Shown here: in pieces, positions 1-64,000 of the stretch
How positions within the stretch are numbered: the first letter of the stretch is position 1
How the letters are laid out: every line of letters starts with the position of its first letter
Source: Todiramphus chloris collaris
Taxonomy: Eukaryota; Chordata; Aves; Coraciiformes; Alcedinidae
NCBI GenBank assembly: GCA_025345505.1
Contig: JANVCC010000071.1
Coordinates: 2,927,519-2,991,518, forward strand
Length of the DNA stretch: 64,000 nucleotides
Direction: 5' to 3'
Notes under the pieces: generated by a model
Told to the model about the DNA's origin: nothing
The model's input: only the letters and a program-made list of their open reading frames with translations
Database searches by the model: none
Position numbers and translations under genes: made by a program

Positions 1-604
1 GGGGGGGGGCTTCGCCGCAGCCCTGGCTGCTCACTCGCCCCTGCCTCAGTTTCCCCCGTGCTGGGATGGCGTCGGGACACCAAAGGGTGACATCGGAGGC
101 CACGGGCACCAGGCCAGGCTGCTCGGAGGTGGCACGGAAGCCTCCTTGGCTAATCCGATCCAGAGAGCAGAGTCAGCCGGGGGGGCAGGGAGGGCACCTT
201 TCCCCCTGCTCTGAAGTCCTAAAGAACTTTGGTGCAAAGCCCGGGCTCTGTGCGGATTTTGGTGTAATTAGCAGAGCAGGAACAATCCGTGGTTCGTTAA
301 TTCGGGCTCGTGCAAGTGATCTGAGCCTCTGGACTTTGCCATGAGAGGGTGAAGGACTAATTTTGGGGGGTTTTAAGCGAAAAAAAAGCCACCCGTGTGC
401 ACCAGAAACACCAGTGGCCAGGGAGGTGGGTGCCACGCCGAGCTCCGCGGGCTCTGCTGCTGATGGGAAAGTGCCAGGGAAAGAGCCCAGTGGGGGCCTG
501 ACCAAAAGAAAAAAAGAAAAAAGGTGATTTTTTTTTTTTTTTTGACCCACTCGTAGGGCTTTTTTGAGTCCTGACTCATGATTTTTTTAACACCAGGGGT
601 TGGA

Positions 605-715
605 AATACGGAGTTAAAAATAGCAAACTGGCAGGCGTAAGGCTGAGACGGATCGTCGTTAGTGATTAATTAATGGAGTCGGGGATGATTTTTAAGGCCG
701 GAAAGGGATCATTTA
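605..715. promoter_or_regulatory. Candidate conserved noncoding element with homeodomain-type sites
   Basis: An AT-richer island in GC-rich flanks with a GATTAATTAAT core at about 664-674, a good homeodomain-type site. Nothing in it reads as coding. The regulatory role is inferred from composition and motif only. Confidence 0.25.
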
Positions 716-2224
716 GATGGGGCAACCCGTCTCTCTCGCAGAGGTTTGATTGAAGGACTCGTGGTGATGGAGAAGTGGTCCAGCTCCGGGCACCACGGGC
801 GAGCAGAGGGCAGCGGGAGGGTCTCACGTGAGGCTGGTGGTGTCTGAAATGGGTTTTTAGAGTCTTGAGTCTCCTCCAGTACCGATTTCATGTTGTTTAC
901 AAGCACCTTCTGTTCCAGGGTAGAGGCACCCAGGCAGCTCGGGGGTGCTGAGCCCCTGTGGTGGCAGCTGCCTGGTCACAGCGTCCTCCTTTCCAAGGAC
1001 AGCAGCTCCTGCACGTCTCCACCGGCTCCATTTCAGCATTTCTGTGCTAATAGTTTTTTGGTTTAACCCCAGGAAGGCGGTGGCCACACCGTGCTCCACT
1101 GGCCCGTGGAATATCCCTCTGGGTGCGGCGATGGCTGCAGGCTTTGCGGGACCCCCATCCCCAGATTCCTCAGGAGGATGCAGCCCCCCGAGCTCCGCTG
1201 AAATCACCCAGCTTTACGCCTCGGTGAGGCTCAGGATCCGGCCAGCAGCTCACCGCTTCCCCTGGCACCTCTCCATCCGGCTGGGCCCCCCTGATTCCTC
1301 TCCATCCAGCCCACCCACCCAAACTCCCCAGCCACGGGCTCCTCCCAGCTCCACGTCCCCTCCCCAGCATCTGGCTTCGATTTGCTCCCTTGCACCGAAT
1401 TCCCCGAGGCCGGGGCTGCCCCTTCGGCCTCGCACCTTTGCAGGTGGCTGGGGGGGGGATGCTGCGGAGCTCGGGCCTCCTTGGACGCACCAGTTTCGAT
1501 GGTGGCCGCTGAGGTTTGCACGATACCACTGAGGTTTGGTGGCCACTGAGGTTTGCCCGGTGCCACCCACTCCCCTGAGTCCCCGCGGTGCCCCAGCAGC
1601 CGGGCAGAGCGGAGCACTGAGCCAGCTGTGGCAGAGCTGGGGGGCTTGGGGGGGTCATCCCCGTGTCCCCCAGTCCCATGCCATGCAGGGGACCACAGCC
1701 CCCTGTGCTCACCGTGGCTTCATTGGCACCTCCCAGGCTCTGTCGCCTCTCTCCGGCAGCTCTCGGCGCGGGCTCCTGCCCCGGTTCGGCTCGGCCCCGG
1801 TAAATCGGTGCATCCATCGCGGCCGGGAGGGCTGAGAAAGGCGGCCTGGGGTACCCTCCAGCCCGGCTGGCTCCTTCTCTGCTCCCTGGCTGTGACATCC
1901 GCACGTCCCTCCCTGCCTTCCCTCCCGCCATCCCTCTCCCCAGCCTTATCTCCTGATAGGTACAAGCGATACAAGCAGTGACGCTCGTGTAACAAGCTGC
2001 CGGCTGCCGGGCACCCAGGAGAATCCCGGAGAGAGGGGGTGATTTATGGGCAGAGCGGGCGGGAGGGGAGCCGGGAGGAGCTGAGCCGGGGACACCGGCT
2101 CCCATCGCCGACTCCCCCGGTACCTTTGCTCCCGGCTGATCGGGATGCGGGGCCGTGCCTGGTGCCGGCGGGCGGCCCCGGAACGGGGAGGGGGGGGTTG
2201 GGGGGGTGGAGGGGCGGCTGCTGG

Positions 2225-2410
2225 AGCCCCCGCTCCGTCCCTCTGGAGCCATTGATTTCCATGAAACAAGGCAGCCGGGTGTGTAATTGCGCACAGCGAC
2301 GGCAGCAGCCTCCTTTACATGCCCATTCGGCGGGGCCCTGCTCGCAGGAAATGAAACTTTTCAGGCCACTAGACATTTAGTTTTGTTCAGCTGTTAATTC
2401 CCCCGCCCCG
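2225..2410. promoter_or_regulatory. Candidate conserved noncoding element
   Basis: AT-richer, low-repetition sequence between GC-rich blocks, containing TGTAATTGCGCA-like and ACATTTAGTTTTG-like stretches. It has no coding signature. I call it a candidate enhancer only because its texture resembles vertebrate conserved elements; conservation itself was not measured. Confidence 0.22.
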
Positions 2411-2734
2411 GGGGAGAGGAGGGGGCAGGGAGGGTTGATGGGGTGGGCTGGGGGCTGCTGCCACACACACCCCCCCCCCCCCCCCCCCCCAGCTTGGGAG
2501 CATCCAGAGGAAGCGATGAGTGGGAGCATCCCGGGAGGTCGTTGCGTCTCGCCCGCACCCAGGGCACCTTCTCTGCCCCTTTGCCCCCAGCCCGAACCCG
2601 GCTTGGCCGTTGGGAGAGGCGAAGCAGCCACGGAGCAGCCGCATCCCGGCCCCGAGCGCTTTGCCGGGGAGCGATTTCTCCCCCCAGGCACGGAGCGAGC
2701 AGCCATTCCCCTCGGCGAGCTCCTCTCTCGCAAG

Positions 2735-2860
2735 GTAACCGGCATTATATTCGGACCAATTGCTCCAGCATGATCCTCCTGAATGTTGCACAGCATGTAC
2801 ACGGCGTCTTATGTAAAATACATGCCCCTGGGTGAGCCTTTTAATAGCAATGGCTCCTGC
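2735..2860. promoter_or_regulatory. Candidate conserved noncoding element
   Basis: A complex, non-repetitive AT-richer island with GCATTATATTCGG, CCAATTG and TTATGTAAAATACATG segments; the last is a near-palindrome and a possible POU- or C/EBP-like site. It is surrounded by G- and C-run-rich sequence. The regulatory role is inferred. Confidence 0.28.
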
Positions 2861-3409
2861 CCGGGGGGCGGGGGGGGGGCCGCTCTCTGCCACGGCGGTG
2901 CCAAGAAATGATTGAAAAGTTGGGGCTCGCCGTAGGAAACACCCCGCTGGGGGGAACAACGTGTTTTCATTCCCCTGCCAGGTAACAGATGAAAAGAATT
3001 GCAATGAATGCTAATGGGGTGGGGAGCGGGAGGCTGCCGGGGCTGGAGCCGGGGCTGGGCAGACTCTGGGGTGAGAGGGGATGGGAACGGGGGGGGGGTC
3101 CAGCCCTGGGAACGAGGGAGCGGCCGAGGGATCCCCGTTTTGCATCCCGGAGCCGGCCACTCGAAGGACGGCACGTCCCGGTACAGGGCACTGCGGGGAG
3201 GATGCTCTGGGACGCTGTACCAAAATCGTGTCTCTTTTTTTTTTTTTTGTTTTTCTTCAGCAAAACGCAGCTGGGTGAGGAAGTCGGCTCCTAAAATTCC
3301 CCTCGGCGGGAGCTCCCATCCCGGCCGTCGCCTTCCCCGCTCCACGGCCGAGCTGCCGCTGAACCCGCTCCTCGTCGGGAGCCGGCAAAAGGCTGCGCCG
3401 GGCTGAGCT

Positions 3410-3715
3410 GTTTGTAAATGCAGGCGCTCCGGCGAGCGGGGGGATAAACACGGCTGAATAGCCTTCATCCACTCCAGTAAATATTTTATATTACACACCA
3501 AGAAAAGACACTCCTATTTAAATGATTTATAAAGGAAGATCATGTAGAGGTTTCTATAAAATATGTAGGGCTCCTAATCCCGACATCATCAAGCAAAGAG
3601 GACTGAAATCATATATTACCTTTTCAACAGCCTCGCCGGCTGCGGGGATACAACTGACAAATAAAAGTGTGTTTACAGCTTTTGGGCTCCTCTGGGGAGA
3701 GGTAAATCACGGCGG
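3410..3715. promoter_or_regulatory. Candidate conserved noncoding element, AT-rich island
   Basis: About 300 bp of AT-rich, non-repetitive DNA inside a GC-rich region. It contains forkhead-like GTAAATA near 3477, CTATTTAAATG, TTTATAAAGG and ATATATTACC stretches. The frames crossing it show no protein family. This is one of the largest such islands in the left part of the window and the one I would test first for conservation. Confidence 0.32.
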
Positions 3716-4289
3716 GGGTGGGAAAGGGAAAGAAAGCCGGAAATTAAGTGGCAATTTCTGTCCGTCACGGCAGCGTGGGGCGGGGGGGATGCCGGACTCG
3801 GGGGTCCCGGTGTCCCCGTTCCGAGCAGTGATGCTCATCCCCCAGTGGGATCCGGGGGGGGGGGTGTGGGCACAGAGTAGAAACCTCTCCGGGATGCCCA
3901 GAACCACGCTGGTGTGTGCTGGGTTGGCTTGGTGCACACCGAGGCCGTGCCGGGCTGGACCCGGAGCAACCATCAGGGATGGGCTTTCCACGGAGTCAGG
4001 ATCAGGCCCGCGGGGACACAACCCCATTTAACCTCGGGGCCACCACCTGCCCCCTCCACGCAGGACGTTCCCGTTGCCCCATCCCCTTGCCGCATCCCTT
4101 CGGGTCCATTTATCGAAGCTTCCCCCCCCCACCACAGACCCACCCACGGCCACCATCTCCCCAAGGGGGACCGGGGGGACCCTCGCCCCGGCCGATGGCA
4201 CACAGGGTGCTGGGCGAGGGGCAGGGCCGGGCTCTGGCAGCGGCGGCAGCGATTTGGCATGAGGCGGCGGGAGGCACCAGCCGAATGGG

Positions 4290-4460
4290 GCCCTGGCCGC
4301 CGCGTTATTAAGGGATTAGCAAGTTGTCTTGGCGCTCAATTGTAGATAAGTGCCGCATTTTGTATTATCTTTTCACGCTGCACCGCGAAGGATGACAAAG
4401 AGACAACATGGGTGTCATGGCCTTCAGCATATCATTAAGGGTAATTTGTCTTGCGGGGAG
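4290..4460. promoter_or_regulatory. Candidate conserved noncoding element
   Basis: A sharply bounded AT-richer block with TTATTAAGGGATTAG, CTCAATTGTAGATAAG, TTTTGTATTATC and SOX-like GACAAAG motifs, directly left of a GGGGAGG-rich stretch. It is non-coding in all frames. The enhancer role is inferred from motif density alone. Confidence 0.3.
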
Positions 4461-5992
4461 GGGGAGGGCGAAGGGAGAGAGGGAAGGAGAGGAGGCGAGG
4501 GAGGAGAGGGAACAGCAGCCCGGGAGGAGAGAGGGGATTAAAAACTAAGGAGAGGAGATTAGGAGTGAAATGCGAACTGTATTCAGAGTCAGCCAGGCAG
4601 GGAGAAGCAAATAGCCGGGGAGGGGACGGCTGTGCCGCGGGGGCTCAGCCCGGCAGCCGGGGCCAAGGCGGCAGGAGAAAGCCCCAGGGCTGGGATGGAG
4701 GAGACAGGGTGGTGGGCAAGGTGTGTGTGTGGCTTCGGAGACCTCCCCCCTTCTTTTCCAGTGCAGAAAAACCCCGAACCCACTCCCAGGCTCCAACCAT
4801 GTGCATTAATCTGTGATAACGAGCAGCCGCCCAGCCCAGGGTCACGGGCAAGGAGGCACAGGCAGGCTCAGGAGAGGCCGTTTCTCCCCTTAATGACCGA
4901 CCAACCGTTTCCATGGGCCTGGGGGGCTGCGGAAGGGGCTGGGGCACAGCAGCAGCTCCCTGATGCAACCCACTCCTCGGTGCGACCTGCTCCTGGTGTA
5001 ACCCCATTTCTCCCAGGCTTTGCAGCCCCTCCAGCCCCACTCAGCCCCATCCTTGTGCGGCCCATGGCAGGGTCTTCTCCCTGCCTCGCCGGGCACCGAA
5101 GGGTGAAGGCAAGAGTAATAGGAGGAGGAAAAGGTAGGAGAAATCCAGCAAAGCCCCCCTAGGCCTGGGAAAGCGGGGGCTGAGCCGGGGGCGGTTTGTT
5201 CTATCGGTCAATCAATCAATCGGGACTAAAGGCTGGGTATCGATCGGGGAAGATGGCTTTTCAGGGGCTGGATAATGGAAATCTGCATCTGGAGACAGTC
5301 AAATGGAACGGCTAAAGCCACGGTCACTGCTGCGAGGAGACCTGATGTGCAGGAGGAGAAACCCAGTGACGCCAGCTCCCCTCGCCCAAATCCTGCCTCA
5401 GCCCCTTCCCGCAGAGCCCGGGGCGCTGGTGAGAGGCTGGTGCCAGCCCCGGGGAGATGAAGCCGCCCTGTGCCAGAGGCATCCAGGTACCACTGTGGTC
5501 CCCCAGCCTCTTCCTCCCCCGAGAGGGACTTGGGATACTGGGGAAGGGGATGGGGACAGGGCTGGGGACGGGGACAGGGCATCCTCCTGCACCACCTCCC
5601 TCCCCTCCCCTTCTGATAATCCTATTTTTGAACCAGGGGATTAGGATCAATACTTCACTCCTAATGCTGTGGTAATACAGTGTTACACCGCCAGCGCCAG
5701 TTCCCTGCTGAAACACTTAAGGTAGTTTAAACCCATTTGTGCCGGGGAGTGCCGTGAATCCACAACGAGCTGGTAGCGCGGCAGAGGCGGAGGCTCGGCA
5801 GGGTGGCACGCTGGGTGCCAGCCTGACAGCTGCCCGCACGGCTGCTGGCCCAATCCAGCTCTGGGTGGCCACAGTCAGCGAGGGGATGGTGATGCTTTGA
5901 GCCCACGGGGCTTCTGGACCCCAAAACGGGCATCCCTCGTGTGAGCATCCCTAGTGCAAATCGAGCCCTTGTGCAATTAGTTGTGGCTCCTG

Positions 5993-6293
5993 GGTTTTGG
6001 GTGCCCTGGGCTCTACCCGGGTTTTTGGGTCCTCCAGCCATGCCCTGGGTGTTGGGTGCCCCCGTTTCTGCCCTGGGTGTTGGGTGCCCCCGGTTCTGCC
6101 CTGGGTTTTGGGTGCCCCCAGCCATGCCCTGGGTGTTGGGTGACCCTGGTTCTTCCCTGTGTGTTGGGTGCCCCCGGTTCTGCCCTGGGTTTGGGTGCCC
6201 CCAGCCATGCCCTGGCTGTTGGGTGACCCTGGTTCTTCCCTGTGTGTTGGGTGCCCCCGGTTCTGCCCTGGGTGTTGGGTGCACCCCTCCCGG
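5993..6293. repeat. 28-bp minisatellite
   Basis: A tandem array with a 28-bp period. The CCCT anchor recurs at 6043, 6071, 6099, 6127, 6155, 6183, 6210, 6238 and 6266 (one unit is 27 bp), preceded by one or two degenerate units from about 5993. A typical unit is a CCCTGGGTGTTGGGTG core followed by CCCCCGGTTCTG or CCCCCAGCCATG. Long ORFs cross it on both strands but have no family similarity; I treat it as non-coding. Confidence 0.93.
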
Positions 6294-9200
6294 GCACCCT
6301 GGCAGCCCCTCACCCCCAGTGGGACGACTGCAGCGCAGGGCCGGGGCACGGAAACCCGACCATCTCTCACTCCAAATTAGCTGAGGGGTTTGGAAGCAAA
6401 CGCCCAGGGAATAGAAACACAAATATTTCCATCCAGTGCTATAATTATGAATTAGAGCAAAGCTCTGTCTTTATTAGGTGCTAATAGAGATAAAGGGGGT
6501 TTTGAAATGCAAGGCACAGCGATATAAATGCTAATTCACCCGGAGACCTTCCTCTCTCCCCAGACCGCAGAGAACCGACATTTCAAGGCAACTTCTCTCC
6601 AAAAGAAAATCCTGGACGAGCAAACTCCAAGCAACCACCTCAGCAACTTAATGAAGTTTGTTTAGCAATGCGGCAGCTCCCCCTCTGCAGGCACCAGTGA
6701 TGCCCCAGCGAAGCCCAGCGCTGGGTGCAGGGCAGGGGGTGACTGGGCACAAAGCAGAGCCCTTGGCCCAGCTCCTGCCACTGCCAGGGCTGCGAGTGCT
6801 TCGAAGCTTCCAAGGTGGGTCATTAGGAACTGAGAGGATCCTATCGAAGGGAAAGTGGCTCGAGAGGGCTCATCCTGCTTGCCGTGACCGGCCGAGAGAT
6901 CCCGGCTGCCCTCTGCTCCTGGCTCCTCTGCTCTGGGGAACCCCTGGTGCAGCCCAGACCATGATTTACCCCCAGGTCGGGTGTGTGAAGCTCGTTACAA
7001 CAGCCCTGGCTTTACCCGGTGCCCCCCATCCCCCCAAATATGTATTTTTCCATTTTCTCACGTATCGATTTTCAATCTGTGGCAGAGCAAGCAGACAATC
7101 CCGGCTGAGCTGGCCGGGCTCTCGCTGCCGCTCGCCCGAAAAATCATCCCAGTGACTCGTGGCCGGCCTTGGTGGGTGGCTGATGGGGTGCAGGAGAAGG
7201 GGGGTGGGGGGAGGCTTTGCAGGGGGGGTGCTCCCTTCCGTACTCAAACCATTCCCAGGGATGCCGAGTTCCCCAGTCGGGATGAAGGATACTGGTGAGA
7301 GTGGCTGTGAGGGGCCTGGGTGGGTTCTGGCAGGATGGGACAGATTCTGTGCCAACAGAAAGCGGTGCCATCCCTCCGAGCGGTGCCGAGTGCGCTGGGT
7401 TACACTGGCAAGGATCTGGCCCTCTGTGGTTTTTCAATTAAAACAAAAATATCCTGTAATAACCCACAGAGGGGGGTTTTATTTCCTTCCTTTTTTTGTT
7501 GTGGATTCTTTTTTCTTTTCTTTTATTTCTATTTTTTTTTTTAATAAATCTATTATGAGGAGCTTAGAGATGTATGTAAAACCAGCAAGGGACGACTGGA
7601 GGATTAGGGATTGGTGCTGTCCTGGTGTGACGAGCAAAGAAAAGAAAATCCTGCCAGCACTGGGCAGGGGACGCTGCGTCCGGAGCCGGAGGGGTCACCG
7701 CAGATGCGATAGCTGCGGATGCAGCGGAGACACCCCGATGCCAGCAAAAGGAGGGGGGGGGTTCCCAGAGCAGACCCCCCCACAGCTGCCCAGGCTCCTG
7801 CCGGTTTCCCCACCCGCTCCCTGCCCACCCGCCTCCGGTTTAGCATAAAAGTCATTTTGGTTTGGGCCCCCCGTCTGCTGCTCCCTCATTGCCAGGCAGC
7901 TGAGCGGTGTCCTGAGCATCAGGGGAAGGTTCTGGCTGGGGACCGGGTGCTGTGCAGGGTGAGGAGTGGTTAACCCCCCCCCGCCAAGGATAATTGGCTT
8001 GTTTACCACTTCCCTGACCCCAAAAAGACAATGAAATTGTGCATGAAACCAATAGATTTTAGCCACATGCCTGCAGAGAGAGGCAATATAAATAAAATAC
8101 AGCCAGGGACTCGCGCAGCGGGGCCGGGTAATGGATTCAGAGTGTGAGCGGGGACGTGACGGGGCTGCCCGGGGGTCGGCTGGGGGCTGACCCTTCCCCC
8201 CCTAAAACCCTGCCTGCACCTCGCAGTGATGCTCGGGGTGGCTTTTTGGTGACCAATTTTGCCTTTCCTGAAAGCTGCCCCGTTGGAGCTGGCTGGCCTG
8301 GGCCACTGAACCCGCTCTGCAGAGATGTTTTGGGTGAAAAAAGCCACAGTCTGAGTAAAACCTGCTGCTGGGAGAGAGCGGCTGTGGGACAGGCTCAGGG
8401 TGCAGAGATGAGAGTACTGGGAGCATCCCCAGGACTTCTCATCCCTCATCCCTGCAGCAGGTACCGCGCTGGCACCATCAGAGCCCCTGCTCATCCTCTT
8501 GCTTTAACGCACCACCTCTATTTATTCTGCTCCTGTAACTGTAAAATTGATTTTCTTGCAACAAGACGCTTGTCTTTCACTACTGAACGCACCCAAACGC
8601 TCCAACATAAGACACTGGCAATTTTTAATTAGTTTCCTTTATACCTCTTGCCTCCCCAAGCAGGCATGTGGAACCGGAACAGGGGAGCCCAAAAAGGAGC
8701 AGGATCCAGAGGTGACAAAAGCCCTTTTTATTCTTGATATGATTATTAATAATACACATCGTTTGCCTAACGAGGCGGGAGCGCGGGAGGGCAGAGGAAA
8801 GCTGCAACAGGCGCAGGGAGGTGATTAAAGCATCTTTTCTCCGCAGGGCTGGAGAAACATCTTTAACTGCTGTCATCTTCAAGTAGTAGCTCTGAGCAGC
8901 TCCTCACCTCCTGGCCCCCACCCCACCAACTCCCACCTGTGCCCAAACTGGTCCTGCTGGGCCGAGCACTGTCCCAGCATGGCATGAGAGTGAGTGGCCA
9001 GTCCCTGCCCTGCTTGGCCACATCCTGGTCCCTCGTGGCCACGAGCCTGGCTGAGGTGACATCACCTTGGGCAGGGGGGGCAAGGGTGTCAGGACCCCCT
9101 GGATGGTGAACGGATAACGCATACGGCTGATAGCAGGGAAGGACTAATTGGGAGAGCCACGCTGCACATCACACCCAGCTAATAATGAGCTTGGAGTCAT

Positions 9201-9420
9201 TAAAGCTTTAATGGCTGGTTTGCAGAGAGCCCTGCTGCTCTGCTGGGCTCCCACCCTGCCCCTGGCACCCTGTGGCATCCCCGGCTCCCTGCACGCTTGC
9301 TGTTGTTCACCCCATGCCCTCCCCAAAGCATGTGGTCGGCTTGGCCTTGTGGGGTGGGAGGGTTGGCTGGAGCCCCTCGAGCATCCTCGGGGCTGGGCAG
9401 AGTCAGGGGGCCCCCAGAGA
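6294..9420. other. Intergenic stretch, no gene recognised
   Basis: GC-rich DNA with AT-richer islands near 6380-6545 (listed), 7420-7600 (T-rich, with low-complexity runs), 7980-8110 and 8500-8770. No exon pairs with plausible splice sites and protein similarity were found on either strand. Confidence 0.55.
6380..6545. promoter_or_regulatory. Candidate conserved noncoding element with homeodomain-type sites
   Basis: An AT-rich, non-repetitive island containing CTATAATTATGAATTAG and TATTAGGTGCTAATAG, both carrying TAAT/ATTA homeodomain-type cores. It lies just right of the 28-bp minisatellite. Non-coding. Role inferred. Confidence 0.3.
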
Positions 9421-9846
9421 ACTTGAGGGGAATCTGGGGGGAACTTGGGGAGAATCTGGAGAGAATCCAGGGAGAATGTGAGGAGAGTCGGGAGACAACT
9501 TGGAAGAATCTGGCGAGACCATGAGGAGAACTTGGGAAGAACCCAGAGAGACCATGAGGAGAACTTGGGAAGAACCCAGAGAGACCATGAGGAGAACCTG
9601 GGAAGAACCCAGAGAGACCATGAGGAGAACCTGGGGAGAACCCAGAGAGACCATGAGGAGAACTTGGGAAGAACCCAGAGAGACCATGAAGAGAACCTGG
9701 GAAGAGCCCAGAGAGACCATGAGGAGAACCTGGGGAGAACCCAGAGAGACCATGAGGAGAACCTGGGGAGAACCCACAGAGACCATGAGGAGAATTTGGG
9801 AAGAACCCAGAGAGACCATGAGGAGAACCTGGGGAGAACTTGGAGG
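9421..9846. repeat. 33-bp minisatellite, open in both orientations
   Basis: Ten regular 33-bp units start with GAGACCATG at 9515, 9548, 9581, 9614, 9647, 9680, 9713, 9746, 9779 and 9812. Degenerate related sequence extends left to about 9421. Because 33 is a multiple of three, no frame shift accumulates and long ORFs run through on both strands with an 11-residue period. The plus strand reads as polar RDHEENLGRTQ units and the minus strand as VSLGSSQVLLM-like units. There is no initiation or splicing context suggesting a real gene. Confidence 0.95.
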
Positions 9847-9869
9847 GAATGTGGAGAGAAGGTCAAGAG

Positions 9870-10870
9870 GAGGTAAGGTCAGAGGGGTCTCTCGGGCTGT
9901 AAAGAGAGAGCAAAGCCCCCCTGACCCCTCTGGCAGCGCAAGGGCACCGGGAGCACGCAGTCGGGAGCGCAGGAGCGCGCGGACGCGTGCGCACCCGAAC
10001 GAGCCGCCCGAAAGAAGTTACCAGGGTGGGGGAAAGGGGAGAGGAGGGGAGAAAAAAAAAAAAGAACTGGGCGGGGGGAGAAGAGAAAAAAGCCGAAGGA
10101 AAGTCCTGCAGCCTTTTTGCCTTGTCAGTTCTCCGTCTGCTGTCACTCAGGCGCCGAATTCTCCTTCAAGTTGTCATAGCGAGGCTGGCGGGGATTATGC
10201 CGAGGCTCTGTCCAGAATTGATTCATGTGGAACGCGTGCTTGACGAGCGGAACCGCTGGTGTGAGCGGGAGCCGCTGAGACCCCCTATTTTCCCACCTTC
10301 CTCAGACAATCTGGTATTGTTTGGCCACAGCCTTAGTGATCCCTGCGCCGGGGCTGTGACTGACACAGCTTTGAGGCTCTAAGGCGTATTTTGAATTTCT
10401 AAAACCTCTCAGGAAGTCCCCGGGGTGCCTTCTGCCATTGTCTTGTTTCTCCTTTCGCCTTTTTCCCTTTCCACCCCGAAACCCCTCCCGCCTCCCCCCC
10501 CGCCTCCTCTTTTTTTTTTTCTCCTTCCTCCCCCTAATTCCGGGCCCTACAATCCCCAGCATAACCTGGGTTGGGTTTTTTTTTCCTCTTCTTTCCCCCC
10601 CACCATGTTTACGCTCTGACTCTCTCCGGAGCTGCTCAGCCAGTTCACAAACATGATTTGAAAATAAATAAATAAATAAACTAAAAGAAAAGAGAAAAAC
10701 TAAATAAAGCTCTGAAAGTTCCCAAATCCTCGACCCGCTGTGGAGAAGAAGGGCTTTACTTGTTTGCTTTTAATCAGTTGACACAAGCCCTGAGTTGTGT
10801 TGGAAAAATAATAATAGAAATAAATCCGTCACCTAATCTATCGCCGTCCTGCTGCCCGCTCTGGCCGTTC
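9870..10870. other. Intergenic stretch, no gene recognised
   Basis: Contains a G/A-rich segment (10020-10110), an island with mixed composition at 10115-10330 that may be a conserved element, pyrimidine-rich DNA (10440-10610) and a short AAAT/AATA microsatellite near 10660-10685. No coding signal was found. Confidence 0.5.
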
Positions 10871-10878
10871 GTCCCTCG

Positions 10879-11065
10879 TGCATCCCTTCTCCATCCCTCT
10901 TCCATCCCTTGTCCATCCCTCTTCCAACCCTTGTGCATCCCTCGTGCACCCCTCGTCCATCCCTCCTACATCCCTCATCCACCCCTTGTGCATCCCTCAT
11001 CCACCCCTCATCCATCCCTCCTGCATCCCTCATCCACCCCTTTTCCACCCCTCTTCCACCCCTCA
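10879..11065. repeat. 11-bp minisatellite, 17 units
   Basis: Exactly 187 bp, reading as 17 consecutive 11-bp units of the form TCCATCCCTCT, TGCATCCCTCA or TCCACCCCTCA. Units vary mainly at positions 2, 4-5 and 10-11. The plus-strand ORFs through it (HPSSTPCAS-like) are artefacts of the repeat. Confidence 0.93.
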
Positions 11066-11259
11066 CCCAGCCCCGCTGGGGCCACGCGGAGGGACCGTCC
11101 CGCAGGATCCGGCCAAGGAGTTTCGGTCTCGGTGAAGCTTTTCCACCCAGAGCCCCTGGCCCAGGACCGGGCTGGCCCCGGCGCAGGCTCCGGGCTCTGC
11201 TACTCCCCTCCTTGGGTTCTCGTGTGCCGGGACCACCGAGCCAGCGCTGCCCCCAGCCT

Positions 11260-11480
11260 CTCCGGGGCTTGGCACTGTATAACCATTTCCCATTTCCAGT
11301 CTTAATCTTATAAGAATGAATTGAGAATGACCAGCGTAAATACACAGGTGCCACTGGGAGCAGAAACCACTCTTTAATCTCAGATATGAAAACAATTCCC
11401 TGCTCTGCTCGCTAGCAATCAGCAAGTGCTATCAGTGCCGCGCTCTCCCCGGGAACAGGAGAGCTTATAAATATGAATTA
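11260..11480. promoter_or_regulatory. Candidate conserved noncoding element
   Basis: An AT-richer island with TCTTATAAGAATGAATTGAG, GCGTAAATACACAGG and AAATATGAATTAG segments in a GC-rich background. Non-coding. It is a possible distal enhancer of the downstream kinase gene or an upstream neighbour; inferred only. Confidence 0.28.
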
Positions 11481-12400
11481 GTGCAGAGAAAATCTACTCT
11501 CTTACCTAAAGCTAAATGTTATCTGGGTCCCTTTCCAACAGTGGCTGACATTTCCAGAGTGCTTTTAGTCACATCTGCGGGAAGACAACTCATTTCTTGG
11601 TTTAAAAAAAAAAAAAAGGAAGGAGAAAGGAAAGAAAGAGGAACTGGAGGAGCGGGAGGACAACGAGCGGCGGCACAGGGAGAGATGTTGCCTTTGTTCC
11701 AAGAGGGAAATGCTGGATGCTTGAGTCTCCTCCGGGAGTGGGGAGGTGATGGGTGGGTTCTGTCCTGGCATCCGGAGCTCACTGGGAAAAGGCTGGGGCA
11801 GCTGGAGCCCCGAGGTGCTGGCACCCCTGAGCGAGGCCTTGAACCGTGGGTGCTCCCGTCTGGGGCATCGAGCAGCTCCGGGGTGGCTCTGAGTTCTGCC
11901 ACCCCCCTGCCCCGGGTCCTGCCAGGGGGTGGATGGGGAATGAGGATCCCACCCTGGCTCCACGGCATCTGGACGGGGCAGGAGAGTATGGCCCAGGGGG
12001 ATGGGTACCCACAGCCCTGGCACGGACCCTGCTGGGTGAGGCCTCATGGAGGGTCTGGGTTCTGTAAGGAGGTGGGGGACAGCAGGTCCCCAGACACTGC
12101 CTCTGTCCAGGGTCTTGGTGACTCCTGGCCAGGTCACCTCAGGCACCCCTGGAGCAGCACGTGACAACCACGAAGAGCAGCAGGGGCTGGTCTGAGAGCA
12201 GGAATCAAATTGATGCTCAAGACAGAGCTGGGAGCATCCCTGGGGATGCCCCAAAAATAACGGGGGGTTCAGCACCCATGGCCCTGCACAAGGGTGGGAG
12301 GCACTGCCCTGCCAGAGCGGGGGAAACTGAGGCATGTCATGGGGAACATCCCTGCAGCCCTGGACAGGGAGATCTCTGGAGAGAGCACGAGGAAGGTGGG

Positions 12401-12440
12401 GATGGGATGCAATGGGATGCAATGGGATGCAATGGGATGG
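12401..12440. repeat. Short tandem repeat, 4 decamers
   Basis: Four consecutive 10-bp units of GATGGGATGC or AATGGGATGC type. Simple repeat, no function inferred. Confidence 0.85.
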
Positions 12441-13839
12441 GGGAGCCCCGGGCATCACCAGCAGCAGGAGCTCAGCCCCAGCATGGGACTTGCACCACTC
12501 CAGTGGCATCCTGTCTGCACCTCTCTCTGCCTCTCCCATCCTCCATCTCTGGGTACACGAGGGACCCCAAAAAGCTGTCACCGCGCACCAAAGGGCCCCG
12601 CACCTCCACGGGCTGGTGACGGGGAAGGATGCGGCCCCCACAGCGGGCGTACAAAGCCCATCCATCCTTCCTCACGGCTGTGATCCCTCGCTGGCCTCTC
12701 GTTGCAACCGTACTGGCGAGGGAAGGAACTACGGACGCCGCGAGTCTCTAATGGGATGCTTAAGCCGTCTTTTAGGTTTTTTTTAATGAGCGGTTCCTGG
12801 CAGGAATGCTAAAACATCACTAGGTAGACAGACCTGCTTCGCTGGCAGGCGGCGCGATGTGTTTCTGTGTCCTTGTCTGGCTTAAGTGAGCTCTGACCTC
12901 ATTTGCTTCGTGCCATTCAATTAACAAGGCGAGCGGCGCTGGGGAGGGGGGGAGATGCCGGGGGGAGTTTAACCGTATGTATTAATTTCCATTTTATGTT
13001 CCAAACAATTGAGCATCGCTCGGTGGTGTCTGGCTCCTCTCGCAGGTACCGTTCCCAGCCGCCGCTCTGCCCGGGCTGCGCTTTGCTGGTGACCCCCAAC
13101 CCAACACCGGGGTTTGGGGGGGCTTTGGGGGTCCCGCTGCAGCTTTACCCTCCCACACACCACCCAGGGATGGACCCACACCCCATGTAAACCCTTTGCC
13201 ACCCTCTGCTTCATGCTTTTCCAGCTTGCGCTTCATCCGGAACGTCGGTGGCTGCACAATAAGAGAGAAATGATTTGGAAAAGGGTAAAAGCGGGAGAGA
13301 AATGCTTCCCGGGGTGGTAAAAAAAGGGACTTCAGGCACCTAAATTTATGCTGCTCTAAAATGGATTTTATTCCAGTATAATGAGAGAACAAAATAATTA
13401 ATTCCTCTCCCGCAGACAAAAGGCTAGAGGCTTTCCTCCAGACTCGTCTTCCCACCGAGCCATTGGGAGGATGGACCCGTTCCTGGGGCAGCTCACCCGG
13501 TGCCAGAGCTGGATCCTGGGGGCTGGGTCTGTGCCCCAGGAGGGTGTCTGGCTGGGGACAGAGTGCCTCAAAGGGCAGCCCCCTCCTCTCGGGGCTGACG
13601 TGCTTCTGGGGCACTGGGGTGTGCCGGGGACCAGGGCTGTCATCCCAGCCCCATCTCAGTCTCCTGCTGACCAGGCTGGACCCAGCCCCACGCTCCATCC
13701 TGTGCCCACCCATGGGTGGCAGAGCTGGTGTCTGCGGGCACCAGGATTTCAGCCTAATCGCCGAGAGGCGACAGGAAGGGGCTGCCTCTGCCCTTCAAAC
13801 ATGGTCCCCAGCTCTTTTGGGGCTGGGGATGAACAGGGA

Positions 13840-14120
13840 GATTGTGCTTGTTCTGGATAAAGTGATAAATATTAATTATGCAAACCAGGCTCTCCCAGCC
13901 CACCCTTCTCCCCACAACATTCCAGGATGGGGACAAACAGAGGCAGAGTCAATTTATTCACTTAGCAGGTCACTCCCTTTAAGAGCATCCCTTTCAGAAG
14001 AGAGTTGCAATGAGACCAGATCAAGCAGGGCTGGGTTTGCCTCCCTCAGCTGTGATAAAATATTCTAATAAATACTTGGGAAGCCCATTACAAGCAGAAT
14101 GTTTCATGCCAGCGAGACCT
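13840..14120. promoter_or_regulatory. Candidate conserved noncoding element
   Basis: AT-richer, non-repetitive DNA with GATAAATATTAATTATGC, GTCAATTTATTCAC and AATATTCTAATAAATAC stretches, about 700 bp upstream of the CpG-island promoter. It contains several TAAT/ATTA cores. Regulatory role inferred; conservation not tested. Confidence 0.3.
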
Positions 14121-14749
14121 TCTCAGCGAGGCCTTTCATGTGGCTCTCCTGTCCAAGCCGTGGCACTGGGGGGCTGTTCAGCATTCTGGGGGCCCCACCG
14201 TCGGTCCATCCCATGCAAAGGGCCACTGCCCCATGGGATACTCTTTGTATTTCCAGGTTTTTAATAGAAAAACATAACGCTCTGCTCCTGGCTCACAGCT
14301 CTGGGGAGGAGGTCTTGAAAAAGAAGAAGAAACCTCCTGCTCGGGTCCCTTTGCTGCAGGAAATACAAAATCCCACAGGGCTCCCCGACAGCGCCAGCGG
14401 CCACGGGGTCAGCTGCACCCCCACCCTGCCCCCAATTCCACCCCAACTCCTTCCCCATCCCCAGTTCCACCTCAATCCCATCTCCAGTCTCGCTCTGTTC
14501 CTGATCCCAGCCTACTTCACCCCCATCCCTAATCCCAGTTCCATCCCAACCCCACCCCATGCCACGCCACCCTGTCGGTGACCCCATCTCACCCCATCCC
14601 CCACCCCACCCAAACCCCACCACTAATCCCCCTCCGCCCCTCCCTTCCCACCCCTATTCCCACCCCATCCCCTCAATCCCGCCCCAATCCCAGCCTCAGC
14701 CCCGCCCTGCCCCCTCCCCCCTTCTCCCCTATTTCACCCGCCCCCTCCC

Positions 14750-15600
14750 CACCGCCCCCTATCCGGTGGGCGACGGCGTCACCGTGCGGCAGCGCCCGGC
14801 AGCGCCCGCGGCCACCCGGGGCGGGATCCGGCCCTCGGGACCCGGGGCTGGGTACCCCTCAGGGCGGGGCAGGATGTGGCCCCGCGGGGTTGGCCGCAGG
14901 GCTGCGGGAGCATCCCCGGGATGCGGGGCCGGATCGGTCCCTGGGCTCCGGGTGCTCCCTGGGGAGCGGGGCTGGACCCGGTGAGGAACACACGCCTTCC
15001 CCCCACCCTCCACTTAGCCACGGGGCCGAATCCTGACGCTGGGTGCCGGGGAGCGGCTGCTGCGTGTTGCGGGGACCCGGGATCACCCCGCGGAGCGCGG
15101 CCCGGAGCCCCGGGGGGCTGGCGGGGCCCGGTGCAGTGGCGGCGGTGGCCGAGGGGGGGCACGGCCGAGCCGGGAGAACGAAGCCGAGCGGGGAGGCTGC
15201 CTGGGAGGGTCCCCGAGCACCGCAGCCCCGGCCCCGCATCCCTGCTTTCCGGCTGCCCCGCGTTCCCGCAGCCGCACCTCCTCCCATCCCTCCGTCCCCG
15301 CGCTGCTCAGCGCCCCGCTCAGCCCCGAGAAGGAGCTGATCCTCAACCCCCCGGCCCAGGGGCTGCCCCCCCGGCTGGCAGCACAGGCCCCGGGGAGACG
15401 GGGAGAGGGTCTGGAGGGGGGGAGCTGCCGCCGGGCTCCTCGCCAGCACCCCGGGGTGCGGGGGCTGAGCAGCACCCGGCAGCCGCAGCCGCTGCGAGCC
15501 GGGGATGAGGCAGCGCCGAGGGAGACGCGGCTCCATCACCCAGGGACGCCGCGGCTGATGGTATGTGCTGGGACCCCCGGACCCCAGCGGGACATCAACG
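14750..15600 (+). promoter_or_regulatory. CpG-island promoter and probable 5' exon of the CaMKIV-type gene
   Basis: Dense CpG sequence beginning where the C-rich simple repeat ends, with no other gene nearby to claim it. A good splice donor, ATG followed by GTATGT, lies at 15560/15561. A polypyrimidine tract and CAG acceptor at 16081-16092 precede the first coding exon. I infer a 5' exon ending at 15560 joined to 16093. No TATA box is evident, as usual for CpG-island promoters. Transcript data would be needed to place the start site. Confidence 0.55.
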
Positions 15601-16122
15601 GGGTTGCACCGAGTAAGGGGCTGGGGGGGGGGTCCCCGCGGCGGGAGGTCGCCCCCCCGGGGCCGTGGGTGCGCTCAGGGGCAGGCTGGGTTTGGGAGTG
15701 ACTGCAGGAATCGGGGTGTAAATAACCCAGCGTGCCCATCCCGGGGGCACAGCCTGGGCTCCGGGTGTGGGGTTTGACCCGGCGGGCTCTGAAAAGCTGC
15801 GGGAGCCCCAGAGGGGTGGGAATGGAAGCGAGGGGAGAGGGGGGGCGGGTCGGGGGGGGGGGGCGCTGGTGTGAAAAGCTGGAGAGGACGCGCCATGGTG
15901 GGGAGGGATTAGCTCCAAAAGGCAGCGGACGTGCCTGGTGGGAAGGAGATTTGTGGTTGCGACTTCGTCGTGCCCAATAATCCCGAGCATTGCTTTTTAC
16001 TGGGCCATCTGGGTGCTGGCACGTGGCGGGGGGGGCGTATCGAGGCGGGGGGGGGACACCGTGGCGATGCCCAGGTCTCTTTTTCCAAGCAGCTGGCAGG
16101 AGCTCATTGCCCCCGGCCCACC

Positions 16123-19100
16123 ATGCCCTCCTCCAACACTGGCAGCGAGTACTGGATCGATGGGTCCCACCGTGAGACAGCCCTGGAAGATTTCTACGTC
16201 GTGGGCCCTGAGCTGGGACGGTACCGGCTGCTGGGGAGGGGTTGGCAGGGGCTGGAGGGGGGAGGTTCCAATCGGGGCAGGGGCCATCAGAGCTGGCACG
16301 CCAGGTCCCGTGGGTGCTCGGTGCCATCTCCCAGGGCTGCCAGGAGACACGTGTTTTAAACCCATGGGTCTGCACACGCTGCCCTGGTGTCACCATCCTC
16401 GGCGGCAGCTCGACCCCTTTCCAGCCCTCAGGATGCAGCATCCAGGGAGCCCAGGGCTGGTGCCAAGTGCTCATGGGCCCAGGAGGCTGCTGGTGGCCCA
16501 GAGGCCACAATGCATCCCAGAGATGGCCAGGCCCACGTCCTGTGGAGGGAAGTGGCAGCTCCCAACTGGAGCGTGGGTGTCAAGGGGCAACTGGTGTCCC
16601 GGTGCCCCCAGGGCCAGGCAGTGGGGTGCAAAATGGTGCTGGGATCCTGCTTCCAGAAGGTCTGATGGATTCTTTGAGGAGGGGTCTGGGCAGTGCTGCC
16701 CGCTGAGCCCAGGCTCTGAGGTAACTGGTTTTGGTGGTGATGGTTCAGGCTGCTTCAGCCCCTGCTGTCTCCATTGGCAGGGGGAGGTTTTGAGCCTAAA
16801 ACCCATCAGCTTTGGTAAAAACAGGTATTGAAAGCTTCTTACTGAGGTGTGGCCGTTGTCAGCCCAGGGCTCAGCAGCACGCAGCCCTGCTCAGACAGAC
16901 ACGGGACAGAAGGACAGACTGAACCCCCGGATCCCCTTTCATCCCTCCATCCATCCCGCCTGCGGATTGGCACCATCCTCCCCCTGGGCCAGCCCTGGCA
17001 CTTGGCAGCCTGCGGGTGCCCCAGCCACGGGTCCGGGCGCTCTCCACAAATCCCATTGTTCAACATTTTCCAGTTCATCTGGAAAGCAAATGCAATTATC
17101 TCCTGCCGCAGTCAAGGTTGATTGCGGGTATTTATTCGAGGCCTTAAGCAGCGGCGAGCGGCTGTAGCGAACGCCGGCGTGAATCCGGCCGCTGCCCTAA
17201 CTGGGAAGGTGTGAGGGGTGGGCAGCCGGTGCTGTGGGCACAGTGGGCTGCCCAGTGCCCGAGGAGAGACCCTGGTGTCTCCAAAACGCCGAGCCAAGGG
17301 TGCTGAGCAAGCCTGTTAGTGGCAGGGATCAGGCTGCAAATTGCCCGTGCAGGGGAAAAAAATCTGATGGGAGGATGAGAGATGCTGGGTCCAGGCTGGG
17401 ATTTGTCTGTGGCGAGGGGCTGGGAGGAGGATGAGTGGCCTGGCAGCCCTCTGCCTGGGCTGGTGGGGAAATTAGGGTAGCAAGGTGGTGGCAGAGCAGA
17501 GTGATGCTGCATTTGGGGATGGTGCCCGCTGGGAGCTGAGCCCCGGCTGGGGCAGGGCTCTGGGGGAGCTACCAGGGGTTGTGATTTTTTCCTCCGTGGG
17601 AAGCACGTTATTGTTGCAGCAGCAGCAGCGATGCCATTTTGGGTTCAAACAGAAGCCTTTTGCTCATCTTCCTGAGCAGGAGACGGTGGTGATGGTCACT
17701 CCCAGCCCCTCCCAGCCAATGCCATTTGTTTACAAATCGCTTTGCTTTGGCAAAACAAAATTTCGCAGAAAATGTTGAGCAAAAGGAAGAGAGGGGTTTG
17801 AAAACAGCCGAGGAAGGTCTGGAATTGCCAGATTTTGCTCACCCCGCAGCACCCCCAGGCCCTGTGGTACCTGGTACCCGGCTCTGCCGTTGCCATGGGA
17901 ACGTGATTCCCAAGTTCAGCCGGATGAGTTGCAAAATCCGCTCTCGTTTTTCAAGCAAATCTCTCTTTCCCGAGAGCACCCCGGGGAGCGCCGGCAGCGC
18001 CGAGGTTTTCAGCACGCGGGGCTGCAGCGAAAGGTCACCCGCAGCCACGCGCTGGGTTGGGCACGGCCTTGGAGGGGGCAGATTTTGGGGACAGAGGATG
18101 GTATCTGGGTGCACGGGGCTGAGCTGTGGGGTGCTGGTGCCAGCCCAGGCTGAGGGCACAGGCGTGCTGGGTGCCTGGAGACAGAGCCTGAACTCACTCC
18201 CAGAAGATGGTGAAGCCAAAGAGCAATAAAAGGTGGTTGATTACTCGGAGGTGAGATTTAATCTGCTCTGAGGAGCCAGGCAGGGAAGATGGAATTGCAG
18301 ACGAGCCCCATTAATGCCCAGCAGCAATGGGCTGATTTCACTGTCCACTGGTTAGAAAACGTTATTAACTAGAGCTAAAAATCCCCGGCAGCTGAGGGGC
18401 ACTGCTGGGGCTGAACGGGAATGATCCCCGTGGAGCTCGGAGCAGTATAAGCTGGCAGGGAGGTTTTGTGGTAGTGCAGAATCGCCCCGCATGCCGTGGC
18501 CCTGCCAGGGACAGGGCTGGGCTGGGGACCCTGGTGGCATCGGTCCCTGCTGAGGTTGTCCTTGTGACTGCAAGTGGGGAGAGGGAAGCTCCATCCTGTC
18601 GGGAAAGCTGCTTAAGGACTTAACCCCCCTGTAAGACTCAGTTTTAATTAAAATGGCTCTACCCAGGAAAGCTGGGAATGATGCAGGGAGGTGGGGGGGT
18701 GCAGGAGGAGGGGGCTGCAGGCTGAGCACCCAGGGCCTGGCGCTGGCAAACAGGGGGTGTGGGGGGAGCAGGACCCTTCCCCATGTCCTCACACCCCCTC
18801 TGCCCTCCCCCAGGGGAGCCACCTCAGTGGTGTACAGCTGCCAGGAGAAGGGCACGGGCACCCCCTACGCTGCCAAGATACTGAAGAAGACGGTGAGTGG
18901 GAGTGGATGGGGGGGCTCTGCTCGACTCCCAAAGTGCCTTGGCACCAGTGGAGAACTGGGATGGGGATGGGGAAGTTGGCCAGGCATCAATCCTGTGGTC
19001 TGGGGCTCCCAAAGGGACAGAAGATGGGTGCTGGGTGCGTGAGAGGGGTCTCTGCATAGTGTGGGGCTGGACACAGACACAGCAGCAGAGGTTAACACCG

Positions 19101-22100
19101 CTTCCGTGTGGGCTCTGCTTTCCAGATCGACAAAAAGATCGTGAGGACGGAGATCGGGGTCCTGCTGCGGCTTTCGCACCCCAATATTGTGAGTACGACC
19201 CCTCGGGAAGCCCCACCTGCACCCCACGTCCCCTCCCTGCCTTGCAGACAGGCTCGTGGGTGCCCAGTCCTTGCTGGGGCCATGGTGGCTCCCCGGCTCG
19301 CTGCCACATGAAACTCCTGCTCCTTGCAGCACCTTTGAGCTTCATGGTTCTGATATGGAGGGCTGGCCCCTCCCCATCCTCCCCTCCCCATCCTCCCCTC
19401 CCCATCCTCCCCTCCCCATCCCCTGCCCCGAGATTTCCATTCGGTAAGCAATTTCCATCGAGGAGATCAAATGAATCCCACAGAAAATTGCCCTTCTGTA
19501 ATGAATCCTGCAAGGGGAGATAAAAGGGGAGGCCGGGGCCGCGGGTGCTGGGTGCCGCATCCCCCGGCCGCCCTTTCTCCGTGCTCAGCGCTCGGGGGGA
19601 TAACGGCAGCCGGGCTGGAACGATTCGCAACGCCCGGGAGCGGATCCAATCGCCACGGGTGTCAGCAGAGCCGGGGCTGCCACCTCGGCCCCTCCGTGAT
19701 GGGCAGCGGGCTCAGGGGCTCCGAGCTCCCCGTGCCCGCCACCTGCTACAAAAGGTTTATCCCCGGCTGCTTAGTTCCACCAGCAAATTGCAAAAGCACC
19801 TCCGAGGTGACCTGAGGTAAAGGAATAACACAAAAAGCCACCTGGCAGCTGCTGCTGCTGCAGTGCCAGGGGAAACGGGCTCTGCACCAGTTGGTTCCAG
19901 GGCTGGGACATCACCGGGATGTGGTTTCGCTGCTATTGGGTTTTTTCCTAATATGGCTCAAAATAGCAGCTTCCAGCCCAACCCATGCTTGGAGCGATCC
20001 GGGCTGGCTTTCTGGAGGAGCCCCACAGGGACATCTTGCCCCCCCTTGTCGCCAGGAGAAACCTTGATGCAAAAAGATGAAGTCAAGAGAAGTCCAAACC
20101 GTCCCAAAAATGGGGACGAGCAGGGAGCTGGGGTGTCCCTAAGCCCCGGGGCCAGCTCAGAACGCGCCTCTCTTGGGGTGTTTCAGCATTTTGAGGCACT
20201 TCAGCTTTCCTCACGGAGAAACCCACACATCTGCCAGCACATCTGGGCAGACAGGGACGAGAGCCGGGGTGGGGATCACCCGCTCAGAGCAGCTCAGTGA
20301 TGCCAGCCACGGATGGGCAGAGGCTCCAAAAACACAGCAGAAACCCCATTTTCTGCCCCCCTCCTCTGCTCTCCTTGAGGAGGAGGAGGAACCACAGCCG
20401 GGCAATTTTCCTGCTGGGATCACCGAGTTTTCCATAGGGTTCTGTTCACTGCCCCGGTTCAAGTGGCTCTTGAGGAAGAGCGGTGCCGGTGCCGCCTGCG
20501 CGCTCGCTATCGTTCGGCACCCACCCTCGAGAGCGGGTGATAATAGGATTGTAAACTTTTGAAGTTAATAGGAAAATTATAGTGCTTCTGTGTATTATTA
20601 TAATGCAATAAGCTGCCACATAGTGTCTCTCACCCTGCGGGGTATCGTGGCTTGTCACCCAGCCTAGGAAGGTAATGATTAAAGCCCCATGAAATTCGCA
20701 GTGTCACAAAAGTCCTGAGAAGCATGAAATTCTCTGTTTTCCATTAAAAAAAAAAAATAAAATAAATAAAATAAATTGCATTTTGGTGTAGGTTGAAGGG
20801 ACCTGTTAATCCCAGCTCTGCTGCAGAGGCACAAAGGTCTCCTGCAGATGAGCTCACCTCATCTGGGAGCTAAAAAACCACAACTCGAGAGGAAACCACG
20901 GTCCCTTTAGTGCCACCCCAGTTTGGGGCATCCCCAAAACGACTTGCGGGGTCCCAGAGCCCCGGTTCCAGAGGTGGCTCCGTGCACCCCTGTGGCATCC
21001 GCCAAGGGCTGGGCTTTGCTGGGGTCACAGCCGAGGTGCCAGTGTGGCCGATGAAGCTGCAAGATGAAAGAGTTTGGTGAGCTCATTCTCCCGGGGATGT
21101 GAAGAGGTTATGGGCACCACGTGCCCGTCTCTTCCCATTCCTAGCACCATCTTTACTGTGCAGTTTGGCGAGCAAGGCTGCTGCAAACAGTTTGTAAATA
21201 AATAACTAAAATCACATTCAAAGAAATACAAAGGCCCAGAGGGAAAGATGGTGGCTGCCCCGATAAACCCCGGAGAGCCCGGCGGGCGCACGCTCTGCCC
21301 AGCGCAGCCCCCCCACCCACACCCCTCCTGTCGCCCCTTTCAGATCAAGCTGAAGGAGATTTTCGAGACGCCCACGGAGATCGTGCTGGTGCTGGAGCTG
21401 GTGACGGGTGGGGAGCTCTTCGACAGGTACGCCCAGCCCTGCGACCCCCCACCCCGAGGGAGGATGAGGATGGAGGGGGACGGGGGGAAGGCTGATGCCC
21501 GCCGTGGTTGGGAGATGGGGGGGTTTGGGAGGGGTTGTGTGGGGCAGGGTGCTGACCCCTGTGCCCGCAGGATCGTGGAGAGGGGTTTCTACAGCGAGCG
21601 GGACGCGGCGCACGTCGTCAAGCAGATCCTGGACGCCGTTTTGGTAACGTGCCCTCGGTGTGTGTATGTGTGTCCCCCCCCAGCCCCTGGGGACGCGTGG
21701 GGCTCGGGGATGCCACTGCCCATCCCGGAGAGCCCTGGGGAGCGGGGTTTGCTCGCTCACTCTTGGCCCTCTGAAGGTGTCGGTGGGGATGCTGCCTCTT
21801 CTGCTCCTTGTTTGGGGGGAGGGAGGAGAGGAGGGAGGAAGGTCAGCGCTGCTCTACATCACAGGTCTGCTGGAGACGGGGTTTCTATGGCAACGGGAGG
21901 GTTGGAAAATAGGAATTCATAACAGGAAACGTCCTTCCCGTGCCCCCCGCGGCCGTGCCGGCAGCTCCGGCACCGCAGGTGTTGGGTGTTCCCAAAGGAA
22001 CAGTCGGGCGAGTTGGTGCCATGGTCATGCCGGGTCCCAGCTCGCTGCCACCTCCTCCCGAATTCTGTCTGAGGCACAGGGGGCTTCCCCTGCCCCTTCC

Positions 22101-23816
22101 CCTCCATCCCACATTGCTCTTTCTCTCTCTGCCTCTCCAGTATTTGCACGAAAATGGAGTTGTCCACCGTGACCTGAAGCCGGAGAACTTGCTCTACGCC
22201 GACCTTTCCCCCGACGCGCCTCTTAAAATCGGTGGGTTTGCCGGGAGCCCCACGAGGAGGTTTCGTGGCTGGAGGGGGGGGGTTAACAGGTTCCTCTCCC
22301 CTCTGTGTCCCCCCCTCCAAGGTGACTTCGGGCTCTCCAAGATCGTGGATGAGCAGGACACCATGAAAACCATCTGCGGGACGCCGGGGTACTGCGGTGA
22401 GCGGGAGGGGAGAGCTGCGCGGGGTGCCCCGGGGAGGCAGCTCCCCACCCGAGGCCGCGCACAGCTCGGTGCAGGGATGGCCGACGGCTGCGCCGGGCTC
22501 GGGCGATGCTGCCGGAGCCCCAAGAGATGTTTCCTCTGCCCTGAGGTTCCCACACCTGTGTCATTGAACCCCAAAACTCTGCTTCCAGCCCCCGAAATCC
22601 TCCACGGGCGTCCGTACGGCCCTGAAGTGGACATGTGGTCCGTGGGCGTCATCGCCTACATCCTGTGAGTGATGAGATGGTGACAGCGAGGCACTTGGCT
22701 CCCCCTCAGCCCAGTGCCAGCAGCCAGTGAACACCAGCAGGGTGTTTAACCACCCCCCCTCCCCCCCAGTAGCTCCTCTCTCCTGTGCCCGCAGGCTCTG
22801 CGGCTTCGAGCCCTTCTTCGACCCGCGCGGGGACCAGTACATGTACGGCCGCATCCTCACCTGCGACTACGAGTTCCTGTCCCCGTGGTGGGATGAGGTT
22901 TCCCTCAACGCCAAGGACCTGGTGAGTGAGCCAGCGCCGGGGCCGGGAGCTGCTGAGCACGAAGCTTTCGGATCAGTGTCTGTAAAGATAACAGAACGAG
23001 CGGGATTTGACGGGTGAAGCCTTTTTTCTTGGTTACAGGTCAGAAAATTGATCGTCCTGGACCCCCAGAAAAGACTGACTGTCTACCAGGCTCTGGAGCA
23101 TCCCTGGGTCACCGGGAAAGCCGCTAAATTTGCTCACATGGACAGCACGCAGAAGAAACTGCAGGAATTTAACGCCAGGAGGAAACTGAAGGTACGGTGG
23201 AAAAGCCCCGTTACCCTGGGGGTGTTGGTGTGCCCTCCTGCAAACGGCTGCGGCCACTGAGAGCCGCTGGCACTGGGTTTTAAGGATCCCATGCCCCGAG
23301 CTGAAGAACGTTGATCAGCCTGTGGCAGCTCGGGGGGCTGGCTGGCATGAGGAGAGGGGTGAAGGCTGATGGAGCAGCTCCTTCCCCAGATGCATCCCCG
23401 GGGACGTGGCTGCTGCTGGGCAAAGCCTTGCCCGAGGAGAAGGGCTGCGCTTCCCAGCTCTGAGTGGCTGCAGGAGCTGGTGCCACCCCTCTTTCCGCAC
23501 GCTCCGGGGGCTCGAGTGCCTGGAGAACTGCCTCGAAGGGGGAAATCCGGGCGAGCACAGGCTACTAACAGCTCTCGCCGCTGTGCCTTTGCCGCAGGCT
23601 GCCATGAAAGCCGTGGTGGCTTCCAGCCGCTTGGGCAACCACGGGCACCATGACTGCTCCCGCAGCGGACGCAGACAGAGGGGTCCCCAGGGGACAGGGA
23701 CCGCCGTCCCCGAAGCCACCGCCACCTCCACCACCACTGAGGACCTCAGTGCTTTCCGGAGCGACCGTCCTGCCGTGTCTAAGGTTCCCGTGACCGGTGC
23801 CGGCTGCAAGAGCTAA
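16123..23816 (+). CDS. CAMK4L: Calcium/calmodulin-dependent protein kinase IV-like, 11 coding exons, 378 aa
   Basis: A Ser/Thr kinase of the CaMKIV type, expected to be switched on by Ca2+/calmodulin and CaMKK. Coding exons: 16123-16220, 18814-18892, 19126-19188, 21344-21426, 21571-21643, 22141-22231, 22322-22396, 22589-22664, 22795-22921, 23039-23191, 23598-23816. All joints keep frame with GT-AG sites and sum to 1137 nt. Visible features: CaMKIV-type YWIDGS (10-15), glycine loop (32-39), Lys54, alpha-C Glu68, HRD Asp143, DFG Asp164, activation-loop Thr183 in CGTPGYC, APE, and an autoinhibitory/calmodulin segment (about 290-319: NARRKLK then AVVASSRLG). Odd: Gly163 replaces the usual Ala before DFG. 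The tail after 319 is only 59 residues, Thr/Arg-rich, without the acidic tail of CaMKIV (human about 473 aa). The start has a good ACC-ATG context; an in-frame start at 15558 would add 11 residues. The symbol is informal. Very likely a CAMK4 ohnolog, not CAMK4 itself. Confidence 0.93.
16221..18813 (+). other. Intron 1 of the CaMKIV-type gene (between coding exons 1 and 2)
   Basis: 2.6 kb of GC-rich intron. I see no exon in it. An AT-richer island at 17035-17165 may be a conserved element. The rest is unremarkable. Confidence 0.7.
17035..17165. promoter_or_regulatory. Candidate intronic conserved element
   Basis: An AT-richer block with CCCATTGTTCAACATTTTCC, GCAAATGCAATTATC and GGGTATTTATTCG segments, including an octamer-like ATGCAATT. 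Non-coding. Regulatory role inferred from composition. Confidence 0.28.
19189..21343 (+). other. Intron 3 of the CaMKIV-type gene
   Basis: 2.2 kb intron with a 14-bp TCCCCATCCTCCCC repeat (19371-19420, about 3.6 copies) and an AT-rich island at 20535-20625 (TGATAATAGGATTG, GTATTATTATAATGCAATAAG) that could be regulatory. An A-rich AAATAA microsatellite lies at about 20745-20777. No extra exon recognised. Confidence 0.65.
19371..19420. repeat. 14-bp tandem repeat
   Basis: About 3.6 copies of TCCCCATCCTCCCC in intron 3 of the CaMKIV-type gene. Simple repeat. Confidence 0.85.
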
Positions 23817-25955
23817 CGCGCCCAGCATCGCCACGGCCTCGACAGGCAGTAGCCCGCGGACCCTCGGATGTCGGCACTGGGGAAACTTGGGGGGAGGGGG
23901 GGAATGGGGCCAGGAGCTCCCTGAGTGCCAGCGTGCGTCAGGAGGCTGTGGAGCATCCCTCTGTAGTGTCCTGTTGCCAGTGCAGTCGTAGCCGGTCGCT
24001 GTGAGCGTCTCTACGGACCCGCCTGGGGACTCGGTCTGCTCACGAATGAACCGTTTTAGCCACCACGGCTTGGAAGGATCCCAGGTGGCTTAAAACGGAG
24101 GAGCAAACAGGATTCCTTTCACCTTCCCTACAGAGGCAGTGAGTTGTCTGTAGGATGGAGTTGTGTAAGTTCCTGTAAATAGTCTTTTCAGGGTTTATTT
24201 GCTGCAGGGAGAAGGCGCAGCCGGATTATCTCCGCGCACCGACATTCCCTCCGCCGCTCCCAGACCCTGCCGTCGGTTACTGCAGGAGCCTTTGAATCCA
24301 GCTCCTCGATCCGATCCGGAGAGGACCTGTTTGCCAGCAGCTCCTTGATGATCTTCAGCAGGAGGTGACCTGCGATTCGTGCTTTGGTTCCTCTCCCATT
24401 CCCTCCGTTCCCACATTCGGTGGGTTCATGGCTGCGGGGAGGGGGTGTCAGGAGCGCCGGCTCATCCAGGTTCGGATTTCCACGAGGAGTTGTAGTGAAG
24501 AACAACGTGGCGCCTTGTAAGACTTCGTAACATGTACTGGTGCTGCTGTTTCCTGAGCAAGGACAAGGAGTTTTTACATATTCTGTGGTTTCGTTTGGGT
24601 TGGGTTTTTTTAAGAAGAATGAAATCAATCGACAGACTTCTTGAAAAGAGAGGTTTATTTAGTCAGTGATTTACCAAACCGGCAGATAAGCGATCGCGGA
24701 TTTTAATATTGACCAAGGAATCGGAGAGAAAAAGCCATAATCCATGGGGGGGGTCACAGAGAGCTGGGCGATCCAGCACCAGGTCCGTCGAGTCGAGGCA
24801 GTGACCGTGACCTCCACCCCACGCGCCGTGGGCCGGACACATGTAACCAATTCAGGCAAAAAAAAAGCTCAGCTGGAGGAGAAGGAAATTTATCCACGGG
24901 GTTCGTTTTTCCGGTGGTTGATGGAGGAGGGGCTGCCAAGGGGAACTGAGCTTGTGCTCCCGTTCCGGAGCCCAGCTGGGCACCTGCCACGGGGCAGGGG
25001 CAGGAAGGCAAACGTGATGCAGCCGCTCCCACCTCTGTTTACAGCACGAGCAAAACTTGTCGAGGCAGCGAGGAAAAGCTGATCCCCACCGTACAGAGCC
25101 TGTGGGTGCTCGGGGTCTTGCAAAGCCGAACACGGAGGAGAGATCGGATATTCAAGAGGGGTTTTTGAACTGGAAAAAGATCAAGCCTCGACCAGAAATG
25201 GGCTCTTTTTTTTGGTTTTTTGTTAACTAACAGCCATACCGTCGTCGGGGACGCAGCCTCCTCGGGCTGGAGGAAGCCACCGCCAGAGAACACTTGGAAA
25301 AGGGGAAAATCATTTCTTTTTCTTAGCATTTTGCAGGAGGGGATGTTGTTTGCTCTCCTTTTTTTTAATATATAGGGCTGAATTTCACAGCACACTCAGC
25401 TCCGGTCTTCATCCTGCGCTTGGGGTGCCACTCGTGTCCCTCAGACTCCGTGGTGTGTCCCCATTCGCTCCAGCAGGGCCAGAACTCGAACCATATTGTT
25501 TACTACTCTGGGTCTTAAAAGACTATTTTATATCCTTTGATGTGAAATGCTAAATTAAACGCCTCACAGCACCAGGCCAGGGTGCTCAGCATGCCTGGAG
25601 CTTGTGAAGCAGGGACCGATGCTGGGAACAGAGCAACGGGAGGTGTCAATTATGCGACAGTTAACGAAGGGTCTTCAGCGACCGACAGCACCCGAGGGAA
25701 AAGCTTCAGGAGAAAAAAATGGAGTTTGCCTCTTGTGTTATGTCAATGAAGTATTATTCCATAAATATCAGTACTTAAAGGTAGGAAAAACCTGTACTCC
25801 TGGGAGCAAAGCTGCTAGGAGACGCCGTGTTGGTCTGTATGCTCTTTTCAGAATGTGTTTTAATAACTTACTACTCGAGTACAGTGGTGATGTTTCTGGT
25901 ACCGCGGGTATTTATAAACAACTATAAACAGCCAATAAAGTGTCAAACATCCCAA
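23817..25955 (+). other. 3' UTR of the CaMKIV-type gene
   Basis: About 2.1 kb after the TAA stop with no downstream exon, ending near the first canonical AATAAA (25934-25939). The length is plausible for a kinase 3' UTR but inferred; earlier cleavage is possible, for example near ATTAAA at about 25553. A 146-codon antisense ORF (24188-24628) lies in it and has no recognised similarity. Confidence 0.6.
25934..25939 (+). terminator. Poly(A) signal AATAAA, CaMKIV-type gene
   Basis: Canonical hexamer followed about 15-25 bases later by GT-rich sequence, and then by a CR1 element. It is the last such signal before the PWWP3A promoter. Confidence 0.6.
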
Positions 25956-25989
25956 CGTGGGCTGCGTCTTTACTGCTCTTCTCAGAATA

Positions 25990-26403
25990 CAAATGTCAGG
26001 GTCGAACACCAGATGCTGTTGAGGGGCTGGACCAGCTCTGGCAGGACAGGCTGAGAGCCCTGGGGCTGTGCAGCTGGAGAGGAGCAGCCCCAGAGGGGAG
26101 CTGAGCAAGAGCTGAAGGGCCCTGGGTGGCGAGAGGATGGGGACAGACTCTGCTCAGTGGTGCCCAGCGACAGGACAAGGGGCACAAACTGGAACCCAGG
26201 AGGTTCCACCTGAGCAGGAGGAGAAAGTTCTTTGGTGTGAGGGTGTGGGAGCCTGTGCCAGGCTGCCCAGAGAGGCTGTGGAGTCTCCTTCTCTGCAGAG
26301 ATCCCAACCCCCCTGGACACTGCGCTGCTGGGCCCCTGCTCTGGGTGCCCCTGCTGGATGGAGCAGGGGGGTGGCACCAGATGCTCCCCAGGGGTCCCCG
26401 GCG
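25990..26403 (+). mobile_element. CR1 non-LTR retrotransposon fragment (subfamily A)
   Basis: Matches the avian CR1 3' region: CAGCTGGAGAGGAGC, a GTGCCCAGCGACAGGAC segment, AGGAGGTTCC, GGCTGCCCAGAGAGGCTGTG and GGAGTCTCC, in the usual order. It is 5'-truncated and lacks a clear terminal octamer. It fills the gap between the kinase gene poly(A) signal and the PWWP3A CpG island. The copy at 62640-62756 plus 63166-63420 is the same subfamily. Confidence 0.9.
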
Positions 26404-26429
26404 ATGCTCACCACGATCTCCCCCTCCCC

Positions 26430-27260
26430 GTGCTGGGACGCTCGGATTACGTCACCGCCCCGGCCCCGTTGCCATGGCACCCGCGGGCGGTGTCGCAGGG
26501 AGAGCAGACGCCCCCGGCTCCGACGTCACCTCCTCGACGGGGAGGCGGAAGTGACGCCAGCGGCAAGGCCTCTCGGCAGCGGGGGCGGGGCGCTCCCCGA
26601 ACCCTCCAATAGCAAGGGACGCTGGGGAGCCGGGAGGGGGCGGGGAAACGCTCTCATTGGCCGGAGCGTGCGGGTGTTTTGGCGGCGGGAAGGGTGAGAC
26701 TCGTGCGGCAGCGGGGGCCGCTGATTGGCTGCCGCCTCGCCGGGGGGGCGGGCCGCGCGTGCGCAGAGCCGGGCGGGCGGCCCGAGATGGGGTGGGGGGG
26801 GGCGGCGCAGCGCTGCCCTCCGTGTTCGGCCCGCGAACGGTAACGCCTCCCGGGCACTGAGGGCAGCGCGGTGGGGAGGGCGGCCTGGAACCGGTGCCGG
26901 GAAGGGCGGGGAGAGCGGCTCGTCCCTGTCCCCGTTCCTGTGAGGCTTGGAGGAGGGGGCGAGGAGCGGCGGCCCGGCCCCTCAGGGGCGGCCCTGGGGC
27001 TGCGCTGCCCTCAGGCCGTTACCTCCCGGCGGGGGAAGCGGTGGAGGCGGCGCTGGGGGGAAGGAAACCGACCTGGGTGTGGGGGGAGCTGTTGGAGCCT
27101 CGTAGGGCCCCTGAACAGGGCGGGGGTCCCGGGCCTGGTGTCCCTGCCGCGGGGCTGCGGGCTCGCTGCCTGAGAGCGGGTGTAACTCCCGCTCCTCGCT
27201 GTCTCTCGGTGGCAGGACCGCCTCCCAGCAGCGCCGAGGAGACTCCGGGCTTCGGCTGCG
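26430..27260 (+). promoter_or_regulatory. PWWP3A CpG-island promoter with 5' noncoding exons
   Basis: CpG-dense DNA with CRE-like TTACGTCA (near 26448) and GACGTCAC (near 26521), inverted CCAAT motifs (ATTGG in CTGATTGGCT at 26721-26730 and CTCATTGGCC near 26652), and an NRF-1-like GCGCGTGCGCA at 26755-26765. A probable noncoding exon runs 27216-27259 (acceptor GGCAG, donor GTGAGT). A first exon probably ends near 26840 at GCGAACG/GTAACG. The next acceptor, TTCTTCAG at 27748, opens the first coding exon. Confidence 0.75.
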
Positions 27261-27786
27261 TGAGTACAGGGACATTTTCTTGCTCTTAATGTTTTGTTTT
27301 TTTTTTTTTTTCTTAAAGCTTTTCAAGTCTTGGAGCTTTTAAGTCTTAAAATCTTTCAAGAAGCATCAGAGCTCTGTAACCGCCTCGCTGTAGACTGCGT
27401 AGAGAGTGGCCTCTGTTAGCAGGGTTTGGTGGCAGGGAGCTGCAGAGCACGCAGGCCCAGGGCAGCGTTTTTGTTTGTTTATTTGTGACAGCAGTTTCTG
27501 GTAAAATGTGTGACAGTATCGTTCAGTAAAGCCTCCTTACATTGCACAGCCAGAGAAAGATTGCTCTCCAGAACTTAATTTTGGAGAATGCCTGCCAATT
27601 AATATCAGTCCAGTGATGTCAAAGGTATAATGGTGCTTAACTGTCACGTGTTCTGCTTAAGTCCTACATTTCTTTAAAAAAAAAAACAACCAAAAAAATG
27701 GAAGGCAAAATGGACGGAGCATTGGGTAACTCTTCCCTTTTTCTTCAGGGCACGCTGGAGTTTTGCTTTTCCGTTGAAGCACAGTC

Positions 27787-30700
27787 ATGACAGATCCCAG
27801 CTACGTTCTATGCATGTGGAAGAAGCGTTTATGGCCAGCAAAGGTAAAGCAGGCTCACAAATGAGGAAAGGTTTGTGGATGTAACTTGGAAATAGATGAA
27901 ATGGAGCAGTAACTAAGAGCCCTGAGTAAACACTGGTGTGTCAGGGGGGTTGGAACAAGGTGATCTTTAAGGTCCTTTCCAACCCAAACCATTCTGTGAT
28001 TCAGTCTGTAATATACTTTCAAGAACTGATCTGCACAGATCCTCATCCTGCAGCCAGAGGCTGTGGAATACGGGTCTGTTCTGCACTGTTTGTGTTAAAA
28101 TGTTTTGCTGCCGGGTCTGTCCTGTAGTCCCACGGACTTAGCTGAGGATTTTAACCACGTGTTCTTCACTTGAACGTAGGTTTTGTGTCAAACTGGAGTT
28201 GCTGGGAAAACGTCAGTTACTCGTGCGAAGGAGACATCTTTAGAAGTTGAAATACTTGGCTTGAAAGAACAGTTGAGTATCCTCGTTACCATCCTATGTG
28301 TGTGCTTTTACTCCTTGCATAAAAAAAAAGGAAATAATCTCATTATCTGAAGATACATGTGAAGTGAGATCACTGATTTACACAAGGATTAGATGACTAA
28401 CCCAAAACCTGCTGCCTTTTTCGAGCTGGCTGGACACATCCACAGACACTGTGCTGGCAGCTCAAGTGTTCTTCATGTGGATTATTGGTTTTTTTCCCCT
28501 TAATTTCTGCTAAAAAATACAGGGTTTGTTGGGGGGAAACATTGCAAGCTTATTGCCAGCTGAGAGCAGCATGATGCTGTAGGTAGTTTAACGCCGTGAC
28601 GGTTTTCAGTCAGCTCTGTTGTGTTTTCAGGCTTCGTGTGAACTGTGCAGACGCTGAGCCACTGAAGAAGGAATGTATAGAAAAAATTGCCTCGAGCTTA
28701 GGTGAGGAGAGGTGAAAACTTTGGCTGCTTTGTCTGTATTCGGAGTGTGAAACACACACAAAACCTCAACCTGGGGGACTGGGGTTGTACGTTTGACTGG
28801 GGTTACCCACGTTTCACTGTGCCTCTCTGTATTTTGCCCTGAGAATCACAGATAATTTAAGTGTTAACCTCCATCTCAAACTATAAACACAATTTCTTAC
28901 CTTTTTTTTATATATATGAAGCAAGGTTATTGCATTTACTGCATATTCTTCTTCATCAGATCAAAGGAGTGATGAGAGTCAGGCTGTGGAAGAACTGAAA
29001 TATCGCCGGTCTCTTAAAATTGCCCTGGATATTTTGACCCAGAATGGCTCAGTCAGACAAGTGCTGCCCTCAGAAGGACCAAACACTCTGCTGTCCCAGG
29101 AGGACAACTTGGGATCTCCCTCATCTAATGCCTTACGTAGGCATCGGTCGATCTTTAAAGAAAAATTGGAGGCTGGAACTTCCAAGAAGAAAAGAGAACA
29201 AGAAGATAACCCCAGCGATACAAAAAAACAAACCCAGGAAGGTTCCTTTATTATGGAGGGGAGTGGAACAGACCCTTCCAGGTGTGGTACCAAGGACTGG
29301 GGCGACACAACAAACTCAGACAGTCAAACTGGGAAAACAGCAGACTCAAAATCACTACCCAGGCAGGAAAAAACCAAACCCAGATTGTTGACAAAATCCA
29401 AACCAGGAAATGAAGTCTCCCTTAAGCCCAAGGAGGTAAAAAATAAGCAAGGAAGACGACGACCAAGAGGTGCAGGGTCACCTGGAGCATGTGGGAGTGA
29501 CTCCCCCATGGATCGGGCGCAGTCCCTTGCTGAGGAGGGGTCTCCTACTCCTGTCACATCTGACACAGTGGTGCCTCTCGGGAGGGCAAACACCAGAGGT
29601 CAGCCTCGAAGGACTTCCCTGGATTCCTCATGTAAAAGTGCCTCGGAGGACTTGGGAAAAAGCATCGGTAGGGAGAGCAAGCGTCCGGCAAAGCCAGTAA
29701 ACGGAAGGAAAAAGCCAAAGAGTTTGAAACGACTGAATGGAGAAGAAGAGCCCAGAGGAACTGTGTCACCAAACAAAAAAAGGAAATGCAGGAGTTGCCC
29801 TGAACCTTCATCTGGGCCTTCTGAGCACGGGACTCTTCCGGAGAGCTTCCCCTCCCCACCGAATGAGGAGGACAAGAACAGCACCTCCCCCGTGGCTACC
29901 AGTAAAATAAAGCAGTTTCAGCTGCCTGACTTTGAGGAGGATGAAGGTGGGCACAGCATTTGGGGCAGGGAAAGCCTCCTCCCATCTGGTTGTCGAGCGC
30001 TGAACTCCTCGTGGGATGTTGCTTTTGGGGGTGATCTTAAATCACCAGGTTTCATTTTGGCTTGAGTTCTGGAGAAGCAGAAAACGCGGTGGGTTTGGTG
30101 CTTGGTGGGGTGTTTAGGATGGGAGTTGGTCAGGGGGTTGTGTTGAAATTCTCAGAGTAATTCCTACCCTTTACCACAGGCTCTAATTCCACCCTTTATT
30201 ATTTTTCTTTACTGCTCCCTAGTCCATGCTGAGGTGAGATGAAATGATCTCATGCTGGTGCACAGGCTGGTGCAGAGCCCTGAAAAGAGCCCATACTTGT
30301 TCCTTTCCCTTCTTTTTAATCCTGATTCTTAGGCCTTTCCCTAGACAGGGAATTAGTGTGTGGTGTGACAGACCCTGGTGTGGGGTGGCTCCCAGGTGTG
30401 TGTCTCACCTGCTCGGAAGCTGATCCTTCTTTAATCCCCATCCCACACTGGTGCTTGCTGCTGTTGGCAGGACTGGAACTGTCTGACCTGTCTTCGAAGA
30501 TTGTTTCCACGGAGACTGTGTCTCACCTCTCAGCTCTGTTAGATGAAGAGGAGGAGGATGAAGAACTGCCTCGTATTTTATCACCTCAAGGTGAGACACC
30601 CGTGTAGGTGTTACGAGACTTCTTCACCCGAGGCCGACGTGCTCTTCCAGTTTGCTGATGAGCCTTGGCTGTGAAACGTTTCTGGAAAGCGTTGGAGTTT

Positions 30701-33700
30701 TGTGGAAGCTTGGAATAAAATGCATTTCTTGGGTGCCCCAGAAAGGCTTTTTGAAACAGAATGAAAATCAAAGTATTGTCAAATGAGGCGAGGGCCTAGG
30801 ACTCAGATTTCCGAGTCCCTGTGCTCAGAACTATCTGTGCTGCCTCTCTGTGGGGAAGGGACACAAAACACCCTGTCACCTTAGTGGAAAACTGAAAGCA
30901 TTGGAGTGAAGCTCCTAGAGGGAGGTGGGGGGGGGGGGGGTGAGCTGACTGCTTTGTCTTGGTTTTGCAAAGAAAAACTACTTTCTTCTTCCCCACAGAG
31001 CCACAAGCGATTGAAGAAGGGATTCTGGTCTGGTGCAAACTGCGACGGTATCCGTACTGGCCAGCAGTGGTAAGAGCTGCCCACTGCTGTATTGCAGGAG
31101 CTGCTGACCCAGCTCCCTGGTTTCTTTGCCCTCTTAGACTCATGCAGAGCTGGAAATGTAGCTCTTCTAGCAGAAGCTTTCCAAATAGAAGTAAATTTAT
31201 ATAGGACAAAAGAAAAAAAAGGAAAATGTGGTGACCTCCCAGCTTTATACTGGGGCAGAGGATGATTATGAGTGTTTGCTTCTCGTGTCCTGAAGTAGGA
31301 CTGTTGTAGCTGGCTAATGAGAGAGAGGATGGGTCCCTGTGCCCTAACAAAAACACTCTGCTGGGGCAGCTCGCTATTCGTGCTGCTTTAAACTTAATTC
31401 TTCATATTTGTGTAACATTGAGGGAAGATGTCCCTGCTCTGTAAGGGTGTTGGGATTTTAGGAGGCTAATGTGGCTTTGTCCTTTTGCCAGGTGAAAACC
31501 GTGAAGCGGAAGCACAGAAAGGCCTATGTGCTGCTGATAGATGGGACTACCAACGAGAAGAAAAAAGGGTAAATGTTATGAATTTTGCTCATCTTCTGAC
31601 CTTCCAGTCTCTTACTGGCAGCAGCCTTTGCTCGTTTCCTGGTCTGGGGCAATTAGGGTTGTGAGGTCGATTCAATTAGGCAATTAGGTCGATGAAGTTT
31701 GATGGGAGGGAGGGAGGGACCAAGAGGGGTTTGAGGCAGGGGTGTGAGGCACTTTCTCTGCTGCCAGCTGGGCCAGGTTGGTGTCCTGGGAGCAGCTGGT
31801 GCTTGGGGGGAGCAGGAAAACCAGGGCTGGGTGCCCAGCTGGTGTGTTTAACATGTGATGCCCACACTTTCTGGAAACAAGCCTGACTTTAAGACCAGGT
31901 ATTCCTCGTTTGCTTAAAGATTCCGTAGTTTTAGCTTGTTAGGAAAACCAAAACTAAGAGAAGCCCCATTCCTGAAGAATTCTAATCTGCGGGGAGGTGG
32001 AAAATTGCAGTAAATAATAGAGGTGCGACTCGACCACCTCTTTCCCCTAACCACCTTCCTTTGTTTCATCAAGTTTCTCAGTACCTCTCAAGAATTTGAA
32101 GCACTTTGATTGTGAAGAGAAGCAGGACCTCATTGTAAGTACTGTGTGGGGAAACACGGCTGTACACACGGTGTGTAACTGGCCCTGCTGCTTGCTCTGG
32201 CTTTGCTCACCGGTCCCCATTACCTCTCACTCTATTCAACAGAGTAACTAAACACGCTTTGAGCTCTGCAAAGTGGAGAACAATATGGGAAGGGGGATCC
32301 CCAGACACCTTTTCCCATCTCAGAGCAGCTGCTGCCTGGAATACCCACGTGTGCACAAGGCAGGCAGCTGCTGGGGCCTCTCCCGGTGTTTTCAGGTCGC
32401 GAAGCCGCTCGCGCATCACGGGCAGAAGTTGAATTTCAGTAGAACGCAGGGAGCTTTGAGTGAACTTTGACTCGTTCTCCTTTGCTGTTTCTATCACCTC
32501 GTGAATGCCCGAGGCCTGAATCTTCAATCTCTTCAGGACTGTAAATGGGTCTTGTTTTGTAGGAACGAGCCAAAGAGGATTACCGCCAAGAAATTGAGTG
32601 GTGTATCCGACTGATTTCAGACTATCGAATTCGAGTAGGTAAGCAGATGAGCTGGGTGATGTCATCCAGGAAAAAAAGCTCCCACCAAAACTCACCTTTT
32701 GTTTCGTAGGCTTCACTGAACTGATAAATAACCCTGGTTTGGGCTTTTTAGGTTGCCATTCTTTTACGGGATCCTTCTTGGAATATTTTGCTGCTGATAT
32801 CAGTAAGTGAATCCGTTATCTTTGCGTTCTTCTCCTGGCAGGTAAGTTTAGCTCCTGTGTTTACACTTGTTCAGTGTCAGACCCAGTGAGGGCAACCACT
32901 ACAATCACTACACACCATTAGTGTTAAATAAAAGTTCAATATTGATTGGTAAAGGCAATCAGGTAACTGGTTTCTTTGCATTGTAGAGCAAAAACTTTTT
33001 CTCCCAAATCTTTTTTTTAAGGCAAAATTAAGTTTTTGGTGCTGAATTGTTTTGGTTTTGTTGTGGGTTATTTTGTTTGGGTTTTTTTAGGGTGGTGTTG
33101 GTATTTTTGGTTGGTTTTGTTTTGGCTTTGGTTTTTGTTGGTTTTTTTTACCCTCTTTGGTAGGGGAGGAAGAAAAACTTTGGTCTTCTCAAGAAAGTCC
33201 CTTATTTTCTATTTCTACAAGTATTTATGGGAGACAGCCCCTTGTTCTGTGCATTTTAAGTACGAATGATTATGACTTTCCTTTCAGGCTACCCAGTTAG
33301 GAAGGAAGGTCATCAAGGTTCGGTCCAAATGACCTTTCCAAACGAGGCAGAGGAAAACATCGAAGAGTCTCCATCAGAAACTTCACCTCCGAAGCCCGCC
33401 AAGAAACTTCTTCCTGACAGGTCAAGAGCTGCTAGAGACAGAGCGAATAAAAAGATAGTGGAGTTTATAGTGAAGACTAAAGGGGCCGAGGAGCATCTTC
33501 TGGCTATCTTGAAGAGCAGGAAACAATCCCGCTGGCTGAAGGAATTCCTGAATTCAAGCCAGTACATGACCTGTGTCGAAACCTATTTAGAGGATGAAGA
33601 ACAATTGGACCTCGTCGTGAACTACTTGAAGGAAGTTTATCGTGGAATAGATGCTAAAAATCTGCATCAGATAGGAGGGGATGGAATAAAACTGATCTCA

Positions 33701-34428
33701 GATGTCCTTCTGCCCGAAGTAAGTAAACACAAAAGGGGGAAAAGTAAACCTGTAAGTACATAGTGGTGTTTACTGGTGTTACTGGTACGTGGTTTGAGTT
33801 CAGTGACTTGTGGCATGTTCCCTGGGAGCTGGGGGGTGCTTGAGCAGCCTGGGTCACGGGGCTCTGAGCTTGAGGAGCCTCAGGCTGCGCTTGGTTCTGT
33901 GCATGTCTTGGGAGGGGAACATGAAAACTGGGGTGGGAGGCTCTGAAGCCACGTTCACGGGCTGGTGATCAGAGAATAAACGTGTTCATGGGATGCCTTG
34001 GAGAAATAAATTGGGCCCCGCTGTGGGTGCTGAACTAAATACTTTGCTAGGCCATCATCTATGCGATCTCGGCCGTGGATGACATCGATTACAAGAAGGC
34101 AGAAGAGAAGTACATAAAAGGACCATCTGTGAGCAAAAGGTATCTTGTTCTTTTAAGTATTTCCCGGATTTTTCTTACTGGTTTGTGGAAAAGTAAGGAT
34201 AAGGGCAGGAGAGTTCAGACAAGATTTCTCCTTGTCCGAGTAACAAAGACTTCCCCATGGGAAGCGTTTGTGCTGATTCTCTCTGACCTGCTGCAAACCA
34301 TTTCATCCACAGAGATGATTTTTACTCCAGAACCTCCCTGTGTCTTTTTCAGGGAGCGAGAACTCTTCGAGGAAGAAATTCTTGAAAGAAAGCAGCAGAG
34401 CAAAGTCCGACCCGCAGATGGCATCTGA
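27787..34428 (+). CDS. PWWP3A: PWWP domain-containing protein 3A (MUM1/EXPAND1), 13 coding exons, 752 aa
   Basis: A chromatin-associated, DNA-damage-response protein. Coding exons: 27787-27843, 28180-28271, 28631-28701, 28960-29946, 30471-30590, 30999-31069, 31492-31568, 32074-32134, 32563-32638, 32752-32802, 33288-33718, 34051-34139, 34353-34428; they sum to 2259 nt with every joint in frame. The N-terminus (YVLCMWKKRLWPAK) is the conserved family start. Exon 4 encodes a long, basic, low-complexity region with nuclear-localisation-like clusters. An acidic DEEEEDEELPRIL stretch precedes the PWWP domain (about 445-540: GILVWCKLRRYPYWPAVV, then GFSVPLKNLKHFD). The conserved C-terminal region includes LPDRSRAARDRANKK, WLKEFLNSSQY and AISAVDDIDYKKAEEKYIKG. 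The exon 2 donor is a weak GTTGAG; the nearby GTATCC would put a stop in exon 3. The start has a purine at -3. Confidence 0.95.
27930..28012 (+). mobile_element. CR1 3' end fragment
   Basis: A short truncated CR1 tail in PWWP3A intron 1: GGTTGGAACAAGGTGATC, AAGGTCCTTTCCAACCCAAA and a terminal ATTCTGTGATTC octamer-type end. About 80 bp. Confidence 0.85.
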
Positions 34429-34850
34429 GCAGTGGCACAAACACCCCCCCAGCCCCGTGCTGCCGGCACGGAGTGTAGAGTGAAGCAGCTCTTTGTATAA
34501 AACGTGCAATTCTTACTTTTCCCAGCTCCATCTGTTTATCTTCTCAATCCCTGTGTCTCTCTTTTAAGCTGTGGTGGCTCTAACGCTGCGCTGCCCTCGG
34601 ACACGACCCCCACCTTGGGTCCCCACTCTCTATCCCGTGTCTTGCAGAGCTGCTGGATCCAACACTAAGTTTTGTGAGAGTTTATTTTGGCCAAATACCC
34701 GACAAGGTGAGGGGCTGTTGTCCTCAAAACCAGGTCCTGACATAGCTGCTGTTGCCTGATGACTTCACCGCTACCGGACGTGTGCAGGGTGCCCAGCTGG
34801 AGATGTTGCCACTGGGTTCACTGGTTTTGCCTTACGTGTAAAGTGTGGGA

Positions 34851-34856
34851 AATAAA
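34851..34856 (+). terminator. Poly(A) signal AATAAA, PWWP3A
   Basis: Canonical hexamer about 420 bp after the TGA stop, giving a compact 3' UTR. No competing canonical signal was seen before it. Confidence 0.75.
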
Positions 34857-34874
34857 AATCTATGATGCGACCTC

Positions 34875-35460
34875 CGTTAGCAAAGGTTTGGTTTTGTAAA
34901 ATGCTGTGGAAAAGGTGTCCAGGGTTTGCTTACAAAAATAAAAACCCAACCCCACAGCCTTCCCCCTTCCATTCCAGTGATTAGAATTTTTCTGTATTAC
35001 AAGGAAAATTACTTCCTTGTCCAATAGCAACAGAGATGATTTGAAATTCAGGAAGACATTTAAATGTAGAGTGGGCTCCAGATGTGTCTGCTGGCTGTAG
35101 TAATTACCTGGGAATATTTTAATTGCAATTTTAACTGCTTTATTAGGGGTTTCTATGTGCAGTTGGAATCCTTGTTCTTGGTAGCAAAGGGACATTTACA
35201 AGTACCTGAATTATAGGACTACAACAGGTCCTTAACTGGCTTATTCTTTATTTTTTAATTAAAATGTGTGAGGAGGGATAAGAGATCTAACAGTATAAAG
35301 AGAGGAGTATGATATGTAACAGAGCTCTGAGGACCCACCCTCCCTGATACTGCTCCTGGGGGCTGTTTGGAGGATATGAAGCCACTTGGGGGCCGGGGAA
35401 TATGACGCTTTCTGGCAGCCCCGGGGCTGTTGATTTTGGGGGTAACAAGGCACAAAAAGA
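34875..35460. other. Intergenic stretch between PWWP3A and the tRNA pair
   Basis: AT-richer sequence with no ORF of interest, no recognised repeat and no exon signals. Confidence 0.5.
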
Positions 35461-35466
35461 AACCAC

Positions 35467-35539
35467 TGCCGAAACCCGGGATCGAACCAGGGACCTTTAG
35501 ATCTTCAGTCTAACGCTCTCCCAACTGAGCTATTTCGGC
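35467..35539 (-). tRNA. tRNA-Phe (GAA)
   Basis: A 73-nt intronless tRNA read on the minus strand. The acceptor stem begins GCCGAAA and pairs with TTTCGGC, followed by the discriminator A. The A box is TAGCTCAGTTGG, the anticodon loop CTGAAGA carries GAA, and the B box is GGTTCGATCCC. A minus-strand T5 Pol III terminator corresponds to the A run at 35454-35458. It is divergent from the tRNA-Asn 231 bp away. Confidence 0.97.
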
Positions 35540-35770
35540 TGTGCGACACCGCTGCGCCCCCCCCCCCCCTCCCGAGACCCATCCCCCATCCCCTCCCCGC
35601 CCTGCTGGGGCCGGGCCTGGCGTGGGGGTCGCGCAGGGGGCTTAGGGTGGCGGGAGGACCCGGCCGAGGCCGGGGGCCGGGTCTGGGGACACGCGGTTCC
35701 CGGTGCCCGCGGTTCCCGGCGCGGTCCCGCTGCCCAGAGCGGCGGACGCGGCGGCGGCGGCGGCAACGCG

Positions 35771-35776
35771 GTCTCT

Positions 35777-35827
<51 letters not shown>

Positions 35828-35844
35828 GAGCCCACCCAGGGACG
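35771..35844 (+). tRNA. tRNA-Asn (GTT)
   Basis: A 74-nt intronless tRNA. The acceptor stem GTCTCTG pairs with CAGGGAC, followed by discriminator G. The A box is TGGCGCAATCGG, the anticodon loop CTGTTAA carries GTT, and the B box is GGTTCGAGCCC. A T9 Pol III terminator lies at 35855-35863. It sits at the upstream edge of the NDUFS7 CpG island. Confidence 0.97.
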
Positions 35845-35853
35845 GCGGGTGAT

Positions 35854-35863
35854 GTTTTTTTTT
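35854..35863 (+). terminator. Pol III T-run terminator of tRNA-Asn
   Basis: Nine consecutive T beginning 11 bases after the tRNA 3' end. Confidence 0.85.
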
Positions 35864-36090
35864 CTTTTCGTGTCTCCCCCCGCAGCACTGGGATCCTCCC
35901 CGCCCGCCCGCATCGCTCTCCTCACCTCGTTTTGCCGCGGGACTGGCCCGGGTTCCTCCCGCTGTCCGCGGAACCCCCCGCGCTCTGCCCCCGTTCCCCG
36001 CCGGCGCGCTGAGGCGGAGGCACCGGGCCCGCGCCGGGCCGCTTAGCGGGTGCACCGCGCCCAGAGGTTGCCTCAAGGGCTGCGGGGGCC

Positions 36091-39659
<3,569 letters not shown>

Positions 39660-39734
39660 CCTCTAATTTATGACCTTCCGCATGTCCCGCTTGCACTCGT
39701 ACGCACAACACATCAGAATTCTCACAAGCCTTCC

Positions 39735-39740
39735 AATAAA
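39735..39740 (+). terminator. Poly(A) signal AATAAA, NDUFS7
   Basis: Canonical hexamer 76 bases after the TAG stop. A second AATAAA at 40057-40062 could give a longer 3' UTR reaching toward the GAMT 3' end. Confidence 0.75.
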
Positions 39741-39744
39741 CCTC

Positions 39745-40640
39745 TACCTGGTTAAGACTTTCCCCTGTCTTTCATCTGTTGCTCTTACCTAAAGTGTTTT
39801 AACTCCTTTAAAAAAACAATTTGAAAAGCAGGAGTTGAAGTTGAGAACGTTGAGTGTGTGGTTTTCTGGTCTGAGCAGCCTGTGGGGGAAGGATGTTGGA
39901 CGTTACCTCTCATGAGCTAAATGGCTTGTCGGAAACCTGGGACCTGCTCTTTGGCTTTGGCAGGAAGTTTTGGGACCAACACACCCCCAGGGAAGCCCCG
40001 AGGCCTCGTCTCTTACTCACCACCTGCTTTTTGTTGAGAATTCCTACAGAGGATCTAATAAACACTTTCTAGCTGTGACCACAGCAGCCAGAAATTAATT
40101 ACAGCTCTGTAAGTAAAAGATTAATGCTTAAAATCAGAAAAGCAAAGACCGCAGCCCTCGCCTGGTCTGGGTTCTCCGGGCAGCCCGGGACGAAGAGCAG
40201 GCCCCGAAGAGTTACCCTGTGCTTTGGAGAGACAAACGAACTTGGGGCTTTCACTCCTTTTTAATGGGTTTTGGGTACTGGGAGGAAGCTGCATGTTCTG
40301 TGTTACAGGACTGGGAAGAGGTTGTTGGGCTCTGAACAGGCTGCAGACAGGAGATAAGGGTGAGTCTTGAGTGGCCTCTGGGACAGACCAGGGTGGGACC
40401 TTCCTGAAGACCCCTCCAGGGCAGGGGGAGAGTGAGTCCCTTTGTCTGTGAGATCCCCTGGAGACCCAGGGCTTCCATCTCAAGCCTCCAGCCATCTCCT
40501 GCCTCCAGATAAACCAGTCTGATCAATCTTCTCTCATCAGCACCCAAGGAGATAAGAGCTTTTCTTTTTCTCAGTCAGCTTCTCCTCCTGCTCAATGTTT
40601 GCTTCCTGTGGCTTCAGGGCAGCCCCAAGGGCCAGGATGG
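39745..40640. other. Convergent NDUFS7/GAMT intergenic and 3' UTR region
   Basis: No gene beyond the two 3' ends. On the minus strand an ATTAAA variant poly(A) signal at 40260-40265 (TTTAAT on plus) could end GAMT about 400 bases after its stop. I saw no minus-strand AATAAA here, so the GAMT end is uncertain. Confidence 0.45.
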
Positions 40641-40657
40641 TGCTGGGCTGCAGCTCC

Positions 40658-43441
<2,784 letters not shown>

Positions 43442-44369
43442 GGCCGTGTCCCGGGGGGAAAGTCCAGCGGCGGTGCTGGGGGAGGGAAAGAGCCGCTCGG
43501 GCCTTGGCCGGCTTTAAATAGCCAGGGCTGGAGAAGTGCTGAGCGAGCACAACGGGCTGGGGCCCTACTGGGTGAAAGGGATCCCGGGGGGCGGGGGAGG
43601 GGGGGTGGGCACCGGGGCTGCCGGGCCTCAGCGGTACCGCGAGCGGCCACGTGTGCGGGCACGGACCGGGGGCAGCAACCGGTACCCCACGGCCGAGCGA
43701 GGCTGGGGGGCGCGCCGGGGACGGGCCCCACTCCAGGGGGCACCTGGAGGGGTGCCGGGGACAAGCCCCGCTCCCTGGGGCACCGTGCACCGCGTGGCCA
43801 GAGCGGGAAGGACTGGCACCAGCTGGGCTGGATGATGCCAACTGGTGGGGGGACATGGAGGGAAGGCTTTTCCCCCGGGGACTGTGCCCGGTACTGTGCC
43901 CGTCACTATGACACGAACCGGGTACTGGTACCGAGTACCAGGACGGGACTCCGCCCGGTGCCATCCCCCGCGCCGTGCCGCACACCCCGGGGCCGTGCCC
44001 GACGCCCTGCCCCACCTTCCCCAGTGCCGTGCACGGCCGGGGTACCCCGGCCCACCAGGGCCGAGCCGTACGGGGAGGGAGGGCCGGGGCTAGGGGTGGG
44101 CGGTCCGGCGGCGGCGCTGTCCCGCTGAACCCGCCCGCGGCCGCACGAGGCGCTGGCGGGAGAACTGCCCTTCCCATCATCCCCCGCGCAGCCGCCCGCC
44201 TCCGCCCCGCCCCCTCCGCTCCCCTCCCTGGGCGCGGCCCCGGAGACCCCGTAGCGAGGGCAGGTGCGCGCGCAGCGGCGGTTGGCGGCGCTGAGGGAGC
44301 GCGAGCGCGCGGCGGCGGCGGCGGGGGGGCCGGGCCGGGGGCGGCCCGTTGCGTAGCTCGGAAGAGCGC

Positions 44370-44460
44370 CCGGGGGGGGGGGGGGGGGGGGGGAAGAGGG
44401 CCCGGGGGGGGGGGGGGGGGGGGAAGAGGAGGAGGAGGAGGAGGAGGAGGAGGAGAGAGA
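44370..44460 (+). repeat. G-run and (GGA)n tract in the DAZAP1 5' region
   Basis: Two long G homopolymer runs separated by GAAGAGGGCCC, followed by GAAGAGGAGGAGG-type GGA repeats ending near 44457. Strong G-quadruplex potential on the plus strand. Homopolymer lengths here are likely to be inaccurate. Probably transcribed as DAZAP1 5' UTR, since the ATG is about 120 bases on. Confidence 0.85.
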
Positions 44461-44577
44461 GACACGGTGAAGGAGCGTCCGCCTGCAGCCCGCGACCTGC
44501 CGCCGCCAGCGCCGCCGCCGCCGCCGCCGGAGGGAAGAGCCGGGCGCGGCCCCGGATACCGCCGAGGAGCCGCCGCC

Positions 44578-47500
44578 ATGAACAGCGTGGGAGGCGCCGA
44601 CGAGATCGGGTGAGGGCGGGGGGTCCGGTCTCTTCTTTTCCTGCGCCATGAGGCCAGGGGCCGTCCCGGGGCTCCCGCCGCCGGTCTGTGTGCGTGGGGA
44701 GGGGGCTGAGTGTGTGTGGGGTCTCTCCCCCCCGTCCCCCCGGCCTTCCCCGTTCGCCCCCGGGCCCGCTCGCCACGCTGGGCCCTCGCGGGCCGGGAGA
44801 GGGTGCTGGTGTCGTCGTCGTCGTCGGTGTCCCCCCCCCCCCCCCGTCACGTGACCGCCCCGCGCCGGGCTGCGGCGGCAGGTGCGCGCGGCCAAGGTCA
44901 CCCGCGCGCTTCCCGCGCCCGCCCGGGAGGGAGCCCCGGGCATGGCGGGGTTGGGGTGGGAAGTGTGTCCGTGTGCCTTGCTTTCCCCTTCCCCGGCTTC
45001 ACCCGGGGCTGTGAGCGAGTGTGGAGCCCCCCGGTGACTTTGCTCGGGTGACTCATCAGGCGCTTTCCCCGCCGCGGGGTGGGCAGCGCCCGGCTCCTCA
45101 CCGGGGAACGGCGGGACAAAGGCGGCGGCCGGGCCCTCGTCCTCCTTCCTTCCCCCCCCCCCCCCCTTCCCTCCACGCCTCACACCTCCGGCCTCCTTCC
45201 TCCGCCGCAGAGCCGGCCCCGCCGCTCCGAACTTCCCCCAGCAGCGGCCGCCTCTGCCGGCTGCGTTCCGGGCAGGAAAACGCTGGGTTTATTTAAAAGG
45301 CTTTGCAGGGGTTTGGTGGCTTCCCCCCCCGCCCCCGACAGCTCTGGCCGTTCTGGGGCTGTGTTGAGCGTTACCCTCTGTCGGTGCTGCGCTCGAAACC
45401 TCAGCGACACATAAAACAGTGAGGCTTGGCACGTCGGGACTGGACGTAGCAAACGTTCAATAAATAATAATCAGGTTTTTGGGAGGGGGGGGGAATCGTC
45501 TGCTTAGCTCTCACTGCCAGTTTGGGCACAGAATTGCGTCATGACTGGTCGCCTTTTTTGAAACTCCGGTGGCCATGTGCCCGCCGGCCGCCCTCGCCCC
45601 GTCCCCGGTGCCCGCTTCCTGACCGCGCCTGCTCTTCGCGGGCACAGCCAGCGGGGACGGAGCACAGCGCTGCCAACGGCACGTGTCACGAGGTGGAAGG
45701 TTTTGCTCCGGAGTGATTTTTCTCCTTAATCGTTTTCTGGTCTCTTAGGAAGGCCCTGATGAGCAGAGTGACTCAGTGGAGTCTCGTCAACTTTGATCCC
45801 AAACAAGGCCTGGTGGTCTCGGAGCTGGTTCCCCGTCGTGTGCCGCTTAGATTTTGCTCTTTCTGAGTTGCAATCAGATTTAAAAGTATTGATTTTAATC
45901 AGAGGTGGTAAATTTTTTTTTTTTTTTTTTCCTCCTCCCCTCAAAGTGCTCAGGTGGAAGCATAGAAGGAGCTGCAGCTTTTGTCAGCTGTGTGGAGGAA
46001 GTTTAGTTTTGTAAGCTGGGGAGATGTGAGTCTTCAGAAGAAGCCAGGAGTCCAAGCACTTTTCTAGACAGAGATTTGAAGTTAAGAAAAAAAATACTTA
46101 AAAAGAAACTTCCAAAGGCAGTGGGCTGTGCAGTCGAGTTGATGTGAGTAGGTGGGGCCTTGCGAGTGTTATTCCTTCTAATTAGCACTTGGGAGTCCTT
46201 GGGATGAAAGGGAAGTGCTGATCTTGAGATCCCTCTGTCCTGCAGGATTGGGACGGTGATGGGAGAACTTACAGACATTAATCAAACTGCTGGGTTATTT
46301 TACACAGGCAAAGAGTTTGTGCTTTTGTTGGTTCTGTAGTGCACGGTTTTTCTGTGTGTGCTTGCCCACCAGTTCTGGGATTATCTGCTTTCAGTGGCAG
46401 GCACCTTGATGGCAGAAAGGAATAAATTGGCGAGTAAAATGTTGCGAGGAAATAGTCGAAGCGGAACACGTGGCTTTGTGAAACTTGGTTCAAACTCGCC
46501 ACACGTGCTGTAACTTCTGAGGAGTCGTGATCCCACGTTCCTGGATGAAGCTCTCTGAGGAGTTCTGCTGTTTTGGGTGCCCACCTGTGCCTTTTGGTGT
46601 CGTTACGGTGCGGCCCCCAACCCTTCATGGTGGGGAGACCTGCCCAAAGAACCCAGGATCCGGCTGGTGCTGGGGAATTGCCTCAAGTTCCATCCACGCT
46701 GGGGAGGGACCACAGCAGCCTGGAGATACCGCACGGAGCTGCGTGGTCAGGGGGTGTCGCTGGGGACAGCGGTGCTGGCAGGCTCAACCAGCGACAGAAT
46801 TCTAATAAACCACTAGCCCAAAAACTGAAGGGGAAGTTTTCCAGGAGAGCTCGGGAAGGGGCTGAGCGCAGGGACAGGGCCACGCTCACCTGCCTTCCTA
46901 CGGCTGCGCGGCCGGGCTGCCGTGTGGGATGGGGATGAGCTGGCTCTGGCTCTTGCTCAACACGTTCAACCCTTCGGGGAGTCGGAGCCAGGGGAGTCCT
47001 GGCTTTTGGCATCGTGCAGCAGGCGGATAAACAGAGGCCGTGTATTTACATACAGCTGCTGTCGTTCACCTCAGGCAACCCAGCTTTCCTTTTTTTTTTT
47101 TTCCCTCCATTTAAATGTAGGTAGGGTGACTGCAACTAATTAATAATGGAATTGGAAGGTTTCAGTGACCGTTTACTGCAAGGAGGCCTGCATCCCTGCG
47201 GGCAGCGTGGTGCTGTCAGAACGCAGCTGATCTTTTTAGATTGATCTTCTGTCAATTGATCTTGTATACCAAGCTATCAAATTCAGTTAAAACACAACCT
47301 AAAAAAAACCCCAGACCCAAAATGTAGCTAATGCAGAGTCACGGACTGCATCAAAACTTTAATCTGAGCGTAGCATTAGATAACTTTATTTCCCAACAGC
47401 AAAGGAAAAAAATAATAACCTATTTCCTTATAGAGCTTCCCCTGAAAATAACAGCACGAGAAGGAGCAGAGAGATTTGTGTGGAGCAGAAATGTTGTGAA

Positions 47501-50500
47501 GGAACAGTGGAAGCTGCGGGGACATCTCTGTGGGGTGAGGTCTGGCTGTCACCAGAAGATGACCTGTTGCTGAACACTGGCTCTTTGCAGCGATGTCACC
47601 AGCGAGCTCTGTGCCAGCGGAGGGGGGGGAGGAGGGGGAGTTTTCCAACCCTTGACAAAAACTCGGTCATCCCGAGACGTGCCAGTAGACAGCAACACCA
47701 GGCCTGCTCCGAGAGGGCTGCTGGTGGGTGAAGTGTCCTGCTCCTGCTATTTCCAGGTGTGTTTGGGTAACCCAAGAGCAGATGCTGCCCCTGTCTCCCT
47801 CAGGCCTGCTCTTTCTCTGCGTATAAACCGTTTGGTGATTCTCTGCTGCTCTGATCTGTGCAGCCAGCTGCTGTGGACCAACTGTTAACTTGGTCTTAGT
47901 TTTTTTTTGAAAGACAAGTCTTCAAGTCACCTCTGGTGACATGGAAATAAAATTTGCCCGGATGGAATGAGACTTAGGGGTGCCGTGTGAGACTGAACTT
48001 TCGTGATCAGGTAGCCCTGGTTAGGCCTTGCTGGCCCCAGGGCACAAGGGTGATGTCTTATTGCAGGGAAGTGAATCCAAGAGCAGAGGCACTGCTGGCT
48101 TCTCCTGCGAGCCGCATGGCTGCACAGGACCTTGCCACTGATGCTCCCCGTGCCCCAGCAGCTCTCTGAGCAGGGGTGGCCGAGGTCTGGCCGCTCCTGA
48201 GCGGGGCAGGGGAGAGGAAGTTTAGGGGGTTTTGTTAGGAGAGCCTCAGCTTTCCCTGGGGAAGTGAAGTTGTGTGAATTCCCAGCCTCAGCTCAGCTGT
48301 GCTCGGGCGTATCTAGGGTGAGGAGAAGACAAAGCAGATGATGGTTCCTCTCTTGGAGGACTGATAAGAGAAGTAGAGGCATCCTCTGAAGATAAACTCT
48401 CCTGGTGGGTGTCTGTGTAGAGCTGCGAACAGAAAAGCTTTTGAGTTGGTGCCATCTGACTGAAAAGAGCCAAGTGTCGAGATGGCTTTGAACTAACCTT
48501 TAATTATGGAGTAAATTACTTTGCATGGGAGTTTTGTCACGCCCTGAGGTCGATAAAGAGTTGCAAAGCAGGCAGCCTGACATCTCCTGGCTGCTCCTTT
48601 AGCGTGCTCCGACACGAAGCGGGCAGGTTTGCCTGCTCTCTGCGAAAGAGGAGTCGATTCAGATTTGCGTTCACTTTGAGGCGTGAAGCTTAGTTTGGGT
48701 GTTAGCCACGACTTTCTCATCCGTTTGGAGCTATCTCTAAGCTAGATTGTCAAACGGTTTCATAACTAATTGCTGAATTAGTGCTGCTCTGTTGTTGAGG
48801 GCTTGCCTTGCAGGTTTGCCTTCTATCTTAGACCTGAGTTTGGTAGTTGTACTTTTGCTTTCGGTTTACTGGAAGATAATAGTGAACAAAAGCGATTCTT
48901 GACTGGTCTTTCCAGGTGAGTGAGGAAGCAGCACGGAAAAGGAGTGGATAAAGGGTTTTTTGATTGTTTTAATCACCAGTGGAAGGACTTTACCAGGACA
49001 GCACTTTGAGAACACAGGGACAAGGAAGCCTGAGGGCCGCCTTAAGCTTTTTTTTTCATCTGAGGAGAGATAAACCTCATGGACTTACTGTTGTTCTGCA
49101 GCTAGAGAACAAGTATGGGGGCTTCAGGTGATGCCCAGATCCAACCTTGGCAGCTCGTTCAGCACCATGGTCCTTCCCACAGAGTCTTGTTTCTTTTAGC
49201 TGTGATTCCTCTGGAGCTTTGACCTTCTGGCACCTGGAAGTTGACCGTGTTCTACCAGTGAGGTAGAATGACTTTGTAACTGCGTTCTTGGGTCACTTTG
49301 CACACTTCAGTGATGCTTTGTGTGTATTTTTTTTGAAGTGTTCCTCGCTGGAACTCCTTTCTGTCCCACGAGAGTAGGTAAATACACTTAGTGGGCTGTT
49401 CCAGGTGGTTCTTTTTCCTTCAGGCTACTGTAATGATTTCTCAGAGCATCGCTGCTTCCTCAGATACCTGGAAATACGGACTTTGGAGGAACTTCTGATT
49501 TTTATTCCTTGAGTTTTCTGATATTTTTGTCTTTGCATAAAAGAATGAAGTGTACTCTGGTAATAAGCTAACACTCTGTCTTCATGCTTGTGGCACGTGA
49601 AACAGATGCCTCAGTTTTACGTGAACCTTGTCACAAAGCCCGGTGAATTCTCGTGAGGAACGGGCTTTCCAGCATCTTTTGGAGGTCTCGGTACCACCAG
49701 ACCCCTTCAGAATAGCTGCTTTCTGGTGAAGTATCTGCTCTGTAGTGCCCTAAAACTGCTCTGTGCTTCATTTGCAGAAAACTCTTTGTGGGTGGCTTGG
49801 ACTGGAGCACGACACAAGGTAAGCTCTGCGTTCTACAGCAGTTGGGCCAGGACTTGGGGAGCTGCAGAACGGTGCAGAGATGTGGATTTAACTGGAAGAA
49901 CTGGATGATAATTCCCTCTCTCTTCTGTTAATGAATAACATTTCCTGTAGAGAGGGTTCAGATATATGTTAATCACTTTGGGGTTTATATTTTTTCTACC
50001 AGTGCATGGTAAAGAAGTCTTTTTGTCTACTCAGGATGGTTTTTTTACCATTGCTTTACTACCACGCTACGTTATCTTTGTGTGAGTGGCAATAAACCAC
50101 TGTATACCACTAGAGGACACAACATTTAATCCTTTTTCAGTAGATGAGTTTGAACTTGGTTAGCCCTTTGCTTACCTTTTGTCTCTCAATTGTGAACACA
50201 GCCTGGTAAAGCCAATATGCTTTTTTTTTCTTGTTTGTTTGTGTTTTTTTTAACAGAAACCCTTCGTAGCTACTTCTCCCAGTATGGAGAAGTCGTAGAC
50301 TGTGTAATCATGAAAGACAAAACCACAAACCAGTCTCGAGGATTTGGATTTGTCAAATTTAAAGATCCCAACTGTGTGGGAACAGTACTGGCCAGTAGAC
50401 CTCACACGTTAGATGGCCGAAATGTAAGTTGCTTTTGTGTTTTGGGTTTGGTTTTGTCTGTGGTTTTCTTTTGTTCTTCAGAACTTTTCTGCTCCAGACT

Positions 50501-53500
50501 GCTTCAAAGATCTGTTTTAAATTCTGCCTCCTGGATGGTGTAAAAGTTACCCTGTTTGTTGTTGGTTTTTCATTATTTACTGTAAGACAACTTTAACTCA
50601 GTGGTTTGTGTCACGTTGTAGAAGCGATGTATTGCCGCTAGCTTTGATCTGAGGAGCTGGATCTCAGCAGTGCTGTGTTCAGCTGCCGCAAACGTAACGT
50701 TTAGAACAGTATCCTACACGCTGAGATCTGACCAAACTGGACCTTCTTCCAGATTGACCCAAAGCCATGTACACCTAGGGGGATGCAGCCAGAAAGGACA
50801 CGACCGAAGGAAGGATGGGTAAGGAAAGATTTGGCGTATCCTGCCTTTTCCCCAAATTTTGGCTCGCCTTCCAGCAGTTGAATTGAACTTATTTGGAATA
50901 TATGAAGTAGGCAGGTGATTGTCGCCCTGTACTCAGCACTGGTGAGGCCTCACCTCGAGTACTGAGTCCAGTTTTGGGCAACTCAGGACAAGAGAGATCT
51001 CGGGTGCAGAGGAGGCAACAAAGCTGGGCAAGGGACTGGAGAAGAGATCACATGAGGAGCATTTGAAGGAGCTGGGCCTGTTCAGTTTGAGGAAGAGGAG
51101 GCTGAGGGGAGACCTCATCACTCCTGATGGAGCTCCCTGAAAGGACAGTGTAGAGAGGCTGGTGCTGGGCTCTGCTCTCAGGTCATTAGGGACAGAACCA
51201 GAGGGAATGGCTTTGAGCTGAGACAAGGCAGGGTTAGACTGGACACTAGGGAAAAATTCTTCATGGAAAGGGTAGTGAGAGATTGGAATGGGCTGCCCAG
51301 GGAGGTGGGTGAGAGATTGGAATGGGCTGCCCAGGGAGGGGGTTGAGAGATTGGAATGGGCTGCCCAGGGAGGTGGGGGAGAGATTGGAATGGGCTGCCC
51401 AGGGAGGTGGGNNNNNNNNNNCCAGGGAGGTGGGGGAGAGATTGGAATGGGCTGCCCAGGGAGGTGGGTGAGTCCCCATCCCTGGATGTGTTTCAGCATC
51501 GCTTGGATGTGGTGTTGGGGGACATGGTCTAGGGGTGAACTTGTAGAGTAGGGCTAATGGTTGGATACAATGATCCCAAGGGGCTTTTCCAACCTGAGTG
51601 ATTCTGTGATATCCCCGTTTTACAATCAGGACTCTGTGCAGGCCTTGAATGCTGATTTAATTTCTGAAAAATACCTTTTACTGAGATTTCCACAGCAAGA
51701 CTCTGTGTGCAGCACCCATTAATGACCACGCTGTGTGCGCCTCACCCACAGGGCACGGGTCTGGCATTTTCCTGAGCTCTTAGCACTGCTTCTGGCTGAG
51801 CTCTCCAGATCTTGAACCTGGTGTCTGGAAGTGCCCTGGCAGAACTGCTGCTCATCTCCAGCCTGCAGCTTAATAGCATTTAGTTATCAAATGGCCTCAG
51901 AACAAAGGCCCTAGTTTTCTGATCTCCTGAAGAGCAGAGGCTGGGTTATAACTGCGAACGCTAAACTTCGGAGCTCTGAAGGTGCAGTTGTGTCACTTTA
52001 ATGAGCAGGAGGCTTCAGGCCTGGAGGTGACTCCCCCTCAGCTTGCAGGAGACCATTGTTCACGTTTAACTGTAAAATGATAGAAGCAGCCAACTTCCTT
52101 GTCCTTCTGACTGATTTACTTTTTTTTTCTTTCTCCTTGATTTAGCAGAAAGGATCCAGGAGCGATAACAATAAATCAAATAAAATATTTGTTGGTGGGA
52201 TTCCTCATAACTGTGGCGAGACAGAGCTCAGGGAATACTTCAAGAAGTTCGGAGTGGTGAGTCACCCAGCACGATTGCAAGATGCTTTCCCTCCCTGCTG
52301 CCTCTTCTCAGACTTTCATCAAGCTGTCAAATTTTAGTTAATTTAGACAAACTGCTGTAGGGACACACTGAAGCGTTTGGTGATCAACTGTGGGAAACGT
52401 TCATCATCTTGAAATGGATCTTCTGGTTTGTCAGAATGGGTTGCTGTGATCTGTAACTTGGCAGCTTCTGCCTCCCCCTGTTTAAGTCTGTTCCCTACCT
52501 GCAAAAACTGAGCTGAATTGGCTTAGGAATAATTCCCCTTTTCAATTGATAACTTGCTGCTCGGCGATTAGAAATTTTGGTCTTGAGTTTTTTTCTTCAG
52601 TGAGCTTATACCTGAGGTCCTGCACAGGCAGGGTAAAGTTTGCAGTCTCCTGCCACTATTTTGGTAACAGTAGTTGCTTTTAAATCATCAGCTGGAATCA
52701 GCCGAGTTCCGTTGTCCTGGAACCTCCATTCTAGAGACAAACTACTCCTCGTGGTACACACTTGCTGGTAATTCAGTTTGTAACCTTGGGCTGAAATGAC
52801 TGTTCCTTTGGATTTTTACTTTATTTTTTTTCCTATTTAGTTGTAATTCTTATATATGCCAACTAGTGTTGGTAAAATACTGAACTAAACTACTCAATCC
52901 AGCTGTGAATAAACTACTCAATCCAGCTGTGAATAAGTTTGAGAACCTTAAAGAATGCTTGAGTTAAATTCAAGACTGTGCCTGTGGGCGTGAACTTGCC
53001 ACTTTTGAGTGACCTTTAGTGTTATTTTAATACTTTTTTCTAAATCACCTTTCTCAAAGGTCCCTTGGTGGCAGCAAAGGATTTGTTGATTCCTTCTCAA
53101 GTGGCTAAGTTTATCAACAGTACTGTATTTAAAGTTTCAAGATAATTACCAAAAAAATCTTAATATAAAAGGCAGTGGCTAACAACTGACTGTTTCTGGA
53201 GTTGGAAAAGCTGCAGTGGAGTTGAAAATAAAAGTGGAGGAACATGTTCCACATCTGTGGAGCTTAACTGATAAAAGGTCTTTGTCAGGGACTCTGGGCT
53301 TCCTGATTCTGCCCCCTGGGAGATGCAGGGTGTTGTGTTCCATCAGACAGAGAAGGCGACAGCCGCTCAGTGTAAGCACCTGCAGAAGGAAGCAGCAGAA
53401 CTTAATGATAGCGTAGAAACTGGGCAGTCCCTGTAGCCTTCTGCACGAGGTGCCTTTGGGGAGTAGAGGCTCTTAGAGGTGATTTGTGGCCACAGAGTGA

Positions 53501-56500
53501 AGAGACAAAACCAGGCCCTGATCCTCAAATGTGGGTAAATGAGACCAGTGTGAAGAAGGGGATCCAAAGAGAGCAGTGGGGAGGAGATGTGGTGTGATCC
53601 CCACAGGGGGGTAAATCCCAGCTGGCATCCCTGTAGGATGATGCAATCACTTATGTGTTCTAGCTGTAAGCAAAAGGTGAATCTGCATCAGATTTTAAGC
53701 TGATTTAGGGGATTCTAGTTAAAAACATTGAGTTGGAGGCGAAGATGCCGTTCCGTGAGCTCACACACATTTTGTGACTGATTTTCTGCATCTGGGAAAG
53801 TTAAGGGCAGTTCCTTTCAGCTGTTTTAATCCTGCCTTTGACCTAAGTGTTACACCTCTGCTGTTGCTTAAACCGTAGCTCACAGTGGTGTTTACTCTGA
53901 AATGAAGGCCTCAATTTGCTTTTTTTTTTTTATGTTTAAGTTGGAGATCACACTGATACTGATGATCAATAACTGAGGGAGGTTTGTGATGTCATTTAAA
54001 GCATCAGTTGGTAACTATGCCACACTGATACTCAAGTCAGTTAGAGAAGCTGTCCGGATTCTTCGGCGTGTTTGGGAGTTAAAGCTGCTTCTCACATCAA
54101 GAGTGAAAATGTTTATAAATGGAGAAGGTAATCGTTTCAGAAGCTATGCTGACAAATAGCACGTTGGAAACCAGAAACCTTTGGCCTTTGCTTACAGGCT
54201 GTGGTGTGGGTACAAAAACCATTGTGACCTTAATGCTCGAGACCCTAAAAAGCCACCGAGTAGCAGCTTCTCAGAGGAACTCAGGCTTTTCTCACCCCAC
54301 TCCTTAAAGAGCCGTATCCCCGACTCGGTGCTAGGCCAGCCCGGTGTCACCCCTTTGCCTCTGGCCTGTGGTGTGCCCCGTGGCTCGGGTGTGGGAAACC
54401 AGCCCCTAGTGACTGCTGGTAATGCTGCCATGGTTAGCACAGTGAGTAGAATTTCCCTTCTCTCTTCCAGGTCACTGAAGTTGTAATGATCTATGACGCA
54501 GAGAAACAGAGGCCCCGAGGTAAAGGCTGATCTAGTTTGTCCTTGAAATTTCTTCATCCTCTCCTATAGTCAGATGGCAAACTATTTCCCACCATCAGAA
54601 AAGGTAGACTTTTTCTTTTCCTATGTTGCCTCAGGAAAAAGAATCATTCACTGGGCAAATATCACTTCAAGTCTAGACTCTTCATCTGCAGCTTTAGTTG
54701 GTATCTGTGCATTTACAGTCAGATGTTTCATGTTCATTTCTGGGGTTTTTTTTGCTAGTTTTTTTTTTTTTTTTTTTTTTAAATAAATTTTTTTTTTTGA
54801 GCCACTCCTGTGGCTTAAGGTACTATGGGGGGGGAGGGGGCAAGAAAAAAAAAGCACAGGCTTTCCTCCTGTTCCACATGAAAGGTATGTTGATGTCTGC
54901 AATTGCATGGGGGGGATGCTCCAGTTCAGAGTGCTTCTGAACACGAGATCAGAACAGAATCCATCCATTCTACGCTTTTTGCTTTGGTTAAACGGCTTCA
55001 CTTAAAGAAAACCACTTTTTCAACGACACAAAACCCTTCTGAAGTAGGGATATTTTTTGATTGGGATGTTTACTCCCTGTATACCAGCCCACTTTTTGAA
55101 GAGGGGTTAAAAAAAACCCAAAAACCAAACCAAACCCCAAACAAAGTGGAAGTTTCAGTGGCCTATTTAATCAAGTAACCTTTGGTCAAAATACGAAGCA
55201 AGTTCCATGTCATCCACCTTCCATCACATCCCCCATCTGGTTGACAATTAAGAGGCAATATTTCAAATCCCCGAAGCTCGGTTGCGCTGACCACCTTGTA
55301 GCATGTTCTACATGCTAGAGAATAGTTTGCCATCTGAACTTTCATTTCTCTTCTGACTCATTATTAAGAAATATATTCTTCACTTCATATTTATTAAGCT
55401 GTTAAGTCTTAGTTTTATTTTTAATTTAGACATACATCCTTAGTGACATATTTAAGTGTTTCATAGTAAAGTACGGTAATGTTAAGTAAGCTCTCTTTTC
55501 TTTTGTTTTTTATTTTCTTTTCTTTTCTCTCTGTGAATTGTTTGACTGTGATTAACGATATCTCTTTAGATTTCTTCTCTCTAGGTGATAATTTATCACA
55601 GAGGTACAGGCCAGTTCCACAGTCAGAGGAGGGACGGGCTTTGTCTTTTATTGGAGTGTAAACGAAGTTTCAATATATTTGTTTTTTTTGTTTTGTTTTC
55701 TTGCTTTAGCTATCTTAATCTTCATTCAACAGATACCTTTTATTTAAGCAGAACATAAATTCATCTGTTTAAGTGCTCTGGAGCATCTGATTTTTAACTA
55801 GAGGAGGCAGTGGAGACAAAGATATGGGCATCTGAATATAATTGGTGGCCGAAGTTGTGAAATATTTCAGTTTTTATTATATCGTCTCTATCTTTGTCAT
55901 ATTTAATCCCAGCCTTGCAGCCTCTGAGCAAAAGGTACTAAAACATCGTGTCTGGTCTGGATTAATCCTGATCTCAAGTAATGGCTTCTCTGCTTAAAGC
56001 TATACTAAAAAATAATTTTAAAAATATATATATAAAAAAAAATGGGGGGTTGAGTCCCTGGAAGAGGTGGTAGAATAAAGCAGAAGCGAGAGATGCGCAC
56101 AAGTCCGAGACCCATCCCGGGTGCCAAGGTACTGCAGGGTCCTTTCTCCCTTCATTCTTCTGACTTCTGAAGCAGAGTTCTTGGCTCCTCTTGCTCTGGC
56201 TTTCACTTTTGTTCTGTTACTGCTCGCTGGGTAGTGCGGTAACTGTCCTCTCCAGACATCCTCACCCTTTGTGCTCGCTGCTCCCAGCCCCGTTGCCTCT
56301 CCCCTTCTCTGGCCATGCTCTGCAGAGCTGCTCCCTCTGCTCACGATGCCCCGGGGACTGGGGAGCTAGGGATTGAAAAGGCCAAGTCACCCCTGTTCTT
56401 CTTGTACCCGCTCTGAGTTGGACCTTCTCCCGTTAACCTCTCCCTCCCCGCCTTTCGAGCAGATCCCTCACCACATGTCACTTCACTGGCTGCCAGTAGG

Positions 56501-59500
56501 AGGAGGGGAAAAATGATCTCCGTTACTAATCCCAGCAGCACTCATTTCCCTCTAGCTTCTCCCAAGAATGCTGGGAATCAGAATCCTGATGAGTGTCAGA
56601 GTTACACGGATGCCCTTGAGGAGGTAACTGGGTGTCTCCCAGTATCCAAGTCCTCTTTGCTTACTCACCATCCCTGCCCACGCCTCCTCGCTCTCCTGCA
56701 AGCAGTATTTCCATCAGAACCCTTCCAGTGTCCCCAGTATAAGCACAGCCAGCCTCATCAAGTCCTAAAAGAAATAGTGGCTTTGTTGCAATCTCTGCTT
56801 CTCGTGCTTTCTATTCTTGGCTAAAGCAACAACTGTGAAGCAATTTACAGGTTCTTGCTCTGTTTGTTCTCCTCTTCCCCTTGGCCGCGAACCAGCGTCC
56901 TTGCTCTGTTCTGTAGCCCACTTGGATTCCTGCTCAATGCAAATTAGTTTCTCCAGTCTTCAAGAAAGTCCTGTCCTTTGGAAAATGAAGTTACTGGATG
57001 ATGGATTTCATCACTTATTTAGAATTTCACGTGGTTGGAATTTTGCTGTGTATTACACTGATTTCTCCCCTGGTCCCTAGCTTGTAGTGTTTGACCCTTT
57101 CAAATATATGTTTTTTTTTTTTTTTAATCATTCTTTATTGACTTCCTGTTATCTTTTACTCCCCCTCCTTCTTCCCCTCAACCCCCACCCCACAATCTCT
57201 TCCCTTCCTTCAGTCTTCCTGGAACCCAATTACACAAGCAACCTTCCTCTGTAGACAGTAGCCATCCTTTTTCTTTCCCAAAGGCTGTAATACTAAACGT
57301 GTGATTTCAAGACCAATACTTTTCTTTTGGCTCTAATACTTAGATTTCTAGTTAACCTCAGACAAATATATTGTGATGAAATGCTGCTCTCAATTTCGAG
57401 GCTGCTTTCATCACAGGTCAACAAAACTTCGTTTATACTGCCAGTCTCTTGTGTGTGGGAAATGCTAAGTTTTTTCCTTTTTATTTTAAGTTTATTTTAG
57501 TGATGTCTTTTGCTCTTGTTGCTGACAGCAGAATTTGACCTGCTGGAATCTATTTTGGCCTGTATCTTTGTGTATTTTTTTATATATATATATATCTCTA
57601 TATATCGATATAAACTTTCTCTACAATAGGCCTCTTTGGGCTTACCCAACCCAGTTGGATAAGCTTCGAGAGACACTAACTGTTCTAGACCCTGTATCTC
57701 TGTTTAACGCTTTAGAGCAATACATGGCTGCTGTCAGCACTAGCTGCAAAGCAAAATGCAAACCAAGGGGGAAATCTTGGGTTTCAGAAAAGCAGAACCG
57801 CATCCATGTTCCATTCCGCTTTTCAACGCCGCGCCTCGGGGGGGGGGGGGGGTTATTTTTTCTTCTCTTCTAATTTATATCGCTCTGCCCTTAGCCTGAT
57901 GGAAAGAATGGCACAATTTCCCTACTGCATGGCGGTCTTACCTCTCCCGGGGGTTCGAGGGGGTCGGTGGCATGAACATGAACCAGCCTCTCCCGGGTTC
58001 CGAGCGATTAACCCCGATTTTGCCACTCTCTCGGCGGCAGCGGCAGCTCCAACCTAAGCGCAGTGGTTCTCAAAGTGCCAGCTGGGGTAGCCCCCGGGGC
58101 TCTGCCGCCTCTCCAGAGCCTCTGGATTCAGCTGCCACCATCCAGGGCTCTGGGCAGATAAACCGCAGCGGGTAGGAGCGATGGCTCAGGTGAAAAAAAA
58201 AAAAAGAAGGGACCCAAAAGCATCAGATTTCCGAGAGGAAAGGAGATAGAGGAACTGCAGCGCCACGCTCGCCGGGTTGCTGCGGCTGGGAGGAGGAAAT
58301 AGCCACGCTGTGGTTTTTTTTTTTTTTACTAAGGGGTGGAAAACCTTGAGAACCTCTGATCTAGGTTGGTAGTTTCTGAAGCTTCTCATTCATCCATGGA
58401 GTGGTAAAATTTCTCATGCTTTAACAGCTGCATTTCAAAGAAGACTTTATTTTTTCCACGGAAAATATTCCCTAATTGGAAGACGGGGATAAAAGGGATG
58501 GGAGGAAGTTGCTTTGCAGCTTTGGGCAACAGGGACGCTACGAAGTTTTCCTGGGGAGCCTGACTCAAAAGCTAGGAGCAGCAAAATTTCCTGACTTGAA
58601 TCTGCTGTCCCACAAGTATTTTCTTTTTAATGACGTGGCACAGTTACATCTATGGCTGTACTAGCGCTTTTTTGTTGGGGTTTTTTTTCTTCCCCCCCAT
58701 TTCCTGGTAGGTGGGTTAGGGAATAAACTCCAATTAAAAGAGTTCACAAGCTCAGTTTAAGTTGCATGCGTGGAACCAAGACGAGGCATCCAGTGCCTAA
58801 TTACAGGGAGTATCCGTTGCGATTTTCTCAGCTTGACCTGTTTTTTTTTGGGGGGGGGATTTAACACAAGTCTCAGTTATCTGAAACCCCTGCTTGAACC
58901 CTTGGTCCGCCCCTAATACTGTTCATCATCCTGTTTTGTGTCACAACACCCTGCTACCTTGATTCACTCTTCGTCGTTGGCTAGGTTTTGGATTTATTAC
59001 TTTCGAGGACGAACAATCAGTGGACCAGGCTGTCAACATGCATTTTCACGACATCATGGGCAAAAAAGTGTGTAGTTGTAGTTTTATTTTACCTTAAGAA
59101 AGAACCAAGTCTTGGGCAACCGGCGATTTCACCGGCGAAGAAGGACGGGGTCAGGCGGGCGGGGAGCGCTGCCCTCCAAACTCGAGGCTTTCTCGGCGAA
59201 GGCGGGGAAAGGTTCAGAGTTTGCTCACCTCAGGTGAGAGGGGGTGAGCTGAGGGCTGATCCTGGAGAAGAGAACAGAGCTTGAAAGCCTGAGAATTGTG
59301 GCTGCTGGGCGGTGGTGTTCTGGGTCAGGCCTTGTGCGAACAGACCTGGGGGGTGTCTCCGAGCGGAGCTTACACCGCAGCGGTTTGATGGTCGCCGCTC
59401 TTGCTTTGGGTGCAGGGATGGAAGGTGGTTGAATCGGCTGTTGGAAAACCAGAATCCCAGTGAAATCTGAGTTGTTCAAGGCTTGGTTTAAGATACCACT

Positions 59501-62500
59501 CCTTCAGATGTGTATTTGATACTCCAATCTTGAGGTGGTGCGAGACAATTCTGCTTTACGTAATCTGAAACTTGAAAAGGGGGGAAGGGAAAAAAAAAAA
59601 TAAGACCCAAACATCATGAAGGATTGGTTTTTTACAAAATTGGGTCACTTACTGTGAAACTTTGATACGAACCCACGTACTCTATATAGTATTTAACCAC
59701 AATGCAGTTAAGTGACCTCTGGTTGTTTCATCTTCATACTGTGTTGTCAGCAAATGAGTGTTTGATAGGGAGGAATTTTGCAGGCTGCTTTGATGTTACT
59801 TGGCAGGGAACGTGCTCATACCTGTGGAAAAAAAAAAAAAAAGGATAAAAAGGAGAGGAAATTGTTGCAGGACACCCAAGTTTCATGCAGAGAAAAGAAC
59901 TTCTTAGAGCAAAATGAACCCCAGGAAATTCTGGTGAATGCAAAGGCCGTGCAGCGTTGCTGTCTCGCCGCGGCTTTTCGAGCAAGCGTTAAAGCTGCTT
60001 AAGCTTCGAGGGAGGAGATTGGAGGAGACCCGAGAGCACAGTCACCCCCCTGAAATCCCTGCCTCCTGTAATTCTGCATTGTCTGAAGTCTGTGCTGATA
60101 TTTCATAAGCGTTTCCTTAGCCAGCCCGGGATGTGTTCTTGCCTGCCAGTGGAATTTGGGTGAATTACGCAGTATCTGATGCTTTTTATTCTCATGCACT
60201 CACTCGGGGGCTGAGGGGTAGGCTTGGTTTCCTGACAGTGCAGAGGAAGGAACGCCAGGGCTTGCTCTCCACCCTTCCCTCGCGAGCAGATGCGGTAAAT
60301 TTACCTCTGGTACGCATCCGAATTCCCTGCGTGCTACATAGGGCCCCTGGTCTTCCCTCCAGCTTCCCCGGAGGAGGTGGTGGTGGTGAGAGGAGGTGGT
60401 TTGGGGAGGCAGAGGTGGGAACAAAGGCTGCTGCCTCTGCCGGGTGGCTGGAGGAGAGGAGAGGGAGAGGAGAGCCCTGGTGAGCCGCCCGAATGTCACC
60501 TCTGACGCTGCCGGACTGCGTCAGCGCTCTCTCCGAGCTCTCCATTGTTTCCCGAGCTCAGTACCACAATGCAATCATCTATTTTTGACAAGCATTCCCC
60601 CCTCTGACCCCCTTTTATTGATTTTTCTTCTTTTTTTCCCCCCTTTCAATGACATAACAGAGCTAGGCAGTGGGTTTTTTCAGTGCTGAGCGAGGGAGAC
60701 ACCTCGTTTCCATGAACCAGGCTTCAGGCAGGTGTAGAATTTCCCCCTCGACACTAAGGATGCCACGTGGGGATTTTTTGGGGTCCTCAGTTTAGCAAGT
60801 CACCTTCCAAACACGCAGAAAAATTAATGGGATTCTTCCACCCAGCTTCACAAACTCCAGCTCCTCAGCTCTCCTCATTGCCTGTGTTAAAAAGGGTATC
60901 TTTCTTTTGGGTAATTAAAAAGGTATCGCTGAAACGAATCCGTGTGTTGAAAGGAGAGGAGGGGGGGGGGGGGGGGGTGGGGAGAGAAAAAAATAAATTA
61001 AAATTGCAAGAAGGACTCTGCTTTTGTAAGCAATAACTGAATTCCCTCAAGGCAAATGTGTTAAGACTCATTAATTTGAGTCCTTTGAAAAATTCCCTCG
61101 GTTCCTCTCTGGAAGGGCCTTCAGCTGACAGAGATTTGGTTACTGTCATGTCTAATGTCCTTGGGGCATCTGCAGTGGGGGGGGGTGGGGGGCTTTGTCC
61201 TTGCCTGGTGCCTGCTTCCTGTTTGTTCTCTGACATGAATGGTTTTTAAGACATGGCAGGAAGAATTCTGAATACTTTATTTTCCATACTACTCAGGCCC
61301 ATTGATGATTGAGATTTATTTTCTTTGTACTCTGGCACCCATTAAAATTAATCATAAAATATATAAGGATTAAAAAAAAAAAAAAGGCTTAGATTCAGCA
61401 TGCACGAGTGCTGGGAGTGTTTCATTAAATCAGAAACTGGCTTTTTTTTTGTGAGAGAGAGGTTTATATTGAATGTGCAGCTTATTTTAAGTAGGTCAAA
61501 CGCACTTATTCGATGGCTCGGAACACTAGGACATTTTCTCTCTGAATAAAATAAGTTAAGCACTGTGGTTTTACTACTTTTAAAAACAGGAGGGCTTTTG
61601 TCACTGACTTAACACAGTATGAAGATTTGCTTCTTATTGACTCAACTGTCCATTTTTATTACTTGCATGTTTGTTTACTTTTTTGTTAGATGTAATGTAA
61701 GATTCTCTTATCACATCCATTCCCTCTGACATTGTTTGAGTTAATTGAGATTCTTTAAGCGTTAGCCTGGGGAAGGTAAGTCTTTATCTTCCATTAGACA
61801 TTTAAATAAAATCTTAAGTTTAAAAACAAACACGAAAAAAGGAAGAAAAAAAAAAAAGAAAAATAAGGAGGAAAAAAAAAAGCAAACAAGCAAATGTGTG
61901 TTTCTCAGGTATGAGCAGAGCTGAAATTGCAGTTAGACGGGGTGGGTTAAACTAACTTCCAAACGAACCCCAAACGTGTTGCAATGGTTAAAGCATTAGT
62001 ACCCTTTTTCAGAGCGTGCTCTTTGCTCCAAGCTGCCTTTTTTTTTTACTGCAAACGTCACCGTTGTAACTCTCACCTTAAATGTGAAATCAGTACAGAA
62101 ATAATTGACAAGAGGATGCTTTTTTTTTTGTGTTAAGCGAAGAGCCGTTGTAAGAGGGTACTGCTGTTTTAAGATTCAAGCCAATGAATGCTGTACTGTG
62201 ATGGACCAGAAGTGATTTGTAGGATGTGCTTTCCTTGAAATGCCTCAATAGCAGGACTTGTAACGTCTTACCATCGTTTATATTGTACCTGAGAAACATT
62301 TTTTAATTACTGGCCTTAAGTTTAATAATTAAGTATTTAGACATAAGTCATAAGATGCTAAGTGTAGTCTTAAGTGTAATTAAGGGTGTGTGTGAAGGGA
62401 AGGGGGGTGTATTAACCTGCAGCATCTCTCCTAAGTGGTGACTCTGTTTGTTTAGGTGGAGGTGAAACGCGCAGAACCCCGGGATAGCAAAAGCCAAACT

Positions 62501-64000
62501 CCAGGGCCGTCCAGTGCCAGCCAGTGGGGAAGCAGGATCATGCCAAGTGCTGCCAATGGCTGGGCAGGTCAGCCCCCTCCGACCTGGCAGCAAGGATACG
62601 GCCCTCAAGGTACAGCTTTAGTCATCTGTGGGGTGCTGAGGGGGCTGGGGCTGTGCAGCTGGAGAAGAGCAGCCTGAGAGGGGAGCTAAGCAATGCTGAG
62701 CAAGAGCTGAAGGGCCCTGGGGGGCAAGAGGATGGGGCCAGACTCTGCTCGGTGTCAGTGGAGGGCAGCAAAGCTGGTCCAGGGACTGGAGAAGAGATCG
62801 TATGAGGAGCGTTGGAAGGAGCTGGGCCTGTTTAGTTTGAGGAAGAGGAGGCTGAGGGGAGACCTCATCGCTCTCTACAGCTCCCTGAAAGGACAGTGTA
62901 GAGAGGCTGGTGCTGGGCTCTGCTCTCAGGTCATTAGGGACAGAACCAGACACTAGGGAAAAATTCTTCATGGAAAGGGTAGTGAAATATTGGAATGGGC
63001 TGCCCAGGGAGGTGGGGGAGTCCCCATCCCTGGATGTGTTTCAGCATCACTTGGATGTGGTGTTGGGGGACATGGTCTAGGGGTGAACTTGTAGAGTAGG
63101 GCTAATGGTTGGACACGATGATCCCAAGGGGCTTTTCCAACCTGAATGATTCTCTAATTCTGTGTCCAGCAACAGGATGAGGGGCAATGGACACAACTGG
63201 AGCCCAGGAGGTTCCAGCTGAGCAGGAGGAGAAAGTTCTTTGGTGTGAGGGTGTGGGAGCCTGTGCCAGGCTGCCCAGAGAGGCTGTGGAGTCTCCTTCT
63301 CTGGAGAGATCCCAACCCCCCCTGGACACTGCGCTGCTGGGCCCCTGCTCTGGGTGCCCCTGCTGGATGGAGCAGGGGGGTGGTACCAGATGCTCCCCAG
63401 AGCTCCCTTCCAAACTCCCACCATCCTGGGATTCTGGTACCTCCCAGTTGCTGTCACTTTTTGTACTTTTCCCAATAAACCTAGGGGAGTCAGAGGGCTG
63501 TGTGGAGACCGGTGTGTCCCAGGCAGTGCTTCCCTGCTGGCTTTGGTCCTGCCTCTCCCCAGGCAGGACTGTTGTGCTTTTCCATTGTGTGGAGAAGGTG
63601 CTGGGGAAGCTCAGCAGCTCAAGCCTTCAGACTGTGCTCTGTGTGACTCCCTGATGAAAAATGTATCGGAAGAATTTTATACAGGTTCCCAAGGATGAGG
63701 CGGTTTCGAAGGAAGCTACAAGTAAATTTGAAAGGACTGAGAGAAAAACAGATGGGTCTTGTCTTTGGGTTTTACTGCTTAATGTAGCCTGGAAAAATGA
63801 GCAGCCCTGGGGCTGGCAGTGGAGCAGGGGAACGCTCGCTGTGTATCCTTCTCTTGAGTTAGCTCAGAGCCTTCAGGGCTGGAAGGAGCAGCTGTGTGTT
63901 TTGGGTTCGGTGGCTGTAACACAAACAACTCCCCCCTCACTTCCCCAAGATTCTGAAGACAAGATAAATACCCCGAGTTCATCCAGAGACAGTTGTGATA
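44578..64000 (+). CDS. DAZAP1: DAZ-associated protein 1, coding exons 1-8, 3' part outside window
   Basis: An hnRNP-like protein with two RRMs that binds RNA and regulates splicing and translation, important in germ cells. Coding exons seen: 44578-44609, 49778-49818, 50257-50423, 50753-50818, 52146-52256, 54471-54519, 58985-59067, 62456-62609; 703 nt, all joints in frame, ending with an open G phase at 62609. RRM1: RNP2 LFVGGL (13-18) and RNP1 [11 protein letters not shown]2: RNP2 IFVGGI (116-121) and RNP1 RGFGFITF, split across exons 6 and 7. Exon 8 gives [11 protein letters not shown] and the start of the proline/glutamine-rich region ([14 protein letters not shown]). The rest of the Pro-rich tail and stop lie beyond 64000. 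Exon 5 has a TAGCAG tandem acceptor (52143-52148), so Gln103 may be optional. Near-identity to mammalian DAZAP1 makes the call secure. Confidence 0.96.
44610..49777 (+). other. DAZAP1 intron 1
   Basis: 5.2 kb. Its first 700 bases belong to the CpG island (with a GTC repeat at about 44809-44826). The remainder shows no exon, no recognised repeat and no small RNA I could identify. Confidence 0.65.
51274..51470 (+). repeat. 34-bp tandem array inside CR1
   Basis: Units of 34 bp (GTGAGAGATTGGAATGGGCT followed by GCCCAGGGAGGTGG) repeat at least five times on the two sides of a 10-N gap. True copy number is unknown because the gap lies inside the array. Confidence 0.93.
51412..51421. other. Assembly gap (10 N)
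   Basis: The only ambiguous bases in the window. They lie inside the 34-bp array, so they most likely mark unresolved copies rather than a true 10-base gap. Confidence 0.95.
52257..54470 (+). other. DAZAP1 intron 5
   Basis: 2.2 kb with a directly duplicated 24-bp unit (52886-52933). No exon or mobile element recognised elsewhere in it. Confidence 0.6.
52886..52933 (+). repeat. 24-bp direct duplication
   Basis: Two adjacent identical copies of TAAACTACTCAATCCAGCTG followed by TGAA. A recent local duplication. Confidence 0.9.
54520..58984 (+). other. DAZAP1 intron 6
   Basis: 4.5 kb separating the two halves of RRM2. It holds low-complexity T runs (54758-54800), a complex AT-rich stretch (55150-56000) that looks like conserved intronic sequence, complementary segments (see findings) and a hAT-like element at 58061-58358. 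No in-frame extra exon recognised. Confidence 0.6.
58061..58358. mobile_element. hAT/Charlie-like nonautonomous DNA transposon
   Basis: A 298-bp segment bounded by CAGTGGTTCTCAA (58061-58073) and TTGAGAACCTCTG (58346-58358), terminal inverted repeats matching at 12 of 13 positions and of the form typical of hAT-Charlie elements. It encodes no transposase. The flanking 8 bp (CCTAAGCG and ATCTAGGT) do not match well, so the insertion is probably old. Confidence 0.75.
59068..62455 (+). other. DAZAP1 intron 7
   Basis: 3.4 kb. A GC-richer first part (59100-59450), a 17-base G run near 60961-60977, and AT-rich sequence with A/T homopolymers (61370-62340). No exon, RNA gene or mobile element recognised. 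Confidence 0.6.
62640..63420 (+). mobile_element. Nested CR1: subfamily B inserted into subfamily A
   Basis: The outer copy (about 62640-62756 and 63166-63420) matches the CR1 at 25990-26403. It breaks off after ACTCTGCTCGGTGTC and resumes at TGTCCAGCAACAGG. The inner piece (about 62757-63165) matches the CR1 at 51000-51615 and ends with the terminal octamers ATTCTCTAATTCTG. Both lie in plus orientation in DAZAP1 intron 8. Confidence 0.9.
63421..64000 (+). other. DAZAP1 intron 8, right end of window
   Basis: No further DAZAP1 exon or repeat recognised up to the window edge. An AATAAA at about 63473 is intronic and follows the CR1. Confidence 0.5.

Follow-up and report, generated by a model that had tools for sequence, protein, structure and literature searches.

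What is the intact kinase gene that stands upstream of PWWP3A in Todiramphus chloris collaris, and how did it come to lie in a block whose human counterpart on 19p13.3 has no such gene? CaMKIV is one of the main routes by which calcium signals in neurons and T cells reach transcription, and its gene CAMK4 is usually regarded as single-copy. The window analyzed here (64,000 nucleotides of contig JANVCC010000071.1, hereafter C52) was described in a first-pass annotation as carrying a probable CAMK4 ohnolog absent from human 19p13.3, flanked by an EFNA2 side and PWWP3A. An ordinary CAMK4 coexists in the same assembly, on contig C693, which allows a direct comparison of the two genes.

The kinase gene occupies positions 16123-23816 of the forward strand and consists of 11 coding exons separated by ten introns, all of them GT-AG (10/10). 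Its frame runs from an ATG at 16123 (context CCACCATG) to a TAA ending at 23816 and is open across 1,137 nt, giving a product of 378 aa; the previously annotated coordinates are thus exact and the splice sites intact. Exon 1 (16123..16220) starts with MPSSNTGSEYWIDGS and ends with ELGR, followed by the donor gtaccg. Exons 2-10 are equal in length in the two paralogs: exon 2 (18814..18892, 79 nt) carries the glycine-rich loop GRGATSVVY and the PYAAK lysine, exon 3 (19126..19188, 63 nt) encodes IDKKIVRTEIGVLLRLSHPNI, and exons 4 (21344..21426, 83 nt) and 5 (21571..21643, 73 nt) precede the catalytic loop HRDLKPEN in exon 6 (22141..22231, 91 nt). Exon 7 (22322..22396, 75 nt) holds DFG and the activation-loop Thr in MKTICGTPGYC, exon 8 (22589..22664, 76 nt) holds APE, and exon 9 (22795..22921, 127 nt) leads to exon 10 (23039..23191, 153 nt), which spans the end of the kinase domain and the autoregulatory stretch to RRKLK. 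Exon 11 (23598..23816) contains the end of the calmodulin-binding-type segment (AAMKAVVASSRLG), a divergent 59-aa tail and the TAA. Upstream, a CpG-rich stretch at 14701..16200 (+) adjoins and overlaps exon 1 and is a candidate promoter region; it covers five consecutive 300-nt steps with a GC content of 0.62-0.78 and a CpG o/e of 0.63-0.78, the longest such run within 12001-24600. Shorter CpG-rich runs also occur inside the gene in this scanned interval.

The product is a CaMKIV-type kinase, and the gene is a second CAMK4 in this genome. Pfam Pkinase matches it with 263.8 bits over profile positions 1-263 of 263, corresponding to a complete Ser/Thr kinase domain, and the signatures on which the CaMKIV assignment was originally based (YWIDGS, DKKIVRTEIGVLLRLSHPNI and the segment RRKLKAAMKAVVASSRLG) are all present in the product. 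The last of these, residues 302-319, lies C-terminal to the kinase domain, differs from human CaMKIV by one change and is a putative autoinhibitory/calmodulin-binding segment. The activation-loop context MKTxCGTPGYCAPE is found as MKTICGTPGYCAPE at residues 177-190, and its Thr is presumably a CaMKK target. The catalytic, activation-loop and calmodulin-binding-type motifs are common to this kinase and CAMK4. Substitutions near the active site are seen at PYAAK and KIGDFG.

A PDB sequence search with the protein returned 93 sequences at E up to 1e-60. CaMKIV chains take the first two places among the best 60 of these 93 matches, with 589 and 582 bits, about 280 bits above the best CaMKI-family chain (302 bits), with the best chain named CaMKII at 264 bits and the best DAPK1 chain at 247 bits. 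The CaM-dependent kinase architecture is shared with CaMKI, whereas identity is limited to 139/286 positions with human CAMK1D and 142/293 with rat CAMK1. Over 311 columns, the protein is 81% identical to human CAMK4 (2w4o) and 79% identical to the C693 copy; sharing 253/311 positions with a CaMKIV of solved structure leaves little doubt about the fold. The acidic C-terminal tail of the CAMK4 subfamily is absent: the 59-aa tail is net basic (8 KR, 5 DE), in contrast to the acidic 41-aa tail of the C693 protein (3 KR, 9 DE), and only 9/38 aligned tail positions are identical. The C693 CAMK4 model itself falls 87 residues short of the PDB chain of 463 residues, and we do not take the acidic tail as a strict CAMK4 criterion. 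The N-terminus is also 17 aligned residues shorter than that of the C693 copy.

At the gene level, the two paralogs agree at 10/10 intron positions and phases, including that following exon 1. The window gene is compact, spanning 7.7 kb versus about 161 kb for the C693 copy, and has a GC3 of 0.81 versus 0.49. With all introns retained, a retrocopy origin is ruled out. The best match in the genome search, a single open frame on contig C21 (47%), is irrelevant to this comparison; it looks like PSKH1.

The strongest evidence for an ohnolog comes from the neighborhood of the two genes. On C693 the order is CAMK4-APC-REEP, and on C52 it is window kinase-APC-type-REEP, with order and orientation alike. 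APC repeats are found at C693:13.132-13.135 Mb (+, 7/13 matches) and at C52:3.016-3.018 Mb (+, 5/13 matches). Of six REEP-type exons in the genome, those at C693:13.180 Mb (-) and at C52:3.028 Mb (-) match best. The C693 REEP match holds one TAG within the matched stretch, perhaps at an exon edge. By position, we take these pairs to be APC/APC2 and REEP5/REEP6. They occupy the same two blocks as the two CAMK4-type genes, which supports a paralogous relationship between the window kinase block and the CAMK4 block. A genome search for the lamin-tail domain gave 0 matches and added no further pair; lamins are expected in any vertebrate genome, and the domain is probably split by introns. Immediately downstream of the kinase, PWWP3A is present as annotated, with one exon at 28920..30062 (+; Pfam PWP3A-B_N, 27.0 bits, just below the 27.4 cut-off) and a C-terminal exon at 33260..33760 (+; PWP3A-B_C, 146.6 bits). 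An exon at 37767..38225 (+; PF01058, 29.2 bits, cut-off 27) is of NDUFS7 type.

A published gene list for human 19p13.3 (PMC4882821) gives EFNA2, MUM1 (PWWP3A) and NDUFS7 in this order and includes APC2 and REEP6; it names no CAMK gene between EFNA2 and MUM1/PWWP3A. On this one list, the kinase counterpart is missing from human 19p13.3, as the first-pass annotation had claimed, and the mammalian orthologue that would have spoken against its reading is not named at the locus in human, the one mammal checked. Human retains both members of the APC and REEP pairs, with APC and REEP5 presumably also present there, but not of the kinase pair. In a search of papers covering CAMK4 duplicates, CAMK4-like names and neighboring gene pairs, none of the titles listed dealt with a second CAMK4; predicted "CAMK4-like" records are to be expected in gene databases.

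The ephrin part of the original argument found no support here. An EFNA2 flank had been proposed, and no coding exon was recognized among the 63 ORFs of at least 120 aa overlapping positions 1-15500 of the window, shorter exons falling outside that list. Nor were EFNA2 or EFNA5 exons found in the assembly with Pfam Ephrin (5 matches), an EFNA3-type exon from the same genome (6) or ephrin-A5 letters (6) as queries. Every search returned three clustered genes on C87 and two on C10 and C33, which we take to be of EFNA and EFNB type, respectively; the EFNA3-type and ephrin-A5 queries each gave one additional chance-level match (E 1.77 and 2.72). This non-detection may reflect an assembly gap, a missing stretch or true absence. 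The duplication of an ancestral EFNA-CAMK4 pair could therefore not be shown, and the ohnolog argument depends instead on the pairs formed by APC and REEP genes. What stands of the earlier reading, on the tree, the APC/REEP synteny and the gene list, is a CAMK4 ohnolog absent from human 19p13.3, whose proposed retention in birds is documented by a single genome.

Could the gene nevertheless be a recent CAMK4 duplicate of birds or sauropsids that moved to a 19p-like chromosome and has since evolved faster? Such an origin would account for the coexistence of both CAMK4-type genes in one genome. However, the window protein is nearer to human CAMK4 (253/311) than to the CAMK4 of its own genome (245/311), the latter two sharing 287 positions. 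Among the 311 site patterns, 242 are the same in all three proteins, 45 unite own and human CAMK4 against the window protein and 10 differ in all; only 3 unite the window and own proteins against human, versus 11 that unite window and human against own. In a tree of six sequences, whose CaMKI outgroup is far removed (1.2 substitutions per site on the stem branch), the window gene lies outside the bird and mammal CAMK4 clade with a support of 95.6/98, and not inside avian CAMK4, the placement named beforehand as incompatible with an old origin. In the AU test the two rival topologies have p values of 0.043 and 0.042. In the KH/SH tests neither is excluded at 5%, with p 0.059 for the grouping of the window gene with its own-genome CAMK4, and by RELL and ELW measures the third topology stays in the 95% set. 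The retained introns speak against a retrocopied origin, and a single-gene transposition would not yield APC-type and REEP-type neighbors in the CAMK4-APC-REEP order. We consider a recent duplication highly improbable; the comparisons support an old CAMK4 duplicate, and the sequence evidence that the duplication predates the bird-mammal split appears moderately strong.

Tree and synteny date the event only to before that split, which would also fit a post-2R segmental duplication that took CAMK4, APC and REEP along as one block. The wider 5q/19p13.3 paralogon argues against this. APC/APC2 are, in addition, treated in print as a 2R-ohnologue family (PMC4042849), in a main text that makes no mention of CAMK genes. 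We regard a segmental origin as quite unlikely, while noting that 2R, as opposed to a later pre-amniote block duplication, is deduced from the paralogon because the tree is built without fish, amphibian, reptile or other bird sequences. Separate from the question of origin, the diverged tail and the substitutions near the active site might suggest a decaying or silent copy with an accidentally open frame. Nucleotide differences from CAMK4 at codon positions 1, 2 and 3 number 48, 33 and 195 (311 codons), a large excess at third positions, with an NG86 dN of 0.139 and a dS that is not computable and is taken as saturated. Together with the intact frame and splice sites and the retained HRDLKPEN, DFG, APE, activation-loop Thr and calmodulin-binding-type segment, this makes decay barely credible; the gene has apparently been constrained since before the bird-mammal split.

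Based on the above data, we propose that the window gene is very probably a constrained CAMK4 paralog descending from a CAMK4-APC-REEP block that was duplicated before birds and mammals diverged, with the 2R whole-genome duplications of vertebrates as the most likely occasion. Of the two daughter blocks, one would have become CAMK4-APC-REEP5, now on C693 and presumably on human 5q, and the other window kinase-APC2-REEP6, now on C52 and human 19p13.3, where the kinase would subsequently have been lost in human. Gene structure, the conservation of catalytic as well as regulatory motifs, paralogy and synteny are shown here, whereas we infer the activity, regulation, targets and expression of the kinase and the exact age of the duplication. 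By homology, binding of Ca2+/calmodulin to RRKLKAAMKAVVASSRLG would release autoinhibition, CaMKK would phosphorylate Thr179 in the activation loop (MKTICGT), and the kinase would in turn phosphorylate Ser/Thr targets, for example CREB-type factors.

With an intact second copy present, and none in the corresponding human interval, studies of avian CaMKIV must reckon with two kinases. Rather speculatively, birds might divide Ca2+-to-nucleus signaling between a classical acidic-tail CaMKIV and a basic-tail one encoded by a compact gene, the second having been lost in mammals; the two-CaMKIV state perhaps extends to other non-mammalian vertebrates. If so, work on avian CaMKIV has merged two kinases as one. 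The second CaMKIV also offers a clean natural experiment on its role. The double CAMK4-APC-REEP synteny within one genome makes the ohnolog claim easy to check in any vertebrate genome.

The kinase gene upstream of PWWP3A is a real, intact second CaMKIV gene. Read directly and spliced by script, it comprises 11 exons at window 16123-23816 on the forward strand, with GT...AG borders in all ten introns and a coding sequence of 1,137 nt that has no internal stop and specifies 378 aa; the coordinates and motifs reported in the first-pass annotation proved exact. By Pfam the protein-kinase domain is complete, matching the whole 263-position profile at 263.8 bits, and among the best 60 of 93 PDB matches at E ≤ 1e-60 CaMKIV chains rank top (589 and 582 bits), followed by the CaMKI family (302 bits). 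The protein keeps the HRDLKPEN, DFG and APE motifs, carries MKTICGTPGYCAPE in its activation loop and contains RRKLKAAMKAVVASSRLG, one residue off human CaMKIV. From these signatures we infer a Ser/Thr kinase that, like CaMKIV, would be activated by Ca2+/calmodulin and phosphorylated by CaMKK. A CpG-rich stretch (window 14701-16200) and polyadenylation-type signals (window 25554 and 25934) are conjectural candidates for its promoter and 3' end processing.

Searching the 1.17 Gb assembly, in which the window is C52:2927519-2991518, with this protein revealed four CAMK4-type exons, 76-85% identical to it, on contig C693. With human CAMK4 as the query, and 200 kb of this contig examined (containing 825 N), all 11 exons of the bird's own CAMK4 were located, the last one only at E 0.39. 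The coding sequence built from them (C693:12411455-12572691, 376 aa) has nine GT-AG introns and one GC-AG intron, after exon 10; its predicted 3' end is the first in-frame stop. On this prediction, CAMK4 apparently ends in a short acidic tail and falls 87 residues short of the CaMKIV PDB chain, which has 463. At least 112 genome matches were obtained, 109 of 392 candidates being scored. The most similar others among them, short exons on C22, C29 and C1 (71%, 67% and 63%), cover residues 96-146, a segment well conserved in CaMKI too, and are read as parts of putative, unassembled CaMKI-type genes. A further CAMK-family match, L001 (G000:C21:14859837-14860493), lies within one 334-aa open frame and is presumably an ordinary PSKH1-like kinase.

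Pairwise alignment of the two CaMKIV genes shows that all ten intron positions and phases are common to both and that exons 2-10 are equally long (79, 63, 83, 73, 91, 75, 76, 127 and 153 nt), exon 1 and the last exon alone differing in length. The window gene is therefore a DNA-level duplicate, and this preserved exon-intron structure rules out a retrocopy. The copies differ markedly in size and composition: CAMK4 on C693 spans 161 kb with a third-position GC of 0.49, whereas the window gene is about 20-fold more compact (7.7 kb) with a value of 0.81. Over 311 codons they differ at 48, 33 and 195 nucleotides in codon positions 1, 2 and 3, a third-position excess as would be expected under purifying selection; NG86 gives dN = 0.139 and returned no dS, which we take as saturated. 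Their tails have diverged (9 of 38 aligned positions identical): that of CAMK4 is 41 aa long and counts 3 basic against 9 acidic residues, while that of the window protein is 59 aa long and counts 8 against 5. The tail is therefore the likeliest site for any altered location or partner of the window kinase.

The first-pass annotation regarded the gene as a probable CAMK4 ohnolog; a recent avian duplication of CAMK4 would be an alternative, and is disfavoured. Across 311 columns common to four CaMKIV-type sequences, the bird's own and human CAMK4 are identical at 287, the window protein and human CAMK4 at 253, and the two bird proteins at 245. Among the 69 columns that vary between these three, own and human CAMK4 agree against the window protein in 45, window and human against own in 11, window and own against human in 3, and all three differ in 10. 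A recent duplicate should have most of the own-CAMK4 changes, yet the window gene has only these three. In a six-sequence LG+G4 tree with a CaMKI outgroup, the window gene branches outside bird and mammal CAMK4 (aLRT 95.6, ultrafast bootstrap 98), not inside avian CAMK4. The AU test gives p = 0.043 and 0.042 for the two rival placements; KH and SH give p = 0.059, and one rival stays in the 95% set by the RELL and ELW measures. Because the CaMKI outgroup is very distant, we consider this placement moderately strong.

The main reason for calling the window gene an ohnolog is double conserved synteny. There are 13 APC-repeat matches in the assembly: seven in a 2,206-aa open frame at C693:13.132-13.135 Mb (+), five in a 1,822-aa open frame at C52:3.016-3.018 Mb (+), on the contig bearing the window, and a weak one on C9 (E 0.16). 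In 14 well-known microbial genomes used as a control, matches occurred in three and none exceeded the cut-off. REEP-type domains occur at six sites, the two best at C693:13.180 Mb (-; one TAG within the matched stretch) and C52:3.028 Mb (-). Gene order and orientations are thus identical, CAMK4(+)-APC(+)-REEP(-) spread across some 0.77 Mb on C693 and window kinase(+)-APC(+)-REEP(-) within some 85 kb on C52; by position, we take these neighbours to be APC/REEP5 and APC2/REEP6, respectively. APC and APC2 have been handled as a 2R-ohnologue family in a study whose main text leaves CAMK genes unmentioned (PMC4042849). The likeliest reading is that this genome has retained, in the window gene, a 2R ohnolog of CAMK4.

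The kinase is followed by PWWP3A (Pfam PWP3A-B_C, 146.6 bits), the gene formerly named MUM1, and then by an exon of NDUFS7 type, which passes the PF01058 cut-off of 27 at 29.2 bits. A putative GAMT-like exon lies at window 40661-41281 on the reverse strand; a Pfam search of it gave no match. From the order kinase, PWWP3A, NDUFS7-type, the interval corresponds to part of a human 19p13.3 deletion whose published gene list includes C19orf24, EFNA2, MUM1, NDUFS7, GAMT, DAZAP1, RPS15, APC2, C19orf25, PCSK4 and REEP6 in this part (PMC4882821). This stretch of the list is without a kinase of the CaMKIV family, and 'camk' is absent from the article's main text; the proposed absence of the kinase from human 19p13.3 is borne out by this one list. 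The accompanying argument from EFNA2 and EFNA5 was not supported. No coding exon was recognised among the 63 ORFs of at least 120 aa overlapping window 1-15500, a list that excludes shorter exons, and assembly-wide ephrin searches found no EFNA2 or EFNA5 exon, on C52, C693 or elsewhere; the EFNA-type exons they yielded all belong to a cluster of three genes on C87, and EFNB-type genes were located on C10 and C33. The missing genes may reflect an assembly gap, a stretch left out of the searched sequence, or true loss, which would be a surprise given how well EFNA5 is usually conserved.

Among the titles listed in our literature searches, none describes a second CAMK4; a predicted 'CAMK4-like' entry may well exist in gene databases.

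The window also contains several tandem repeats. Upstream of the kinase gene, an array at window 9515-9839 repeats 33 bp in 9.8 copies (93% matches) and reads open in two forward and three reverse frames, and further minisatellites lie at window 5989-6287 (periods 28/56/83) and 10873-11073 (period 55). A 34-bp array at window 51275-51440, broken by a run of 10 N, resembles the 3' end of CR1.
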